Source: Sulfuritalea sp.
GTDB lineage: Bacteria > Pseudomonadota > Gammaproteobacteria > Burkholderiales > Rhodocyclaceae
Assembly: GCA_023700805.1 (NCBI GenBank)
Contig: JAMPYF010000023.1
Span: 1-64,000, forward strand
DNA: 64,000 bases
Direction: 5' to 3'
How positions within the stretch are numbered: position 1 is the first letter of the stretch; each line of letters begins with the position of its first letter. The position numbers and the translations under genes are program-made. Of this stretch, positions 1 to 64,000 are shown piece by piece. The notes below the pieces were generated by a model. The model was not told the DNA's origin. It ran no database searches and was given only the letters and a program-made list of their open reading frames with translations.

Positions 1-356
1 GCCGCCTTGATTCAATCCCCATAGCGTCACCGCCTGCGCGGCGGTTCAGTCCAACAGGATTTTTAGCCTACCGGTCGCGGTGGTGGCGCCGCGCCGCTCA
101 CCGAACTCTGCACGCCGCGTCCGCCAGGCTAAAAACCCTCTGCCTTATGGAAAGCTTTGCATAAGGCCGCACCTGCCTCATGCCGACCGCATCAGGCAAC
201 AACTCGGCCTTTGCTGACATACTCTTATTACTCACCGGGTGCCCAGATTGCTGCCCTAAGCGACCGAACTAAGCTCTCAGTTGAAAGAGGGGGGACCTCT
301 ATTGCCGTCGTCCCCTGATGAGCATAAAATAAGTAGCAATTCACAAAATATTTTAT
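1..356. other. Non-coding left edge with inverted repeats
   Basis: No convincing gene is seen here. Three inverted repeats follow one another: TTTTTAGCCT (60-69) with AGGCTAAAAA (126-135); GCCTTATG (142-149) with CATAAGGC (160-167), whose loop holds the palindrome AAAGCTTT; and TGCCTCATGC (174-183) with GCATCAGGCA (189-198, one mismatch). Positions 320-356 are very AT-rich, as expected for a promoter ahead of the regulator that starts at 357, but I cannot place a confident -35/-10 pair. The repeats could be the tail of an upstream mobile element, a structured RNA, or operators. Confidence 0.5.
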
Positions 357-1871
357 ATGGCCTCTGCTAACACCGAACGTGATCTGTTTGCATGGATCGG
401 CCGCACCGACCTAAAGGCTGCCGCCGGAGATCCCGATGCTGGCAGTGGGCCGATTGCGCAGGCGGTGCTGGCAGAGCCTTACCAGGCCATCCACCTGCTC
501 AGCGACTTTTCGGCCGAAGAAACCAAGGGATATGTAAAGTGGCTCAGCGACCAAACAAATGCGAAGGTTCAGCCCTATCCCTCCAAACTGTCATCGCCTA
601 CCAATTTTGGGGAAATTTACGAAGCGGTGACGACGGTCCTTGATCGGCTACAGGCAATCAAGAACCAGCTGACGTTTCACTTGAGCCCCGGCACACCTGC
701 TATGGCCGCTGTCTGGATCCTTCTTGCAAAAACCACATGGCCCGCCCGCCTCATCCAGACCTCGTCACAGGCTGGGGTACAAGTGGCCGACGTCCCCTTT
801 GATATTGCGGCCGAATTCATCCCTAAACTCCTTCAGCAGTCCGATGCACGTCTCGCTTCCATGGCTCAGGGCGCACCGGATGAAACAGCTGAATTCAGCA
901 GCATCATTCATCGCAGTCCCGTCATGGCCCGCGTCATTGCGCAGGCAAAGCGCATTGCCATTCGCTCGATCCCGGTATTGATCGAAGGCGAAAGTGGTAC
1001 CGGCAAGGAACTGATGGCTCGGGCCATACACAAGGCTAGCCCTCGCGCGGCAAAGGCATTCATTTCGGTCAATTGCGGCGCCATCCCGCCTGAACTGGTC
1101 GAATCCGAATTCTTCGGCCACAAGAAAGGCTCCTTTACTGGCGCCGTCTCTGACCGCAAGGGGCATTTCGAGCGCGCGGATGGGGGCAGCATCTTCCTCG
1201 ACGAAATCGGCGAACTCCCCAAGGCGATCCAGGTCAAGCTGTTGCGCACCCTGCAAGAGGGCGAGGTGACACCGGTCGGTTCCAGCGAGCCACGGAAAAT
1301 TGATGTCCGGGTCATTGCCGCGACGAACCGCACATTAATCGAGGAAGTCGCCGCGGGCCATTTTCGCGAAGACCTGTTCTATCGCCTCGCCGTGGCAATT
1401 ATCAAACTGCCTCCACTGCGAGCTCGCTCAGGCGATATTTCCCTGCTAATCGAGAAACTCCTGCAGCAGGTCAATGATGCCGCCACGGATCTCGGCATCA
1501 AGCACAAGAAAATCTCTGCTAGCGCAAAGAATCTTATGCTCCAGCACGCCTGGCCAGGAAATATTCGGGAGTTGCTCAACACCTTGCAGCGGGCAGCCGT
1601 ATGGTCTGACGACGAGGTGATTGGGGTGGACGCAATCAAGGACGCAATCCAGCTGTCCCCACGTACTGCACCGGGTGCGGACAATATTCTGAATCGCCCC
1701 GTGGAAGCAGGGATAGAGCTGGAATCGCTCATGGCTCAAGTGGCGCGGCACTACATCGAACGCGCGCTGGAGAACACTCGCAACAACAAGACGCAAGCCG
1801 CGAAATTACTGGGTTTCGGCAACTACCAGACCTTCACCAACTGGATGAATCGCTACGGAGTATCCGGGTGA
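357..1871 (+). CDS. Sigma54-dependent activator with CARF/RtcR-like sensor domain
   Basis: A 504-residue enhancer-binding protein that should remodel sigma54-RNA polymerase when its sensor domain is engaged. Residues about 1-165 form an alpha/beta sensor region; the hydrophobic strand followed by LSPGTPAM (109-116) and a helix is what CARF domains and the RtcR amino terminus show at their ligand loop. Residues 180-405 are a full AAA+ module: Walker A GESGTGKE (211-218), the sigma54-contacting loop as GSFTGA (258-263, GAFTGA in most relatives), and Walker B LDEIGE near 281. A Fis-type helix-turn-helix closes the protein (about 476-503). The start lacks a clear Shine-Dalgarno but fits the domain length. 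Its partner is evident: a consensus -24/-12 promoter lies 22 bases after its stop, ahead of a restriction operon. The CARF assignment rests on motif pattern only; the AAA+ and HTH parts are certain. Confidence 0.87.
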   Translation: MASANTERDLFAWIGRTDLKAAAGDPDAGSGPIAQAVLAEPYQAIHLLSDFSAEETKGYVKWLSDQTNAKVQPYPSKLSSPTNFGEIYEAVTTVLDRLQAIKNQLTFHLSPGTPAMAAVWILLAKTTWPARLIQTSSQAGVQVADVPFDIAAEFIPKLLQQSDARLASMAQGAPDETAEFSSIIHRSPVMARVIAQAKRIAIRSIPVLIEGESGTGKELMARAIHKASPRAAKAFISVNCGAIPPELVESEFFGHKKGSFTGAVSDRKGHFERADGGSIFLDEIGELPKAIQVKLLRTLQEGEVTPVGSSEPRKIDVRVIAATNRTLIEEVAAGHFREDLFYRLAVAIIKLPPLRARSGDISLLIEKLLQQVNDAATDLGIKHKKISASAKNLMLQHAWPGNIRELLNTLQRAAVWSDDEVIGVDAIKDAIQLSPRTAPGADNILNRPVEAGIELESLMAQVARHYIERALENTRNNKTQAAKLLGFGNYQTFTNWMNRYGVSG

Positions 1872-1892
1872 TGCATGTCGAATTTAATGGGC

Positions 1893-1908
1893 TGGCACAC
1901 CGCTTGCT
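1893..1908 (+). promoter_or_regulatory. Sigma54 (-24/-12) promoter of the restriction operon
   Basis: The sequence TGGCACACCGCTTGCT matches the sigma54 consensus TGGCACG-N4-TTGCW, with exactly ten bases between the invariant GG and GC. If C1907 is -12, transcription starts near 1919, giving a leader of about 34 bases to the ATG at 1953. It lies between a sigma54 activator gene and hsdR, the expected place. Upstream activator sites would fall in the 3' end of the regulator gene; I did not identify them. Confidence 0.85.
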
Positions 1909-1952
1909 GATAGGGGTACATCCTTCAACAAAATGTGCTGCCAATAAAGACC

Positions 1953-4900
1953 ATGGACTCCCCCGTTACCAATCCACTGACGCAATCGGCCTCCCCGGTC
2001 GAAGGGGGTGTCGTGCAATCTAAGAACTTCGAATTCCTGCGCAATGCGCGCGGCGACCTTGCAGCGCTGGGCGGTTTCGCCGAGCACTATGCCTTCAATG
2101 ATCCTGCAAGCGCACTGGCCAAGTTGCGGCTGTTCGCCGAGCGTGTCGTGGATCTGGTCTATGACACGTTCCGCCTTCCCAAGCCCTACCAGCCCAATCT
2201 GAATGACCTCCTGAATGAGGATGCCTTCCGCAGTCGTGTACCGACGGTTGTCCTGACCAAATTGCATGGACTGCGTATGCACGGCAACAAGGCCGTCCAC
2301 GCCAACCAGGGCACAACGCCGACCGCATTGGCCATGGTGCGGGAAGCATTCGACATCGCGCGTTGGGTTTTTGTGACGTTCGATAATGGCCAAGTGGCGG
2401 GCATCCCTGCCTATACCCAGCCAACGCCGCCAGCCGATGCGAAGAAACTGGAGAAGGATCGCCAGCGCCTTCTCGCCCAGATCGCCGAGCAAGAGCAGCA
2501 AATGCAAGCGGTGCTCGAACAACTGGAAGCTACCAAAGCACAACAAGCCGCCGTTGAGCGCACCGCCGAAGAGCTGGCGCAGTTGGTCGCCAACGGCAAT
2601 GCGGCCGTCAATCAACTCGCTTTCGACGAAGCCACGACCCGTCAACGCCTCATCGATGCCATGCTGGTATCGGCACGTTGGAAAGTTGGTCAGGCAGGCG
2701 CGTCGACTGAAGAAGTCGGTCAGGAAGTCGAGATCCCGCAGCCGCAGAACAAAACCGGCATCGGCTACGCCGACTATGTCCTGTGGGACGACAACGGCAA
2801 ACCGCTGGCTGTTATCGAAGCCAAGCGAACCGCCAAGGATGCGGAAGCCGGTCGAACCCAGGCCAAGCTTTACGCCGACGGCCTGGAACAGAAACACGGC
2901 CAGCGGCCGGTCATTTTCTATACCAACGGCTTCGATATCTATATCTGGGACGACGTACAGAAACAAACGCCCCGCCGCCTGTTCGGTTTCTATTCCAAGG
3001 AAAGCCTCCAGTACCTGATCTTCCAGCGCAACGAGAAGCTGAGCCTGGATGCCATCAACCCGAAGGCCGAGATCGCTAGCCGGATGTATCAGATCGAGAC
3101 CATCAAGCGCATCTGCGACCGCTTCAGCCAGGGTTACCGCAAATCCCTGGTGGTTCTGGCTACAGGTACCGGCAAGACCCGTGTCGCCGTCTCTCTCTGC
3201 GATGTTCTATCACGGGCACGCTGGGCAAAACGCATTCTTTTCCTCTGCGACCGTCGCGAACTGCGCAAGCAGGCCGATGATGTGTTCAAGGAGTTTCTGC
3301 CGGGTGAACCGCGCATCCACATCAATGCCAATACCGCTGGCGATGTCACCAACCGCATCTATCTGGCCACCTATCCGGCGATGATGCAGTGTTACGAAAT
3401 GTTCGATGTCGGCTATTTCGACCTCATCATTGCCGACGAGTCGCACCGCAGCATCTATAACCGCTACCGTGATTTGTTTGTCTATTTTGATGCGCTGCAG
3501 GTCGGTCTGACCGCAACGCCGGTCAAGTTCATCACGCGCAATACCTTCAAGCTGTTCTCCTGCGAGGATGGTGATCCGACGTCCTATTTTGGCTACCAGG
3601 AAGCGATCAGCCACACGCCGCCATATCTCGTCCCCTTCGAGGTTTACACCCACACCACTGAATTCCTGCGTCGTGGCATCAAGTACAACCAACTCTCCGC
3701 AGAGCAGCGCGAGCAGCTTGAAAACGACGAGCCCGATGCCCAGACGATCGCCTACGATGACACCGAGGTTGACCGGGCCGTATTCAACAAGGACACCAAC
3801 CGCGCCATTCTGCGCAACCTGATGGAGAACGGCATCAAGGATGTCAACGGCGCCCATCCGGGCAAAACCATCATTTTTGCCCGCAACCACAATCACGCCG
3901 TGTTGCTGCAGGAACTGTTCGACGATATGTACCCGCAGTACGGCGGGGAGTTCTGCCGGGTGATCGACAACTACGATACCCGCGCCGAGCAACTGATCGA
4001 CGATTTCAAAGACCCCAAGAACACGCTCACCATCGCCATATCGGTCGACATGCTGGACACAGGCATTGATGTTCCCGAAGTCGTCAATCTGGTCTTCGCC
4101 AAACCGGTCAAGTCCTACGTCAAGTTCTGGCAGATGATCGGGCGTGGAACACGCCTGTGCCAGAACCTCAATGGCCCGGGCCAGGACAAGACCAAGTTCA
4201 GCATCTTCGATCACTGGGGTAATTTCGCCTATTTCGAAGAAAGCTACCGCGAGGCCAATCCCACAATCAGCAAGTCGCTGCTGCAAAAATTGTTTGAGGC
4301 ACGCCTGCAGTTGGCCGACGCAGCACTGTCTGCCGCCAACCCCGGTGCGTTCGATCTTGCCATCAAACTGATGCAGGCGGATATCGCAGCCTTGCCCGAA
4401 TCCACCATTGCCGTCCGCGAAAAGTGGCGCGAAGTACGTGAAATTCAGCGGCCAGGCGTATTGCCGGCACTCAGTGCAGCTACTCGTTCGTCCTTGCTCA
4501 AGGACATAGCGCCCCTGATGCAATGGCGCGATACCCGCAACTGGGATGATGCCTACCAGCTCGATCTGCTCGTATCCCGCATGCAGATCGAACTGCTCAA
4601 GAAGTCTGCCGTGTTCAATGATCTTCGGGATGATCTGATCGGTTTGGTAGCCCAGTTGCCGATCAACGTTAATGCCGTGCGCGACAAGCTGGAAACGATT
4701 GAGAAAGTCCGCAGTGGTGATTTCTGGAAGACCATGGTCGACCAAACCGATATCGCCGGCCTGGAAACGGTGCGTGAGGAACTACGCGGCATCATGCGGC
4801 ATCGCGTTGTGGGGCCGACCGTTGGTGGCAAGCCGCGAGTCCTCGATATCACCGAAGACGCCTCGAAGATCGAGTTCGCACGCCATATCCCGAAACTGGA

Positions 4901-5402
4901 AGGCACGGAGCTGGTCGCTTACCGGCAGCGCGTCGAGCAGGTACTCACGGCGCTGTTCGATGCCAATCCGACCTTGCGCAAGATTCGGCGCGGTGAAGCC
5001 GTTGGCGAAGCCGACCTTAACACTCTGGTCAGCCTGGTACTCACCCAGCACCCGGACGTCAATCTGGCTTGGCTGACTGAGTTCTACCCGGACACCGCTG
5101 GCGATCTGGCCACGGCGATTCGTACCATCGTTGGCATGGAGCCAGAAGTGGTTGCCGAACGTTTCGCGAACTTTTTCACGCGCCATCCGCAAATGTCAGC
5201 CAAGCAGCAGCGCTTTATGGCGCTGTTGCAGAACCACATCGCCAAGTTTGGCGTCGTGACGCTCGACAAACTTTATGAGTCGCCCTTTACCCAGGTCAGC
5301 GAAGAAGGTCCGGATGGCATTTTCGATAATGCCGCCGTCGAAGACCTGATCGCCGTGATCGACGGTTTTGGCCCGGCAAGCGAGCCACGCGCCAACCAAT
5401 AA
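1953..5402 (+). CDS. hsdR: Type I restriction endonuclease subunit HsdR
   Basis: Motor and nuclease subunit of a type I restriction-modification complex, translocating and cutting unmodified DNA together with HsdM2S. The amino-terminal 120 residues resemble the DUF4145-like extension found on many HsdR proteins, followed by a glutamine-rich coiled coil. The nuclease domain carries a PD-(D/E)xK core: [10 protein letters not shown] followed by IEAKR near residue 288. The SF2 helicase has Walker A TGTGKT (about 403), a DESH box (about 494) and motif VI in QMIGRGTRL. About 1150 residues is normal. GTG 1935 is an alternative start, but the ATG at 1953 has AAAGA just before it and leaves room for the leader from the sigma54 promoter. 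The rmuC gene follows after 18 bases. Confidence 0.95.
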
Positions 5403-5420
5403 CAAGAACAGGACAAGCTC

Positions 5421-7064
5421 ATGGACAGCCAACTTCTCACCCTCATTGCTGCCGGCATCGGTCTCGCCATCGGCGCAGCTGTCACTTGGCTGCTGACCCG
5501 GGGTCGGATTGCGGCTGCCATTCAACAAGGTCGTGCCGAACTCGCCGTTGATCTGGCCACCGCCACCGAGCGCGCTCGCGCCAACGATGCAGAACTGGCC
5601 AAACTCAATACCGCTCACGAGACCCTGAAGACCCAGACTAGCGAATTTCGCGACGCGCTCGATCAGGCACGGGATGACCTTGCCAAGCTGACCGAACGCG
5701 CCAGCCGTATTCCCGGCCTCGAAGCCACGCTTAACGAGGCCGAGCAAACCCTGAACACTACGCGGCAACAAGCGGCGGATCTGCGCGAAGCATCCGGGCG
5801 CCTCACCGCCGAGCTGAAAGCAGAGCGCGATTTGCTGACGCAAATGCGCAGCGACTGGCAAACTGAAAAATCATTGCGCGAGCAAGCCGAATCCAAACTC
5901 GGCGAACTAACCACCGAACTCGCCGAATTGACTACCCGGCTCGATGCCGAACGCAGCCAGGCCGCAGAAAAGCTGGCCCTTCTGCTCGAAGCCAAGGAAG
6001 CCTTGTCTAATCAGTTCAAGAGCCTGGCCAACGACATCCTTGAAGAAAAATCGAAACGCTTCACCGAACAAAACCAGACCAACATCGGCCAGCTGCTCAA
6101 TCCGCTCAAGGAACGAATGACCGAGTTCAAGGCCAAGGTGGAAGAGATCCACACAAAGGACACCGAGCAGCAAGCCACGCTCAAGGCCGAGCTGTCACAA
6201 CTCAAAGACCTGAACCGTCAAATGACCGAAGAGGCCCACGGTCTGGCGACCGCCCTCAAGGGGCAGGCCAAGAAGCAGGGCAACTGGGGCGAACTGGTGC
6301 TCGGCAATGTGCTCGATCGTTCCGGCCTGCGTGAAGGCAAAGATTTCAAGCGCGAAGTAAGCTTCAACACCGAAGACGGGCGCAAGCGTCCTGACGTGGT
6401 GATCTACCTGCCGCAGGCGAAGCATCTCGTCATCGACGCTAAGGTTTCGCTGAATGCCTATACCCGCTATGTCAATGCCGAGGACGATCTGGATCGCCAG
6501 CAGGCCCTGCATGAGCATGTCAATGCCGTGGCTAGCCGTATTCAGGAACTCTCGAATCGCGCTTACTTTGAACTTCCCGGTCTCAACACGCCCGAGATGG
6601 TCTTCATGTTCATCCCCATCGAATCGGCATTCGTCGAAGCCCTGCGTGCCGACGAGAGCTTGTTCCAGAAAGCCATCGAGCAGAACGTGCTGGTTGCAAC
6701 ACCGACCACATTGCTCACCAGCCTGAACATCGTGCGCCAGCTCTGGCGCTTCGAGGAACAGAACGCCCACACTGCCGAACTCGCCGATCGCGCAAGCAAG
6801 GTCTACAAGAAGCTCGTCAGTTTCCTTGGCAGCATGGAAGCCGTCGGCAAGCAGCTCGACAAGGCCAAAGAGTCCTTCGGCACAGCCATGGGACAACTCT
6901 ATACCGGCAAGGGCAATCTGATTGGCCAAGCCAAGGAATTTGAAAAGCTGGGCGTGTCGGTGCAAACACCCTTGCCCGACCATCTGGTGGCCAAGGCCGC
7001 CCTCGAACTTGAACACCTGCCCGAGATCGCCGACGGCACGGAACTGGAAACTACGCAATCATGA
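5421..7064 (+). CDS. rmuC: RmuC-family nuclease-like protein inside the restriction operon
   Basis: A 547-residue RmuC-type protein. Residues 5-25 form a membrane anchor, 30-270 a long Glu/Gln/Ala-rich coiled coil, and 285-480 the RmuC domain, a PD-(D/E)xK-like fold with RPDVVIYLP followed by LVIDAKVSL, giving the D and D-x-K pattern of the family. Chromosomal RmuC limits inversions at short repeats; copies between hsdR and hsdM are a recurrent arrangement whose role in restriction is unclear. The stop overlaps the hsdM start by four bases (ATGA), so translation is coupled. It may process or hold DNA at the membrane during restriction; that is inference. Confidence 0.9.
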
Positions 7065-8572
7065 TCACCAATCAACTCAAGAATGATATCGACAAGCTCT
7101 GGGATGAATTCTGGACCGGTGGCATCACCAACCCGCTCACCGTCATCGAACAGATTTCCTTTCTGATGTTCGCGCGCCTGCTCGACATCGACGAAACCCG
7201 TCACGAAAAGCTGGCGGGCCGTACCGGCAAATCACCGCACAAGAATTTCGGCCCCGACCAGCAAAGCTTGCGCTGGAAAAACTGGAGCAACTACGGCAAC
7301 GAAGAAATGTTGCGTCATGTGCGCGACCAGGTATTCCCTCACCTTCGTGATCTCGGCGGCAAGAACACCACCTTTGGCGAGTACATGAAGGACGCCACTT
7401 GCCTGATTCAGAAAGCCAACCTTCTAGTTTCCGCCGTTACTCAGATAACCCTGCTGCCACTGGGCAACAGTGACATAAAGGGCGATCTATACGAGCACAT
7501 GCTGAAAAGGCTAAGTACAGCTGGTATCAACGGCCAGTTTCGCACCCCTCGGCACATCATCAGGCTCATGGTCGAAATGCTCGACCCAAAACCCACTGAA
7601 GTGGTGGGCGATCCAGCTTGCGGTACGGCAGGCTTCCTCGTTGGCACCATGGAATACCTTCGCCAGAGATATTCGTCGCCCGAACTGGTGGAAACCTTCG
7701 AGGACGGCAGCAAGGGTTATCCCGGCGACCGGTTGGAGCCCTACCGCGAGCACATCCAGAACGGCTTGTTCCACGGCTTCGACTTCGACGTGACCATGCT
7801 CCGCATCGCTGCCATGAACCTGATGCTGCACGGCGTCGAGAACCCGGACATTCATTACCAGGACACACTCTCCAAGAACTTTCCGGAAAAATTCCGCCAG
7901 CAAGCCGAGTCTGGTTTCGATGTCATCCTGGCCAATCCGCCATTCAAGGGCAGCCTGGACGAGGAAGATGTCCATCCCTCCCTGCTGAAGAAGGTTAAGA
8001 CCAAGAAGACCGAATTGCTGTTCGTCGCACTCATCATGCGCATGCTCAAGAACGGTGGCCGCTCGGCCACCATCGTCCCGGATGGCGTGCTGTTCGGTTC
8101 CAGCAAGGCACACGTTGCCTTGCGCCAGCATCTGATCGACGAAAACCAACTGGAGGCTGTCATTTCACTGCCCTCTGGAGTGTTCAAACCCTACGCGGGC
8201 GTCTCTACGGCCATTCTGATCTTCACCAAGGGCGGGCAGACTGGAGATGTCCTGTTCTATGACGTGCAGGCCGATGGCTACTCGCTCGATGACAAGAGGC
8301 AGGAGATTGCGGAGAGCGATCTGCCCGATGTACTGGAAAAGTTCCAACAGCGCCGTCTCGCCAGCGCCGACTTTTCGGATAGAACAGCCAAAGCCTTTTC
8401 TATTTCTGTTGGCGATATTCGAAATCAGAAATATGACCTGTCGCTCAATAGGTATAAAGAGTCCGTGCAGGGGGAAATAGTCTTTGACTCTCCCCAAGAA
8501 ATACTAGATCGGATGCAAGTACTTGAAAGTGAGATCCAAGCGGAGATTCTCACTCTGAAGGGGATGGCATGA
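7061..8572 (+). CDS. hsdM: Type I N6-adenine DNA methyltransferase subunit HsdM
   Basis: A 503-residue modification subunit that uses S-adenosylmethionine to methylate adenine at the site chosen by HsdS, and also serves the restriction complex. Residues 1-130 are the helical HsdM amino-terminal domain. Motif I appears as [10 protein letters not shown] near residue 183 and the catalytic gamma-class motif as NPPF near 291. A carboxy-terminal helical region (about 430-503) should pack against HsdS. Start and stop both overlap neighbouring genes by four bases. Length and motifs are complete, so the gene looks functional. Confidence 0.96.
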
Positions 8573-9687
8573 CTTTTCGTAAGCGGCTACGTATTGGAGA
8601 GATATGCAAAATTCACGGCGGCAAGCCTGCTCCGTCGGATGACGGGGCCTTTGATCCATCGGGAATTCCTTTTGTCAGGATGAAAGACCTCGGTAGATAT
8701 CACCACACTACGAATCTAACAAAAACCGATGATTGCATATCTGGCTTTTGGGCTTCAAAGAATGGCTACCGCCCGATTCCAACGGGCTGCATCCTGTTGC
8801 CCAGGAGTGGATCGGTAGGGTTAAATCATCGGGCGATCCTAGGGGTTGATGCCATCATTGTTAGCCATTTATGTGCGCTTGAAGTTATCGACAAATCAAT
8901 AATTGACGTCCAATTTCTGTACCGCTATTTATGCTCAATAAATTTTGACAGGATTACAAAGAAAACCACGGGGCTTGATGCGATTAACTTCTCAGATCTT
9001 GCTGAAGTTGAGATTCCACTGCCTTCTATTGACGAGCAACGCCGCATCGCTCTAGCCCTTGATAGAGCAGACTCAATCTGCAATAAGCGTCGTGAGGCAA
9101 TTCATCTCACTGATGAGTTCTTGCGCTCGGCTTACCTGACTACAGTCAAGGTCGCTCTGGGTGTTGGCGCTCCGCCCGTTTCACTCTTGGATATTTGCAA
9201 CATCACTACCGGTAAGCTTGATTCAAACGCAGCAGAGGATGACGGGAAATACCCATTTTTCACTTGCGCTCAGGAGACATCGAAAATCAACAGTTATGCT
9301 TTTGATTGCGAGGCACTTCTTCTTGCCGGTAACAATGCTAGTGGCGATTACTCAATCAAACACTACAAGGGTAAGTTCAATGCGTACCAACGTACTTATG
9401 TGTTATCGCTAAAAAATCAGGGCTACTCCTACGGCTTTTTTCGATATGCAATTCAAAGTAAGTTGCGCGATTTGAAGAGAATGTCCAAGGGAACAAATAC
9501 GAAATATCTGACACTGGGAATACTTGCCGAGCAGATGCTTGTTGTTCCTGATCAGACATCCCAGCAAAAATTTGCAGATGTCTATTTGAAGGTTGAACGC
9601 CACAAGCTACAAATGGAGCGCCACCTGAAAATGTCTGGCGAGTTGTATTCGTCGCTTGCAACACGTGCATTTAGCGGGCAGCTATAA
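8569..9687 (+). CDS. hsdS: Type I specificity subunit HsdS
   Basis: A 372-residue DNA-recognition subunit with two target-recognition domains (about 1-150 and 195-340), each followed by a conserved helix: [18 protein letters not shown] ends the first half, and the second ends in a related coiled region near 335-365. The two halves define the two parts of a bipartite DNA site, which cannot be predicted by eye. The gene is visibly richer in A+T than hsdR and hsdM, as usual for HsdS, whose recognition domains are often exchanged. It begins inside the hsdM stop (ATGA) and ends 10 bases before the ATPase gene. Confidence 0.92.
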
Positions 9688-9697
9688 GGAGCGAGCA

Positions 9698-11779
9698 GTG
9701 GATGCCAATTCGATCAGGGAAGCTTTCACCGCACGGCGCTATAAGCGCACCCGCGAGACCAAGGTATATGACGAGTACCTTGCTCCGACGACTGGACAAT
9801 TTATCTACCTGCGGAAAAATGACGAGCAAGCGGTCGCCACACTGGTCGTTATTCATCCTGATCTGAAGCTGGAAGCTTTTGCGTCACTCGATGGCGTCCG
9901 TTTCGGTGCCGCCGACAAGCTGATCAAAGATCCTCGTTTTCGTCGCTTCCCGGAATGGGGTGGAACGACACTGATTCAGCACAGCGGTCGGCCGATCACA
10001 ATCGACTCTTTGGAGGCGCTTGGTCGCTTCCTCCAGTTGCTAGACACCCCGGCGGGCAGCGAGCGCGTGGGTGCTGACTTGCCACCCCGCCTGATGGCTA
10101 TTGAGTTGGAAAACTTCAAAGGGGTAGGCAGCCGGGTTCGCATCGACCTCGCGCCCATCACGCTGCTTTTCGGCGCCAATAGTGCGGGTAAGAGCACCAT
10201 TCTTCAGGCTCTGCAATACGTTCGCGAGGTGCTGGAGCGTCGTAACGCCAATCCTGATCGGACGCTTTATGGCGGCGACTTCGTCGACCTGGGTGGCTTT
10301 CACAACCTCGTTCATCAGCATGATGAAGGCAAGACGATTGCCATCAAGCTCGAACTCCAGCTCAACAAGGCTGAGCTGCCTGAGCTGACCCCGGAAGCCT
10401 TCGACGAGTGGCTGAACGTCGATGCGGAAGTCTGGGATCTCTATCAACTGCTCCAGGAAACCCGGAATCGCGCGGAGACTGTTAGCGTTGAACTGAAGAT
10501 TGGCTGGAGCTCGAACCGGCAGGCCGCCATCGTTCGCGGCTACGAGGTCGGGCTGAACGGCGCACTGCTGGCGAAAATCGAAAGCCAGGCAGACGGCAAG
10601 GATGCCTCAATCCAGATCAACCCGAAGAATCCTGTGTTCACCCGTTATCGCACTCAGGAAGAAATCGACAGTGCCAAGGAACTACTTGCTGCCTTGGATG
10701 ATGACGTAGCAACCGCAACTGACGATACCGCTTCAGAGGCGGACGATGCGGATAACCAGGGATATTCAATCTGGCCACAGATTACCGGCACGCTGGCGGA
10801 TGCCGATATCGAGCGGCCGGGCCAGGGATTCCGCCAGTGGCTGAGCAACGTTGACGGAGCACTGCCTGCGCTTGCTCCTTTGCTGTACGTGCCGGCCGGA
10901 GATGCCAAGGGTGCCACGGCGGTCTATTTGGCGCGGGAGCTGACAGCCTTCTTGACCACGGTAATCGTCGGCCCCGGCGTATTGATTCGTGACCAGCTGC
11001 GCAAACTGCGCTATCTCGGCCCGATTCGCAACGTGCCCGAACGCGATTTCGAGGCAGCACTGACACCCGACGAAGCCCGCTGGGCCGATGGCACTGCCGC
11101 TTGGGAAGCTCTCTTAATACGCGAGGAGTCGCTAATTGAGGAGGTTTCCACATGGATGGAGGACAAAGATAAGCTAGCAACTGGTTACGCAGTTGAGCGA
11201 TATCCAGCCATAGAGGTTGAGGTTGCAATGCTAAATCTGCTAATCCGTGCTGCTGATCCTGATTCTGGATTTCGGGTCACACCCCAAGATATTCAACGCC
11301 TCAAATCGAAGCCAGAGAAACAGCGTTTGTACTTGAGAGACACTGAAACCGATGGAGAATTCCAACCGCGTGATGTAGGTATCGGTATTTCTCAGGTGTT
11401 GCCAGTGGTAGTCGCATCTCTGGAGCCATCGGCAGCTTTGGTGGCCATCGAACAGCCTGAGCTCCATATTCATCCAGCTATTCAGGTGGGATTGGGTGAC
11501 CTGTTCATTAAGGGTGCCAAGGAGCATGGCATCAACTTCCTGGTCGAGACGCACAGCGAATACCTGATTCTGCGTTTGCTGCGACGGATTCGTGAAACCA
11601 CAGAAAATGAAGTGCCGCCAGGGGCCATCGGCATCGAGCCGGCGGACGTGGCTGTGATCTATGTCCAATCGACTGAATCTGGCGTTGAGCTTGTGCCACT
11701 GCCGATCGACGCAACCGGCGAGTTCACGACCCGCTGGCCCAAGGGATTCTTCGACGAGCGCGCGGAGGAACTGTTCTGA
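9698..11779 (+). CDS. AAA family ATPase, DUF3696-like (OLD/ABC-type)
   Basis: A 693-residue ATPase of the RecF/OLD-like AAA group. The chosen start is the GTG at 9698, preceded by AAGGAG at 9686-9691; an in-frame ATG at 9656 lies inside hsdS and has no such site. Residues 1-130 are an extra amino-terminal region without recognised motifs. Walker A is GANSAGKS (about 156-163), Walker B with the catalytic glutamate is AIEQPELHIHP (about 582), and the H-loop is ETHSEY (about 618). The final 60 residues resemble DUF3696. No TOPRIM nuclease domain is visible, unlike OLD or GajA, so nuclease activity would have to come from the downstream HNH or HKD-like proteins. It shares one base with the next gene. 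Confidence 0.85.
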   Translation: MDANSIREAFTARRYKRTRETKVYDEYLAPTTGQFIYLRKNDEQAVATLVVIHPDLKLEAFASLDGVRFGAADKLIKDPRFRRFPEWGGTTLIQHSGRPITIDSLEALGRFLQLLDTPAGSERVGADLPPRLMAIELENFKGVGSRVRIDLAPITLLFGANSAGKSTILQALQYVREVLERRNANPDRTLYGGDFVDLGGFHNLVHQHDEGKTIAIKLELQLNKAELPELTPEAFDEWLNVDAEVWDLYQLLQETRNRAETVSVELKIGWSSNRQAAIVRGYEVGLNGALLAKIESQADGKDASIQINPKNPVFTRYRTQEEIDSAKELLAALDDDVATATDDTASEADDADNQGYSIWPQITGTLADADIERPGQGFRQWLSNVDGALPALAPLLYVPAGDAKGATAVYLARELTAFLTTVIVGPGVLIRDQLRKLRYLGPIRNVPERDFEAALTPDEARWADGTAAWEALLIREESLIEEVSTWMEDKDKLATGYAVERYPAIEVEVAMLNLLIRAADPDSGFRVTPQDIQRLKSKPEKQRLYLRDTETDGEFQPRDVGIGISQVLPVVVASLEPSAALVAIEQPELHIHPAIQVGLGDLFIKGAKEHGINFLVETHSEYLILRLLRRIRETTENEVPPGAIGIEPADVAVIYVQSTESGVELVPLPIDATGEFTTRWPKGFFDERAEELF

Positions 11780-12654
11780 TGATCAAGGAGTTCGCGCTTG
11801 AGCCGGATGTTCTTGCATCGTCTTTCCGTGATTTCACATACTTCACTGAGAAATTTGGGGTTGCTCAAGGGAGGGTGATTTCCCGTTTCCCGAAGGATTG
11901 GAAGCGGCTTGTCTATGCTGCTGCGCAGGCTCGACTTAAAGGCACCAAGGAGCTCGCCCTAATCGAAGTTCGTTTAAGGGATCTGGCGGATGACGTGTTA
12001 GTGGCATTTGGACGGCCAGGGGGCGACTCCTCAAAGCAATGGCTCGAACGAGCAATTGTTGAACATGCCCGCCAGGCTTTTTCGGCGATCATCGCTACCA
12101 GTAATGCTCAATCGCATGGCGATGTGCTGACGTCGGATGACCTTGATGAAACTGACCCACGTTTTGCCGCCAAAGGCCAGGCGCACATCAACCGAACAGC
12201 AGCAGAAATTGTCGGATGGGTTAAGCCGCTGGTAATTAATGCTAGGAAGGTAAAACTTATCGATCCGCACTTCGATCCGACGGCGTCCCGTTGGAGGCGG
12301 ATGCTCAAGTTGTTGCTCAGTACGATGGCACCTGTCGCGCAAGCGGGTACGACAATTGAGATTTACCGCTCAGATCGAATTCCATCTCAGCATCTCAATC
12401 ACTGCTTTACTTCGGCAATTCCGCCATTGCTTGTTGGAGGGATTCGTATTCTTGTGTTCATCCGTCCTGACGCAGAAATGCACAATCGCTTTATTCTTAT
12501 TGATACAGGTGGGGCATCCTACCAAACGGGCCTAGATGACAATGAAGACGGCGGTTCGACACCTCAAGACGTTGCAACCTGGCTTGCCACAGATGTGCAT
12601 CGCAACGAATGGCAGACCTATAGCGGCGGTACACCTTTCCTTAGTTTTGGATAG
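11779..12654 (+). CDS. Unknown defence-operon protein with HKD-like motif
   Basis: A 291-residue protein I do not recognise as a named family. The amino-terminal half is helical and charged. The carboxy-terminal half has VKLIDPHFDP (a strand ending in acidic and histidine residues), then EIYRSD, and finally HNRFILID followed by Gly-Gly. HNRFILID fits HxR(x)4D, the variant of the phospholipase-D HxK(x)4D signature seen in some nucleases, with only one such motif present, so an active enzyme would have to dimerise. Start and stop are coupled to its neighbours (TGATG upstream; 6 bases to the HNH gene). A nuclease or nucleic-acid-binding partner of the ATPase is the best guess. Confidence 0.65.
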   Translation: MIKEFALEPDVLASSFRDFTYFTEKFGVAQGRVISRFPKDWKRLVYAAAQARLKGTKELALIEVRLRDLADDVLVAFGRPGGDSSKQWLERAIVEHARQAFSAIIATSNAQSHGDVLTSDDLDETDPRFAAKGQAHINRTAAEIVGWVKPLVINARKVKLIDPHFDPTASRWRRMLKLLLSTMAPVAQAGTTIEIYRSDRIPSQHLNHCFTSAIPPLLVGGIRILVFIRPDAEMHNRFILIDTGGASYQTGLDDNEDGGSTPQDVATWLATDVHRNEWQTYSGGTPFLSFG

Positions 12655-12660
12655 GCCGGC

Positions 12661-14361
12661 ATGGATCATAACCTTGCGTTAAGGATTTCTCGGCTAGCTA
12701 ACTGGGATGACATCGCGAGCCTCGAAATAAATGCTCGGGAGAGAGGCCGCTTAACGACCGAGGTGGCTGATGCGCTCCGCCAACGCTCAATAGAGTTGGC
12801 GAAATCGTTTATTGCAGAGAAGACCGGCATTGATCTAACGAGTCTCTCCCCTGCCGAAGAAAAGATTGTCCGCGCTGTAGGCGAATACGTCGCTATCAAG
12901 AAGCGCGAGGGAAAGTATCCAGGTCGAACGCTTGAGCAGATCAAGAATAGAGGCCTGCTCGGGGCTGCTGAAAACGCGGTGTGCCGAGCAACACCAACGC
13001 AGGGTTACCAAAGCCTGGTTGATGCGTCGCTCGAAGAGCTTTCTTATGAGCAAATCGTTATTGAGCATCCAGACGAATTTTCCCCGAGAGCGGTTTGGTT
13101 TTCCCGACGCACCTTAGGCTTGCCAAACACCAGCGACGCTGCCCCAGCAGATACTGGTGGCGACACCCAGACGAGAACAGTGACCGTTCTTCAATGGCAG
13201 AAGCAGGTAGCTAAAGAGAACGATGGGGTGCTTCCGGCGTTCACGAATGTGAATACTGCCGCGATCCTGGGAATGGATGATCTTCAACGGTACGGTCGGG
13301 TACTCGGAAACATCCAGTCGCGTATCGACTTTGCCTGTTATCGCTGTGGCTTACCCCCCCTTGGATTGGCGGCCGATTCTCCATTCGAGCGTGCTTGGGC
13401 ACAAGAAGGACGAGATTGGAAATTTCCAGTTGATACCATGCAAGCGGCTGCTCAAGCTCGGGTATGGGCCGATACAGACTTTGACCAGGTACTACGGGTA
13501 ACGGAAGAGCTTCCCGGACAAGCTCACATCTTTTGGACAGAAGAGCTGTCAACCAATGAAGCACAAGTTAAGGCCTGGGCCTACGGGCCAGCATCCAAAC
13601 TAAGCGATAGCGCACCTCGCAATGATCAAGAGCCCGGAGTACGTCGCAACCCTCCCTGGTCAAGAGATGAATTGATCCTGGCACTGGACCTGTACCTTCG
13701 CCATAGAGAGTCTCCCCCTGGGAAAGACAGCAAGGAAGTAACAGAGCTTTCGAACTTTCTAAATCATATGGGAGAGGTGCTCGGGCTGGGTGAAGCAGAC
13801 TCGTATCGGAATACCAATGGCGTTTACATGAAGATGATGAACTTCAGACACCATGACCCCGAGTACGTCAAAGACGGAAGGGTTGGCCTGGCTCGAGGGA
13901 ACAAGGATGAGGTCGTGGTATGGCATGAATTTTCTGGCGATCCGGTACGGCTTGTACAGGTTGTGGCAGCAATACGAGCAACCGTTGAAACTCACACCAG
14001 CGATCGAGAATTAGAGGGAGCAGATGATCCAGACATTGTCGAGGCAGAGGAAGGCAGGGTATTGACCCGCCTCCATCGAGTCCGAGAGCGCAATCGAAAA
14101 CTTGTTGAAGCGAAAAAGAAGCAGGCACTCAAGGAGGCAGGCAAGTTGATTTGTGAGGCATGTGGGTTTGACTTCGTTAGCAAATATGGGCCAACGGCCG
14201 AAGGTATCATTGATGTACATCACACTAAGCCAGTCCATACTCTGATGCCTGGCGATACAACCAAATTAGACGACTTGGCGCTTCTATGTGCTAATTGCCA
14301 TCGTATCGTGCATTCAGCTAAGAAATGGCTGACGATCGAGCAGGTCAAAGCATTGGTTTAG
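12661..14361 (+). CDS. HNH endonuclease, McrA-like
   Basis: A 566-residue protein with a carboxy-terminal HNH nuclease: CEACGF (about 499), the catalytic DVHHTKP (about 518), then CANCH and a final histidine, giving the zinc-bound beta-beta-alpha-metal fold. Residues about 335-420 contain NPPWSRDELILALDLYLR and NGVYMKMMNFR, a block that commonly precedes HNH domains in McrA-type modification-dependent nucleases and probably reads DNA. The first 330 residues are unassigned. It follows the HKD-like gene by 6 bases. Whether it cuts modified phage DNA or acts as an effector under ATPase control cannot be told from sequence. Confidence 0.88.
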   Translation: MDHNLALRISRLANWDDIASLEINARERGRLTTEVADALRQRSIELAKSFIAEKTGIDLTSLSPAEEKIVRAVGEYVAIKKREGKYPGRTLEQIKNRGLLGAAENAVCRATPTQGYQSLVDASLEELSYEQIVIEHPDEFSPRAVWFSRRTLGLPNTSDAAPADTGGDTQTRTVTVLQWQKQVAKENDGVLPAFTNVNTAAILGMDDLQRYGRVLGNIQSRIDFACYRCGLPPLGLAADSPFERAWAQEGRDWKFPVDTMQAAAQARVWADTDFDQVLRVTEELPGQAHIFWTEELSTNEAQVKAWAYGPASKLSDSAPRNDQEPGVRRNPPWSRDELILALDLYLRHRESPPGKDSKEVTELSNFLNHMGEVLGLGEADSYRNTNGVYMKMMNFRHHDPEYVKDGRVGLARGNKDEVVVWHEFSGDPVRLVQVVAAIRATVETHTSDRELEGADDPDIVEAEEGRVLTRLHRVRERNRKLVEAKKKQALKEAGKLICEACGFDFVSKYGPTAEGIIDVHHTKPVHTLMPGDTTKLDDLALLCANCHRIVHSAKKWLTIEQVKALV

Positions 14362-14374
14362 AGGTGTGCCTCAT

Positions 14375-15040
14375 ATGATTGAGGCCGTTCTTGACCTTTT
14401 TCGAAGAGCTAAGATTGCAACTAATATGCTTATCGATGGACCAACGCTTTACCACGGATCGACAGTAGGTTGGTTGCACCTTTCAGGTTTCGGAAAAGCC
14501 GACTTCGCCTTTGGCGAATTTGCCGCGGCGAACCCGTTTATTTATCTATGTACCCAGCGCGAAGGCGGCGACAGCGCCGCCTGCAAAGCATTCGTCCAGG
14601 TATATAAACGTCACATTAATAAGCCGCCCTTGGCTGAATATTGTTTTAGGGGTACGCCATTTGCAATTGATCGTTACGTCTATCACGTCACGTGCAAAGC
14701 CCAGGTCAATGTGCTTGACTTGCATGCCGAGTCATTGGATGAGGTAGATATGAAGCGTGTCAAACAGGTCATCGCCAACGCAAGTAAGTCAAGATTAAAG
14801 TCCATTTCGACATCCTTTGACCTATGCCTAAAGCCTATAACTTGGCGCAATCATCTTGAAGCTGCCTTTGTAAACCAACGAGACGAGATGGTGCATGCGC
14901 TGGGTCGGGTCGGTTTTCAGTTGATCCGCAATTTCGAGCGAGATGGTGATGGTCAGGAATACGGCGAAGTCTGGGCATTGCCAATGAATCAGGTTGCTTG
15001 TGTAACCCTGCAACCACCGGCTATCTACAAGATCGCTTAA
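14375..15040 (+). CDS. Unknown protein with ADP-ribosyltransferase-like motifs
   Basis: A 221-residue protein at the end of the defence operon. I chose ATG 14375 because GAGG (14361-14364) is then well placed; GTG 14366 is the alternative. No family is recognised with confidence, but LYHGST near the amino terminus, NPFIYLCTQ with an Ala/Cys-rich helix in the middle, and EYGEVWAL near the end follow the H-Y-E order of ADP-ribosyltransferase folds (DUF3990-like and KptA/PARP-like groups have LYHG(S/T) openings). If correct it could modify a host or phage target. The gene is AT-rich compared with the core genome and is the last before the terminator. Confidence 0.6.
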   Translation: MIEAVLDLFRRAKIATNMLIDGPTLYHGSTVGWLHLSGFGKADFAFGEFAAANPFIYLCTQREGGDSAACKAFVQVYKRHINKPPLAEYCFRGTPFAIDRYVYHVTCKAQVNVLDLHAESLDEVDMKRVKQVIANASKSRLKSISTSFDLCLKPITWRNHLEAAFVNQRDEMVHALGRVGFQLIRNFERDGDGQEYGEVWALPMNQVACVTLQPPAIYKIA

Positions 15041-15151
15041 CTTAGATCCTTGCCCTATAGTGCTTTCCGATTCTTAGGTGCCTGAAATGGTCTTGACGCA
15101 TATAAAGTGGGGATAAGTCCAGTTACCCGTGGGGACGCCAGCACTGGCAAG

Positions 15152-15187
15152 ACGCCCGATTCCGCAAGGAATCGGGCGTTTTTCTTT
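15152..15187 (+). terminator. Rho-independent terminator of the defence operon
   Basis: ACGCCCGATTCC (15152-15163), a GCAA loop and GGAATCGGGCGT (15168-15179) form a perfect 12-bp stem followed by a T-rich run (TTTTCTTTC). It lies 110 bases beyond the last operon gene and ahead of the thioesterase gene, which marks the functional and probably the compositional end of the island. Confidence 0.88.
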
Positions 15188-15264
15188 CATGTCCCGACCG
15201 GAGCCACCGGCGGTATCCGGAGGACGGCTAGAATCGCCACACCTACTGCGTTTCCGACATCGCC

Positions 15265-15699
15265 ATGGCCCGCATCAAGCTCCAGTTTTCCGACGACCAG
15301 TTCTGCTATTCGACCGATCTCACGGTGCGCATCACCGACATCAACGGCGCCAACCATCTCGGCAACGACTCGATGATCTCGATGATCTCGGAGGCGCGGG
15401 CGCGCTTCCTGTTCGACTTCGGCGTCGAGGAAACCACCGACGACCAGATCATCGTCACCGACCTGGCCACCACCTACCTGGCCGAGGCCTATACGCGCGA
15501 CGAGCTGCGCTTCGAGGTCGGCGTCACGGACTTCAACAAGTACGGCGGCGACATCATATTCCGCGTCACGCGGCCGGCCGATGCGACGCTGATCGCCATG
15601 GCCAAGTCCGGCTTCGTCTTTTTCGACTACCGGGTGAAGAAAGTGGTGCCCATGCCCGAGTTCTTCGCCGCCAAGTTTCCCCGGGTCAATCGGCTCTAG
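15265..15699 (+). CDS. Hot-dog fold acyl-CoA thioesterase family protein
   Basis: A 144-residue single hot-dog domain of the 4-hydroxybenzoyl-CoA thioesterase/FadM type. The segment DINGANHLGNDSM matches the region where this group carries its active-site acidic residue and following helix, and the order of strands (FEVGVTDFNKYGG, FFDYRVKKVVPMP) fits. It likely hydrolyses an acyl-CoA, with unknown chain preference. It is the first clearly core-like, high-GC gene after the island and is followed after 27 bases by a MaoC-like gene, so the two may act on related acyl-CoA substrates. Confidence 0.8.
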   Translation: MARIKLQFSDDQFCYSTDLTVRITDINGANHLGNDSMISMISEARARFLFDFGVEETTDDQIIVTDLATTYLAEAYTRDELRFEVGVTDFNKYGGDIIFRVTRPADATLIAMAKSGFVFFDYRVKKVVPMPEFFAAKFPRVNRL

Positions 15700-15726
15700 G
15701 CGGCCGGCCCGGCGCTGCTGAAAAAC

Positions 15727-16662
15727 ATGGACTCGCAGACACTCGATCACTTGCGCTCCTGGGTCGGCCGCCGGGAACAGGTCGACGACCTGATCGCGCC
15801 TTCCAGGGTGGCCGCGCTGGCGGCGACGCTGGACCGCGACGATCCTGCGCCGCTGCCGGGCGATGCGCTGCCGCCGCCCTGGCACTGGACGCTGTGCGTG
15901 GCCGCGGCGCGCCAGTCGGCGCTCGGCCCCGACGGCCATCCGGCGCGCGGCGGCTTCCTGCCGCCGGTGCCGCTGCCGCGCCGCATGTGGGCCGGCGGCC
16001 GGCTGGGCTTCCCGCAGCCGCTGCGCGTTGGCGAAGCCGTGCAGCGCCGCTCGCAGGTGATCTCGGTCGAGCACAAGAGCGGGCGCTCCGGCGAACTGGT
16101 CTTCGTCCTGGTGCGCCATGAATTCCACGGTGCGAACGGACTCGCGATCACCGAAGAGCACGACATCGTCTACCGTGAGCTGCCGAGCGCCGTGGGCTCC
16201 GCCCCCACGGCCGGCTTTGCACAGCCGGCCGGTTCCGCGGGCGCGGAGCAGTGCTCCGCGAAACCCCCGCGACACCCAGCGCCAACTCTTGCTGCGGCGC
16301 CCGCAAGCTGTGCCTGGCAGCGCGAGATCGTGCCCGACGACGTGCTGCTGTTCCGCTATTCGGCGCTGAGCTTCAACGGCCATCGCATCCACTACGACCG
16401 CCGCTATGTGACCGAGGTCGAGGGCTATCCCGGCCTCGTCGTGCATGGACCGCTGATCGCCACGCTGCTGCTCGACCTGCTGCGGCGGAATCTGCCCACT
16501 GCTGCCATCGCGGCGTTCGAGTTCAAGGCGCTGAAGCCGCTGTTCGACATCGCGCCGTTTTCCGTCCATGGCCAGCCCGAGGGCGACGGCAGGACCGTCA
16601 GGCTCTGGGCGACGGATGCCGAGGGCTGGCTGGCGATGAGCGCCAGCGCCAGCCTGGCCTGA
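15727..16662 (+). CDS. MaoC-like acyl-CoA hydratase (mesaconyl-CoA hydratase type)
   Basis: A 311-residue double hot-dog protein resembling FAS1-type dehydratases and mesaconyl-/itaconyl-CoA hydratases. The amino half holds the PPVPLPRRMWAGG region; the carboxy half has FRYSALSFNGHRIHYDRRY, where the Asn/His/Asp cluster is the usual hydratase active site, then GLVVHGP. Between the halves, residues about 155-196 are a low-complexity Ala/Pro/Gly stretch encoded by three consecutive DNA hairpins (16189-16260) plus a copy of the dispersed repeat, which looks like an in-frame insertion in the linker. Catalytic residues are outside it, so the protein may still work. Confidence 0.8.
   Translation: MDSQTLDHLRSWVGRREQVDDLIAPSRVAALAATLDRDDPAPLPGDALPPPWHWTLCVAAARQSALGPDGHPARGGFLPPVPLPRRMWAGGRLGFPQPLRVGEAVQRRSQVISVEHKSGRSGELVFVLVRHEFHGANGLAITEEHDIVYRELPSAVGSAPTAGFAQPAGSAGAEQCSAKPPRHPAPTLAAAPASCAWQREIVPDDVLLFRYSALSFNGHRIHYDRRYVTEVEGYPGLVVHGPLIATLLLDLLRRNLPTAAIAAFEFKALKPLFDIAPFSVHGQPEGDGRTVRLWATDAEGWLAMSASASLA
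16189..16260. repeat. Triple-hairpin insertion inside the hydratase gene
   Basis: Three back-to-back inverted repeats: GCCGTGGG (16189-16196) with CCCACGGC (16204-16211); GGCCGGCT (16209-16216) with AGCCGGCC (16223-16230); and CGCGGAGCA (16242-16250) with TGCTCCGCG (16252-16260). They occupy the linker between the two hot-dog halves and keep the reading frame. This is the signature of a palindromic repeat that landed in a coding region. Confidence 0.75.
16269..16291 (+). repeat. Dispersed repeat copy within a coding sequence
   Basis: Carries GCGACACCCAGCGCCAACTC followed by TTG, close to the consensus CGCCAGCGCCAACTCTTG found at convergent junctions elsewhere in the window. It directly follows the triple hairpin in the hydratase gene and is translated in frame. 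Confidence 0.65.
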
Positions 16663-16674
16663 ATCCCGCCGGCA

Positions 16675-17229
16675 TCAGGCGCGGCCGCCTGCCGCGGCGG
16701 CATCCGGGTCGGCGAGCGTGACGCGGACCACGCTTTCATAGTCGAAGCTGAGCGCCATCCAGCGCCGCGCCGGCAGACCCTGCGCCTGACCGACGATGAC
16801 TTTCATCACGCCCGCATGGGTCACCAGCACGGCGCTTTCCAGGCCCTGCCGGCGGACGTCGGCAAGGAAGTCGTGAACCCGGCGCTGCAGTTCGCCGACC
16901 GATTCGCCCTGCGGCGGCCGATAGCCGAGCGGATCGGCGGCCCAGCCGTCCAGCGCCGCGCGCTGGATCCGCTCCCAGGGGCTCATTTCCCAGGCGCCGA
17001 AATGCATTTCCTGCAGCCGCGCATCGCTTTGCGGGGCCGCATGCAGGGCCTGCGCCAGTTGCGCGCAGCGCTGCAGCGGGCTGGTGTAGAGCGGTAACTG
17101 CGGCGGCAGTTGCACGGCGATGCGCGCCGCGGCGGCGGCCACGTCTTCCGCCAGCGCCAGGTCGGTGCGGCCGTAGCAGACGCCGGCGGCGACCTGCGGC
17201 GCGGGGTGGCGGATCAGGTAAAGCTGCAC
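16675..17229 (-). CDS. cobC: Alpha-ribazole phosphatase / histidine phosphatase
   Basis: A 184-residue histidine phosphatase starting at GTG 17229, overlapping the end of cobS. It opens LYLIRHPAP, with RHP in place of the usual RHG, and carries [17 protein letters not shown] and [10 protein letters not shown], the further phosphate-pocket residues of the family. Removal of the 5'-phosphate from alpha-ribazole-phosphate (or adenosylcobalamin-phosphate) is the step that pairs with CobS and CobT, and its place in the cobT-cobS operon supports that over a general phosphoglycerate mutase role. It ends 12 bases from the convergent hydratase gene. Confidence 0.87.
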
Positions 17230-17981
17230 AGCAGCCCCAGGTAGAAGGCCACTTCGCCGAGTTGTTGCGCGGCGCCGAGGCAGTCGCCGGTGTAGCCGCC
17301 GATGCGGCGCAGGAAGTAGCGTGCGGCGAGCAGCGTGCTTAGAACCACGGCCGCCAGCGCCGCCAGCACCTCGGCGAGCGGCAGCAGCAGGCAGGGCGCG
17401 AGGCCGCACAGCGCCGCGACGGCGAGTTCCCCCGGCGCCATGCGCTGCGCCAGCGGCTTGGACTTCGAGCTGTCGTCGTCGCGCACGTAGTCGAGGAAAT
17501 AGATCAGCACGGTCGAGGCCAGGCGCGATACGGCATGGCCGGCGACCAGCGCGATGGCGAGAAAGGGCGGGCCGAGGCCGGCGTCGAGCTCGGTCAGCGC
17601 GCTCCACTTGGTGAGCAGGATCAGGCCGACGCCGAGCGCCGCATAGCTGCCGATGCGCGAGTCCTTCATGATCGCCAGCACCTGCGCCTTGTCCCAGCCG
17701 CCGCCGAAGCCGTCGCAGGAATCGGCGAAGCCGTCCTCGTGGAAGGCGCCGGTGGCCAGGATGGTCGCCGCCATGCCGAGCAGCACGGCGACGCCGATCG
17801 GCAGCGCCAGCGCCACGAGTTCCGTGACGCCGGCGCCGATGATGCCCACCAGGATGCCGATCAGCGGGAAGTAGCGCGCCGCATGATTGAGCTGGTCCTG
17901 TCCATGGCCGACCCAGGCCGGCACCGGCAGGCGCGTGAAAAAGCGCAGCGCGGCGAAGAAATATTCCAGCTCGCGCTTCAT
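17214..17981 (-). CDS. cobS: Adenosylcobinamide-GDP ribazoletransferase (cobalamin synthase)
   Basis: A 255-residue integral membrane enzyme joining adenosylcobinamide-GDP to alpha-ribazole(-phosphate), the last step of cobalamin assembly. It starts [19 protein letters not shown], has the conserved [19 protein letters not shown] metal/substrate loop, the [12 protein letters not shown] motif and several hydrophobic helices, all diagnostic of CobS. The ATG overlaps the cobT stop (ATGA), and its own end overlaps the cobC start, so the three genes form one coupled unit. Confidence 0.95.
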
Positions 17982-19063
17982 CAGCTTTTCTCGCTGACTC
18001 CGGCCGACTCGAAACTCGCCATCTCGTTCATGAAGGCGCAGGCGGCGTTCAGCAGCGGCAGCGCCAGCGCCGCGCCGGTGCCTTCGCCCAGGCGCAGGCC
18101 GAGGTCGAGCAGCGGCTGGCCCTGGAGCCAGCCGAGCTGCAGGCGGTGGCCGGCCTCGTTCGAGCAGTGCGCGAAGACGCAATAGTCGAGGATCGCCGGC
18201 GACACCCGGGTGGCGACCAGCAGCGCGCTGGTGACGATGAAGCCGTCGATCAGCAGCGTCATCCGCGCTTCGGCGGCGGCCAGCATGGCGCCGGCCAGCA
18301 TCGCGATTTCGAAGCCACCGAAGCGGGCGAGGATGCGCAACGCATCGTCTGGGGCAACGCTGCCGGCGGCGGGCCGTTCCGGCCAGATGGACAACGCCTG
18401 CGCCAGCAGCGCGCGCTTGCGTTCCAGTCCGGCGTCGTCGAGCCCGGTGCCGCGCCCGACGCAGTCGGCCAGCGGCAGGCCGCTGATGCAGTGGGTGATC
18501 AGCGAGGCGGCGGCGGTGTTGCCGATGCCCATTTCGCCGAAGCCCAGCGCATTGCAGCCGGCGGCGGCGAATTCGCGCGCCAGACGGGCGCCATGATGCA
18601 TCGCCGTGACGCACTCGGTCTCGCTCATGGCCGCGCCGTCGAGATAATTCGCCGTGCCGCCAGCGCCAACTTTCGCATCGACCAGCCCCTCGCGCGGGCC
18701 GAATTCATGCGCCACGCCGGCATCGGCCACCACCAGCGTCATGCCGGCTTGGCGCGCCAGCACGTTGATTGCGGCGCCGCCGGCAAGAAAGTTTTCCACC
18801 ATCTGCCAGGTGACTTCCTGCGGAAAGGCCGAGACGCCGGCTTTCGCCGCGCCGTGATCGCCGGCGCAGACCAGCACGTGCGGGCGGGCGATGCGCGGCG
18901 CCAGGCTTTGCTGGATCAGGCCGAGTTGCAGGGCCAGGCTTTCGAGGCGGCCGAGCGCGCCCAGGGGTTTGGTCTTCTGGTCGATCTTGTGCTGCAAGTC
19001 GGCGCTCAGGGCGCGATCCAGCGGGGCAATCTCAAAGCGGGGAAATACTTGCGGGGAACGCAT
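17981..19063 (-). CDS. cobT: Nicotinate-nucleotide-dimethylbenzimidazole phosphoribosyltransferase
   Basis: A 360-residue enzyme that makes alpha-ribazole-phosphate from the lower ligand base and nicotinate mononucleotide. Diagnostic blocks are [12 protein letters not shown] near the start, [34 protein letters not shown] and the end [16 protein letters not shown] with the catalytic Glu. I prefer the ATG at 19063, because AAGGA is then well spaced; an ATG three codons earlier (19072) has no room for a ribosome site. A cobalamin riboswitch lies upstream on the same strand, so expression should fall when B12 is plentiful. Confidence 0.95.
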
Positions 19064-19152
19064 CCGATTCATCCTTTTCACAAGCGGCGCGGCCTTGCAC
19101 CGCGCGTCCAAACGCGGCACAAAGCCCGCGCCACGGGCATATGAAAATCATC

Positions 19153-19300
19153 GGTCGGTCTTCTGGCTCCCGGATCGTCCTTGGCTTGCGCCTTCCCGGA
19201 TTTTCATCCAGTGGCATATCGCAAGCTTCGTCCCCGGTCACAGCGGCGGGCCCGCCACGGAATGAGGTAGCAACCTGTCACCGTGTTCCCAGGAGGCTTC
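19153..19300 (-). promoter_or_regulatory. Cobalamin riboswitch upstream of cobT-cobS-cobC
   Basis: Read on the minus strand, this region has the elements of an AdoCbl riboswitch in order: GGGAACACGGTG near the 5' end, GCCACTGG, GGGAAGGC, and the B12 box AGCCAGAAGACCGACC (complement at 19153-19170) about 90 bases before the cobT start. It occupies about half of the 309-base gap between cobT and cobU; the remainder (19301-19372) shows nothing specific apart from being the cobU leader. Confidence 0.9.
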
Positions 19301-19372
19301 ATGGAATATGAGGCCTCCACCGAATCGCGGCGAATTATGCGGCCTGGCGGCCGCTTCTGCAATAATCCGGCC

Positions 19373-19924
19373 ATGATCGAACTCATACTTGGCGGCGCCC
19401 GTTCGGGCAAGAGCGCACTGGCCGAGCAGCGCGCGGCGGAGTCCGGCCTGGCCGTGAGCTACATCGCCACGGCGCAGGCCGGCGACGAGGAAATGGCGCG
19501 GCGCATCGCCCATCATCAGGCGCGCCGGGCGCAGCACTGGGCGTTGGTGGAGGAACCGCTGCATCTCGCCGCGGCGCTGAACGACCACGCCGCGGCCGAC
19601 CGCTGCCTGCTGGTGGATTGCCTGACCCTGTGGCTGACCAACCTGCTTTACGCCGGCTCCGCCGCGCAGCAGGCCGAGGCCGGTGCAGCCGTGAATTGCC
19701 CGCTGCTGGCTTTCGAGACCGCGGCACTGCTCGATTGCCTGCCGAATCTGCCCGGCCGCGTGATCCTGGTCAGCAACGAGGTCGGCCTCGGCATCGTGCC
19801 GCTGGGCGCCGTGACGCGCCTGTATGTCGACGATGCCGGCCGCATGAACCAGACGATCGCCCGCATCGCCCAGCGCGTGACCTTCGTCGCGGCCGGCCTG
19901 CCGCTGGAACTCAAGGGCGGCTGA
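19373..19924 (+). CDS. cobU: Adenosylcobinamide kinase/guanylyltransferase
   Basis: A 183-residue bifunctional enzyme that phosphorylates adenosylcobinamide and transfers GMP to give adenosylcobinamide-GDP, the CobS substrate. It begins MIELILGGARSGKS with the P-loop at 7-14, followed by YIATAQAGDEEMARRIAHHQ (guanylate-accepting histidine region), DCLTLWLTNLL and SNEVGLGIVP, all typical of CobU/CobP. It is transcribed divergently from cobT, from the far side of the riboswitch. Confidence 0.94.
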   Translation: MIELILGGARSGKSALAEQRAAESGLAVSYIATAQAGDEEMARRIAHHQARRAQHWALVEEPLHLAAALNDHAAADRCLLVDCLTLWLTNLLYAGSAAQQAEAGAAVNCPLLAFETAALLDCLPNLPGRVILVSNEVGLGIVPLGAVTRLYVDDAGRMNQTIARIAQRVTFVAAGLPLELKGG

Positions 19925-19970
19925 TGCCGTTCATGCCGTCCGATTTTTTAACGTCCTGAAGGAGAAGCAA

Positions 19971-20771
19971 ATGCTTGGAAGCGCATGCAAGCATATGGCA
20001 TGGGTTCTCGCCATGGTCGTCGCCGGCATCGTCCAGCCGGCTGCCGCCCAGTCGCCGGGCATCGGCATCGTCATCATGCATGGCAAGGGCGGCTCGCCGA
20101 CCAAGCACGTGGCGGATCTGGCTGCATCTCTCGAAAGCAAGGGATACCTGGTCGCCAACCTCGACATGCCCTGGTCCGAGCAGCGCGATTACGACGCGAA
20201 TGTCGCGGCGGCGGAAAAGCAGGTGGAAGCAGCGCTCGACAGCCTGCGCGCCAAGGGCGCGGCGAAACTGTTCGTCGCCGGGCACAGCCAGGGCGGGCTA
20301 TTCGCGCTTTATTTCGGCGGCAGACATCCGGTCGATGGCATCGTCGCGATGGCGCCGGGCGGCAGCGTCGGCAGCACCGTCTTCCGCGAGAAACTCGGCG
20401 CCGCGGTGAGCCAGGCCCGCCAGCTGGTCGCCGAGGGCAAGGGCGATGAGAAAGCCCGCTTACTCGACTTCGAAAGTTCCCGCGGCACCTACCCGATCGT
20501 CGCCACGCCGGCCAATTACCTTGCCTGGTTCGATCCCGACGGCGCAATGAACCAGACGATCGCCATGAAGAACATGAATCCGAAAGTTCCGGTCCTGTTC
20601 ATTGCGCCGAAGGGCGACTATCCCGGTCTGCAGAAAATCAAGCAGTCCATGTTCGACGCCTTGCCGCGGCATCCGCTGACCAAACTCTACGAGCCCGACG
20701 CGACGCACCTCGGGGCGCCGTCCGCGTCGCTCGACGAAATCCTGCGCTGGACCCGCGAAGCGGCGCGCTGA
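19971..20771 (+). CDS. Exported alpha/beta hydrolase
   Basis: A 266-residue protein with a signal peptide (about 1-27, ending AAAQ) and an alpha/beta hydrolase fold. MHGKGGS forms the oxyanion region, GHSQGG holds the nucleophilic serine, and DATHLG near the end supplies the histidine. AAGGAGAAG precedes the ATG at good distance. A dienelactone-hydrolase-like or esterase role in the periplasm is plausible; the substrate is unknown. It lies 46 bases after cobU but has no evident link to cobalamin. Confidence 0.78.
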
Positions 20772-21491
20772 TCACTCCGGATAGCTTGCGTCCGGATTGG
20801 CGAACAGCTCCCGCATCAGCGCCGTCTCCCGCGCGCCGACGATGGCGAGGAATTCGTCGGCGCCCTTCATGCGGCTGAAGGCGTCGTAGCCGCCCTGCAG
20901 AAAGCCGTGCAGCGCGTCCAGCCCGGCCAGATGCGCGGGGCCGCTCATGAGTTTGAGCGAGTAGCGGATCAGGGGCATGCGCGTCAGGCGATCGAGGGTC
21001 TTGCCGATCTGGTCCACCAGGGCGATCTGCAGTTCGCGATCCTTGCGCCGCCCGCAACTGCGGTAGGCCGCGACATAGGCGGGCCAGTCGATGGCGCGGC
21101 TGCGCCCGGCCTTGCGCAGGGCCAGCACCATCGCCGTGTCGAGCGATTCGGACAGCGTATCCATCTTCACGGCTTCGAGCAGCGTGGCCAGGGCACGCGC
21201 CGGCAGCAGATGGACCATGAGCGGCACGACGCGCGCCAGCTCCTCGTCGCGCGTGCGGAAATCCTTGGGGCCGTAGAGATCGCTGAGGAAGAACTCGGCT
21301 GCCGGCTTGTAGCGCGCGCTGGCCAGCAGGTCGGCATAACTGTGGGCGAGGCGGGCCGCCTGGTATTCCTTGAGTCGCGGATAATCCTCGGCGCGCGGGT
21401 CGTCGGCGCGCGCCGCGCGCAACTCGCGCGCCTCGGCGATGCAGGTCGCCAGTTCGCGGCCGATCGCGTCCTTGTCGAGGTTTTCATCCAT
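20772..21491 (-). CDS. FFLEELY-motif-type protein of unknown function
   Basis: A 239-residue, mostly helical protein. The segment around residues 48-78, with HSYADLLASARYKPAAEFFL then SDLYGP, matches the FFLEELY-motif family found in many betaproteobacteria, whose function is unknown. There is no signal peptide or membrane helix. Its stop directly abuts the stop of the hydrolase on the other strand. ATG 21491 is the only sensible start. Confidence 0.75.
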   Translation of the reverse strand: MDENLDKDAIGRELATCIAEARELRAARADDPRAEDYPRLKEYQAARLAHSYADLLASARYKPAAEFFLSDLYGPKDFRTRDEELARVVPLMVHLLPARALATLLEAVKMDTLSESLDTAMVLALRKAGRSRAIDWPAYVAAYRSCGRRKDRELQIALVDQIGKTLDRLTRMPLIRYSLKLMSGPAHLAGLDALHGFLQGGYDAFSRMKGADEFLAIVGARETALMRELFANPDASYPE

Positions 21492-21603
21492 GGCGGCATT
21501 ATCGGCGCAGGGCGGCGCGCTCCGTTAGAGTGGCCTGCCTAAACCAGGCCGGTGCGGGCGATTAGACTGCGCCGATAATGCCCAGACCATCGAGGAGAGT
21601 GTG

Positions 21604-23031
21604 ATGAACGCCGTTGAGTCCGCAGCACAGGCCCCCCAGACAGCATTCGGGCAGGTGTTCCAGCGCATGCACGCCGCGACCCGGCGCAGTTCGAGCGTCG
21701 AGCGCAGTCTGCGCGAGGCGCGCCTCGACGCGCTGGCCGCCCTGGTGCATGACAACGCCGAGCGCTTCGTCGACGCGATCTCGGCCGACTTCGGCCATCG
21801 CTCGTCGCACGAAACCCGGCTGCTGGAACTCTTCCCCAGCCTCGAATCGATACGCCACAACCGCTCCCACCTCGGCGCCTGGATGAAGCCGCAGCGCAAG
21901 GCGGCGTCGATCTGGTTCCGCCCGGGGCGGGCGCAGGTCATCCCGCAGCCGCTGGGCGTGGTCGGCATCATCGTGCCCTGGAACTACCCGCTGTTCCTCG
22001 CCGTGTCGCCCCTGGCGGCGGCCCTGGCGGCGGGCAACCGCGTCATGGTCAAGATGTCGGAATTCACCCCGCGCAGCGGCGAACTGCTGGCCGAACTGGC
22101 GGCGAAGTATTTCGCCGCCGACGATGTCGCGGTGGTGCTGGGCGATGCGGCGGTCGGCGCCGATTTCGCCCGCCTGCCCTTCGACCATCTGCTGTTCACC
22201 GGCTCGACCAAGGTCGGCCATGACATCATGCGCATGGCGGCCGACAACCTGACGCCGGTCACGCTGGAACTCGGCGGCAAGTCGCCGGTGATCCTCGGCC
22301 CCGACTATCCCCTGCAGAAAGCCGCCGAGCGCATCATGGTCGGCAAGCTGCTCAACGCCGGCCAGACCTGCATCGCGCCCGACTACGTGCTGGTGCCGGC
22401 CGGACGCGAGCAGGCCTTTGTGGACGCCGCGCGCGCGGTCGTGGCCAAATGCTTCCCGGCCCTGGCCACCACGCCGGACTACACCGCGATCGTCAACGAC
22501 CGCCACTACCAGCGCCTGCAGGCCTATGTCGAGGATGCGCAGGCGCGCGGCGCGCGCATCGAGCCGCTGTCGACGGCGGCGGCCGACAGCGCCCGACGCA
22601 AGCTGCCGCCGCTGGCGCTGCTGAATGTCGATGACAACATGCGCGTGATGCAGGACGAGATCTTCGGTCCGCTGCTGCCGGTGCTGCCCTACGCCGACCT
22701 CGACGCCGCCATCGACTATGTCAACCGGCATCCGCGCCCGCTGGCGCTGTATTGCTTCGAGAACGACGCCGGGCGCCGCGACCGCGTGCTCAACGAGACC
22801 ATCGCGGGCGGCGTCACGGTCAATGACACCATTCTGCACATCGCGCAGGAGAACCTGCCCTTCGGCGGCGTCGGCCCCAGCGGCATGGGCCATTACCACG
22901 GCAGCGAAGGCTTCAAGACCTTCTCCAAGCAGAAGGCGGTGTTCTACCAGTCGGGGCTCAACGGCATGTCGCTGTTCAATCCGCCCTATGGCGCGTTGTT
23001 TGAGCGCCTGACCCGCTTCCTGATGCGCTGA
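21604..23031 (+). CDS. Coniferyl-aldehyde-type dehydrogenase
   Basis: A 475-residue NAD(P)-dependent aldehyde dehydrogenase of the class-3/coniferyl aldehyde group. VGIIVPWNYPL begins the cofactor region, TGSTKVG and LELGGKSPVI carry the general-base glutamate, and NAGQTCIAPDY holds the catalytic cysteine. The end, GLNGMSLFNPPYGALFERLTRF, is typical of coniferyl aldehyde dehydrogenases. GAGGAG is spaced five bases before ATG 21604, which is preferred over GTG 21601. The natural substrate may be any aromatic or long-chain aldehyde; the neighbouring GMC oxidoreductase could supply it from an alcohol. Confidence 0.88.
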   Translation: MNAVESAAQAPQTAFGQVFQRMHAATRRSSSVERSLREARLDALAALVHDNAERFVDAISADFGHRSSHETRLLELFPSLESIRHNRSHLGAWMKPQRKAASIWFRPGRAQVIPQPLGVVGIIVPWNYPLFLAVSPLAAALAAGNRVMVKMSEFTPRSGELLAELAAKYFAADDVAVVLGDAAVGADFARLPFDHLLFTGSTKVGHDIMRMAADNLTPVTLELGGKSPVILGPDYPLQKAAERIMVGKLLNAGQTCIAPDYVLVPAGREQAFVDAARAVVAKCFPALATTPDYTAIVNDRHYQRLQAYVEDAQARGARIEPLSTAAADSARRKLPPLALLNVDDNMRVMQDEIFGPLLPVLPYADLDAAIDYVNRHPRPLALYCFENDAGRRDRVLNETIAGGVTVNDTILHIAQENLPFGGVGPSGMGHYHGSEGFKTFSKQKAVFYQSGLNGMSLFNPPYGALFERLTRFLMR

Positions 23032-23118
23032 TCGGCATATAGGCGCGGGTCGCCAACGACCGCACGATTTGAATGAATCGCTCGAAGCATCGGTTTGAAC
23101 TTGGATGATCAGGAACCC

Positions 23119-24711
23119 ATGAAGGAATTCGATTACATCGTGATAGGCGGCGGCTCCGGGGGCTGTGCCGTGGCAGGGCGGCTTGCGCAGGATCCGGCGC
23201 TCAGCGTATGCGTTCTGGAAGCCGGGAAGGGCGACGATCAGACCATGATCAAGGTGCCTTTCTGCACCGCGCTGATGCTGCCGACCTCGCTCAACAACTG
23301 GGCCTTCGAAACCGTGCCGCAGCCCGGCCTCAACGGCAGGCGCGGCTATGTTCCGCGCGGCAGGGCGCTGGGCGGATCGAGCTCGATCAACGCGATGATC
23401 TACACCCGCGGCCACCCCTGGGACTACGACCACTGGGCGGCGCTGGGCAACGACGGCTGGTCTTGGCGCGACGTGTTGCCCTATTTCAGGAAATCGGAAC
23501 ACAACGAGAATTTCGGCGGCGAATACCACGGACAGGACGGGCCGCTCAACGTCGCGAATCTGCGATCGATGAATCCCTTTCAGGAAATTTTCCTGGAGGC
23601 CGCCCGCCAGACCGGATTCAAGTTGATCGAGGACTTCAACGGTGCCGACCAGGAAGGCATCGGCATCTATCAGGTCACCCAGAAAAATGGCGAACGCTGG
23701 AACGCGGCTCGCGCCTATCTGGCCAGCCGTCCTAACCTGACCGTGATCACGCAGGCGCGGGCGCGCCGCATCCTGTTCGACGGCAAACGCGCCGTTGGCG
23801 TGGAATTCCTGCGCGGCGGCGAGATTCAGACCTTCAAGGCGCGGCGCGAACTGATCCTTGGCGCCGGCGCGGTGCAATCGCCCCAACTGTTAATGCTTTC
23901 GGGAATTGGCGCCGGCAACGAATTGAGGAAATTCGGCATACCCGTGATCCACGATCTGCCCGGCGTCGGCAAGAACCTCCAGGACCATCCCGACTACATT
24001 TTCAACTACCGGGCGAAGTCCCTCGATCTGCTCGGCATCTCCATGGCAGGCTCATTGCGCCTGATCAATGAAATCGGGCGGTATCGGAGGGAACGCACCG
24101 GCATGATGACCTCGAACGGCGCCGAGGCCGGCGGCTTTCTGCGGCGCTTCGCGGACTCGCCGGTACCGGATTTCCAGTTGCATTTCGTCGTCGGCATGAT
24201 CGACAACCACGCGCGAAAATTGCACATGGGGCACGGCTATTCCTGCCATGTCTGCCTGCTGCGGCCGAAGAGCATCGGCAGCCTGAGCCTCGCCAGCGCC
24301 GATCCGGCGGCGGCCCCCGCCATCGACCCGAAGTTCTTCGAACATCCGGACGATCTCGACGCCATGGTCGATGGCTTCAAGCTCGCCCGGAAAATCATGG
24401 ATGCGCCCGCCCTGGCCAGGCTCCGCAGCGGCGAGGTTTACACCGCGGGGGTTCATACCGACGACGAAATACGTGAAGAACTGAAGAACCGTTCGGACAC
24501 CATCTATCACCCGGTCGGTACCTGCAAGATGGGTAGCGACACGATGGCCGTGGTCGATTCCCGCCTGCGCGTGCATGGCCTCGAAGGCCTGCGCGTGGTG
24601 GATGCCTCGATCATGCCGACGCTGATCGGCGGCAATACCAATGCGCCGACCATGATGATCGGCGAAAAGGCCGCCGACATGATGCGCATGGATGGCGGAC
24701 TCGCGGCATGA
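23119..24711 (+). CDS. GMC-family FAD-dependent alcohol dehydrogenase (choline dehydrogenase-like)
   Basis: A 530-residue flavoprotein. It starts EFDYIVIGGGSGGCAVAGRL, the FAD-binding dinucleotide fold, followed by the GMC signature 1 region (GRALGGSSSINAMIYTRG) and signature 2 (GAGAVQSPQLLMLSGIG). The carboxy end has HPVGTCKMG with the active-site His and GGNTNAPTMMIGEKAADMM. ATG 23119 has AGGA upstream. Members oxidise choline or other primary alcohols; with an aldehyde dehydrogenase just upstream, an alcohol-to-acid pair is likely. Confidence 0.92.
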   Translation: MKEFDYIVIGGGSGGCAVAGRLAQDPALSVCVLEAGKGDDQTMIKVPFCTALMLPTSLNNWAFETVPQPGLNGRRGYVPRGRALGGSSSINAMIYTRGHPWDYDHWAALGNDGWSWRDVLPYFRKSEHNENFGGEYHGQDGPLNVANLRSMNPFQEIFLEAARQTGFKLIEDFNGADQEGIGIYQVTQKNGERWNAARAYLASRPNLTVITQARARRILFDGKRAVGVEFLRGGEIQTFKARRELILGAGAVQSPQLLMLSGIGAGNELRKFGIPVIHDLPGVGKNLQDHPDYIFNYRAKSLDLLGISMAGSLRLINEIGRYRRERTGMMTSNGAEAGGFLRRFADSPVPDFQLHFVVGMIDNHARKLHMGHGYSCHVCLLRPKSIGSLSLASADPAAAPAIDPKFFEHPDDLDAMVDGFKLARKIMDAPALARLRSGEVYTAGVHTDDEIREELKNRSDTIYHPVGTCKMGSDTMAVVDSRLRVHGLEGLRVVDASIMPTLIGGNTNAPTMMIGEKAADMMRMDGGLAA

Positions 24712-24797
24712 TTCGGGATATGGAACCTGGCCACTTCGATTGCCTGAGCGATTCGCTGACCGGCAAGCCGGCAGCAGCGCCGGCCTGAGAGTTGGCG

Positions 24798-25706
24798 ATG
24801 GCGGCACGGCAACTGCGCTGGCTGCTGGGTGGCGAACTGCTGTTCTACGCGCTGCTGGGCAGTTGGCTGGCGTCGCGCGGCTGGACGCCGCTGCAGGCGG
24901 CCGGCCTCGGCCTGGCGGGCGCCCTCGGCATGCGCCTGTACTTCGTGCTGCTGAGCTTCGGCCTGATGCTGGGAGCGGGGTGCGGCATGCCCGCGAGTCT
25001 GCGCATCGGCCCGCTGCGGGCGCTGCGCATGGTGCTGGAGGAATATGCCGCATTGATTGTGCTGTTCACCGTGGTGCAGCCCTTCGAGAAGTTCTGGCTG
25101 GGGCCGGACCGGCTCGGCCACTGCGCCGCCCGGCGTACGCCGCTGTTGCTGATCCACGGCTACCAGTGCAACCGCGGCTTCTGGTTCTGGCTGCGGCGCA
25201 AGCTCGAAGCCGCCGGCTGGACCGTGGCCACGCACAACCTGGAGCCGGTGTTCGGGGATATCGACGGCTACGCCGACGGCATCGCGCGGCGCATCGACGA
25301 GGTGCTGACGGCGACCGGGGCGGCGCAACTGATCCTGGTCGGCCACAGCATGGGCGGGCTGGCCGGCCGCGCCTACCTGCGGCGCTACGGCAAGGCCAGG
25401 GTGGCGCGCCTGATCACGCTCGGCACGCCGCATCAGGGCACGCGCCTGGCGCGCCTGGGGCCGGGCGGCAACGCGCGCCAGATGCGCCTCGGCAGTTCCT
25501 GGCTGACCGAACTCGCGGCGCAGGATGTTCTGCCGCAAGGCTCGGTGTCGATCTACAGCGGCCATGACAACTACGTCTATCCGCAGGAAAGCGCCACGCG
25601 GCTGGACTGCGCCGCCCAGGTCACGATCGGCGGCGTCGGCCATCTGGGCATGGCCGTTTCGCCCCGCCTGCTGGAGAAACTGCGCGAGGTGCTGGAGTCG
25701 CCGTAG
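24798..25706 (+). CDS. Membrane-anchored triacylglycerol lipase-like hydrolase
   Basis: A 302-residue protein. The first 90 residues hold two or three hydrophobic helices; the rest is a lipase-type alpha/beta hydrolase with LLLIHGYQCNRGFW (oxyanion region), GHSMGG (nucleophile), GTPHQGT and a late GHLGM histidine. It resembles bacterial lipases acting on neutral lipids, which fits the adjacent storage-lipid genes. Its last codon and stop lie inside a copy of the dispersed repeat. TTG 24792 is an alternative start. Confidence 0.8.
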   Translation: MAARQLRWLLGGELLFYALLGSWLASRGWTPLQAAGLGLAGALGMRLYFVLLSFGLMLGAGCGMPASLRIGPLRALRMVLEEYAALIVLFTVVQPFEKFWLGPDRLGHCAARRTPLLLIHGYQCNRGFWFWLRRKLEAAGWTVATHNLEPVFGDIDGYADGIARRIDEVLTATGAAQLILVGHSMGGLAGRAYLRRYGKARVARLITLGTPHQGTRLARLGPGGNARQMRLGSSWLTELAAQDVLPQGSVSIYSGHDNYVYPQESATRLDCAAQVTIGGVGHLGMAVSPRLLEKLREVLESP

Positions 25707-25730
25707 CGCCGGCGCCGACGCCGACTCTTG
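25699..25730 (+). repeat. Dispersed convergent-junction repeat
   Basis: A copy with CGCCGTAGCGCC at its start and CGCCGACTCTTG at its end. It sits between convergent genes ending at 25706 and 25737 and provides the lipase stop codon (TAG in CGCCGTAG). Confidence 0.65.
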
Positions 25731-25736
25731 CGCGTC

Positions 25737-27722
25737 TTAGAAGTGAATCCCGCGCATGATCTGCGTAAACGCGATCTGGTCGGCAGAGGGCATGGCCGGG
25801 GCTTCGCCCTTGCCCTTGGCCGCCGACGAGTCGGGGAACATCCGGTAGGTGGTGTTCATGATGATCTGCGCCACGCGCGGCGCCGCCGCATGCAGCACCT
25901 GGCCGAAGATGCCGAGCCGCGTCGCGATGCGCACCGGCCGGTTCACGATGGCGTCCACGATCATGTCGCCGGCATCGTCGGGGGTCAGGGTCGGCACGTG
26001 GTCGTAGAGCTTGGTCGGGGCGATCATCGGCGTCTTCACCAGCGGCATGTTGATGGTGGTGAACTCGATGCCGCGATCGACGAACTCGGAGGCCGCGCAG
26101 CGCGTCCAGGCGTCCAGCGCGGCCTTCGAGGCGACGTAGGCGGAGAAGCGCGGCGCATTGGTCAGCACGCCGATCGATGAAATGTTGATGATGTGGCCGG
26201 CGCGCCTCTCGATCATCTTCGGCAGCAGGCCCATGGTCAGGCGCAGCGAACCGAAGTAATTGACCTGCATGGTGCGGTCGAAATCGTGCATGCGGTCGAA
26301 GGAGTTCTCGATGCCGCGGCGGATCGAGCGGCCGGCGTTGTTCACCAGGATGTCGACGCCGCCGTGTTCCTCGACGACGCGGCGCACCACCTCGGCGCAT
26401 TGCGCCTCGTCCGATACGTCGGCGGAGTAGGGGATCAGCGTGAGTCCCTGCGCCTTGGCCTCGGCCACGGTTTCGTCCAGCTTTTCCCTGTCGCGGGCGA
26501 CGATGACGGTGATCGCGCCGGCCGCGGCGATCTTGAACGCCGCCGCCTTGCCGATGCCGCTGGAGCCGCCGGTGATCAGCACCACCTTGCCGCCGACGCG
26601 GCCCTTCAGGCTGCGGTCGATGAACAGGTCGGGGTCCATGCGGCGTTCCCAGTAGTCCCACAGCTTCCAGGCGTAGCTGTCGAGCGGTGGCACCGAGATG
26701 CCGCTGCCGGCCAGGGCTTTCTGGGTCTCCTTGCAGTCGAAGCGGGTCGGGTAATTGATGAACTGCATGACGTCTTCGGGCAGGCCGAGATCCTTCATCA
26801 CGGCGTTGCGGATGCGGCGCACCGGGGTCAGCGCCATCAGCGACTTGCGCACGCCGCGCGGGATGAAGCCGAGCAGCGCGGCATTGATGCGCATCCCCAT
26901 TTCCGGCGCATGGCCGGCACGGGCGAAGATGTTGAGCACGTCGCCGACGCGCATCGGGTGCGGATCGGTGAGGTGGAAGCAGCGGCCGTCGAGATTCTTC
27001 TGGTGCGAGAGGTAGGCCAGGGCATCGACCACGAAATCGACGGGGACGATATTGATGCGGCCGCCTTCGAGGCCGATGCTGGGCATCCAGGGCGGCAGCA
27101 TGCCGCGCATTTTCTGGATCAGCTTGAAGAAATAGTAGGGGCCGTCGATCTTCTCGGCTTCGCCGGTGCGCGAATCGCCGACTACCACGCCGGGACGATA
27201 GACGCGCCAGGGAGTTTTGCACTCGGCGCGCACGATGCGCTCGGATTCGTGCTTGGTGCCGAAGTAGGGATGGTCGAGGTTCTCGGCTTCCTCGAACATG
27301 TCCTCGCGGAAAATGCCCTCGAACAGGCCGGCCGCGGCGATCGAACTGACGTGGTGGAAGCAGCCGGCGTCGATCTGCTGCGCCAGTTCGACGGCATGGC
27401 GCGTGCCATCGACATTGGCCGCCATCTGGTCATCGGCGCTGGCCTTGAGGTCATACACGGCGGCGAGGTGGTAGTAGTGATCGACCTTGCCCTTGAGCTT
27501 CTTGAGGTCGGCCTTGCCGACGCCGAGGCCGGGCTGGCGCAGGTCGCCGACGACGGGGATGGCGCGGCTCTTGTCGGTCTGCCAGAAGCCGTACAGAGCT
27601 TCGAGGCGTTCGGGGCTCTTGTCGCGGGTGAGGAAGTAGACCGTGGCTGCCGGCTTTTCCAGCAGTTTGGCAACCAGTCGCTTGCCGATGAACCCGGTCG
27701 CTCCGGTAACGAAATAGATCAT
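25737..27722 (-). CDS. Two-domain fatty acyl-CoA reductase (alcohol-forming type)
   Basis: A 661-residue fusion of two SDR domains. The amino half is an extended SDR of the thioester-reductase/male-sterility type: TGATGFIG (6-13) and catalytic YFGTK in HPYFGTKHESERI. The carboxy half is a classical SDR with LITGGSSGIGK (about 378-388), NNAGRSI and YVASK (about residue 530). Length and domain order match the bacterial fatty acyl-CoA reductases that take acyl-CoA through aldehyde to alcohol (Marinobacter type) and mycobacterial AcrA1-like proteins. A wax ester synthase-like gene lies 2.4 kb away, which would consume the alcohols. Substrate range is not readable from sequence. Confidence 0.85.
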   Translation of the reverse strand: MIYFVTGATGFIGKRLVAKLLEKPAATVYFLTRDKSPERLEALYGFWQTDKSRAIPVVGDLRQPGLGVGKADLKKLKGKVDHYYHLAAVYDLKASADDQMAANVDGTRHAVELAQQIDAGCFHHVSSIAAAGLFEGIFREDMFEEAENLDHPYFGTKHESERIVRAECKTPWRVYRPGVVVGDSRTGEAEKIDGPYYFFKLIQKMRGMLPPWMPSIGLEGGRINIVPVDFVVDALAYLSHQKNLDGRCFHLTDPHPMRVGDVLNIFARAGHAPEMGMRINAALLGFIPRGVRKSLMALTPVRRIRNAVMKDLGLPEDVMQFINYPTRFDCKETQKALAGSGISVPPLDSYAWKLWDYWERRMDPDLFIDRSLKGRVGGKVVLITGGSSGIGKAAAFKIAAAGAITVIVARDREKLDETVAEAKAQGLTLIPYSADVSDEAQCAEVVRRVVEEHGGVDILVNNAGRSIRRGIENSFDRMHDFDRTMQVNYFGSLRLTMGLLPKMIERRAGHIINISSIGVLTNAPRFSAYVASKAALDAWTRCAASEFVDRGIEFTTINMPLVKTPMIAPTKLYDHVPTLTPDDAGDMIVDAIVNRPVRIATRLGIFGQVLHAAAPRVAQIIMNTTYRMFPDSSAAKGKGEAPAMPSADQIAFTQIMRGIHF

Positions 27723-27929
27723 TGCTGCCTCCTCGTTATTGTTTGCACTGCGGCCTGATGGGGTATGCGTATGCGGAATGATACAGAAGCCGAAGCCTAA
27801 GCGGGTTCGGCCCGGTTCATTAGTGTGCCCTCTCTAATCGGACTCGCTAGACTCGCGTCCATGGCAGGCAGGGCGTCTGCCGCGGTCTCGACGCCGGGGC
27901 CCGTGAACCAGTCATTTCAGGAGATCTTC

Positions 27930-28412
27930 ATGGTCAAGAAACTCGTGGTAAAGAAACTCAAATCCGTCGGCAAGGACAGCCAGCTTTCCGCCACCATTCG
28001 CGAATCCGCGCAGCAGATCTGGCTGGCCGGGCTCGGCGCGTTCGCCAAGGCGCAGGAGGAAGGCAACAAGGTATTCGACGCGCTGGTGCGCGAGGGCGAG
28101 ACGATCCAGAAGACAACCCGCAAGGTGGCCGAAGAGAAGGTCACCGAAATGGCTTCCAAGGCGACCGGCACCTGGGACAAGCTGGAACAGGTATTCGAAA
28201 ATCGCGTCGCCCGTTCGCTGCACAGCCTGGGCGTGCCGACCAGGGACGACGTCGCGGCGCTGAACAAGCGCGTGGCCGAGTTGCAGGCCGCGGTGGACAA
28301 GCTCGGCACGGCCGCCAGGCCGAAGGCCGCGCTTGCCAAGCCAGCCGCCAAGCCGGCGGTGGCAGCCAGGAAGGCGGCACCGAGGAAGCCCGCAGCCAAG
28401 TCGGATTCCTGA
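27930..28412 (+). CDS. Phasin-family granule protein
   Basis: A 160-residue protein. The ATG at 27930 follows AGGAG with proper spacing; an upstream in-frame ATG lacks one. The core matches poly(hydroxyalkanoate) granule-associated proteins (IRESAQQIWLAGLGAFAKAQ, then VFDALVREGE, then a heptad coiled-coil region with RVAELQAAVDKL). The tail from about residue 130 is a Lys/Ala/Pro-rich repeat like that of PhaF, which in PhaF binds DNA. It should coat storage granules and may tie them to the nucleoid. Confidence 0.87.
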   Translation: MVKKLVVKKLKSVGKDSQLSATIRESAQQIWLAGLGAFAKAQEEGNKVFDALVREGETIQKTTRKVAEEKVTEMASKATGTWDKLEQVFENRVARSLHSLGVPTRDDVAALNKRVAELQAAVDKLGTAARPKAALAKPAAKPAVAARKAAPRKPAAKSDS

Positions 28413-28504
28413 ATGGAATGACGGCGTCGGGTGCCGTGCCGCCCGGCGCCGGGCCGGGCGCTGGTTTCTGCTATCCTCGCCGGACTGTTCGGGACTGGTG
28501 ATCG

Positions 28505-29155
28505 ATGAGCGAAAAGAAGCCCAAGCGCCGCACGCGTGAGCGCATCCTGGAAACCTCGTTGACGCTGTTCAACGAATTCGGCGAGCCGAACGTCACGACC
28601 CAGTTGATTTCCGATGAAATGGGCATCAGCCCGGGCAACCTCTATTACCACTTCCACAACAAGGACGAGATCATCGAGTCCCTGTTCGCCGATTTCGAGC
28701 GCGGCATCGAGGAAACCCTGGCGGCGCCGGCGCGGCGGCCGCCGAACGTGGAGGACATCTGGCTGTTCCTGCACCTGGTATTCGAGGGTATCTGGCAGTA
28801 CCGCTTCCTCTATCGCGACATCAACGAGCTGCTGTCGCGCAACCGGGTGCTTGAAACCCACTTCAAGCGCATCGTCGCCCACAAGGTTCATACCGCCGCG
28901 GTGATCTGCCGCGGCCTGGTGTCGACCGGCGACATGCGGGCCAGCCCGGCGGAAATCCAGGCGCTGGCGATCAACATGACCGTGGTGGCGACTTACTGGC
29001 TGTCCTTCGAGTTCGTCAGCGACCCGCGCAAGACGATCGACGGCAAGAGCCTGGCGCGCGGCGCCTTCCAGGTCATGGCGCTGGCCGCGCCCTATCTGAC
29101 GGGGCATTCGCGCGAGCTGTTCGTGGAACTGTCGAAAAACTACCTAACTGACTGA
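28505..29155 (+). CDS. TetR-family transcriptional regulator
   Basis: A 216-residue repressor with the TetR amino-terminal helix-turn-helix at about 10-57 (RERILETSLTLFNEFGEPNV, then LISDEMGISPGNLYYHFHNK). The ligand domain is of the TetR_C type found beside fatty-acid and PHA genes. It lies between the phasin and the TPR-like gene, transcribed in the same direction. A likely target is one of the nearby lipid promoters, for example the tandem repeats at 31766-31835. Confidence 0.9.
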   Translation: MSEKKPKRRTRERILETSLTLFNEFGEPNVTTQLISDEMGISPGNLYYHFHNKDEIIESLFADFERGIEETLAAPARRPPNVEDIWLFLHLVFEGIWQYRFLYRDINELLSRNRVLETHFKRIVAHKVHTAAVICRGLVSTGDMRASPAEIQALAINMTVVATYWLSFEFVSDPRKTIDGKSLARGAFQVMALAAPYLTGHSRELFVELSKNYLTD

Positions 29156-29171
29156 GCGGAGGAGACCCATC

Positions 29172-29954
29172 ATGGCAAAGGCGGCCTGGAAGAAATTTCC
29201 GTATGCGGACAAGGCTTATGTTTACAGCGGCGCGGCACTGAAGAAGAACTGGGAACGCCTGCATCGCGGCGACCGCGAAGCCTTCCCGGCCGACGCGGCG
29301 GTGCAGGAGGCCTGGCGCCTCCATCATCAGGGCGAGTTCCACAAGGCCCTGGAGACGGGGCTGGCGGCCGGGCTCGACGGCTACAACGCGGCCAACAAGG
29401 CGGCGATGATCTATGCCAACTACCTGGAGATGGACGACAAGCGCAAGCTGACGCTGTTCCAGGAAATATCCGGGCGCTGCGAGGAACTGCAGCAGGCGCA
29501 GCCGAAGAACGCCAATGCCTATTACATCCAGGCCTATGCGCTGGGCCGCTACAGCCAGGGCATCTCGGTGGTCAAGGCGCTGACGCAGGGCCTCGGCGGC
29601 AAGATCAAGGCCGCGCTGGAAACCGCCCTCAAGCTCGACCCCAAGCATGCCGACGCGCACAGCGCGCTGGGCGCCTACCATGCCGAGGTGGTGGACAAGG
29701 TCGGCGCCATGATCGGCAAGCTGACCTACGGCGCGAGCAAGGACGTGGCGGTCAAGCACTTCGAGACGGCGTTGAAGCTCGCCCCCGATTCCGCCATCGC
29801 CTGCATCGAATACGCCAATGCGCTGGTCATGCTGTTCGGCCAGGCCCGCATGGACGAAGCCGTCAAGCTCTACGAGAAGGCCGCAGCGGCGACTCCGGTC
29901 GATGCCATGGAACGGCTGGATGTCGAACTGGCCAAGTCCGAACTGGAAGACTAG
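29172..29954 (+). CDS. TPR-like protein of unknown function
   Basis: A 260-residue helical protein without a signal peptide. Several helix pairs have the TPR spacing, for example in residues 100-150 (ANAYYIQAYALGRYSQGISV) and 195-235 (AVKHFETALKLAPDSAIACI). A well-placed GGAGG precedes the ATG. It follows the TetR gene by 16 bases and may be co-transcribed. A scaffold role near lipid granules is only a guess. Confidence 0.75.
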   Translation: MAKAAWKKFPYADKAYVYSGAALKKNWERLHRGDREAFPADAAVQEAWRLHHQGEFHKALETGLAAGLDGYNAANKAAMIYANYLEMDDKRKLTLFQEISGRCEELQQAQPKNANAYYIQAYALGRYSQGISVVKALTQGLGGKIKAALETALKLDPKHADAHSALGAYHAEVVDKVGAMIGKLTYGASKDVAVKHFETALKLAPDSAIACIEYANALVMLFGQARMDEAVKLYEKAAAATPVDAMERLDVELAKSELED

Positions 29955-30117
29955 TAGTCAGTCAAACTCGATCTGATGGAAAAATCTCACCACCAAGACA
30001 CCAAGGACACAAAGATGCACCAAGAGAAACCGATAGAAGAACGAGAAGTTCTTGGTGTCCCTTGGTGAACTTGGTGTCTTGGTGGTGAATGCTCTTTTCT
30101 TGTTGACTACCTACTAG
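29951..30117. mobile_element. MITE-like palindromic element
   Basis: A 167-bp stretch bounded by CTAGTAG (29951-29957) and CTACTAG (30111-30117), with further imperfect complementarity inward. Inside, TCACCACCAAGACACCAAG (29987-30005) is exactly complementary to 30070-30088, so the transcript would fold into a long hairpin. There is no reading frame. CACCAAGACACCAAGG-type repeats are known from intergenic regions of many bacteria. The element fills the convergent gap between the TPR-like and WS/DGAT genes and may work as a bidirectional terminator there. Confidence 0.6.
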
Positions 30118-30123
30118 GGTCGT

Positions 30124-31731
30124 TCAAGCGAGGTTGCGAAACCGCTTCGGCACCCGCTGCGGGGTCTCGGCCGGCGGCGGACTTACCGGCGGAGTTTTCC
30201 TGGCGGCGGGCTTGGCGCCCGCGGCGGTGCGTGACGTTCGTGCCCTGGGCTTCGGCGCGGCGCCGCTGAGCGGCGGCGGCATCTGCTTGGCGAACAGCAT
30301 CTGTTCGATCTGCGCCGGATCGAGGGGCTGTCCCCAGTCCAGCATCAGCAGCGCCAGCAGCATTTTTTCGAACTCGGCGGCGAACAGCGGCGCGATGGTT
30401 TCCGGGTCCGGCACGAAATTGCGGTCGGTGATCAGGCCGAACTGCACGTTGTCGTTGTAGCTCAGGATAGAGACGCCGATGCCGATGTCGCCCGACTGCG
30501 GCACCCAGAACATCAGCTCGTCGAGGCGCGAACCGGCCAGGTAGAGCGGCTGCCTGGGGCCGGGCACGTTGGTCATCACGGTGCTGGCCTTGGCCGCCAG
30601 GATGTCGAGGAACTGCTGCTGCAGCACTTTCGGCGCAATGCCGACCGCGCCGAGCAGGGCCAGCGTCAGCGGCGGCTGGTAGGAGCCCTTGAGTTCGTTC
30701 ATGCGGCTGCGCACCAGGAACAGGCGCGCGAAGGGATTGGCCTCGTGCACCGGCAGCGACAGCGTGCCGAGGCCGAAGCGGTTGCCCAGCGTGCCCTCGT
30801 GGCGCGCCGAACGCAGATTGACCGGAATCATGGCGCGCACTTCGACGTCGCGCACCGTTTCGCCCTTCTGCACGAAGTAGGCGCGCAGCGCGCCGGCCAC
30901 CGCCGACAGCAGGATGTCATTGACCGAACAGCCGAGCGCCTTGCCCAGCGCCTTGACCTCGGCCAGCGGGATCAGTTCCGACCAGGCCACGCGCTTCGCC
31001 ATGCCGGTCTTGCCCTTGAGGCTGGTCGGCGAATCGGCCGGCATCGCCAGCAGCTTGGCCAGTTCGGTCAGCAGGCCGATGCCGTGGCGGCCATACACGG
31101 AGAGCCGGTCCGGGTTCGATGCCAGTTGCAGCGCCTTGCTGCCCAGTTCGCTGCCCATGCTGACGGCCGAGCCGAGCGTGTCGGCGAGGAATTCCAGCAT
31201 CCCGCCCGCCGGCTCTTCGGTGGCCGCGGCGTGGATTTTCGCGGCGCTGCGTTTCTGCGGCGCGGCCAGCGGCGAAGTGTCGGTCAGGGAGAGGATCACC
31301 CCGACCAGGGCGATGCCGTCGGCAATGCAATGATGGATGCGCACCACCATCGCCGAACCGCCGCCGTACTCCTCGATCAGGTCGAAGCACCACAGCGGCT
31401 TGCCCGGATCGAGCGGCTGCACCGCCAGTTCGCTGGCCAGCGCCTGCAGTTCCTGCTTGCCGGCCCGGGCCGGCAGGCTGCGCCGCCGCAGGTGGGCATC
31501 GAGATCGAAAGCGGGGTCGTCCTGCCACCAGGCGCCGGCGACTTCCGTCACCGCGCACTGGCGAAAGCGCCGATAGCGGGCGACCAGGCGGCTCTCTATG
31601 GTGTTGCGCAGGCGCTTGAAGTCGGTGCGCCGATCGAAGACTATGACGCCGACGATCATCATCAGATTGGTGGCGCGGTCCATGCGCAGCCAGGCCGTAT
31701 CGACGGGGGACATTTTTTCGCGGTGGAGCAT
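30124..31731 (-). CDS. WS/DGAT acyltransferase (wax ester synthase-like)
   Basis: A 535-residue acyltransferase of the bifunctional wax ester synthase/diacylglycerol acyltransferase family. The opening MSPVDTAWLRMD, the catalytic HHCIADG (HHxxxDG, about residues 134-140), the NDILLSAVAGALR segment and VTNVPGPRQPLYLAG are all family signatures. A Pro/Ala/Arg-rich tail of about 45 residues follows the catalytic domain. GGAGG is nine bases before ATG 31731. It should esterify acyl-CoA with a fatty alcohol or diacylglycerol, matching the acyl-CoA reductase and the acyl-CoA-binding protein on either side. Confidence 0.93.
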   Translation of the reverse strand: MLHREKMSPVDTAWLRMDRATNLMMIVGVIVFDRRTDFKRLRNTIESRLVARYRRFRQCAVTEVAGAWWQDDPAFDLDAHLRRRSLPARAGKQELQALASELAVQPLDPGKPLWCFDLIEEYGGGSAMVVRIHHCIADGIALVGVILSLTDTSPLAAPQKRSAAKIHAAATEEPAGGMLEFLADTLGSAVSMGSELGSKALQLASNPDRLSVYGRHGIGLLTELAKLLAMPADSPTSLKGKTGMAKRVAWSELIPLAEVKALGKALGCSVNDILLSAVAGALRAYFVQKGETVRDVEVRAMIPVNLRSARHEGTLGNRFGLGTLSLPVHEANPFARLFLVRSRMNELKGSYQPPLTLALLGAVGIAPKVLQQQFLDILAAKASTVMTNVPGPRQPLYLAGSRLDELMFWVPQSGDIGIGVSILSYNDNVQFGLITDRNFVPDPETIAPLFAAEFEKMLLALLMLDWGQPLDPAQIEQMLFAKQMPPPLSGAAPKPRARTSRTAAGAKPAARKTPPVSPPPAETPQRVPKRFRNLA

Positions 31732-31765
31732 TGCCCTGATCCTCCAAGATGACGGCATGGCGCCG

Positions 31766-31835
31766 GGATACCGTCTTCGGCTTTTGGCGAGGACATATCC
31801 TCAGGATACCGTCCCCGCTTTACGCGCGGACATAT
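31766..31835. repeat. Tandem direct repeat in the WS/DGAT-ACBP intergenic region
   Basis: Two copies of a 32-33-base unit, 31766-31798 and 31804-31835, both reading GGATACCGTC, then a GC/T-rich middle, then GGACATAT. The second copy runs into the -10 element of the acyl-CoA-binding protein gene. Two spaced copies over a promoter suggest an operator. Confidence 0.6.
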
Positions 31836-31838
31836 AAT
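31833..31838 (+). promoter_or_regulatory. -10 element upstream of the acyl-CoA-binding protein gene
   Basis: A perfect TATAAT, 46 bases before the ATG at 31885. No good -35 is visible at 17 bases upstream, which suggests activation or an extended contact. The first transcript base would be near 31845. Confidence 0.5.
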
Positions 31839-31884
31839 AGTTCAGCCAAATCCCGGCGACCAGTTTATTGCGACGAAGGACGAC

Positions 31885-32142
31885 ATGAGCGAACTCAAAA
31901 AGCAATTCGAAGCGGCCTTGGCCGATTCCAAGAAGCTGCCGGAGCGGCCCTCCAACGACGTGCTGCTGCAGCTCTATGCACTTTACAAGCAGGCTACGGA
32001 AGGCGACGTCGAGGGCAAGCGGCCCGGCTTCACCGACATGGTCGGCCGCGCCAAGTATGACGCCTGGGCCGCCGTCAAGGGAACCGCGGGCGACGACGCA
32101 ATGCAGCGCTACATCGACCTGGTCGAGTCGCTCAAGGACTGA
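31885..32142 (+). CDS. Acyl-CoA-binding protein
   Basis: An 85-residue ACBP, the full size of the family, with LYALYKQATEGDV, KRPGF and KYDAW, whose Tyr and Lys residues bind the acyl-CoA headgroup. It buffers and carries long-chain acyl-CoA esters in the cytoplasm. AAGGA precedes the ATG. It is divergent from WS/DGAT with 153 bases between, consistent with supplying acyl-CoA for storage-lipid synthesis. Confidence 0.95.
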   Translation: MSELKKQFEAALADSKKLPERPSNDVLLQLYALYKQATEGDVEGKRPGFTDMVGRAKYDAWAAVKGTAGDDAMQRYIDLVESLKD

Positions 32143-32155
32143 GCCAAACGCCGGC

Positions 32156-32187
32156 CGAACCCATCCTGAATTCTCAGGATGGGTTCG
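32156..32187. terminator. Hairpin after the acyl-CoA-binding protein gene
   Basis: CGAACCCATCCTGA (32156-32169), ATTC, then TCAGGATGGGTTCG (32174-32187): a perfect 14-bp stem, 14 bases after the stop. There is no T-run, so it may protect mRNA or act with Rho rather than terminate by itself. Confidence 0.7.
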
Positions 32188-32213
32188 TGATCCGGCCCGT
32201 GGTCAGGTCGGTA

Positions 32214-32241
32214 GAGAGTTGGTGCTGGCGGTACGGCGCGG
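32214..32241 (-). repeat. Diverged dispersed repeat copy
   Basis: GAGAGTTGGTGCTGGCGGTA then CGGCGCGG: the complement orientation of the repeat, with a few substitutions. It lies in the convergent gap 32143-32403, which otherwise contains no gene I can support. Confidence 0.5.
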
Positions 32242-32403
32242 GAATGTTCGCCGATAGTCCTGATGGAGTATTTGCGACCCGAAGCAGACGCAGGCGACTT
32301 GAGCAAGCGGATGTTCAGCAAATGCTGGGTGAAGGGCCGCCGGCCCGTGGGGAACCGGAAAACAGCGATTCCCGGAGCTTCCATTCGACCGGCGGATTAG
32401 CCG

Positions 32404-32841
32404 TCACTTTGTGGCAATCAGTTCCGATTCAAGTACGCCCCTTTTGCCTTCCTCTTCGCTCACCAGATGCAACTTGGTTCGAGCATACATAAGGCCCATC
32501 TTCACTTCTTGCCATACGTAGTAGAGCTTTCCTGCAACGGTGTCGATCTCGATCGTATCGTCATTTTCAGACTTCGACGTAATCGTGTGCTTGCCGGGAG
32601 TGAGTTCCGAATAGAAATATGTCTTCGCAGCCGTTTCACCGAGTGCCTTGCCGTCGACAAGGATGTCCATCTTGACTGCCGCACCGAACGACTCATTCCT
32701 GTAGATATAGACGCCGGCAACCGCGGTGTTCGTCTTGAATGTTTTTAATTCGGCATTTCGTTTCGCGTCGCCCATGGGGACAGACGCGCACCCCACAAGA
32801 CTCAGCGTGAATATGGCGGCAACCAAGAATCTGGCAAACAT
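32404..32841 (-). CDS. DUF2846-type lipoprotein
   Basis: A 145-residue protein with a lipoprotein signal peptide; the lipobox LVGC puts the acylated cysteine at 18. The rest reads as a beta-rich domain of the DUF2846 kind (VYIYRNESFG, ILVDGKALGE, TYFYSELTPGKHTI). It should be anchored in the inner or outer membrane on the periplasmic side. Function unknown. The 271 bases upstream (32842-33112) are AT-rich and carry no gene I can support. Confidence 0.85.
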   Translation of the reverse strand: MFARFLVAAIFTLSLVGCASVPMGDAKRNAELKTFKTNTAVAGVYIYRNESFGAAVKMDILVDGKALGETAAKTYFYSELTPGKHTITSKSENDDTIEIDTVAGKLYYVWQEVKMGLMYARTKLHLVSEEEGKRGVLESELIATK

Positions 32842-33112
32842 GGTGCTTACTCCTTATGGTTAGACAACGTGGGAGATGGGACGATGGACTAGTACGACGG
32901 CTCGTTCAGGCGCAGGAACGTCCTGGCTATTGGTGATAGTTCGGGCAGCAGAGAAATGCTTTGAAGGTATTGAATGACGTGGAGATTATCCTATATGGGT
33001 CGCTATATCAATCAATAATCATATGGACTAAACGACTACGGTCGATCGCGGTTTAGGCTGCTGATGCGCGTGGAGTTGTCCGTTGAAGTGCTGGCAGGCG
33101 CTTGGCGCGGAT

Positions 33113-34105
33113 TCACGATGCCGCCGCATGCTCCATGTCGCACTGATGGATTTCGACCGTGACATGGACCACTTCCTCATGCACGGCCAGTTGCTGGCGC
33201 ACGCGTTGCGCGGTGAGTTGCGGGTCGTGGGTGACCAGGCTCAGGGCGCAGGCGTAGGAGGCCTTGCCGACGCGCCAGACGTGGAGGTCGGCGATCCGCG
33301 TCGCGCCTTCTGCGGCGCCGGTCTCCACGGCTTCGCGGATCTCGGCCACCACGGGGTGGTCCATTTCGCGGTCGAGCAGGACCTTGCCGGTCTCCAGCAG
33401 CAGCTTGCGCGCCCATGAGGCGACCAGGACCGCGCCGACGATGCCCATCACCGGGTCGAGCCAGGACCAGCCGTAGTAGAGGCCGCCGATCAGCGCGGCG
33501 ATGGCCAGCAGCGATGTCGCCGCATCGGCCAGCACGTGCAGGTAGGCCGAGCGCAGATTGAGGTCGTGATGGTGGTGGCCGTGGCCGCCGGCGCGATCTT
33601 GCGTATCTCCGTGCGCGTGCCCATGTCCGTGATCGTGCCCGCGATGCTCCTGCGCGCGGCCCAGGATCAGGGCGCAGACGACATTGACGACCAGCCCGAC
33701 GACGGCGATCGCCAGGGCTTCGCGGTAGTGGATGGCCTGCGGCGTGATGATGCGTTCGACCGAGCCGACCAGCATCAGCGCGGCGACGCCCAGCAGCAGG
33801 ATGGCGCTGGTGTAGCCGCCGAGAATTTCTATCTTCCAGGTGCCGAAGGCGAAGCGCGGATCGTCGGCGTGGCGCCGGGCCGCGGCATAGGCGAAGGCCG
33901 ACAGGCCGATGGCGAGCGCATGGGAGCTCATGTGCCAGCCGTCGGCGAGCAGGGCCATGGAGTTGAAGCCGTAGCCGGCGACGATTTCGACCGCCATCAT
34001 CGCCAGCGTGATCCACATCACGGCCTGGGTGCCGCGCTCGGCGGCCGGGTTGCCCGCGTCGAAGCTGTGCTTGTGGGTCCACGCCGACAGGTCATGGCTC
34101 TGCAT
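33113..34105 (-). CDS. dmeF: Cation diffusion facilitator, DmeF-type cobalt/nickel exporter
   Basis: A 330-residue proton-driven metal exporter. The start at 34105 has AGGAG eight bases upstream. The amino terminus ([13 protein letters not shown]) and the long His/Asp/Gly loop ([12 protein letters not shown] ... GHGHHHHD, about 175-205) are characteristic of DmeF. Metal-site motifs are [10 protein letters not shown] in helix 2 and HVLADAATS in helix 5, and a cytoplasmic ferredoxin-like domain follows. Cobalt export would fit a cell with heavy cobalamin metabolism, but that link is inference. Confidence 0.9.
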
Positions 34106-34315
34106 TGTCGCTGCTCCTGGCTGATCGTCTGGGCGGATTCTAGCCCCGGCCGGCGCCGCGCCGGCCGCTTGCCGCGTACCTGTGCAAGATCGCATCGCGC
34201 CGATGCCAAAGGGATTGTGCGATGCAGCGGTGTGTGGGTAGAATCGCCGGTTGCCGCTGCACCGTTCCACGAGTCGCGACGGCAGCGACGCCACCCATTC
34301 GGACTGTTACCGCTC

Positions 34316-35812
34316 ATGAAAAACTGGAAACTCAGATCGAAACTCGCCGCACTGGTCGCCTTGTCGGTCCTGGGTTTCATCATCAGCATCGCCTTCAGCC
34401 TGGCCGAGCAGCGCGCCACAATGATCGAGGACCGCAAGCTGAAGACCCGGCACGTGGTCGAGGTGGCGCGCGGTTTCATCGCGCGCTTCCAGGCGCTGGA
34501 GGCGCGGGCCGTGATGCCGCGCGAGGAGGCGCAGAAGGCCGCGATCGAGGCGGTGCGCGCGCTGCGCTACGGCGGCGACGAGTATTTCTTCATCAACGAC
34601 ATGAGCAACCGCTCGCTGATGCACCCGATCAAGCCGGACCTCGAAGGCCGCGATCTCTCGGATCTCAAGGATCCGGACGGCACGCGCATCTTTGCCGAAT
34701 TCACGGCGCTGGTCCGCGCCCGCGGCGAGGGCTATCTCGACTACCGGTGGCCCAAGCCCGGCAGCACCGAGGCGGTGAAGAAAGTCTCCTATGTCCAGGG
34801 TTTCGAGCCCTGGGGCTGGATCGTCGGTTCCGGCATCTACGTCGATGACGTCGACGCGGCTTTCCAGGCGATATTGCTGAAGCAGGTCCTCATCGCGATC
34901 TTCGGCACGTTGCTGCTGCTCGGCTTTGCCGCCTATGTCGGACGCCAGATCACGGGGCCGCTGCGCACCGCCATGGGGGCCGTGGAGGCGCTGGCCAAAG
35001 GCGACCTGACCATCGAGCCCAAGCGTGGCGCGAAAGACGAAATCGGCGTGCTGCTGAACGACGTGGCCGACATGACGGCGCAACTTGCGGCCACCGTCAG
35101 GCGCGTCCTGGCCGGCGCCGAGGGCGTCGTCAGCGCCTCGCGCCAGGTCTCGGCCACCGCGCAGTCCTTGTCGCAATCGACCAGCGAGCAGGCGGCGAGC
35201 GTCGAGCAGACCTCGGCGGCGGTCGGCGAGATGGAATCGTCGATCGCGCGCAACCAGGACAATGCCAAGCTCACCAAGGGCATCGCGATGCAGGTGGCGG
35301 CGCAGGCCGGCGAGGGCGGCCAGGCGGTGGCCGATACGGTCGCGGCGATGAAGCGGATTGCCGCGACCATCGGCATCGTGGACGAAATCGCCTACCAGAC
35401 CAACCTGCTCGCGCTCAATGCCGCGATCGAGGCGGCGCGTGCCGGCGAACACGGGCGGGGCTTCGCCGTGGTGGCCGCGGAAGTCCGCAAGCTGGCCGAG
35501 CGCAGCCAGGTCGCCGCAGGCGAAATCGGAACGCTGGCCGCGGGCAGCGTCGCTCTCGCCGAACGCGCCGGCAAGCTGCTGGACGAGATCGTGCCGAGCA
35601 TCGAAAAGACCGCCAGGCTGGTGGTGGAGATTTCGGCGGCCTCCGAGCAGCAGTCCCGGGGTTCGGCGCAGATCGGCCAGGCGGTCGGCCAGGTCAGCCA
35701 GGCGGCGCAGCACAATGCCAGCGCCTCGGAGCAGCTTTCGGCGACCTCGGAAGAGATGCACGCGCAGGCGACCGACCTGCAGGCCGCCATCGCCTTCTTC
35801 AAAGTGGCCTGA
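34316..35812 (+). CDS. Methyl-accepting chemotaxis protein with single Cache domain
   Basis: A 498-residue chemoreceptor. Transmembrane helix 1 spans about 8-30, a periplasmic sCache_2-type domain about 40-180 ([19 protein letters not shown], then [14 protein letters not shown]), helix 2 about 185-210, then HAMP and a cytoplasmic signalling hairpin with the tip [19 protein letters not shown]. Such Cache domains often sense small organic acids. The carboxy terminus has no CheR-docking pentapeptide. It is a lone receptor gene without che genes nearby. Confidence 0.92.
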
Positions 35813-35824
35813 CGGCGGCCGTCG

Positions 35825-35850
35825 CGCCGTAGCGCCAGCGCCAACTCTTG
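35825..35850 (+). repeat. Dispersed convergent-junction repeat
   Basis: CGCCGTAGCGCCAGCGCCAA then CTCTTG, between the chemoreceptor (ends 35812) and the PHA-system gene (ends 35882 on the other strand). It is followed by a short GCGGCGGCTATT direct repeat. Confidence 0.7.
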
Positions 35851-35881
35851 CCCGCCGCGGTTGCGGCGGCTATTGCGGCGG

Positions 35882-36166
35882 CTATTGCGCGGGGCCGAAG
35901 TTCTCGTCGCAGAAACGCTCGATTTCGCGCTCGATGCGCGGCCCCAGGGCCATCAGCAGGAAACCGAGCTTGACGTAGATCTCGACTTCCTTCTTGCCCA
36001 CCTCGATGTGGCCGGTGACGCCCATGCGCTGGAAGCGCAGGGTGTTGCCCTCCCATTCGTGGTCGAGGCCGAATTCCTCGCCGAGTTCCTCGGCGATGTG
36101 CTCGGCGCCCTTGCGGGCCTTTTTCAGCGTCGTGCCGTGCGCGCGCGTAACCCTGATTTCGCTCAT
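35882..36166 (-). CDS. Polyhydroxyalkanoic acid system family protein
   Basis: A 94-residue protein of the PHA_gran_rgn type (IRVTRAHGTTLKKARKGAEH near the start, GHIEVGKKEVEIYVKLGFLL, then a helical end). The family is found near polyhydroxyalkanoate genes and is thought to be granule-related; its biochemical role is not established. It lies 16 bases downstream of the acyl-CoA ligase on the same strand and probably shares its transcript. Confidence 0.88.
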   Translation of the reverse strand: MSEIRVTRAHGTTLKKARKGAEHIAEELGEEFGLDHEWEGNTLRFQRMGVTGHIEVGKKEVEIYVKLGFLLMALGPRIEREIERFCDENFGPAQ

Positions 36167-36182
36167 CGCCGCCTTCCTCGCC

Positions 36183-37847
36183 TCAGAGTTTTTCGTCGCG
36201 CAGTTCGCGCCGCAGGATCTTGCCGACGTTGGTCTTCGGCAGTTCGTTGCGGAAGGCGATCTGGCGCGGCACCTTGTAGGCGGTCAGGTTGGCGCGGCAG
36301 TGTTCGAGCAGCGCGGCCTCGGTCAGCGCGGGGTCCTTCTTCACCACGTAGATCTTGACCGCCTCGCCGGTCTTCGGATCGGGCACGCCGACCGCGGCCG
36401 ATTCCAGCACGCCGGGATGCATGGCGAGCACGTCCTCGACCTCGTTGGGATAGACGTTGAAGCCGGAGACCAGGATCATGTCCTTCTTGCGGTCGACGAT
36501 CTTGACGTAGCCGCTGCTGTCCATCAAGGCGATGTCGCCGGTGCGCAGGAAGCCGTCCGGCATGATGACCTTGGCGGTCTCCTCGGGGCGGTTCCAGTAA
36601 CCCGTCATCACCTGCGGGCCCCGCACGCAGAGTTCGCCGGACTCGCCCAGCGGCAGGTCGTTGCCGGCGTCGTCGCGGATCGCGACTTCGGTCGAGGAGA
36701 TCGGCAGGCCGATGGTGCCGTTGTATTCGATGATGTCGACCGGATTCATGGTCGCCGCCGGCGAGGTTTCGGTCAGGCCGTAGGCCTCGATCAGGGCCGT
36801 GCCGGTGATCTGCTTCCAGCGCTCGGCCACCGCGCGCTGCACCGCCATGCCGCCGCCGAGGGTCAGGTGCAGCCGGGAGAGGTCGATCCGGGCGAAGTCC
36901 GGGTTGTTGATCATGGCATTGAACAGCGTGTTCACCCCGGTGATGGTGGTGAACCGATACTTGCCGATCTCCTTGATGAAACCCGGAATGTCGCGCGGAT
37001 TGGTGATCAGCACGTTGGTCGCGCCGATCTTGAAGAAGGTCAGGCAGTTCGCCGTGAGGGCGAAGATGTGGTACAGCGGCAGCGCGGTGATGATGATTTC
37101 TTCCTCGCGCAGGAAAGGCTTGATCCAGGCATGGGCCTGCTGCAGGTTGGCGATGATGTTGCGATGGGTCAGCATCGCGCCCTTCGACACGCCGGTGGTG
37201 CCGCCCGTGTATTGCAGGAAGGCGATGTCGTCGTGGCCGACCTCGACCGGCCGCAGGGCATGGCGGCCGCCTGCGGCCAGCGCGTCGCGCAGGTCGATCG
37301 CGGCGGCGATGCTCCAGGCCGGCACCATTTTCTTGACGTGCCTGACCACCAGGTTGACGATCAGGCGCTTGGGGAAGCCCAGCATGTCGCCCAGTTGCGT
37401 CACCAGCACGTGCTTGACCGGGGTGCGGGCGACGATCTTCGCCAGCACGTGGGCGAAGTTCTCGACGATGACGATCGCCTCGGCGCCGGAATCCTTGAGC
37501 TGGTGCTCCAGCTCGCGCTCGGTGTACAGCGGGTTGCAGTTCACCACCGTGTAGCCGGCGCGCAGCGCGCCGTAGAGGCAGACCGGATACTGCAGCAGGT
37601 TGGGCATCATCAGCGCGATGCGGGCGCCCTTGGGCAGCTTCAGCACCGACTGGCAATAGGCGCCGAAGGCGGCCGAGAGGCGATCCAGTTCCGCGTAGGT
37701 GATGGCCTTGTCCATGTTGATGTAGGCCTTGCGCGGACCGTATTGCCTGACGCTCCTGTCGAACAGGTCGCCGATGGAACGGAATTCATCGACGTCGATC
37801 TCGGCGGGCACGCCTGCCGGATAATGCTTGAGCCAGATCTTTTCCAT
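36183..37847 (-). CDS. fadD: Long-chain fatty acid-CoA ligase
   Basis: A 554-residue AMP-forming ligase that activates fatty acids to acyl-CoA through an acyl-adenylate. The P-loop-like motif is [16 protein letters not shown], the adenylate-binding motif is AYGLTETSP, and [30 protein letters not shown] and the late catalytic lysine in [10 protein letters not shown] are all present. GGAGGA precedes ATG 37847. The frame runs open far upstream, but that stretch lies antiparallel to coding frames of the next gene and has no family signature. Confidence 0.94.
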
Positions 37848-37912
37848 TTCGCTTCCTCCCGGGATTTCCAGCATTGTAATCACAATGGGAATCGAAGCCG
37901 GCGCGCCGGAGT

Positions 37913-39133
37913 TCAGGAAAGCCAGCGCAGCAGCAGGGCGCAGACCTCGGGACTGTCGAGCAGGTCGAGGTGATGCAGGCCATGGACCACCATGCGCTGC
38001 GCCGCGGGAATGCCCAGGTCCTGGCTGCGCTGCGCATGCTGGCCGAGCGCGCTCTGCAGCGGCACCAGCCCGTCGCCCGGCAGCGTCCTGGCGGCCTTCC
38101 CGCCCGATGCCGCCGTCGTCGCGGCGATGGCATAACACGGCACGGCCTGCGGCAGCGGCACGCACTGCCGCCGGCGCTTGCGCTCGAAGCGGTCGCCCTG
38201 CTGCCAGTCCTCGTCGACGATGCTGCCGTGGCGCAGGTCGGTGATGCCGGCGCTGCGCAGCTTGGCCAGGCGCGCCAGCGCCGCGGTGTAGGGGCTGAGT
38301 TCGAGAAGCACATTGACCCAGTTGCCGCCGCGTTCCAGCGGCGCACCGTGGTGCGGCGTGCCGATGAATACCATCTGCCGCAGCTGGCGCAGCCACGCAT
38401 GCCCGCTGTGCTGGGCATAGTGGCAGGCGCTGCGCGCGACCAGCCCGCCCATGCTGTGGCCGACGATCGTCAGGCTTTCGATGGGAACGGGCCAGGCCTG
38501 CACCAGTTTCTCCAGCAGCTCGGCCAGGTCGCGGCCGTTGCTCGATACGTGGCGGCCGCTGTTGTAGTGCAGATAGAGCGGCGTGCAGCCGGCCGCCGCG
38601 GCCAGCGCCGCGCCGTGGTCGTGGCCATGGCGCCGCCATTGCAGGTCGTTCATGCACAGTCCATGCACCAGCAGCAGTATCCTGCCGCCGGCCTGCGGCA
38701 GCCTGGCCGCCAGGGCCTGCGCGTCGAGGTCCAGCGGCTGGCCCCCGACCCGCAACTGCATGGGTATCGCCAGCGGATTGGCGCTGGCGGCGAGATGGTC
38801 GCCGAGCACGCCGTTCACCGCGGCCAGTAGCGCCTCGCGCGTGGCCGAAGTGGCCGAAGCGGCCGTCTGCCGCGTTTCGAGCAGCGCAGTCAGTTGCCCC
38901 AGCAGCGCGTCGAGGCCGCCGCCGACCAGCCGCGTGCCGCCCTCGATCGTGCGATAGACCAGGCCGGTGATGCCGCGCGTCGGCTCCTCGGTGTATCGGC
39001 CCAGCGGTCCGGGAGTGCGCGCGATGTTGTGGTGCATGGTCTCGACCAGGCGCGTCAGTCCCAGCGTGGCGTCGATCGCAAGCCGGCTCAAGCCGCGGAT
39101 GTCGGCGGGCCGGATGTGGGCTTTGCGGGTCAT
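37913..39133 (-). CDS. Alpha/beta hydrolase (PGAP1-like lipase)
   Basis: A 406-residue hydrolase without signal peptide. Residues 1-145 form a helical region; the catalytic domain follows with [20 protein letters not shown] (nucleophile), [17 protein letters not shown], and [10 protein letters not shown] for the histidine. The PGAP1/lipase-like layout suggests an ester or lipid substrate in the cytoplasm. It lies 65 bases upstream of the acyl-CoA ligase on the same strand and could feed it fatty acids. Confidence 0.8.
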
Positions 39134-39225
39134 GACAGCATTTCCGATCGATGCCTTTGGAGTTTATGGGGCCGCGCCCGGCAGGCGCCGCAGTCCGCCT
39201 GGGACGGCTTGCCGCAGCCACGGCC

Positions 39226-39254
39226 CCGCATTGTCGCTCAGGGCGACAATGCGG
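39226..39254 (-). terminator. Hairpin after the aldoxime dehydratase gene
   Basis: CCGCATTGTCGC (39226-39237) and GCGACAATGCGG (39243-39254) form a 12-bp stem with a 5-base loop, 36 bases beyond the aldoxime dehydratase stop. No T-run follows on the minus strand; it is a terminator-like or mRNA-end structure. Confidence 0.6.
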
Positions 39255-39289
39255 CCAAATCTCCATCTCCCCGCCTTGCAGGGAAATGC

Positions 39290-40321
39290 TTACCCGGCGC
39301 TCAGCATGCCGGTACGGTCATGGCAGTCGAGATATTCGAAGAACTGCTCGTCGGCGGCGGCCACCGTCACCTCGTGGTAGAGCTTGAGCCGGGCTGCCGG
39401 GCCGAGTTTCGACAAGTACTGCATTGCCGCGCCGAAAATGGCGACATGGGTCGGATGGGATTCGGCCCAGCGTTCCAGCGCGGCCAGGCTCTTCCACCAG
39501 CTCATGCCGAAACTTTTCTCGACCTGTTTTCCGTGGCGATCCAGCACGGTCATGTAGCGGTTGCTGTAGCAGCCGATGGCGAGCCCCTCGTCGCGCAGAA
39601 AATCCATGCCGCGGCGCAGCACCGGCTCCACGTCTTCCCGGTACATGCGCCGCTCTTCGGCATCGGTGTCGCTCCAGTCCTGGCCCGATCGGATCAGGCA
39701 CAGGTTGTGCTGCGGCTTGATCCGCAGGCGCGAGCCGACGCGCTCGATCGACGCCGCGCCCTTGGGGGCGAGATCGTCGGTCTGCGCGAGGGGAATCCGG
39801 TCGCGGGCGCCGCCCCAGTAGGCATGCTCCTGCACCATGTCGCTCATGCCTTGCGCCAGCACGGCGATGCCTTCGGCGCGATCCGGCGCCGAGAACAGCG
39901 TTTCGTAGCGTTCGACCGCGGGTCGCAGCACTTCGCTGAAACGTCCGACTCCGCTGCCGGCATGCAGGTCGGCCGTCCAGGCCGCGCCCGATGCCGCAAA
40001 CCAGTTGTCGAAGCGCTGCGCCGAGTCCCAGTATGCAATTGAGATCACATTGGCGAACCCGGCCTGGTCTGTATAGCGAGCCCGATCCCAATGGCCCGGC
40101 GCGCTGCCTTGCTCCAACGCAGCGTCCAGCTGTGCCAGTGCCGAGGCCGCGGCGCCGCTCGGTTCGCCGCGGAACTGCAGGCCGAAATAGGCCATGACGA
40201 TACGTTTCGTCGATGGCTTGTGGCGTGCCACGAAGGAGGGATAGGGCGGCGCATAGTCGTCCGGCACGCGGCGGTGCCGGGTGCGCGCCGAGCGCAAGTG
40301 GTCAGGGATCGCGGATTCCAT
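39290..40321 (-). CDS. oxd: Aldoxime dehydratase (phenylacetaldoxime dehydratase family)
   Basis: A 343-residue haem enzyme that removes water from an aldoxime to give a nitrile. The amino terminus [29 protein letters not shown] reads like known Oxd proteins in shortened form ([10 protein letters not shown] and RRVPDDY are the marked parts). [14 protein letters not shown] carries the proximal haem histidine and LYHEVTV the distal catalytic histidine. It lies 11 bases downstream of the nitrilase on the same strand, so the pair turns aldoxime into nitrile and then acid. Confidence 0.92.
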
Positions 40322-40332
40322 GGCCTGTCCCC

Positions 40333-41394
40333 TCAGGCGGCGCGCGCCAGCGACGGTGCGGCGGAATCGCCGATCTCGGCGCGCGACAGCGGCAGCGGCT
40401 CGTTGTCGTTCCTGCCGGCGATCTCCGCGCCGGGAAGACTGAAGGCGACGACGCGATCGCCTGGCGTCTTGTTCAGCATCAGCCGCGTGACATCGGGTCG
40501 CGAGTAGTGGCCGGCCGGATCGGCCGCCGCCTTGGCCAGCGAAATCATGCCCAGGTCGAGATCGGCATAGACCAGTCCCTCTTCATTCTCGGCCAATGGC
40601 GCGTGCATGAGCTGGCCGTCCGGCGCGTAGATCCGCGCGAAGCCGCCGCCTTCCAGCAGCAGCTGCTTTTTCATGTCGTCGGTGCACAGCATCTGCACCA
40701 TCTCCTTCGACACCGTGGCACAGGGCGCGATGACGAAGCACTGGCCCTCGACGGCATAGATTTGGCTGGCGGCGTTGTTGACTTCGGCGCCGAGCGCGTA
40801 GGCGCCGCCGCGATAGAGCGAGAAGCTCGGCCAGCTGGCGACATGGATCTGCTCGTTCTGCGCGTACATGGCGTACTTCGACAGCGGCTGCAGGTGTTCC
40901 CAGCAGCACAGCGCGCCGATGCGGCCGAGTTCGGTGGCGTAAACCGACAGATCGCTGCCATCCCCTTCGCCGAACACCGTGCGTTCGACATGGGTCGGCT
41001 TGAGCTTGCGGCGTTGCGCGACGGTGCGTCCCTCGGCATCGATGATCCACTGGCCCATGTACAGGCTGCCGCCCTGCTTCTCGCTGTGGCCCATCACCAC
41101 CATGATCGAATGTTCCTTGGCTGCCTGCGCGATGCGTTCGGCCTGCGCCGAGCCATAGACCAGGGAATTGTCGTGGTAGCGCTGGATGAACTGCATGCCC
41201 CAGGCCGGCGAGTCGAGCCAGATGAACCACGGATAGCCCGGCAGCCAGGTCTCGGGAAAGGCGATCAGCCCGGCGCCGTTTTGCGCGGCCTCGGCGATCA
41301 GGCGCAGGGCCTTGTCGATCGACGCCTCCAGGTTGAGAAACGCCGGAGCCGCCTGGACTGCGGCGGCGCGGAACTTGGGGTGTTGGATGGTCAT
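40333..41394 (-). CDS. Nitrilase
   Basis: A 353-residue nitrilase converting a nitrile to carboxylic acid and ammonia. The catalytic triad is visible: Glu48 in FPETWLPGYPW, Lys130 in RRKLKPTHVER, and Cys164 in CCWEHLQPL, positions nearly identical to well-studied arylacetonitrilases and aliphatic nitrilases. GAGGAG precedes the ATG at 41394. Gene order nitrilase-aldoxime dehydratase with an AraC regulator divergent is the known arrangement of the aldoxime-nitrile pathway. Confidence 0.95.
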   Translation of the reverse strand: MTIQHPKFRAAAVQAAPAFLNLEASIDKALRLIAEAAQNGAGLIAFPETWLPGYPWFIWLDSPAWGMQFIQRYHDNSLVYGSAQAERIAQAAKEHSIMVVMGHSEKQGGSLYMGQWIIDAEGRTVAQRRKLKPTHVERTVFGEGDGSDLSVYATELGRIGALCCWEHLQPLSKYAMYAQNEQIHVASWPSFSLYRGGAYALGAEVNNAASQIYAVEGQCFVIAPCATVSKEMVQMLCTDDMKKQLLLEGGGFARIYAPDGQLMHAPLAENEEGLVYADLDLGMISLAKAAADPAGHYSRPDVTRLMLNKTPGDRVVAFSLPGAEIAGRNDNEPLPLSRAEIGDSAAPSLARAA

Positions 41395-41516
41395 GGCGTG
41401 GTTCTCCTCGGGGATTGGAAGCTGCATCCTAGGAGCCCGGCCGACCGGCTGCTTGTCTGTCCGTCGCAGCGGAATTGACTGCGCGTAGACCGCCGCGGTC
41501 GGCGGGTCCCGCTTGC

Positions 41517-41545
41517 TTGACGGGTGCGCAGCCGACTCATAGTAT
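41517..41545 (+). promoter_or_regulatory. Sigma70-type promoter of the AraC regulator
   Basis: TTGACG (41517-41522), a 17-base spacer and TAGTAT (41540-41545). Transcription would start near 41552, leaving a short leader with GGAGAAGGAG ahead of the ATG at 41571. Confidence 0.6.
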
Positions 41546-41570
41546 TTGCCGGAGAAGGAGGCTGGCGACG

Positions 41571-42539
41571 ATGGCTCGAGTCTTGAGCACCGAGGGTGTG
41601 GCACCCCAGGAAAGGCTGGCGCTGTGGGCCGACCTGATATGCGATGCCTATGTGCAGCTCGATTGCGAGACGCCGGACAGCGATGCGCCCTTCAACGGCA
41701 ACATCCTCAGCGAGAGGCTGGCGACGCTGGATCTGTCCCAGGTCACCGCCAGCCCGCAGCGCGTCCTGCGCACCTCGCGGCAGATTTCCAAGGCGACCGA
41801 AGACTACTTTCTGGTCAGCATCCAGACCAAGGGTCTTGGCGTGATCCGGCAGGACGGCAGGCAGGCGATGCTGCAGCCCGGCGACTTCGCGCTATACGAC
41901 AGTACGCGGCCCTATGAACTGCTGTTCGAGAACGATTTCCAGCAGTTCGTGCTGATGCTGCCGGGCGAGATGCTGCGCTCGCAAGTCAAGGCCACCGAGG
42001 ACCTCACGGCCATCCCCGTATCCGGCCGGCGCGGCGCCGGGCATCTGATGATCGGCATGATCGAGGCGCTGTGGCGCGACATCGCGGCGCTGGAGCCGGC
42101 GTCGGCCGGCGCCGTATCGGACAGCGTGCTGAATATCCTGGTGGCCGGCCTGCGCACCCTGCCGGCCGCGACGCGGCTGCCGCCATCCAATCTGAAGCGG
42201 CTCTACCTGGCCCAGGCGCGCGCCTTCGTCCGCGAACACCTGCGTAATCCGCAGCTGTCGGTGGAAATGATCGCCGCCGAGCTGCGCCTGTCGGTCAGCA
42301 CCTTGCATCGCGCCTTCCAGGGCGAGCCTTGTTCGCTCGTGCATTGGATCTGGACCGAAAGACTGGACGCGGTAAAGCGCGATCTGGCCGATCCGGCATT
42401 GCGCAACTTTGGCGTGAGTTCGCTGGCCTTCGCCTGGGGCTTCAACGACGCCGCGCATTTCAGCCGCGCCTTCAAGGAGCGCTTCGGCGTCACGGCAACG
42501 GAATTCCGCCACGGCTTGTTCGGCGAATCTGCGCGCTAG
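41571..42539 (+). CDS. AraC-family regulator of the aldoxime-nitrile genes
   Basis: A 322-residue regulator. Residues about 60-190 form an AraC_binding_2-type ligand domain (GDFALYDSTRPYELLFE is its signature). The DNA-binding domain has two helix-turn-helix units, LSVEMIAAELRLSVSTLHRA and the second ending in GFNDAAHFSRAFKERFGVT. The ATG at 41571 follows a strong GGAGAAGGAG. It is divergent from the nitrilase gene with 176 bases between, so it most likely activates nitrilase-oxd in response to an aldoxime or nitrile. Confidence 0.92.
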   Translation: MARVLSTEGVAPQERLALWADLICDAYVQLDCETPDSDAPFNGNILSERLATLDLSQVTASPQRVLRTSRQISKATEDYFLVSIQTKGLGVIRQDGRQAMLQPGDFALYDSTRPYELLFENDFQQFVLMLPGEMLRSQVKATEDLTAIPVSGRRGAGHLMIGMIEALWRDIAALEPASAGAVSDSVLNILVAGLRTLPAATRLPPSNLKRLYLAQARAFVREHLRNPQLSVEMIAAELRLSVSTLHRAFQGEPCSLVHWIWTERLDAVKRDLADPALRNFGVSSLAFAWGFNDAAHFSRAFKERFGVTATEFRHGLFGESAR

Positions 42540-42558
42540 ATCCGCTATCCAGCCATTC

Positions 42559-44058
42559 TCAGGAAGGCACCGAGCCGGCAGGCCCAGGCAGCAGGGGCTC
42601 CAGTTTCTTCCAGTCCAGCGCCGCTTCCGTGGCGTCGGCCAGGCGCTCGATGTCGGCCTCGCGGCGCAACGCAAAATCCGCCGTCATCGGCGCGCTGATG
42701 CCGGCCCAGGCCAGCACGCCGGAGAGCGCCTGCGGATGATCGAGGAGGCCGTGGCAATAGCTGGCGAGGATGCGGCCGTCGGCCGACTGCGCGCCGTCGG
42801 CGCGGCCGTCGGCGAAGCTAAGCGCGGCATGGTCCAGCGCCGCGCCGCGGGTGATGCCCATGTGGATCTCATAACCGGCGAAGGCGGGCGCGCCGGGCAG
42901 CCGCAGGTTGCCGCTGACGTTGCGCAACTGCTTCTCCGGCTCCAGCGAGGTCTCGCAATCGAGCAGGCCGAGCCCGGGCTGGCTGCCCGGCGCGCCTTCG
43001 AGCCCGAGCGGGTCGTGCAATTGGCGGCCCAGCATCTGGAAGCCGCCGCAGATGCCGAGCAGCTTGCCGCCGTAGCGCAGGTGGCGGCCGATTGCGGCCT
43101 CGTGCCCCTGCTCGCGCAGCCAGTGCAGATCGGCCTGCACCGCCTTGGAACCGGGCAGCACGATCAGGTCGCAGGGCGGAATCGCCTGCCCCGGCCCGAC
43201 CCAGTCGAAATCGACTTCGGGATGCAGGCGCAGCGGATCGAGGTCGTTGTGGTTGGAGCAGCGCGGATAGACCACGGCGACGACCTTGAGCCGGGTCGCG
43301 GTCTTGGCGATGACTTCGGTGGCGACGGCGTCCTCGGCGTCGAGCATCAGGCCGTGCAAATAGGGCAGCACGCCGAGCACCGGCTTGCCGGTGCGGCTCT
43401 CCAGCCATTCCAGGCCGTTTTGCAGCAGGCCGATGTCGCCGCGAAAGCGGTTGATGACGAAACCCTTGATGCGCGCCTGTTCGGAGGCCGAGAGCAGGTC
43501 GAGGGTGCCGGTCAGATGGGCGAAGACGCCGCCGCGGTCGATGTCGGCGACCAGGATCACGGGAATGTCGGCGGCTTCGGCGAAGCCCATGTTGGCGATG
43601 TCGCGGTCGCGCAGGTTGATTTCGGCCGGGCTGCCGGCGCCCTCCACCAGCACGCAGTCGAATTCCGCCGTGAGCCGCTGCCAGCTTTGCATCACCGCGC
43701 CCATCGCGACGCGCTTGTAGTCGTGGTAGTCGCGCGCATTCAGGGTGTCGACGGCCTTGCCGTGGATGATCACCTGGGCGCGCTGGTCGCTGCTGGGCTT
43801 CAGCAACACCGGATTGAAGTCGATGCGCGGCGCGAGTCCCGCCGCCAGCGCCTGCAGCGCCTGGGCGCGGCCGATCTCGCCGCCATCATGGGTGACGGCC
43901 GAATTCAGCGCCATGTTCTGCGGTTTGAAGGGCGCGACGTTGACGCCGCGGCGCCTGAGGATGCGGCACAAGGCGGCGACCAGCGTGGTCTTGCCGGCGT
44001 CGGAGGTGCAGCCCTGGACCATGAGGGCGCGGGCCGGTCGGGGATTGGGTCGGCTCAT
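42559..44058 (-). CDS. cobQ: Cobyric acid synthase
   Basis: A 499-residue glutamine-dependent amidotransferase adding four amide groups to adenosylcobyrinate a,c-diamide. The P-loop-like [18 protein letters not shown], the NMALNSAVT block, [12 protein letters not shown] and [10 protein letters not shown] belong to the synthetase domain. The glutaminase half has [10 protein letters not shown] with the active-site-position Cys, and [10 protein letters not shown]. It is divergent from cbiB with only 37 bases between the start codons. Confidence 0.96.
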
Positions 44059-44095
44059 CGCTAAAATGCAGGGTCTTTCATCGCCCGATTATCCC

Positions 44096-45028
44096 ATGCC
44101 CTCGTTGTTGCCCTTGCTTGCTGCCGCGTTGGCGGGCAGCTTCCTCGACCGCCTGCTGGGCGAGCCGCGGCGCTGGCATCCGCTGGTCGGCTTCGGCCGC
44201 TGCGCCGATGGCGTCGAGGCTGCATTGCGCAAGGGAGCGCCGGGCCATCCCGCAGGGAATCGCCTGCGCGGCCTGCTCGGCTGGCTGCTGCTGGTCGTTC
44301 CCTGTACGCTCGCGGCGGCCTGGCTGGGGCGCCAGGCCTGGGGCTGGTGGGCCGACGTGGCGCTGCTCTACCTGGCGCTCGGCGCGAAGAGCCTGGGCCA
44401 GCACGGCGAACGGGTGGCGCAGGATCTGGCGGCCGGCGATCTCGCCGCCGCGCGCAGCCATGTCGGCTGGTTGGTGTCGCGCGACACCTCGGCGCTGGAC
44501 GAGGAGGGCGTGGCGCGCGCCGCCGTCGAATCGATACTCGAAAACGGCAATGACGCCGTGTTCGGCACCCTGTTCTGGTTCCTGCTGGCCGGCGGCGCCG
44601 GCGCGGTGCTGTATCGGCTGGCCAATACGCTTGATGCGATGTGGGGCTACCGCGACCAGCGGCGCCTGTATTTCGGCTGGGCCGCGGCGCGCAGCGACGA
44701 CCTGCTGAACCTGGTGCCGGCGCGCCTGACCGCGCTGACCTATGCCCTGCTCGGCAATACGCGCAATGCATGGTCCTGCTGGCGTCGGCAGGCGGCAAGC
44801 TGGAGCAGCCCGAACGCCGGCCCGGTGCTGGCGGCCGGCGCCGGCGCGCTGGCGGTGCGCCTGGGCGGCGCGGCGATCTATCACGGGCAAATGGAGGAGC
44901 GGCCGAAAGTTGGCGCTGGCGACCCGGCGACGGCAGGCCATATCCGCGCCGCGCTGGCGCTGGTGCAGCGCGGCCTGTGGTTCTGGCTGGCCTGTGCCGG
45001 CCTGCTGGCGGCGCTTAGTTATGTTTAG
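44096..45028 (+). CDS. cbiB: Adenosylcobinamide-phosphate synthase
   Basis: A 310-residue membrane protein that attaches (R)-1-amino-2-propanol-phosphate to cobyric acid. LDRLLGEPRRWHPLVGFG near the start, VSRDTSALDEEGVARAAVES, ENGNDAVFGTLFW and ANTLDAMWGY are the conserved CbiB/CobD blocks. The coding sequence at 44905-44931 resembles the dispersed repeat in complement (AAAGTTGGCGCTGGCGACCC), giving PKVGAGDP in a segment where relatives have a glycine-rich loop. It is followed after 2 bases by cobD. Confidence 0.94.
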   Translation: MPSLLPLLAAALAGSFLDRLLGEPRRWHPLVGFGRCADGVEAALRKGAPGHPAGNRLRGLLGWLLLVVPCTLAAAWLGRQAWGWWADVALLYLALGAKSLGQHGERVAQDLAAGDLAAARSHVGWLVSRDTSALDEEGVARAAVESILENGNDAVFGTLFWFLLAGGAGAVLYRLANTLDAMWGYRDQRRLYFGWAAARSDDLLNLVPARLTALTYALLGNTRNAWSCWRRQAASWSSPNAGPVLAAGAGALAVRLGGAAIYHGQMEERPKVGAGDPATAGHIRAALALVQRGLWFWLACAGLLAALSYV

Positions 45029-45030
45029 CC

Positions 45031-46029
45031 ATGCTTGAACACGGCGGCCGCCTGCTCGCCGCCGCGGCGCGTTACGGCATCGCGGCCGAGGACTGGCTCG
45101 ACCTGTCCACCGGCATTGCGCCCTACGCCTATCCGGTGCCGCCGATTCCGGCCGCGGCCTGGCAACGCCTGCCCGAGGACGAAGACGGCCTGGCGGCTGC
45201 CGCCTGCCTTTATTACGGCGCGCGGCGCGTGCTGCCCCTGCCCGGTTCGCAGGCGGCGATCCAGGCGCTGCCGCATCTGCGCGCGCCCGGCGTCGCGCTG
45301 GTGCCCGAGCCGAGCTACGCGGAATACGCGGCGGCCTGGGCGGCCGCCGGGCACGCGGTCCGTCGCTGTGCCGAAGCCGATCTGGCGCGGGCGGCAGCGG
45401 GCGCCGATGCGGTGATCCTCGGCAACCCGAACAATCCCACCGGGCGGCGCTTTTCGCGGCGGACCTTGCTCGACCTGGCGCGGCAACTCGACGCGCGCGG
45501 CGGCTGGCTGATCGTCGATGAAGCCTTCGCCGATGCCGAGGAAGAATCCGAATCGCTGGCCGACATCGCGGGCAGCGAGTCGGCGCGCAATCTCGTGGTG
45601 CTGCGCTCGCTGGGCAAGTTCTTCGGCCTGGCCGGCGCCCGCGTCGGCTTCGCCGTCGCCGCCGATGCCATACTGGACCGGCTCGCCGAGGAAATCGGCC
45701 CCTGGCCGCTCGCGCATCCCTCGCGCCATGCGGCGCGTGCGGCGCTGGCCGACGGCGCATGGCAGGCCGCGCAGCGCGCCCGCCTGCGGCGCGACGGTGC
45801 GCGCCTGCAAGGCCTGCTCGCCGCCGCGGATCTGGGGGATGCCGGCGGCACCGCGCTGTTCCGCTACCTGCCGCGCGGCGACGCGCGGGAACTGCATGAA
45901 TTCTTCGCGCGGCAGGGCATCCTGCTGCGCCATTTCGCCCAGCCTGCGGCCGTGCGCGTCGGCCTGCCGGCCAGCGAAGCCGACTGGCAGCGGCTGGCGG
46001 CCACCATTGACCTTTGGAAGAAACGATGA
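45031..46029 (+). CDS. cobD: Threonine-phosphate decarboxylase
   Basis: A 332-residue PLP enzyme of aminotransferase fold I making (R)-1-amino-2-propanol-phosphate for CbiB. It opens with HGG, continues DWLDLSTGIAPYAYP, and has ILGNPNNPTGR, IVDEAFAD and the PLP-lysine segment SLGKFFGLAGARVGF. It is called CobC in the aerobic-pathway naming and CobD in Salmonella. It overlaps the next gene by four bases. Confidence 0.93.
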   Translation: MLEHGGRLLAAAARYGIAAEDWLDLSTGIAPYAYPVPPIPAAAWQRLPEDEDGLAAAACLYYGARRVLPLPGSQAAIQALPHLRAPGVALVPEPSYAEYAAAWAAAGHAVRRCAEADLARAAAGADAVILGNPNNPTGRRFSRRTLLDLARQLDARGGWLIVDEAFADAEEESESLADIAGSESARNLVVLRSLGKFFGLAGARVGFAVAADAILDRLAEEIGPWPLAHPSRHAARAALADGAWQAAQRARLRRDGARLQGLLAAADLGDAGGTALFRYLPRGDARELHEFFARQGILLRHFAQPAAVRVGLPASEADWQRLAATIDLWKKR

Positions 46030-46928
46030 AGCGATTCAAACTGCGCTGCCTGTTCCTGCTTTGCGCGCTGGCCGTGCTGCCGGCGCGCGCCGAGATCGTC
46101 GTCACCGATGTCGGCGGCACCCGCGTCAGGCTCGCCGCGCCGGCGCGGCGCATCGTCAGCCTGGCGCCGCACATCACCGAACTGGTCTATGCCGCCGGCG
46201 CCGGCGAGCGCCTGGTGGGCAACGTCGAGTACGGCGACTTTCCGCCGGCCGCCGCAAAGCTGCCCAAGGTCGGCGGCTATTCCCGGCTCGACCTCGAAGC
46301 CATCGTCGCGCTCAAGCCCGATCTGGTGCTGGGCTGGGAAAGCGGCAACCTGCCGGCGGCGGTCGCGCGCCTGCGGGCGCTGGGCTTCACGGTGCATCTG
46401 TCGCAGTCGAACCGCATCGAGGACATCGCCGGCGAACTGGAGCAGATCGGCAAGCTGGCCGGCACCGAGGCGGCGGCAGGCGCGGCGGCCACCGCGTTCC
46501 GCCAGCGCTACGCGCGGCTGGCCGCGCGCTATAGCCAGCGGCCGCCGGTCGAGGTCTTCTACCAGATCTGGAAGCAGCCGCTGATGACGGTCAATGGCCA
46601 GCAGATCATCAGCGATGCGATACGCCTCTGCGGCGGGCGCAACGTCTTCGCCGCGCTGCCCATCCTGGCGCCGACCGTGACCGTCGAAGCCGTGATCGCG
46701 GCCAACCCGGAAGTCATCGTCGCCAGCGGCATGGGCGACTCGCGCCCCGAGTGGCTGGACGACTGGCGGCGCTGGACCACCATGGCCGCGGTCGCCCGCG
46801 ACAACCTGTATTTCGTGCCGCCGGAACTGATCCAGCGCCACACGCCGCGTATCCTCGACGGCGCCGAAAAGCTCTGCGCGCATCTCGAAACCGCGCGCGG
46901 CAAGCGTCGCAAACAGCCTGGAACATAG
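46026..46928 (+). CDS. btuF: BtuF-like cobalamin-binding periplasmic protein
   Basis: A 300-residue helical-backbone metal-receptor protein with a signal peptide (about 1-22, ending ARA). RIVSLAPHITELVYAAGAGERLVGNVEY begins the vitamin-binding lobe (key parts SLAPHITELVYA and LVGNVEY); LKPDLVLGWESGN and ANPEVIVASGMG follow. BtuF hands B12 to BtuCD. It is coupled to cobD (ATGA), but the transporter genes are at 57-59.6 kb with their own binding protein. Confidence 0.87.
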   Translation: MKRFKLRCLFLLCALAVLPARAEIVVTDVGGTRVRLAAPARRIVSLAPHITELVYAAGAGERLVGNVEYGDFPPAAAKLPKVGGYSRLDLEAIVALKPDLVLGWESGNLPAAVARLRALGFTVHLSQSNRIEDIAGELEQIGKLAGTEAAAGAAATAFRQRYARLAARYSQRPPVEVFYQIWKQPLMTVNGQQIISDAIRLCGGRNVFAALPILAPTVTVEAVIAANPEVIVASGMGDSRPEWLDDWRRWTTMAAVARDNLYFVPPELIQRHTPRILDGAEKLCAHLETARGKRRKQPGT

Positions 46929-47005
46929 TTTGGAAACTAGTCTGGAAAGCCCGGCCGGCGGATAATGCCGCCTGATCGAGCACGCAGTAGTCACCGGAGC
47001 CTGCC

Positions 47006-47419
47006 ATGTCGAGTTTTCACTATGCCTTTGCAATATCGGAGATTTCGCGCACGAGGGATTTCTATGTCGGGCAGCTCGGCTGCACCGAGGGGCGCAGCAC
47101 CGAGCACTGGATCGATTTCGAGCTGTTCGGCCACCAGCTCTCGGCCCACCTGGGCCGGCCCGGCGGCGCCTCCTGCGAGGGCCTGGTCGACGGCCATGCG
47201 GTGCCGATTCCGCACTTCGGCGTGATCCTCGGCATCGAGGAGTTCTGGTCCTTCGCCGCACGCCTGCGCGCGGCCGGCATCGGCTTTCTGATGGAGCCGG
47301 GATTGCGCTTCGTCGGCAAGCCCGGCGAACAGGCCACGATGTTCTTCCTCGATCCCGACGGCAACGCGCTGGAGTTCAAGGCCTTCGTGCGCGAGGGCGA
47401 AGTGTTCGCGCGGCAGTGA
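47006..47419 (+). CDS. VOC-family (glyoxalase-like) protein
   Basis: A 137-residue vicinal-oxygen-chelate domain with two beta-alpha-beta-beta-beta units. FHYAFAISEISRTRDFYVGQ gives the first metal-ligand histidine region and FFLDPDGNALEFKAF the last glutamate. It may be a dioxygenase or lyase; the substrate is unknown. Its last codon and stop (CAGTGA) belong to a copy of the dispersed repeat. Confidence 0.85.
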   Translation: MSSFHYAFAISEISRTRDFYVGQLGCTEGRSTEHWIDFELFGHQLSAHLGRPGGASCEGLVDGHAVPIPHFGVILGIEEFWSFAARLRAAGIGFLMEPGLRFVGKPGEQATMFFLDPDGNALEFKAFVREGEVFARQ

Positions 47420-47445
47420 AGAGTTGGCGCTGGCGACACGGCGCG
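47412..47445 (-). repeat. Dispersed convergent-junction repeat
   Basis: A 34-base copy beginning GGCAGTGAAGAGTTGGCG and ending GACACGGCGCG. It is identical at all but one base to the copy at 53164-53197 and includes the stop codon of the VOC gene. Confidence 0.75.
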
Positions 47446-47458
47446 AGTTGGCCGGCGC

Positions 47459-48910
47459 TCAGCGGATGCTGATCGTGATCGCCTTCCAGGCCGGGCTCTG
47501 CCAGCGATAGAAGCTGCTCAGGTTGTTCGCTTTGTCGGCCTGCTTTTCCACTTCCAGCGTGCTCATGCGCCGCAGCTCGAAGCTCTGCTTGTGGCGGCCT
47601 TCCGTCCTGGCTTCGCGCGCGGCGAGCAACTGTTTGCCGCCCGGCACCCAGCCGGCGAATTCGATGTAGCCGAGGCCGGGATGGTCCGCCGCCGGCGGCA
47701 GGACGTCGAGGCTCCAGCCTTGCGGGCCCTGACGGAACACCCACAGCTCGCGCCAGGTGTCGAGCGGCTGCACCGCGAGAGCCAGCGCCGTGCCCTGCGG
47801 GTTGGGCGCGGCCGAGGCGGTCCACACGATGCCGTAGGTGCAGTGCGTCAGCAGCGGGTTCTTCAGATCGTGTTTGGCATCGACCAGATGCACGCAGGTT
47901 TCGCCGGGCTGGCCGGGGCTGACGGCTACCGAAACCTTGGCCGACACTTTGGCTTGCGGTTTCGCCGCCGGTGCAGCGGCTTCGGTGGCCCAGCGCGAGG
48001 CGCCGACGCGCATTGCGGCCTCAGAGTAGGCGTAGGCGTCGCTTTCCATGAGTTCGCTCTTGTCGATGCCGGCGAGCTCATTCAGCGCACGCTGTCCCGC
48101 CTGCTGCACGGCGGGTGCGCCGAGTTCCGGCCGCCGCGCGCGCTGATAGGCGAGGCTGGCCCAGACGCCGGCCTTGCGCAGGCGCAGGCGGTTCTTCAGC
48201 ACCGCGGGCAGTTTGTCGGTTTCGACGCGGTCGAGTATTTCGGCGCGCCAGTTGTCGCGCTCGAAACGCGCCATCGGCGTCAGCTCCGGCGCGACGCAAT
48301 CGTGGCGGGTCAGGGCCAATGCGGCCGCGGCCTTTTGCGCAGCGCTGGCCGGCAGCGCCAGCACCCGGCGATGCGCCTCGCCGTCGTAGCACAGGCGTAT
48401 CTGGCCGTCGCGCTCGAAGCTCAGCATGTTCACGCCGTAAGCGGCGGCGACGTCGAGCTGGGCGGCGACGGCCGGGCCCGCCTTGCCCTGCTGGGCGCCG
48501 GAGGCGCGCCGCGCCAGGCGCTCGGCCATCGCGCCCAGCGCGTCGAAGGCCTCACCGTCGATGGCCGCGGCCGGCGCTGCCTTCAGATAGGCCGCGGCGT
48601 AGGCGATGCCGAGCGCCTCCGAGCCCGGCGTGTCGCGCAGGAAGCGCAGTACCGCGAGCAGTTCCGGCGCGGCGGCGGGCTGCAGCGACTGGATGCGCAC
48701 GCTGGGCGCCCTGATGTAGCCGGCGCGTTCGCGGCGATGGTCATAGACCTGCAGGAAATCGCCTTTCTCGCCGCGGATTTCGAGGCTGTCGCCGGCCCAC
48801 AGCACGGCCTGCTGGGGCGCCGAATCGCGCGGTGCGGCGCGCAGCGCCACCTGGTCCTGGGTGACGATGGCCAGCGCGGACAGCGCGGCAATTGCGGTCG
48901 CGGTCAGCAT
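47459..48910 (-). CDS. Exported SH3-like domain protein of unknown function
   Basis: A 483-residue protein with an amino-terminal signal peptide-like helix (LTATAIAALSALAIVTQ). Residues 25-75 look like a bacterial SH3 domain (VALRAAPRDSAP, LEIRGEKGDFLQVYD, RRERAGYIRAP). The middle is helical with two Cys-containing stretches; residues about 310-480 look beta-rich, with repeated Trp/Gly segments. I do not recognise a family. ATG 48910 is chosen over GTG 48916 because GGAGG is then nine bases away. It follows the SPFH gene and probably shares its transcript. Confidence 0.72.
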   Translation of the reverse strand: MLTATAIAALSALAIVTQDQVALRAAPRDSAPQQAVLWAGDSLEIRGEKGDFLQVYDHRRERAGYIRAPSVRIQSLQPAAAPELLAVLRFLRDTPGSEALGIAYAAAYLKAAPAAAIDGEAFDALGAMAERLARRASGAQQGKAGPAVAAQLDVAAAYGVNMLSFERDGQIRLCYDGEAHRRVLALPASAAQKAAAALALTRHDCVAPELTPMARFERDNWRAEILDRVETDKLPAVLKNRLRLRKAGVWASLAYQRARRPELGAPAVQQAGQRALNELAGIDKSELMESDAYAYSEAAMRVGASRWATEAAAPAAKPQAKVSAKVSVAVSPGQPGETCVHLVDAKHDLKNPLLTHCTYGIVWTASAAPNPQGTALALAVQPLDTWRELWVFRQGPQGWSLDVLPPAADHPGLGYIEFAGWVPGGKQLLAAREARTEGRHKQSFELRRMSTLEVEKQADKANNLSSFYRWQSPAWKAITISIR

Positions 48911-48912
48911 GA

Positions 48913-50112
48913 TCACTCGCCTCCTTGCTTGCCGGCGCCGAGCAGGTTGGCGCCGATGAAGCCGCCGCCGGTCGAGGGCGGCGCGATGATCACCGAGATC
49001 TTGTCCGAAAGCTTGTCGGCCATGGTCTTCTGGATCAGCAGCGGATGCTTGGTGATCAGCTCGCCGTCGCGCGCCAGTTGTTCGCTGGCGACCTTGCCCA
49101 GTCGTTCCTGGCGATAGCTCTCGGCGTCGGCCAGCTTGCGCCGCGACTCGGCCTCGCCGGTGGCCTCGATCAGGCGCGACTGCGAGCTGGCCTCGGCGGC
49201 CTTGACGCGGGTGATCTTGGCGGCTTCGGCTTCGAGTTCGCGCTGTTCGATCTGCTTCTGCTTGAAGGGCAGCACGTGCTTCATGGCTTCGGCCTGCGCC
49301 TTGGCGGCGATGATCTGCTCCTGGCCGGCGGCTTCGGCGGCCTTCTCGCGGCGCACCTTGTCGGCCTGGCCTTCGAGCTCGGTCTGCTTGACCTGCTTGT
49401 CCTTGAGTTCCAGCGTGTAGCGCATTTTCTCCGAGGCCAGCTCCTCGGCCAGCAGCCGCTCCATGCCGGCCTTGTAGTCGGCGGGCAGGTCGATCTTGCC
49501 GATCATCACGCCCTGCAGCTTGATGCCGTCTTTCGCCAGCAGCGGCTTGAGTTCGCCTTCGATGGCCTGCTGTATCGCCACGCGCTTGGTCGAGAAAATC
49601 TCGCGCACCGTGTAGCCGGCAAGCGTCTTGTAGAGCACGCTCTGCGCCGCCGGCTCGACCACTTCGCGGCCGATGTCGGCGGGCAGCGCGCGGGCCATGG
49701 CGGCGATGCGGCTGCGGTCGAGCACGTAGCGCACCGAGACGTCGACCCCGATCGAGAGGCCCTCGATGGTCTGGAAGGGCGCCGCGCCGCTGGCGCTCTG
49801 GCCGTCGGCCGGGCGGTAGATCTGGTCGCGCAGGGAAATGCGGCGCAGCTCGTGCAGGCCGGGGATGATCAGCACGGCGCCGTCTTCCACTTCATCGACG
49901 ACGCCGCTGAAGCGGTTGACGCGCAGGCCGAGTTCGCCGCGCCCGACGCTCTGCAGCGGCGGGTTGCTGACGACGGCATAGCTGCCGATGCCGGCGATGG
50001 CCAGCGCGATGATGCCGCGCTGCGAGTCGCGCATGCGGCGGCCGAGGCGATGCGCGATGGTTTCGACCGAGTCGCGCAGAGTGTTGGCGATGTTGCGGAT
50101 TTGTTCCGACAT
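48913..50112 (-). CDS. SPFH/prohibitin-family membrane protein
   Basis: A 399-residue protein with one membrane helix (about 33-52), then an SPFH domain (about 60-250; GRGELGLRVNRFSGVVDEVE, VSVRYVLDRSRIA) and a long Ala/Glu/Lys-rich coiled coil (about 250-360) ending in a Gly-rich tail. Family members form large rings that organise membrane patches and regulate proteases. It is divergent from a two-component system and precedes the SH3-like gene. Confidence 0.87.
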   Translation of the reverse strand: MSEQIRNIANTLRDSVETIAHRLGRRMRDSQRGIIALAIAGIGSYAVVSNPPLQSVGRGELGLRVNRFSGVVDEVEDGAVLIIPGLHELRRISLRDQIYRPADGQSASGAAPFQTIEGLSIGVDVSVRYVLDRSRIAAMARALPADIGREVVEPAAQSVLYKTLAGYTVREIFSTKRVAIQQAIEGELKPLLAKDGIKLQGVMIGKIDLPADYKAGMERLLAEELASEKMRYTLELKDKQVKQTELEGQADKVRREKAAEAAGQEQIIAAKAQAEAMKHVLPFKQKQIEQRELEAEAAKITRVKAAEASSQSRLIEATGEAESRRKLADAESYRQERLGKVASEQLARDGELITKHPLLIQKTMADKLSDKISVIIAPPSTGGGFIGANLLGAGKQGGE

Positions 50113-50352
50113 GATGGCTTTCTCCAGGTGTTGATCTTCCGGGGATGGCGGCGGAGGCGGGAAGATCGATCGCCTTCCGTCATGGCTGCCATCGTCGCGG
50201 GAAGGCCGTGGAGCAAGCCATGCCGCCGCGGGGCGACTTCGGTAAGCCGCCGGACTGTCCATTCCGCGACGTGAACAAACACTCACGCGCGGGCGCTGCC
50301 AAGGCCGGCGAAAACGGCGATACTTGGTGCAGACAATCGCGCGGAGCATGAA

Positions 50353-51087
50353 ATGGGCATCAAGGTCGCCGTCATCGAGGACGACATCCCCACCAGCAAG
50401 CAGCTCAGGGCCTGGATACTTGCCGCGCGGCCGGGCATCGCGGTGGACGCCTGGTTCAACCGCGACGACGCCGAGGTGGCGATCGCCCGCGAGAACTACG
50501 ACGTGGTGGTGCTCGACATCGAGCTCGGGCGCGAGCGCCATGCCGGCGTCGCCATCATCAACGCCATCAACAAGGCCGCGCGCGGCACGCCGGTGCTGGT
50601 GGTGTCGGCCATGCCGGCCGCCATCTACCGCAGCATCATGAAGGCGCTCGACGCCTGGGACTATCTGCAGAAGACCACTTTCGAGGAGGCCGACTTCATC
50701 GACACCTTCCTCGAAATCCTGCGCGCCTCGCGCGATCGCGAGGGCGCCAAACCCGCCCAGCCTGCCGGCGACGAACTCTCGCTCGACCCGCTGCGGCAGA
50801 ACACGCCGCTGTGGCGCGGCAAGCGCGTGAACCTGCCGCTGACCGCACAGCGCATCCTCGCCGCGCTCTACCAGCGGCGCGGCCAGGTGGTGTCCTACGA
50901 CGAGCTGTTCCAGGTGGTGAAGAGCGGACGCAACCGCGACAACATCCGCAAGCACATCAGCACCATCCGCGAGGCCTTCCGCGAACTCGACGAGGATTTC
51001 GACCGCATCGAGAACGTGCCGATGCGCGGCTTCCGCTGGTCCGATCCGGCGGCCGACCCTGCGTCCGATCCGGCGGCCGTCAAATGA
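50353..51087 (+). CDS. Response regulator with winged-helix output
   Basis: A 244-residue regulator. The receiver domain has the acidic pair Glu9-Asp10-Asp11, phospho-acceptor Asp55 in VVVLDIELG and the conserved lysine in YLQKTTF. A DNA-binding region follows (about 150-235) with LTAQRILAALYQRRGQVVSYDEL and HISTIREAF, OmpR/winged-helix-like. Its stop overlaps the start of the sensor kinase (ATGA). The 240 bases upstream are shared with the divergent SPFH gene, a likely target. Confidence 0.88.
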   Translation: MGIKVAVIEDDIPTSKQLRAWILAARPGIAVDAWFNRDDAEVAIARENYDVVVLDIELGRERHAGVAIINAINKAARGTPVLVVSAMPAAIYRSIMKALDAWDYLQKTTFEEADFIDTFLEILRASRDREGAKPAQPAGDELSLDPLRQNTPLWRGKRVNLPLTAQRILAALYQRRGQVVSYDELFQVVKSGRNRDNIRKHISTIREAFRELDEDFDRIENVPMRGFRWSDPAADPASDPAAVK

Positions 51088-53159
51088 CGCAGGCGGCGCT
51101 GGACTGGCTGGCCTCGTTCCGCCTGCGCATCCTGTTCCGCAGCTCCTTCCTGTTGCTGGCGCTGGCCGTGCTGGCGATGGCGGTGGCCGTGCTGCAGGAG
51201 GAAAAGCAGCGCAGCTACGACAGCTACCAGACCCATCTGGCGAAGACCAAGGAACAGATCGTCGCCCGCCTGCGCCATCCGGCCGGGCAGCTGGCCCTGC
51301 TCAACCCGCCGCGCGGCAACGGTGCTGCGGTTGCGGGTCGTCCCGTGGTGCTGCCGTATTCGGCGATCGACTTCGACGACCAGAGCAAGGTGCGCAATGC
51401 CGTCGAGATGGCCGGCTGCCTGGTCCAGTACAGGCGTCATGGCAGCCTCTGCGTCGCCATCGGCAACAATCCCTGGGCCGGCGGCTACATCTATGCCGCC
51501 GGCACCTTCGCCAGCGGCGCCCTGGTGCCCCACCTGATCGGCGACGAATTGCTGGCCGGCGCGCATCGCCTGCGCGTCACGGTCAGCCTGCGCGGCCAGA
51601 CCCATCGCTGGCTGGCGCCCTTCGAGCCGCTGCCCGGCAACGGTGCGCGCGCCGAGGGCGTGCGCGGCCGCTTCACCGGCTACGTCGAGCGCGAAGGCAC
51701 CAACTACAAGGGCGCGCGGCCGGTCAGGGAGTTCCGCGGCTGGGTCTGGCAGGGCGGCCGGTGCCTCGATGGCGCAGAGGACGAAGCCGAGAGCGACTGC
51801 GCGCGCAAATCCTTCTTCTCGCTGCGCCTGCCGGTCGATGCGCTGCGCGAGGCGCTGTTCCGTGAGAAGAAGCCGCAGTGGCCGCCGCCCGACCTCGACC
51901 AGTTCCGCGTGCGCATCGAGGTGCTGGCGCCGGGCCCGGCCACGACCGGCGCGGCGATTTTCGACAGCGACGAGCCGGGCGCCGTGCCGCCGTTCTCGCT
52001 CAAGGACCTCACCGGCCTGCTGCTGCCCGGCGAGACGCTGGCGATCCGCAAGGCCGGCGCCGCCGCCGACATCGTCCAGTTGAGCGGTAAGGAGGACGGC
52101 GCCGAGCCATCCTCGCCGCTGATCACGCGGCTGATCAGCAGGCTGCCGGTGGCCAGCTACGATGCGCCGGTCGAGTTCGCCGACGAAATAGCGACGCCGC
52201 TGGGCAGCTACCGGGTGCTGCTCAAGGGCGACGCGCGCAGCGTGAACCGCGGGCTGGCGGCGGTCGCCACGCGCGTCTCGTGGTTCGTCGGCGCCATGCT
52301 GCTGGCCATCGCGCTGGCCTGGCTGGTGATGGAAATCGGCATCGTGCGCCGCATTGCGCTGCTGACCCGGCGCACCCGCGGCCTGTCGCAGACCGTGCAT
52401 GCCGACGGCGGGCTGGAGCGCTTCGACCTGGCCGACCTGCGCGGCGGCGACGAACTGGGCATCCTCGCCACCGGCCTCGACGACCTGCTGCGGCGCGTGA
52501 AGGAAGACGCCGAGCGCGAGCGCATCCGCGCCGGCCAGGAAAAGGACATGTGGCACGCCGTCGGCCACGAGATCATGTCGCCGCTGCAGTCGCTGCTGGC
52601 GCTCCACGGCGGCAGCGACGACCCCAGCCATCGCTACATCCAGCGCATGCAGCAGGCGGTGCGCATCCTCTACGGCAGCGCCAGCCCGAGCGAGGCCTTC
52701 GCGTCGTCGAGCCTCAGCGTGCAGGCGCTCGACCTCGCCGGCTTCCTGCAGAACGTGGCCGACAACGCCGGCATCGCCGACCTGGTGTGCACCGGCGTCG
52801 AGGCGCCGCTGCCGGTGCGCGCCGACGAATACCCGCTGGAAGACGTGTTCGCCCACATCCTGAAGAACGCCGACCGCTACCGCAAGCCCGGTACGCCGAT
52901 CACCCTGCGCCTCGACAGTTCTGAGAACACCGCGACGGTGAGCATCCACAACCACGGTCCGCGGATTGCCGAAGACTTCATCGAGCGCATTTTCGAGTAT
53001 GGCGTCTCGGACCAGGCCGAAGCCGGCGCCCACGGCAACCGCGGCCAGGGCCTGTTCGTCGCGCGCACCTACATGGCGAAGATGGGCGGCACCGTCAGCG
53101 CGCGCAACGAGGACGATGGTGTGAGTTTCGTACTGACGCTGCAGCGGGCACGCGGCTGA
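51084..53159 (+). CDS. Sensor histidine kinase
   Basis: A 691-residue membrane kinase. Helices at about 15-40 and 400-425 flank a large periplasmic domain of about 360 residues that I do not recognise. After a HAMP-like linker, the H-box is WHAVGHEIMSPLQSLLALHG and the ATPase domain has the N-box as KNADRYRK and the G-box GNRGQGLFVARTYM. It is the partner of the response regulator with which it overlaps. The large unassigned periplasmic sensor suggests an envelope signal. Confidence 0.9.
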   Translation: MTQAALDWLASFRLRILFRSSFLLLALAVLAMAVAVLQEEKQRSYDSYQTHLAKTKEQIVARLRHPAGQLALLNPPRGNGAAVAGRPVVLPYSAIDFDDQSKVRNAVEMAGCLVQYRRHGSLCVAIGNNPWAGGYIYAAGTFASGALVPHLIGDELLAGAHRLRVTVSLRGQTHRWLAPFEPLPGNGARAEGVRGRFTGYVEREGTNYKGARPVREFRGWVWQGGRCLDGAEDEAESDCARKSFFSLRLPVDALREALFREKKPQWPPPDLDQFRVRIEVLAPGPATTGAAIFDSDEPGAVPPFSLKDLTGLLLPGETLAIRKAGAAADIVQLSGKEDGAEPSSPLITRLISRLPVASYDAPVEFADEIATPLGSYRVLLKGDARSVNRGLAAVATRVSWFVGAMLLAIALAWLVMEIGIVRRIALLTRRTRGLSQTVHADGGLERFDLADLRGGDELGILATGLDDLLRRVKEDAERERIRAGQEKDMWHAVGHEIMSPLQSLLALHGGSDDPSHRYIQRMQQAVRILYGSASPSEAFASSSLSVQALDLAGFLQNVADNAGIADLVCTGVEAPLPVRADEYPLEDVFAHILKNADRYRKPGTPITLRLDSSENTATVSIHNHGPRIAEDFIERIFEYGVSDQAEAGAHGNRGQGLFVARTYMAKMGGTVSARNEDDGVSFVLTLQRARG

Positions 53160-53163
53160 AGCG

Positions 53164-53197
53164 GGCAGTGAAGAGTTGGCGTTGGCGACACGGCGCG
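53164..53197 (-). repeat. Dispersed convergent-junction repeat
   Basis: Starts GGCAGTGAAGAGTTGGCG; 33 of 34 bases match the copy at 47412-47445. It lies between the convergent kinase (ends 53159) and HTH regulator (ends 53203). Confidence 0.75.
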
Positions 53198-53202
53198 CCA
53201 GA

Positions 53203-53916
53203 TCAGGCGCTGCGCTTGCCGCTGCGGCCATGAAATGCCATGGCCATTTCAAAGGCGGCGCGGGTGAAGGCCAGCACTGCCGCGAATTCCTGGTCGCTCA
53301 GCTTGCGCGCCTCGTCGTCGGCGCGGTAGATATTGGCGAACTCGCGTTCGCGCGCCGACTGGATCAGCAGCCTGCCGACGCCGAGGTTTTCCAGGCTGCG
53401 CCACAGGTCGGGGTTCGAGCTGCGGGTGAACTTCATGACGAAGCCGACCGGGTCGTTGCGGCCGAGCACCGCCGCCAGGCGCAGGACGATTTCGAAGGGC
53501 ACGGCGATGCGGCCGTTTTCCCAGGCTTCGATCAGCGAGGGGTCCTTGAGGTTGATCGCTGCGCCGACTTCGGCAACGGTGAGGCCGGTGGCCTTGCGCA
53601 GGCGGCGCAGGGTCGCGCCGGTCCGCGTCCATACCCCGGGTTCGGACAAGCCCGGCAGCAGGGCCTTGAGCAGGTCGCCGGCGGCTTCCAGGGTCTTGCC
53701 CTTGCCCAGCGCCCGGGCCACTTCGCTCGCGGTGTGCAGGCTGGCTGCGGCGCCCGCCGTGGCGGCGCCGATGTCGAGCACGCGGCCGGCCATCGCGCGC
53801 ATCTGCTCGACCAGGCCGGATTCCGTTTCTGAGGCCGCCGGCGGTTTCGCCGCACGACGGGCCGGCGCGCGTTTCCTGGCCGGGGTTTTGCGCGGGGGAG
53901 TGGCGGCGCCGGTCAT
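53203..53916 (-). CDS. HTH (XRE-like) DNA-binding protein
   Basis: A 237-residue protein. The first 30 residues are Ala/Lys/Arg/Pro-rich and disordered. Residues about 105-160 are a helix-turn-helix of XRE type (LRRLRKATGLTVAEVGAAIN, then LIEAWENGRIAVP). The carboxy part (about 170-237) is helical with an Asp/Glu-rich patch. It resembles uncharacterised betaproteobacterial regulators; no target is visible. Confidence 0.8.
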   Translation of the reverse strand: MTGAATPPRKTPARKRAPARRAAKPPAASETESGLVEQMRAMAGRVLDIGAATAGAAASLHTASEVARALGKGKTLEAAGDLLKALLPGLSEPGVWTRTGATLRRLRKATGLTVAEVGAAINLKDPSLIEAWENGRIAVPFEIVLRLAAVLGRNDPVGFVMKFTRSSNPDLWRSLENLGVGRLLIQSAREREFANIYRADDEARKLSDQEFAAVLAFTRAAFEMAMAFHGRSGKRSA

Positions 53917-53945
53917 CGCATCTGCCTCGCCGGGGCACGCGCGGA

Positions 53946-54368
53946 TTACTTGCCCTGGATACGCTGGCGCGACTCGTGCCGCTCCTGCGCCTCTATCGAA
54001 TAAACCGTGGTCGGGCGCGCCAGCAGTCGGCGCAAGCCGATCGGATCCCCGGTCTCCTCGCAGAATCCATAGGTGCCGTCTTCGATGCGTTTCAGCGCCG
54101 CATCGACCCGCGGCAACATCTTGCGTTCGCGATCGCGAATGCGCAGTTCGATGGCGTTTCCCTCTTCGATCGTGGCGCGGTCGTTGGGGTCCGCCTCGGC
54201 CTCGCCGTCGCGCAGATGATCGATGGTCATCGAGGCGTTGTCGATCAGGTCCTGGCGCTGTCGGCGCAGCAGGTCGCGAAAGAAGGCCAGCTGCTCGGCG
54301 TTCATGTAGGAACTGCTGGGCATCGCGAGCAGGGCTTTTTCGCTGAGAGGTTTGGTCAAGGTAGCCAT
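53946..54368 (-). CDS. dksA: DksA-type RNA polymerase-binding protein without zinc ligands
   Basis: A 140-residue DksA. The coiled-coil tip keeps the functional DxxDxA as Asp60, Asp63, Ala65, so binding in the RNA polymerase secondary channel with ppGpp should be intact. The zinc-finger region keeps only Cys103 (GFCEETGDPIG); the other three ligand positions are Thr106, Ser124 and Ala127. This resembles zinc-independent DksA paralogues that replace DksA under zinc limitation, although several betaproteobacteria have similar proteins as their main DksA. Confidence 0.92.
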   Translation of the reverse strand: MATLTKPLSEKALLAMPSSSYMNAEQLAFFRDLLRRQRQDLIDNASMTIDHLRDGEAEADPNDRATIEEGNAIELRIRDRERKMLPRVDAALKRIEDGTYGFCEETGDPIGLRRLLARPTTVYSIEAQERHESRQRIQGK

Positions 54369-54659
54369 GGCTTGTGGTCCTGGGTTTCTGTTCGGAAGGC
54401 GGCGGCAAGCTGCGGCTGCCGCCCGCCTTCAATATACCGCTGGTGGTCAGGTCGGGGGCAATTCATTTTCGCCTGCGGCAAGTCGATACTAACCACTTTA
54501 TCGAAAGACCGGGCGGCCGTCGGAGGAATCTCGCAGGGCGCCCGCCCCGGCCTTGATTCTGCGCTTGTCGGCGGCGCTGCGGAAGCCTGCGATCGGGATT
54601 GTGCAAACCGCGGATTGACCTATGCTGTGATTGCAAGCGGTCGGCACAGGGAGGTCGAC

Positions 54660-55025
54660 ATGACATACCAGATCACATGGGAAGAGCGGGGCGTCTACAA
54701 GCGGTTCTGGGGTTTCGTTTCGTTCCAGGAATACTCGAGAACCCAGGAACTCGTGCTGGGCGATGCCCGCGCCGACGATATCCGCTACATCATCAATGAC
54801 CTCCTTGACGTGGAAGGCTATACCGTTACGACGGACCAGGCGGAATACCTTGCCGCCTTCAATCGCGGCTCCAGCTTCTCCAATCCGAGAATTCGTATCG
54901 CATACGTGACCCACGATCCGAAGCTGGTCTGGCTGATGAAGGCCGCCGCGGTATTCTCGGCCTACAGCCTGAAGGACTTTCCGACGCTCGAAGCGGCGCG
55001 GGAGTGGGTGGCGAAGGAGGCCTGA
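54660..55025 (+). CDS. Conserved hypothetical protein
   Basis: A 121-residue protein with GGGAGG upstream of the ATG. Alternating strands and helices (ITWEERGVYKRFWGFVSFQE, YIINDLLDVEGYTV, IRIAYVTHDPKLVWLMKAAA, FPTLEAAREWV) suggest a SpoIIAA/STAS-like fold; no catalytic motif is seen. Function unknown. The 291 bases before it (54369-54659), shared with dksA on the other strand, hold no other feature I can support. Confidence 0.75.
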   Translation: MTYQITWEERGVYKRFWGFVSFQEYSRTQELVLGDARADDIRYIINDLLDVEGYTVTTDQAEYLAAFNRGSSFSNPRIRIAYVTHDPKLVWLMKAAAVFSAYSLKDFPTLEAAREWVAKEA

Positions 55026-55040
55026 GCTTCGGCGGCGGAT

Positions 55041-55066
55041 CGCCGTGTCGCCAGCGCCAACTCTTG
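55041..55066 (+). repeat. Dispersed convergent-junction repeat
   Basis: CGCCGTGTCGCCAGCGCCAA then CTCTTG, followed by GGCGCG that could pair with GCGCC of the repeat. It lies between the hypothetical gene (ends 55025) and cobB (ends 55109 on the other strand). Confidence 0.75.
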
Positions 55067-55108
55067 GGCGCGCGTCGAGTGTCTTGTCTCTGGCAGCAGC
55101 GAATCAGC

Positions 55109-56401
55109 TCAGGGCAGGAACAGCCGCGCCGTCGCCTGCGGGTTGGACGGGAAATACAAATGCATGTAGGAGGCGGTGATGCGGCCGCTGCGGTAGATCG
55201 CCTCGCCTTCGCCGCCGTCGGGCGTGCGCGCGTGGAGCAGCGGGGCGAGGGCGGTTTCGCTGCGCGAGTGGTGGAAGGTGTGGCCGCGCAGGACGCCTTC
55301 CGGCAGCTCGGCTTGCTGCAGGCCGAGGGCGGCGAGGCGGGTTTGCATGCGCGTGGCGCCGGGCAGCAGGCCCGCCATGGCGTGGCCGGCGCCGTGCCGG
55401 TCGATCAGTTGTTCGAACAGGCACATCATGCCGCCGCACTCGGCGAGCAGCGGCTTGCCGGCCGCGGCGTGGGCGCGCAGTTGCGGCCACAGCCCGCAGG
55501 CGTCCAGGCGCGCGGCGTGCAGTTCGGGGTAGCCGCCCGGCAGCCAGACGGCATCGCAGGCGGGCAGCGCATCGCCCGCCAGCGGCGAGAAAAAGGCGAG
55601 TGCCGCGCCGAGTTCGGCCAGGGTGTCGAGATTGGCCGGGTAGATGAAGCCGAAGGCGGCGTCGCGCGCGATGGCGATGGTCTGGCCGGCGAGCAGCGGT
55701 TCGGGAGTTGGCGTTGCGAGTTTGCCAAATTCGACGGCAAATTCAACGACGGGCGGCAGGTCGGCCGCCGCGCTGGCGGCGATGTGGCCGGCGAGCAGGT
55801 CGAGACGCTGTTCCAGGTCGGCGATTTCGGCGGCCTGCAGCAGGCCGAGGTGGCGTTCGGGCAGCGCCGCGCCGGCGTCGCCCGGCAAGGCGCCGAACCA
55901 GCCCATGCCGGGCGGCAGGCTGGCCTTGAGCAGGGCCGCGTGATGTGCGCTGCCGACCCGGTTGGCAAGCACGCCGGCGAAAGGCAGGCCGGCGCGGTAA
56001 GTGGCGAGGCCGTGGGCCACGGCGCCGAAGCTCTGGGCCATGGCCGCGGCGTCGATCAGGCCCAGCACCGGGATGCCGAAACGGCAGGCGATGTCGGCCG
56101 CCGAGGGATTGCCGTCATAGAGGCCCATGACGCCCTCGACCAGGATCAGGTCGGCCGTCGCCGCGGCCGCGGCCAGACGCCGCGCCGCATCCTCCGCGCC
56201 GCACATGCCGAGGTCGAGGTTGTACACCGGGGCGCCGCTGGCGACGGCGAGTATCTGCGGATCGAGAAAGTCGGGGCCGCACTTGAAGACGCGCACGCGG
56301 CGCCCCTGCCTGAGGTGGTGCCGCGCCAGCGCCGCGGTCACGGTGGTCTTGCCCTGGCCGGAGGCGGGCGCGGCGATCAGCAGGGCCGGGCAGCTGGACA
56401 T
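55109..56401 (-). CDS. cobB: Cobyrinate a,c-diamide synthase
   Basis: A 430-residue glutamine amidotransferase that amidates the a and c side chains of cobyrinate. APASGQGKTTVTAALARH is the ATP site, FKCGPDFLDP and VEGVMGLYDG are conserved, and the glutaminase half has ECGGMMCLFEQL with the catalytic cysteine and SYMHLYFPSNP. Its start overlaps the cobO stop (ATGA). Length fits CobB/CbiA without extra domains. Confidence 0.95.
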   Translation of the reverse strand: MSSCPALLIAAPASGQGKTTVTAALARHHLRQGRRVRVFKCGPDFLDPQILAVASGAPVYNLDLGMCGAEDAARRLAAAAATADLILVEGVMGLYDGNPSAADIACRFGIPVLGLIDAAAMAQSFGAVAHGLATYRAGLPFAGVLANRVGSAHHAALLKASLPPGMGWFGALPGDAGAALPERHLGLLQAAEIADLEQRLDLLAGHIAASAAADLPPVVEFAVEFGKLATPTPEPLLAGQTIAIARDAAFGFIYPANLDTLAELGAALAFFSPLAGDALPACDAVWLPGGYPELHAARLDACGLWPQLRAHAAAGKPLLAECGGMMCLFEQLIDRHGAGHAMAGLLPGATRMQTRLAALGLQQAELPEGVLRGHTFHHSRSETALAPLLHARTPDGGEGEAIYRSGRITASYMHLYFPSNPQATARLFLP

Positions 56402-57009
56402 CAAAACTCCATGCCCGGCATGGCCTTCACGCCGGCCTTGAAGGCGTGCTTGACCATGGCCATTTCGGTCACGGTGTCGGCGGCGGCGATCAGGGCCTCG
56501 GGCGCGCCGCGGCCGGTGACGATCACGTGCTGCCGCGGCGGGCGCGCGGCGAAAACCGCCAGCACTTCGTCGATGGCCAGCCACTGGTACTTGAAGGCAT
56601 AGGTCATTTCGTCGAGCACGACGAGGCCTACGCCTGGGTCCGTCAGGTAGCCGGCGGCGACTTCCCAGGCCGCGCGTGCGGCGGCGGCATCGCGGCCGGG
56701 GTCCTGGGTTTCCCAGGTGAAGCCTTCGCCCATGACGTGCCAGCGCATGCCCGGCAGCTTGCCGAGCACCGCCTCCTCGCCGGTGTCGCTGCGGCTCTTG
56801 ACGAACTGCAGCACCGCCACTTGCAGGCCATGGCCCAGTGCGCGCGCGGCGACGCCGAAGGCGGCGGAGGACTTGCCCTTGCCGTTGCCGGTGTTGACCA
56901 GCAGTACGCCGCGCTCGGTGTCGGCGGCGGCGACCTGCTGGTCGATGACCTGCTTCTTGCGCTGCATGCGCGCGACATGGCGCGCTTCGCGTTGCTTGTC
57001 TGTGTTCAT
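56401..57009 (-). CDS. cobO: Corrinoid adenosyltransferase
   Basis: A 202-residue CobA/CobO/BtuR enzyme transferring the adenosyl group from ATP to cob(I)alamin. The P-loop GNGKGKSSAAFG (about 40-51), VLQFVKSRS, LDEMTYAFKY and VTGRGAPEALI are diagnostic. Both ends overlap neighbours by a few bases, tying it into the cobB-btuF-btuD-btuC operon. Confidence 0.95.
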   Translation of the reverse strand: MNTDKQREARHVARMQRKKQVIDQQVAAADTERGVLLVNTGNGKGKSSAAFGVAARALGHGLQVAVLQFVKSRSDTGEEAVLGKLPGMRWHVMGEGFTWETQDPGRDAAAARAAWEVAAGYLTDPGVGLVVLDEMTYAFKYQWLAIDEVLAVFAARPPRQHVIVTGRGAPEALIAAADTVTEMAMVKHAFKAGVKAMPGMEF

Positions 57010-57797
57010 GATTTGAGGCTCGCGGCAAGTTCCCGGTAGCCCTGCAGCAGCGGCGGGCCGGGGTGGAAGAAGTTTTCGCCCCTGAGGCTGACGATGCGCG
57101 CCTTGACCGCGCCCAGCGCGGCGTTGCAGGCGACGCTGGATTCGTGGCTGAGCGAAAACACGATGTCGGGCTTGAAGCGCGCCACCAGGGCGGGGATGTC
57201 GGCGAGCTCCTCGCCTGCGCGCAGGTGGCGCACGCCGGCGCTGTGATCCACCACCTCGAAGCCGGCGCGCGCGAAGGCGTCGCCGATGTAATGCTGGCGG
57301 CCGAAGGCATAGGGTTCGCCGGAGCAGGCGGAGAGCACCAGCACGCGCTCGCCCTTGCCGCCGACGCGGCGCGCCGCGGCCTGCCAGGCGCGGCGGAAGC
57401 GCCGCACCGGGGCATCGGCGTCGCTCATCCGGCTGGCCACGGCCAGCGTGCGCAGTACCTGTTCGCTCTCGGCGATGGACCCGAAGCCGCCCAGGCGCAG
57501 GCTGCGCGTGCCTTGCGGCAAGGCCTGCGCCAGGGTTTCCGGCCTGACCCAGTCGACCGTCACCAGCAGCTCGGGCTGCAGGATCGCCAGCACGTCGGCA
57601 TCGGGGTCCATGACGCCGCCGGTCTTCGGCAGGTCGTGCTTGTCGTAGCGCGAGACGCCGACGATGCACCGGCCCTGGCCGAGCCATTCCAGCGCGGCGG
57701 TGAGGTAGGGCGACTGGCTGACGATGCGCGGGCAGGCGGCCAGCGCCGGCGCGGCGGCGAGCCAGGCGAGGAGCGGAAGCAGGAAACGCAGTTTCAT
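57006..57797 (-). CDS. btuF: Periplasmic cobalamin-binding protein of the Btu transporter
   Basis: A 263-residue helical-backbone metal receptor with a signal peptide (about 1-20, ending ALA). RIVSQSPYLTAALEWLGQG starts the first lobe, LQPELLVTVDW and FKPDIVFSLSH follow, and the end is ENFFHPGPPLLQGYREL. Its place directly before btuD-btuC makes it the binding partner of that ABC transporter. It is only distantly like the protein at 46026-46928. Confidence 0.87.
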   Translation of the reverse strand: MKLRFLLPLLAWLAAAPALAACPRIVSQSPYLTAALEWLGQGRCIVGVSRYDKHDLPKTGGVMDPDADVLAILQPELLVTVDWVRPETLAQALPQGTRSLRLGGFGSIAESEQVLRTLAVASRMSDADAPVRRFRRAWQAAARRVGGKGERVLVLSACSGEPYAFGRQHYIGDAFARAGFEVVDHSAGVRHLRAGEELADIPALVARFKPDIVFSLSHESSVACNAALGAVKARIVSLRGENFFHPGPPLLQGYRELAASLKS

Positions 57798-57806
57798 GGG
57801 CGGCTC

Positions 57807-58577
57807 CTAAAGCGGCAGGAAGCAGCGCTGGCCGTCGGCTTCGACCATGCGCAGGGGATGCTGGTAGAGGGCCGAGAGGCGCTCGGCGGTGAGCATGTCG
57901 GCGGCGCTGCCGGATTCGACGCGGCCGTCGCCATGCACCAGCAGGGCGCGGTCGCAATAGCGCGCGGCCAGCCCCGGATCGTGCATCACCATCACCAGCG
58001 CGGTGCCGGTTTCCTGTGCGGTGCGCGCGAGCAGCTGCAGCGCGGCGATCTGGTGGTTGAGGTCGAGGTGCGACAGCGGCTCGTCGAGCAGCGCCAGGCG
58101 CGGCTGCTGGGTCAGCAGGGTGGCGATCGCCAGGCGCTGGCGCTCGCCGCCGGACAGGGTCTGCACGTCGCGCGCGGCAAAGCCGGCGAGGTCGACGGCG
58201 GCCAGCGCGGCGCGCGCGATGCGGGCGTCGGCGGCGCTTTCCCAGGCCCAGCGCTTGAGCCAGGGGTGGCGGCCGATCAGCGCGGTTTCCAGCACGCTGG
58301 CGGGGAAGGCATCGACCTGCTGCTGCAGCAGCACGCCGCGCAGTTGCGCGACCAGGCGCGGCGGCGTCTGTGCCAGTGCGGCGCCGCACAGGTCGATGCG
58401 GCCGGCCGCAGGCGGACGCAGGCCGGCCAGGGTGTGCAGCAGCGTGGTCTTGCCGGCGCCGTTGCGGCCGAGTATGGCCAGGCGCTCGCCGGCCGCGAGT
58501 TCCAGGTCGAGCCCGCGCACCACGGTGCGGCCGCCGACGGCGACCGCGAGCCCGCGCACCGCGAGGAGGCTGCTCAT
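57807..58577 (-). CDS. btuD: Cobalamin ABC transporter ATP-binding protein
   Basis: A 256-residue ATPase with Walker A GRNGAGKT, Q-loop in LLQQQVDAF, signature LSGGERQRLA and Walker B LALLDEPLSHLD, followed by the switch histidine in MVMHDPG. The FecE/BtuD type of ATPase couples to the adjacent FecCD-type permease. It overlaps the permease gene by four bases. Confidence 0.92.
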   Translation of the reverse strand: MSSLLAVRGLAVAVGGRTVVRGLDLELAAGERLAILGRNGAGKTTLLHTLAGLRPPAAGRIDLCGAALAQTPPRLVAQLRGVLLQQQVDAFPASVLETALIGRHPWLKRWAWESAADARIARAALAAVDLAGFAARDVQTLSGGERQRLAIATLLTQQPRLALLDEPLSHLDLNHQIAALQLLARTAQETGTALVMVMHDPGLAARYCDRALLVHGDGRVESGSAADMLTAERLSALYQHPLRMVEADGQRCFLPL

Positions 58578-59566
58578 GGCGTGCTGCCCTTCGTCTGGCG
58601 CGACAGCAGATACAGGAACACCGGCACGCCGAGCAGGGCGGTGAGCACGCCGACCGGCAGTTGCTGCGGCGCGACCAGGGTGCGCGCCAGGGTGTCGGCG
58701 ATCACCAGCAGCGAGCCCCCGGCCAGCGCGGCGGCCGGCAGCAGCACGCGCTGGTCGTTGCCGACCGCCAGGCGCACCAGATGGGGTACCACCAGGCCGA
58801 CGAAGCCGACGCTGCCGGCGGTGGTCACGGCGACCGCGGTCAAGAGCGAGGCCAGCACATACACGGCGCCGCGCAGGCCGCGCACCCGGACGCCGAGGGT
58901 ACGCGCGATCAGGTCGCCGCGCGCCAGCAGGTTGAGGTCGCGCGACAGCGGCAGGGCGGCGGCCAGGCCCAGCGCCAGCACCAGCAGCGCCGGCCACGGC
59001 GTGCCGGCATGGGAGAGGTCGCCCATCAGCCAGAACAGCATGCTGCGCAACTGGTGCTCCGGCGCCACCGAGAGTATCAGCGCCACCACCGCGCTGCAGC
59101 CGGCGGCGACGATGACGCCGGTTAGCAGCAGGCGGGTCTGGGTCCAGCTGCCGTCGCCGCGCGCCAGGCCGAATACCAGCAGCATCGCGGCGAAGGCGCC
59201 GGCGAAGGCGAACAGATTGATCAGGGCCAGCGCCAGGCCGGCCAGCATCGCCAGCAGCGCGCCGACCGCGGCGCCGCCCGAGATGCCCAGCACATAGGGG
59301 TCGGCCAGGGGATTGCGCAACAGCACCTGCATCAGCGCACCGGCCAGCGCCAGGAGGCCGCCGCAGGCGAAAGCCGCCAGCGCGCGCGGCAGGCGCAGGC
59401 CGCTGACCACCGCGCCGGCGGTGTCCTGCCCGGCCCCGGTCAGGGCGGCCCAGACCTCGCCCGGCGCCACCGCGTAGGATCCCGCCAGCAGCGCCGCGAC
59501 CAGGCTGGCGAGCGCCAGCGCCGTGAGTGCGGCGAGCAGCAGCAGGGCGCGGCGGCGGCTAGGCAT
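58574..59566 (-). CDS. btuC: Cobalamin ABC transporter permease (FecCD family)
   Basis: A 330-residue permease with about ten membrane helices. LRLPRALAAFACGGLLALAG, RNPLADPYVLGISGGAAVGA and GSVGFVGLVVPHLVR are signatures of the FecCD/BtuC family. Context (riboswitch-controlled btuB upstream, btuF and btuD downstream) points to cobalamin rather than iron siderophores. Confidence 0.92.
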   Translation of the reverse strand: MPSRRRALLLLAALTALALASLVAALLAGSYAVAPGEVWAALTGAGQDTAGAVVSGLRLPRALAAFACGGLLALAGALMQVLLRNPLADPYVLGISGGAAVGALLAMLAGLALALINLFAFAGAFAAMLLVFGLARGDGSWTQTRLLLTGVIVAAGCSAVVALILSVAPEHQLRSMLFWLMGDLSHAGTPWPALLVLALGLAAALPLSRDLNLLARGDLIARTLGVRVRGLRGAVYVLASLLTAVAVTTAGSVGFVGLVVPHLVRLAVGNDQRVLLPAAALAGGSLLVIADTLARTLVAPQQLPVGVLTALLGVPVFLYLLSRQTKGSTP

Positions 59567-59573
59567 CGCGCAT

Positions 59574-61457
59574 TTACTTCATCGCAAAGCGCGCGCCGAC
59601 GAACAGCGTCGTACCCAGCGCGGCGAACTCCGAGGTGGAGGCGCGCACCACGTCGTAGCGCTTGTCGAACAGGTTGTCGACGCGGGCGAACAGCGACCAG
59701 CCGTGATCGAGGCGCAGTTCGCCGCGCAGATTCACCAGGCCGTAGCCGCCCATTTTCTTGGTGTTGAGTCCCGTCGTGAAGTCCGGCGCATCGTAGCGCG
59801 GACCGCTGGCCTGGAGTTCGGCGCCGAGCGACCAGTCGCCGAAATCGCGGCTCGCGGCGAGGCTGCCGAATTGTCGCGCGCGGCGCACCAATGCTTCGCC
59901 GTTGCCCAGGTTCCTCGGGTTCTGGACGGTGAGGCCGGCATCCAGCGTCCAGGACCCGAGCAAGCGGCGGGCCGCCGCGGTCCAGCCCGTGATGCGCGCC
60001 GTGGCGACGTTGCGCGGCGTGTAGAAGAACGAACCCGGCGCGGTTTCCTGCCACTGGATCAGGTTCTCGATCTCGTTGCGGAAAGCGGTCAGCGAAGCCT
60101 CGGTGCTGCCCATTTCGTAACGCAGGGCAAGCTCGCGGCTGCGGCCGGATTCGGGCTGCAGCAGCGGGTTGCCGGCGCCGACGAAGGGCGTGTTGGGGAA
60201 ATACAGGTCGTTGAAGGTCGGCGCCTTGAAGGAGGTGCCGGCACTGGCCGAAATCCGCCAGGCGTCGGTCAGGCGGTAGCCGTAGCCGAGGCTGTGCGTG
60301 TTCCGCGCGCCGAACTGGGAATTGTCGTCGCGGCGCGCCCCGAGCTGCCAGAAATGCGCGCCGGTCGAGCCGTTCCAGCCCAGCACCAGGGAATCGGTGC
60401 GGCGCTGCAGGCTGGTATAGACATTGGTCGAGTCTATGGATTCGCGCAGGCTCTCGACGGCGACCAGGCCGCGCCCGAGCGGCAGGGTCAGGTCGTTCTG
60501 CCAGACCACCTGGTCCTGGCGCGTGCGGAATGCATCGCGGTCCTGGCCGACCGTGGATGACGGCGTGGTGATCGAGTGGTCCTCGCCGCGGCCCAGGCGC
60601 AGTTCGCTGTGCCAGGCTTCGGCCAGACGCGCGCGGGCGAATACGCCGTGGGCGACGACCCGGGTCCGCGTCTGCCAATCCAGGTTGGCGGACGGCCAAC
60701 TGCTGTCGAAGTGGTTGACGCCGTCGCTTTCGATGCCGTGGGCGCCGATCTCGATGCCCTCCCGCGGGCGCCAGGTGGCGGCCAGCGACAGGCTGCGGCG
60801 CGCAAAACCGTCGCGGTCCGGGTTGTAGGCCGGGCTGTTCGGATTGGTGATGGCATTGACTCCCTCGGCGCGCGAGTCGGCCACGCGCACCGCATAGTCG
60901 AACTGTCCGACGCGGTTGGCGTGGGCCAGCGTCAGTTCCCGGCTGCCGCGGCTACCCACCCCGGCGCTGGCTTCCAGGCGCGGTGCGTCCGCCGCGCGCC
61001 TGGTGGTGATGCGGATCACGCCGCCGATGGCATCGGAACCGTAAAGCGCCGACGCCGGTCCGCGCAGGATTTCGATGCGCTCGACCTGGGCCAGCGGGAT
61101 CGCTTCGAGCGAGCTCTGTCCCAGCGTCGCCGAATTGATGCGCAGGCCGTCGAGCAGGATCAGGGTATGGCCGGCGTTGGCGCCGCGGATGAATACGCTT
61201 TCGGTGGCGCCGCGGCTGCCGGCGCGCGACAGTTCGATGCCCGGCGTGCGCGCCAGGAGGTCGCCGAGGGTGGTCGACGGCCCGGCTTGTTCTATGGCCT
61301 CGCGGTCGATCACGGAGACGTCGGCAATGACCTCGCTGATTCGCGTCGCCTGGCGCGTCGCGGTGACCACGACGGCCGCAAGTTGATCGGCGGCAAAGGA
61401 AAAACCGGAGGAAAGACAACTGGCCGCGCAGGCGGCGATGGTGAAGCGTTTATGCAT
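59574..61457 (-). CDS. btuB: TonB-dependent vitamin B12 outer-membrane receptor
   Basis: A 627-residue outer-membrane transporter. Signal peptide about 1-22, TonB box-like VVVTATR (about 29-35), plug domain to about 150 (IRGANAGHTLILLDGLRI, LYGSDAIGGVIRI), then a 22-strand barrel. The end is FVGARFAMK, so the usual terminal aromatic residue is two positions short of the end. GGGAG is six bases before ATG 61457. A cobalamin riboswitch on the same strand precedes it, which settles the substrate. It is 7 bases from btuC. Confidence 0.93.
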   Translation of the reverse strand: MHKRFTIAACAASCLSSGFSFAADQLAAVVVTATRQATRISEVIADVSVIDREAIEQAGPSTTLGDLLARTPGIELSRAGSRGATESVFIRGANAGHTLILLDGLRINSATLGQSSLEAIPLAQVERIEILRGPASALYGSDAIGGVIRITTRRAADAPRLEASAGVGSRGSRELTLAHANRVGQFDYAVRVADSRAEGVNAITNPNSPAYNPDRDGFARRSLSLAATWRPREGIEIGAHGIESDGVNHFDSSWPSANLDWQTRTRVVAHGVFARARLAEAWHSELRLGRGEDHSITTPSSTVGQDRDAFRTRQDQVVWQNDLTLPLGRGLVAVESLRESIDSTNVYTSLQRRTDSLVLGWNGSTGAHFWQLGARRDDNSQFGARNTHSLGYGYRLTDAWRISASAGTSFKAPTFNDLYFPNTPFVGAGNPLLQPESGRSRELALRYEMGSTEASLTAFRNEIENLIQWQETAPGSFFYTPRNVATARITGWTAAARRLLGSWTLDAGLTVQNPRNLGNGEALVRRARQFGSLAASRDFGDWSLGAELQASGPRYDAPDFTTGLNTKKMGGYGLVNLRGELRLDHGWSLFARVDNLFDKRYDVVRASTSEFAALGTTLFVGARFAMK

Positions 61458-61595
61458 GGAAAAACTCCCGAACCCCGGCAAGCGTCCCCGCAGCCGGTAG
61501 GTGGCAAATGCATGCGTGGGAGGGGAGGGCAATGAACGGGGTCGGCACAAACCCCCGGCACGCCGCAACCCCGCAACGCATACGCTGGTTTGTCC

Positions 61596-61765
61596 CTGGC
61601 CGGTCTCCGGGCTTGGAAGTCTTGGTTCATCGCCTTCCCGGGCTTGCGGCCCAGTGGCGTCTTGATGAACCCGCACTTCCTTACCGTTGCGGGGGCAGCG
61701 CCGGAATCGAACTCTTTGGGGGTTCCCACCGGCTTCCCGTTTCACCCGGCACGGAATCCATGCGC
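61596..61765 (-). promoter_or_regulatory. Cobalamin riboswitch upstream of the btuB operon
   Basis: On the minus strand the order is textbook: GGTGAAACGGGAAGCCGGTG, GCTGCCCCCGCAACGGTAA, GCCACTGG, GGGAAGGC, and the B12 box AGCCCGGAGACCGGCC (complement near 61600-61613). It ends about 140 bases before the btuB start. It should switch off btuB-btuC-btuD-btuF-cobO-cobB when adenosylcobalamin is sufficient. Confidence 0.95.
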
Positions 61766-61837
61766 GGGCACCACGAACGGCACGCAGTATAGCAAAGCAT
61801 CGGCGGCCGGCTGCAAATACCCCTATTCTGATTAGTC

Positions 61838-61851
61838 TTGATCCGAGTCAA
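61838..61851 (+). promoter_or_regulatory. FNR/DNR-type site upstream of nirS
   Basis: TTGATCCGAGTCAA differs by one base from TTGAT-N4-ATCAA. Its centre is about 115 bases before the nirS ATG, so a class II promoter would start near 61886. FNR or Dnr control of nirS under low oxygen and nitric oxide is standard. Confidence 0.7.
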
Positions 61852-61959
61852 GGATTAGGACCTATAGCCGGCGCACGCTTGCGACCATTGGATTGGTAGG
61901 GTTTTAAGTGCGGGCGCACGACGCTTTGACTCAGATGAATCATTCAAAAGGAGAGAAGT

Positions 61960-63636
61960 ATGAAAAGGAAGGTACTTGGACTATTTGCCGTTTCCGCCAT
62001 TGCCGGTGCCATGGGCAGTGTCTTCGCGCAGGATGCTGCGCCGACCTTGACCGCTGCCGAAAAGGAAACCGCCAAGAAGATCTACTTTGAACGTTGCGCG
62101 GGTTGCCATGGCGTGCTGCGCAAAGGCGCCACGGGCAAGAACCTGGAGCCGCACTGGACCAAGACCGACAAGGCAGGCGCCAAGACCGAAGGCGGCACGC
62201 TCAAGCTGGGCCAGAATCGCCTGGAAAAGATCATCGGCTACGGCACCGACGGCGGCATGGTGAACTTCGACGACATCCTGACCAAGGACGAGATCGCGCT
62301 GATGGCCAAGTACATCCAGAACACCCCGGATGTGCCGCCCGAGTACAGCTTCAAGGACACCATGGATTCCTGGAAGGTCATCGTGCCGGTCAAGGACAGG
62401 CCGACCAAGCAGATGAACAAGTACAACCTGAAGAACATGTTCTCGGTGACCCTGCGCGACACCGGCGAGGTGGCGCTGATCGACGGCGACACCAAGGAAA
62501 TCCGCAGCATCGTCAAGACCGGCTACGCGGTGCACATCTCGCGCATGTCGAAGTCCGGCCGCTATGTCTATGTGATCGGCCGCGACGGCCGCCTGTCGCT
62601 GATCGACCTCTGGATGGAAAAGCCCGCGGTGGTCGCGGAAGTCAAGATCGGTTTCGACGCGCGTTCGGTCGATACCTCGAAGTTCAAGGGCTATGACGAC
62701 AAGTACGCGGTGGCCGGTTCCTACTGGCCGCCCCAGTACGTGATCATGGATGGCGACACCTTGAAGCCGCGCAAGGTGGTCAGCACCCGCGGCATGACGG
62801 TCGATGGCGAATACCATCCGGAACCGCGCGTGGCCTCGATCGTCTCCTCCGAGATCAAGCCCGAATGGGTGATCAACATCAAGGAGACCGGGCAGATCCT
62901 GCTGGTCGACTATTCCGACATCGAGAACCTGAAGACCACCACAATCGCTTCCGCCAAGTTCCTCCATGACGGCGGCTGGGATGCCTCCAAACGCTACTTC
63001 CTGGTCGCGGCCAACGCCTCGAACAAGATCGCCGCGGTCGACACCAAGCTCGGCAAGCTGGCTGCCCTGATCGACGTTGCCAAGATCCCGCATCCGGGTC
63101 GCGGCGCCAACTTCTCGCATCCGAAGTTCGGTCCGGTCTGGGCCACGGGTCACCTCGGCGCCGATGTGGTGACGCTGATCAGCACGCCGTCGGACGACAA
63201 GAAGAATGCCAAGTTCAAGGAGTTCAACTGGAAGGTCGTGCAGGAAGTCAAGCACGTGCCGGGCAACCTGTTCGTCAAGACCCATCCGAAGTCGAAGAAC
63301 CTGTGGGCCGACTCGCCGCAGAATCCCGACAAGGAACTCGCCGAGTCGGTTGCGGTGTGGGACATGGCCGACCTGTCGAAGCCGAAGAAGATCATCAACG
63401 TGGCCAAGGACTCGGGCCTGCCGGTGACCAAGGCGACCCGTCGTGCCGTGCATCCCGAGTACAGCGCCGATGGCTCCGAAGTGTGGATCTCCCTGTGGGG
63501 CGGCAAGACCGACCAGTCCGCCATCGTGGTCTATGACGACAAGACCCTGGCAATGAAGAAGGTGATCACCGATCCGAAGATGATCACGCCGACCGGCAAG
63601 TTCAATGTCTTCAACACGCAGCATGACATTTACTGA
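61960..63636 (+). CDS. nirS: Cytochrome cd1 nitrite reductase
   Basis: A 558-residue periplasmic enzyme reducing nitrite to nitric oxide in denitrification. Signal peptide about 1-23 (GSVFAQ), then a cytochrome c domain with haem site CAGCH (46-50) and an eight-bladed propeller holding haem d1 (YAVHISRMSKSGRYVYVIGRD, PGRGANFSHPKFGPVW). Length and motifs are complete. AAAGGAGAG precedes the ATG. A NapC/NirT-type cytochrome gene follows, consistent with an electron-supply or assembly partner. Confidence 0.97.
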   Translation: MKRKVLGLFAVSAIAGAMGSVFAQDAAPTLTAAEKETAKKIYFERCAGCHGVLRKGATGKNLEPHWTKTDKAGAKTEGGTLKLGQNRLEKIIGYGTDGGMVNFDDILTKDEIALMAKYIQNTPDVPPEYSFKDTMDSWKVIVPVKDRPTKQMNKYNLKNMFSVTLRDTGEVALIDGDTKEIRSIVKTGYAVHISRMSKSGRYVYVIGRDGRLSLIDLWMEKPAVVAEVKIGFDARSVDTSKFKGYDDKYAVAGSYWPPQYVIMDGDTLKPRKVVSTRGMTVDGEYHPEPRVASIVSSEIKPEWVINIKETGQILLVDYSDIENLKTTTIASAKFLHDGGWDASKRYFLVAANASNKIAAVDTKLGKLAALIDVAKIPHPGRGANFSHPKFGPVWATGHLGADVVTLISTPSDDKKNAKFKEFNWKVVQEVKHVPGNLFVKTHPKSKNLWADSPQNPDKELAESVAVWDMADLSKPKKIINVAKDSGLPVTKATRRAVHPEYSADGSEVWISLWGGKTDQSAIVVYDDKTLAMKKVITDPKMITPTGKFNVFNTQHDIY

Positions 63637-63667
63637 TCGGAAACTGATCGAAACTTGATCAGCAGCA

Positions 63668-63697
63668 AGGATAAAGGGGCATATGCCCCTTTATCCT
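63668..63697. terminator. Perfect 30-base palindrome after nirS
   Basis: A 15-base arm, AGGATAAAGGGGCAT (63668-63682), with its exact complement at 63683-63697. It lies 32 bases after the nirS stop. There is no T-run on the plus strand, so partial termination or 3'-end protection that keeps nirS mRNA above the downstream gene is likely. Confidence 0.7.
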
Positions 63698-63705
63698 ATA
63701 GGTGT

Positions 63706-63780
63706 ATGAAAACGATCCTGTTGCAACGAGCGCAGACCCTGTTGGCAGCAGGCGCGGCAGCCGGATCCAACGACCGATGA
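63706..63780 (+). CDS. Possible 24-residue leader peptide or remnant
   Basis: A short frame, MKTILLQRAQTLLAAGAAAG then SNDR, between nirS and the NapC/NirT gene. It has the charged start and hydrophobic Ala-rich centre of a signal peptide, with an AGGTG close to the ATG. It could be a leader peptide, a remnant of an exported cytochrome gene, or chance. Confidence 0.25.
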   Translation: MKTILLQRAQTLLAAGAAAGSNDR

Positions 63781-63796
63781 ACTAGGGAAAAGGTAT

Positions 63797-64000
63797 ATGG
63801 CAGACAATCAAAAATCAGGGTTTCTGGCGATGATGAGGCGGCCCAGTGCAAAGTATTCGCTGCTCAGTCTGCTGGTGGTCGGCTTCTTCTCCGGAATATT
63901 CTTCTGGGGCGGCTTCAACACCGGCATGGAAGCCACCAATACCCTGGAGTTCTGCATCGGCTGTCATGAGATGCGCGACAACGTCTATCAGGAGTACAAG
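63797..64000 (+). CDS. nirT: NapC/NirT-family multihaem cytochrome (partial)
   Basis: The first 68 residues of a membrane-anchored c-type cytochrome, cut by the window end. Residues 19-40 are an uncleaved membrane anchor (SLLSLLVVGFFSGIFFWGGF), followed by the first haem site CIGCH (53-57) and EMRDNVYQEYK, the usual NapC/NirT opening. Its place after nirS favours NirT, a quinol-oxidising electron donor to nitrite reductase. Confidence 0.9.
   Translation, partial: MADNQKSGFLAMMRRPSAKYSLLSLLVVGFFSGIFFWGGFNTGMEATNTLEFCIGCHEMRDNVYQEYK

Follow-up and report, generated by a model that had tools for sequence, protein, structure and literature searches.

The window, a stretch of 64,000 nucleotides from Sulfuritalea sp., carries near its start a regulator gene directly followed by a type I restriction operon. 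The genes and DNA features considered here are the following.

302..330, + strand: sigma70-like promoter of the regulator gene (TTGCCG, 17 bp, TAAAAT; consensus match), overlapping the operator at 322-357
322..357, + strand: upstream tandem-palindrome site, proposed autoregulatory operator (tandem model score 20.3)
357..1871, + strand: CARF sigma54 activator, 504 aa (PADLOC RtcR_PspF2--CARF_AAA_HTH)
372..806, + strand: CARF sensor domain, residues about 6-150 (AlphaFold2 model and PDB comparison)
903..1667, + strand: AAA+ sigma54 interaction domain with lid, residues 183-437
1503..1538, + strand: intragenic tandem-palindrome site encoding HKKISASAKNLM, proposed enhancer (UAS; tandem model and codon constraint)
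1734..1814, + strand: Fis-type HTH, residues 460-486 (Pfam HTH_8)
1893..1908, + strand: -24/-12 sigma54 promoter element TGGCACACCGCTTGCT
1953..5402, + strand: hsdR, type I restriction subunit, in an ORF opening at GTG 1935 (PADLOC REase_I, Pfam)
5421..7064, + strand: rmuC-like gene (Pfam RmuC, E 7.7e-98), hydrophobic N terminus by eye
7061..8572, + strand: hsdM (Pfam N6_Mtase, HsdM_N)
8569..9687, + strand: hsdS (Pfam Methylase_S)
9656..11779, + strand: AAA ATPase with DUF3696, start uncertain, overlapping hsdS (Pfam AAA_21, AAA_15, DUF3696)
11779..12654, + strand: P7, unnamed partner of the AAA protein, found beside AAA matches in related loci
12661..14361, + strand: HNH endonuclease-domain protein (Pfam HNH), last gene of the scanned run

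The regulator and the genes behind it

The regulator belongs to the RtcR_PspF2 family, matching PADLOC profile PDLC01995 over its full length (668 bits, residues 9-502 on profile positions 3-480 of 481). A PDB sequence search with its N domain gave no match (best E 0.78), so that a fold comparison was needed; because a fold search with the full-length protein was dominated by AAA+ rows, the N domain was modelled separately. The AlphaFold2 model is a six-stranded CARF Rossmann fold, and the PDB rows that it matched are, we take it, CARF proteins. Strand 4 is followed by the motif LSPGTPAM, and L109, G112, T113, and K125 are invariant in all 18 aligned rows. The remainder of the protein has the GAFTGA-type loop, Walker motifs, and AAA+ fold of a sigma54 enhancer-binding protein, and RpoN is encoded in this genome. 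The first-pass annotation had proposed a complete sigma54 activator with a CARF-like sensor; the activator domains and the modelled fold bear out both parts. Identity with RtcR itself, the RNA repair regulator (NF038308), was considered and rejected: the protein scores 359.5 bits against an NCBIfam equivalog cut-off of 650, and rtcBA does not adjoin it, RtcB being encoded on contig 57 and RtcA not found in this 89% complete genome.

Behind the regulator, hsdR (PADLOC REase_I PDLC03047, 1019 bits; Pfam ResIII, EcoEI_R_C, HSDR_N) lies in one run with hsdM and hsdS and forms with them a type I restriction-modification system. The hsdM start lies no more than 30 bp behind hsdR in 23 of 33 loci, 14 of which show an overlap of exactly 4 bp; in the other 10, the window among them, the distance is larger, and in the window rmuC lies between the two genes. 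A known RmuC-domain protein, ShdA of Shield, has a membrane segment and a coiled coil and blocks phage. P7 matched no family in profile searches. The payload behind the regulator varies, with at least 30 changes on a tree of 91 rows, and includes two type I restriction classes, AAA-DUF3696 pairs, kinase/phosphatase triads, a reverse transcriptase, and helicase modules (10/17 listed downstream and 10/19 listed divergent ORFs were scanned).

DNA sites at both ends of the regulator gene

Comparisons draw on the best 80 of 272 relatives; in two other steps only three candidates were scored in each genome. Many of the loci come from MAGs. The main set holds 68 loci, the window among them, in which the regulator is intact and at least 440 aa long and sufficient sequence is available; the rest were dropped. 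Twenty further loci were left from 25 after removal of five identical to members of that set. A pooled set of 91 combines the 68 with 18 further and five plasmid loci, omitting the five duplicates, L083 (regulator cut by a contig end), and L075 (hsdR cut).

The -24/-12 element, which the first-pass annotation had noted before the restriction operon, is a conserved arrangement and no single coincidence. With up to two mismatches allowed, it is present at the junction in 56 of the 68 loci (4.67 expected), in 24 of them beginning with the base that immediately follows the stop codon. When GC is demanded at -12 the count is 47/68, the difference being due to several loci with TTGA or TTGT. L147, counted as lacking the element, has a one-mismatch match at -30 in a wider window. 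Element-bearing loci are presumably spread over a wide range of lineages, as we read the record titles. From this conserved element it is predicted that the regulator activates a sigma54 promoter here, and transcription would be expected to start near 1919.

Upstream of the gene, site 322-357 consists of two 16-bp imperfect palindromes with centres about 20 bp apart. Its second half, 342-357, is the only mismatch-free match to CAYAARANNTYTTRTR in the 4.16-Mb genome; other genomic matches to the pattern are weaker, and the total of 62 is below the 91 for a reversed control pattern. Scanned with mismatches allowed, the upstream word gave 26 matches in the 300 bases before 81 starts, where 1.4 are expected. 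A 36-bp tandem model was trained on noncoding upstream sequence only (54 sites from 70 regions), its seed being picked after inspection of both upstream and intragenic sequences; 53 of the 70 regions, on which the model was trained, score above 15, against 0.7% of shuffles. The overlapping sigma70-like match is weak by itself (one in 1-2100, with 1.0 expected by shuffling). No + strand terminator turned up in a simple scan of 1-2100, and thus basal expression of the operon by read-through from the regulator promoter is possible; the tight silence ascribed to the operon earlier may not hold.

The same model finds a site within the regulator coding sequence. In the window, 1503-1538 is the top site of the gene with a score of 25.7 (runner-up 5.3), while the best scores in seven other activators of this genome (nine were taken up, two of which gave no ORF) lie between -15.5 and -4.8. 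The best intragenic match falls at -400 to -320 from the stop (about 360 bases) in 61 of the 68 genes against 3.8 expected, and 60 of the 68 score at least 7 in that interval, as do 0.8% of shuffles. Both this threshold and that of two mismatches for the element were set after the distributions had been viewed. A dyad count over the last 320 bases of the regulator gene gave no clearly enriched word; the site emerged only once the upstream word was scanned allowing mismatches.

Codon usage is constrained at this site. Across the 68 genes, synonymous constraint is found at residues 386, 387, 390, 391, and 393, and these are the five most constrained of 481 codon columns (z 11.8-16.8; background mean 1.84, sd 2.1). 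Those ranking next (z 9.6, 9.5, and 8.9) lie outside the site and are mainly serine AGC columns. A GC-rich subset (23 of the 68 genes, GC 62% or more) uses GCA for Ala390 in 18 of 22 genes and CTT for Leu393 in 17 of 20; elsewhere in these genes the corresponding counts are 116 of 1346 and 117 of 1221.

Site and element occur together at many loci. Among the 20 further loci, 14 have a site scoring at least 7 in the expected place, and the element is found in the same 14 plus L094; in L091 (2.2) and L094 (-2.4) the match is in the right position and scores too low to count. Plasmid loci carry the intragenic site in 5/5 and the element in 4/5 cases. The site occurs without the element in L101, L109, L114, L167, and L169 of the main set and in plasmid locus L183, whereas 7 of the 12 element-less loci of the 68 also lack a site at score 7. 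In the pooled set 69 loci have both, 12 neither, 6 the site only, and 4 the element only; two of these four, L073 and L082, do carry a site at -354 (18.7 and 18.5), outside the bin used, and fairer counts are 71, 12, 6, and 2. Under kinship control the association over the 91 loci is not significant (7 independent pairs, median p 0.25); on the 69/12/6/4 counts about 3.3 independent pairs go the same way and 0.1 the opposite way.

Proposed mechanism, alternatives, and ligand

We read 1503-1538 as a putative enhancer inside the gene of its own activator, part of a portable switch. The arrangement is probably best explained by a ligand-gated sigma54 activator gene equipped with a complete switch of its own. 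In the absence of a signal, the CARF domain would keep dimers inactive, as in RtcR, and these dimers may occupy operator 322-357 over their own promoter, thus limiting their own synthesis. Upon ligand binding to the CARF domain, AAA+ domains would assemble at 1503-1538, the intragenic site recognized by sequence and codon constraint and here given the role of enhancer, and the roughly 370 bp to 1893 would loop. ATP hydrolysis would then open sigma54 polymerase at the junction element, as expected from sigma54 biology, and hsdR-rmuC-hsdM-hsdS-AAA-P7-HNH, judging from gene spacing, would be transcribed as one unit. With sensor, enhancer, and promoter all contained in a single gene or immediately behind it, whatever defence operon follows that gene would be subject to the same control. 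It is reasonably likely, with somewhat less assurance, that this one gene is a complete mobile induction cassette and that unrelated defence operons behind it share one alarm.

The distance of about 370 bp from the intragenic site to 1893 counts against the enhancer, as it exceeds the 100-200 bp usually quoted for sigma54 enhancers in the available part of PMC3040749, and no IHF-like match (up to one mismatch) lies between site and promoter. The intragenic site could instead bind the regulator as a roadblock or auxiliary autoregulatory site, with 322-357 driving the promoter from about 1.5 kb. The upstream site is indeed present in many loci and free of mismatches in the window, and six loci, one of them on a plasmid, have the intragenic site but not the junction element. 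We nevertheless regard such a role as quite unlikely: plasmid loci L181, L182, and L184 have site and element but nothing recognisable as an upstream site (scores of -13.9, -10.4, and -6.7), and most element-less loci of the main set lack the intragenic site as well. It is very improbable that the codons are conserved because of an mRNA-level feature or common ancestry, and not because a protein binds there. The loci are indeed related to one another, and codons agree more than expected even in the background (mean z 1.84, with columns outside the site up to 9.6), but the five top columns exceed this background, AT-rich codons are retained in high-GC genes, and noncoding DNA upstream of the regulator contains the tandem motif too.

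Expression mainly by read-through from the regulator promoter, with sigma54 adding little and restriction hardly inducible, is unlikely. Type I systems need standing methylation, which together with the missing terminator speaks for it, and a separate constitutive methylase promoter between hsdR and hsdM is itself unlikely in the 23 of 33 loci where they are at most 30 bp apart. Conservation of an idle element at the junction across widely separated lineages would be hard to explain. Under the preferred, sigma54-dependent reading, restriction and modification are apparently co-induced, so that, unless the chromosome stays methylated owing to basal read-through, induction would endanger the cell.

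Of the possible CARF ligands, an RNA end with a 2',3'-cyclic phosphate is tentatively proposed as the likeliest, by analogy with RtcR, to which tRNA halves with this terminal group bind (PMC7790460, available part). A cyclic oligoadenylate is rather doubtful: the genome has no Cas10 above the cut-off and no SMODS cyclase was found in it, and RtcR, the nearest tested relative known, binds the cyclic-phosphate tRNA halves. The fold similarity does not itself identify a ligand. With no RtcA, SMODS cyclase, or above-threshold Cas10 in the 89% complete genome, the ligand sources looked for are missing on either side.

Relation to known systems

The pairing of such a regulator with restriction, which the first-pass annotation suspected to be undescribed, is in the literature. 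RtcR-like CARF activators associated with R-M systems were reported by Makarova et al. 2014 (PMC4012209) and share with the regulator here the domain order, the type of neighbourhood, and the predicted role as sigma54 activators; the parts available give no promoter map, binding site, or intragenic element. CoCoNuT superoperons (Bell et al. 2024, PMC11090510) likewise begin, as far as the accessible text describes them, with an RtcR homologue followed directly by Type I RM, as at this locus. They sometimes include an RmuC-domain protein (ShdA), and the locus here has an rmuC-like gene, but none of the 8 proteins scanned in 357-14361 is McrBC or CoCoNuT. The main text of PMC11090510, so far as available, uses "upstream activating" once, "promoter" once, and "enhancer" never, and names no site. 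In RtcR of the RNA repair operon, too, a CARF domain gates an AAA+ sigma54 activator, repressing until ligand is bound according to the accessible parts of PMC7790460 and PMC9650030, but there the target is repair, whereas the target here is restriction. RptR, a repressor of R-M islands (PMC12255303, available part), is another case of dedicated transcriptional control of restriction; it represses, unlike the activator here, and that main text lacks the words sigma54, RtcR, and CARF.

The wiring itself, an intragenic site plus a promoter behind the regulator stop, was not found described in the literature, and no precedent was recognised among the papers listed for an enhancer inside the gene of its own activator; the main texts of PMC4641369 and PMC6615313 do not contain the words restriction, intragenic, or RtcR. 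With the wiring, the predicted association of CARF activators with R-M is turned into a circuit whose three DNA parts are mapped and open to testing, which offers a specific assay for the CARF ligand. A signal of infection or damage could turn on defence genes lying behind the regulator. If true, an enhancer held within the coding sequence of its own activator by codon constraint would be an unusual gene architecture. For another sigma54 activator, HbpR, enhancer pairs are reportedly placed in an unusual way as well, going by the title of Jaspers et al. 2001. The intragenic enhancer-like site, absent from the first-pass annotation, is judged the most informative feature of the locus, and may help, as a sequence signature, to detect further inducible defence operons.

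Regulator, junction and operon in the window

The regulator ORF encodes a 504-aa sigma54 activator, and the first-pass annotation was right to call the gene complete. The perfect -24/-12 element that it had placed at the junction behind this gene also holds up, and is the sole perfect match to TGGCAC-N5-TTGC in the window, where the count of looser matches is at chance level. The genes that follow are all on the + strand and either overlap or lie no more than 18 bases apart. The window begins with the first base of contig 14 in its genome (4.16 Mb, 63 contigs, 89% complete).

Features of the locus
322-357, upstream copy of the putative tandem-palindrome binding site
357-1871, + strand, regulator, CARF sigma54 activator
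1503-1538, intragenic copy of the putative site (proposed enhancer)
1893-1908, -24/-12 element, TGGCACACCGCTTGCT
1953, + strand, start ATG of hsdR, first gene behind the element
after hsdR to 14361, + strand, in this order: rmuC, hsdM, hsdS, AAA-DUF3696 gene, P7 gene, HNH gene

In 23/33 loci the hsdM start lies no more than 30 bases behind hsdR, and it therefore seems that restriction and modification are transcribed together. A simple scan of the window found no + strand terminator from regulator to hsdR. If transcription is shared, either the chromosome stays modified through leak from the regulator promoter, or induction endangers the cell. The rmuC-like gene (5421-7064), placed between hsdR and hsdM as in L163, L070 and L090, is possibly related to ShdA of Shield; the words 'RtcR' and 'sigma' are absent from the main text of the Shield paper (PMC10270631).

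The element and the putative site among relatives

In two genome samples (398 of the phylum, 399 of the order; three candidates scored per genome), regulator matches above 570 bits are set apart from a remainder of about 450 bits or less, mostly ordinary activators plus the distant relatives L045 and L046. A further genome scan with the CARF alignment gave 80 loci, the best 80 of 272 relatives; the counts below use 68 loci, the window among them, in which the regulator is intact and at least 440 aa long and the flanking sequence suffices.

The element was searched from 20 bases before to 130 after the regulator stop, allowing up to 2 mismatches in 10. Among these best relatives it is present in 56/68 loci, where 4.67 would be expected; 24 of these 56 elements begin at the first base past the stop codon. 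When GG and GC are required, the element is perfect in 18/68 loci versus 0.03% of shuffles, and present with up to 2 mismatches in 47/68 versus 4.3%.

Many loci have, ahead of the regulator ATG, a pair of imperfect 16-bp palindromes (type CAYAARA-NN-TYTTRTG) spaced by about 20 bp. The regulator ORFs were searched with a 36-bp model built solely from noncoding upstream sites (54 sites, 70 regions). The model's top match falls 320-400 bases before the stop in 61/68 genes of the best 80 of 272 relatives, versus 3.8 expected, and at a cut-off of 7 a predicted site is present in that region in 60/68, versus 0.8% of shuffles. In the window the top intragenic match, 1503-1538, scores 25.7 (runner-up 5.3) and encodes HKKISASAKNLM.

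The top five of 481 codon columns in a synonymous-constraint scan, residues 386, 387, 390, 391 and 393, are all inside the site, with z of 11.8-16.8 (background mean 1.84, sd 2.07; maximum outside the site 9.6). In 23 genes with GC of at least 62%, site codons were compared with the rest of the same genes: GCA 18/22 versus 116/1346, TCT 13/19 versus 21/481, CTT 17/20 versus 117/1221, AGA 12/21 versus 20/926, and AAT 11/19 versus 38/196. Since these AT-rich codons run contrary to the habit of their own genes, the constraint, as read from codon choice, is one on DNA and not solely on protein.

Of 20 further loci, non-identical to the main set, 14 have a site scoring at least 7 in place, and the element is present in the same 14 and in L094. 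For seven other activators encoded in the window's genome (nine fetched, two without an ORF) the best score is -4.8. The plasmid loci have the intragenic site in 5/5 and the element in 4/5 cases. No upstream copy is recognisable in three of these four (L181, L182, L184), suggesting that the copy within the gene acts on the downstream promoter. Site and element occur together in 55 of the 68 loci from the best 80 of 272 relatives (neither 7, site only 5, element only 1; Fisher p 6e-6, with thresholds set after the fact). In a set of 91 loci (these 68, 18 of the further loci and the five on plasmids) the counts are both 69, neither 12, site only 6 and element only 4. With kinship controlled, the two are not significantly associated (7 pairs, median p 0.25), and their co-occurrence is given no weight here.

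The 350 bases ahead of the regulator contain a minus-strand -24/-12-like element with at most 1 mismatch in 16/67 loci of the best 80 of 272 relatives, versus 0.7 expected from shuffles. It is perfect in L142 and L167 and has one mismatch in L102, L106, L120, L126, L127, L132, L138, L144, L149, L150, L153, L164, L165 and L176. These elements suggest that the regulator may also drive divergent operons.

Proposed circuit and its ligand

In the proposed circuit, the activator would regulate its own gene via 322-357, which overlaps a sigma70-like promoter, and would activate the restriction operon from the proposed enhancer at 1503-1538 by looping to 1893. RpoN is encoded in the genome. The first-pass annotation had thought it plausible that the pairing with restriction is undescribed; however, PMC4012209 and PMC11090510 already report an association of RtcR-like activators with restriction-modification. 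The text available to our search, which is thin in subscription journals, contained no description of this promoter, of the site or of an enhancer inside the gene. The pairing is ordinary; by this search the wiring is new.

A CARF gate on the activator would follow the example of RtcR, whose CARF domain, according to PMC7790460 and PMC9650030, binds tRNA halves with a 2',3'-cyclic phosphate end and restrains activity until bound. The window's genome (89% complete) encodes RtcB (contig 57, 45334-46629) and has no detectable RtcA or SMODS cyclase; its single Cas10 match is below the cut-off (20.8 versus 27 bits). Given the RtcR ligand and these absences, an RNA end is our preferred reading of the ligand, as an unproven guess. 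A protein search found no second CARF-type activator in the genome.

Payloads behind the regulator

Across genomes hsdR recurs next to the regulator and is the commonest same-strand gene behind it, near the window's class in 41 and more distant in 13 of the 91 loci. Elsewhere the AAA-DUF3696 gene follows the regulator (11 loci), usually then the P7 gene, and 26 loci carry other payloads. On a quickly built regulator tree of the 91 loci, at least 30 switches of payload class are needed. Domain scans of ten further downstream ORFs gave TPR, DUF4007 and an Eco57I-type methylase (L117), PLD and an SNF2 helicase (L153), HATPase, and an AAA_11/12 helicase. In L170 (Allochromatium palmeri) the same scans gave PcfJ with a reverse transcriptase/HisKin-conflict protein, the latter (13947-16577) being the second scanned ORF behind the junction. 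Two plasmids carry VWA-PP2C-kinase triads.

In L081 two regulator copies face each other (1497-3008, +; 15309-16832, -; oriented coordinates), and the roughly 12 kb between them contain distant hsdR and hsdM matches. Of the two copies, the first has a strong upstream site (31.3) and lacks intragenic site and junction element. Among ten scanned divergent genes, the minus-strand neighbour is ARPP-1 (PF20208) in five (L137, L149, L150, L153, L173).

The AAA-DUF3696 gene, in several cases with P7, looks like an independent defence module. It is the first payload, with no restriction genes before it, in L099, L100, L110, L118, L119, L128, L139, L140 and L145, and P7 comes next in several of these nine; in the window the pair (9656-12654) is positioned behind hsdS. 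P7 (11779-12654) has no family match in Pfam, PADLOC, NCBIfam or PHROGs. Its residues D162, H235, R237, G245 and G251 are kept in at least 20 of 24 rows and resemble what we take to be one half of a phospholipase-D-like motif.
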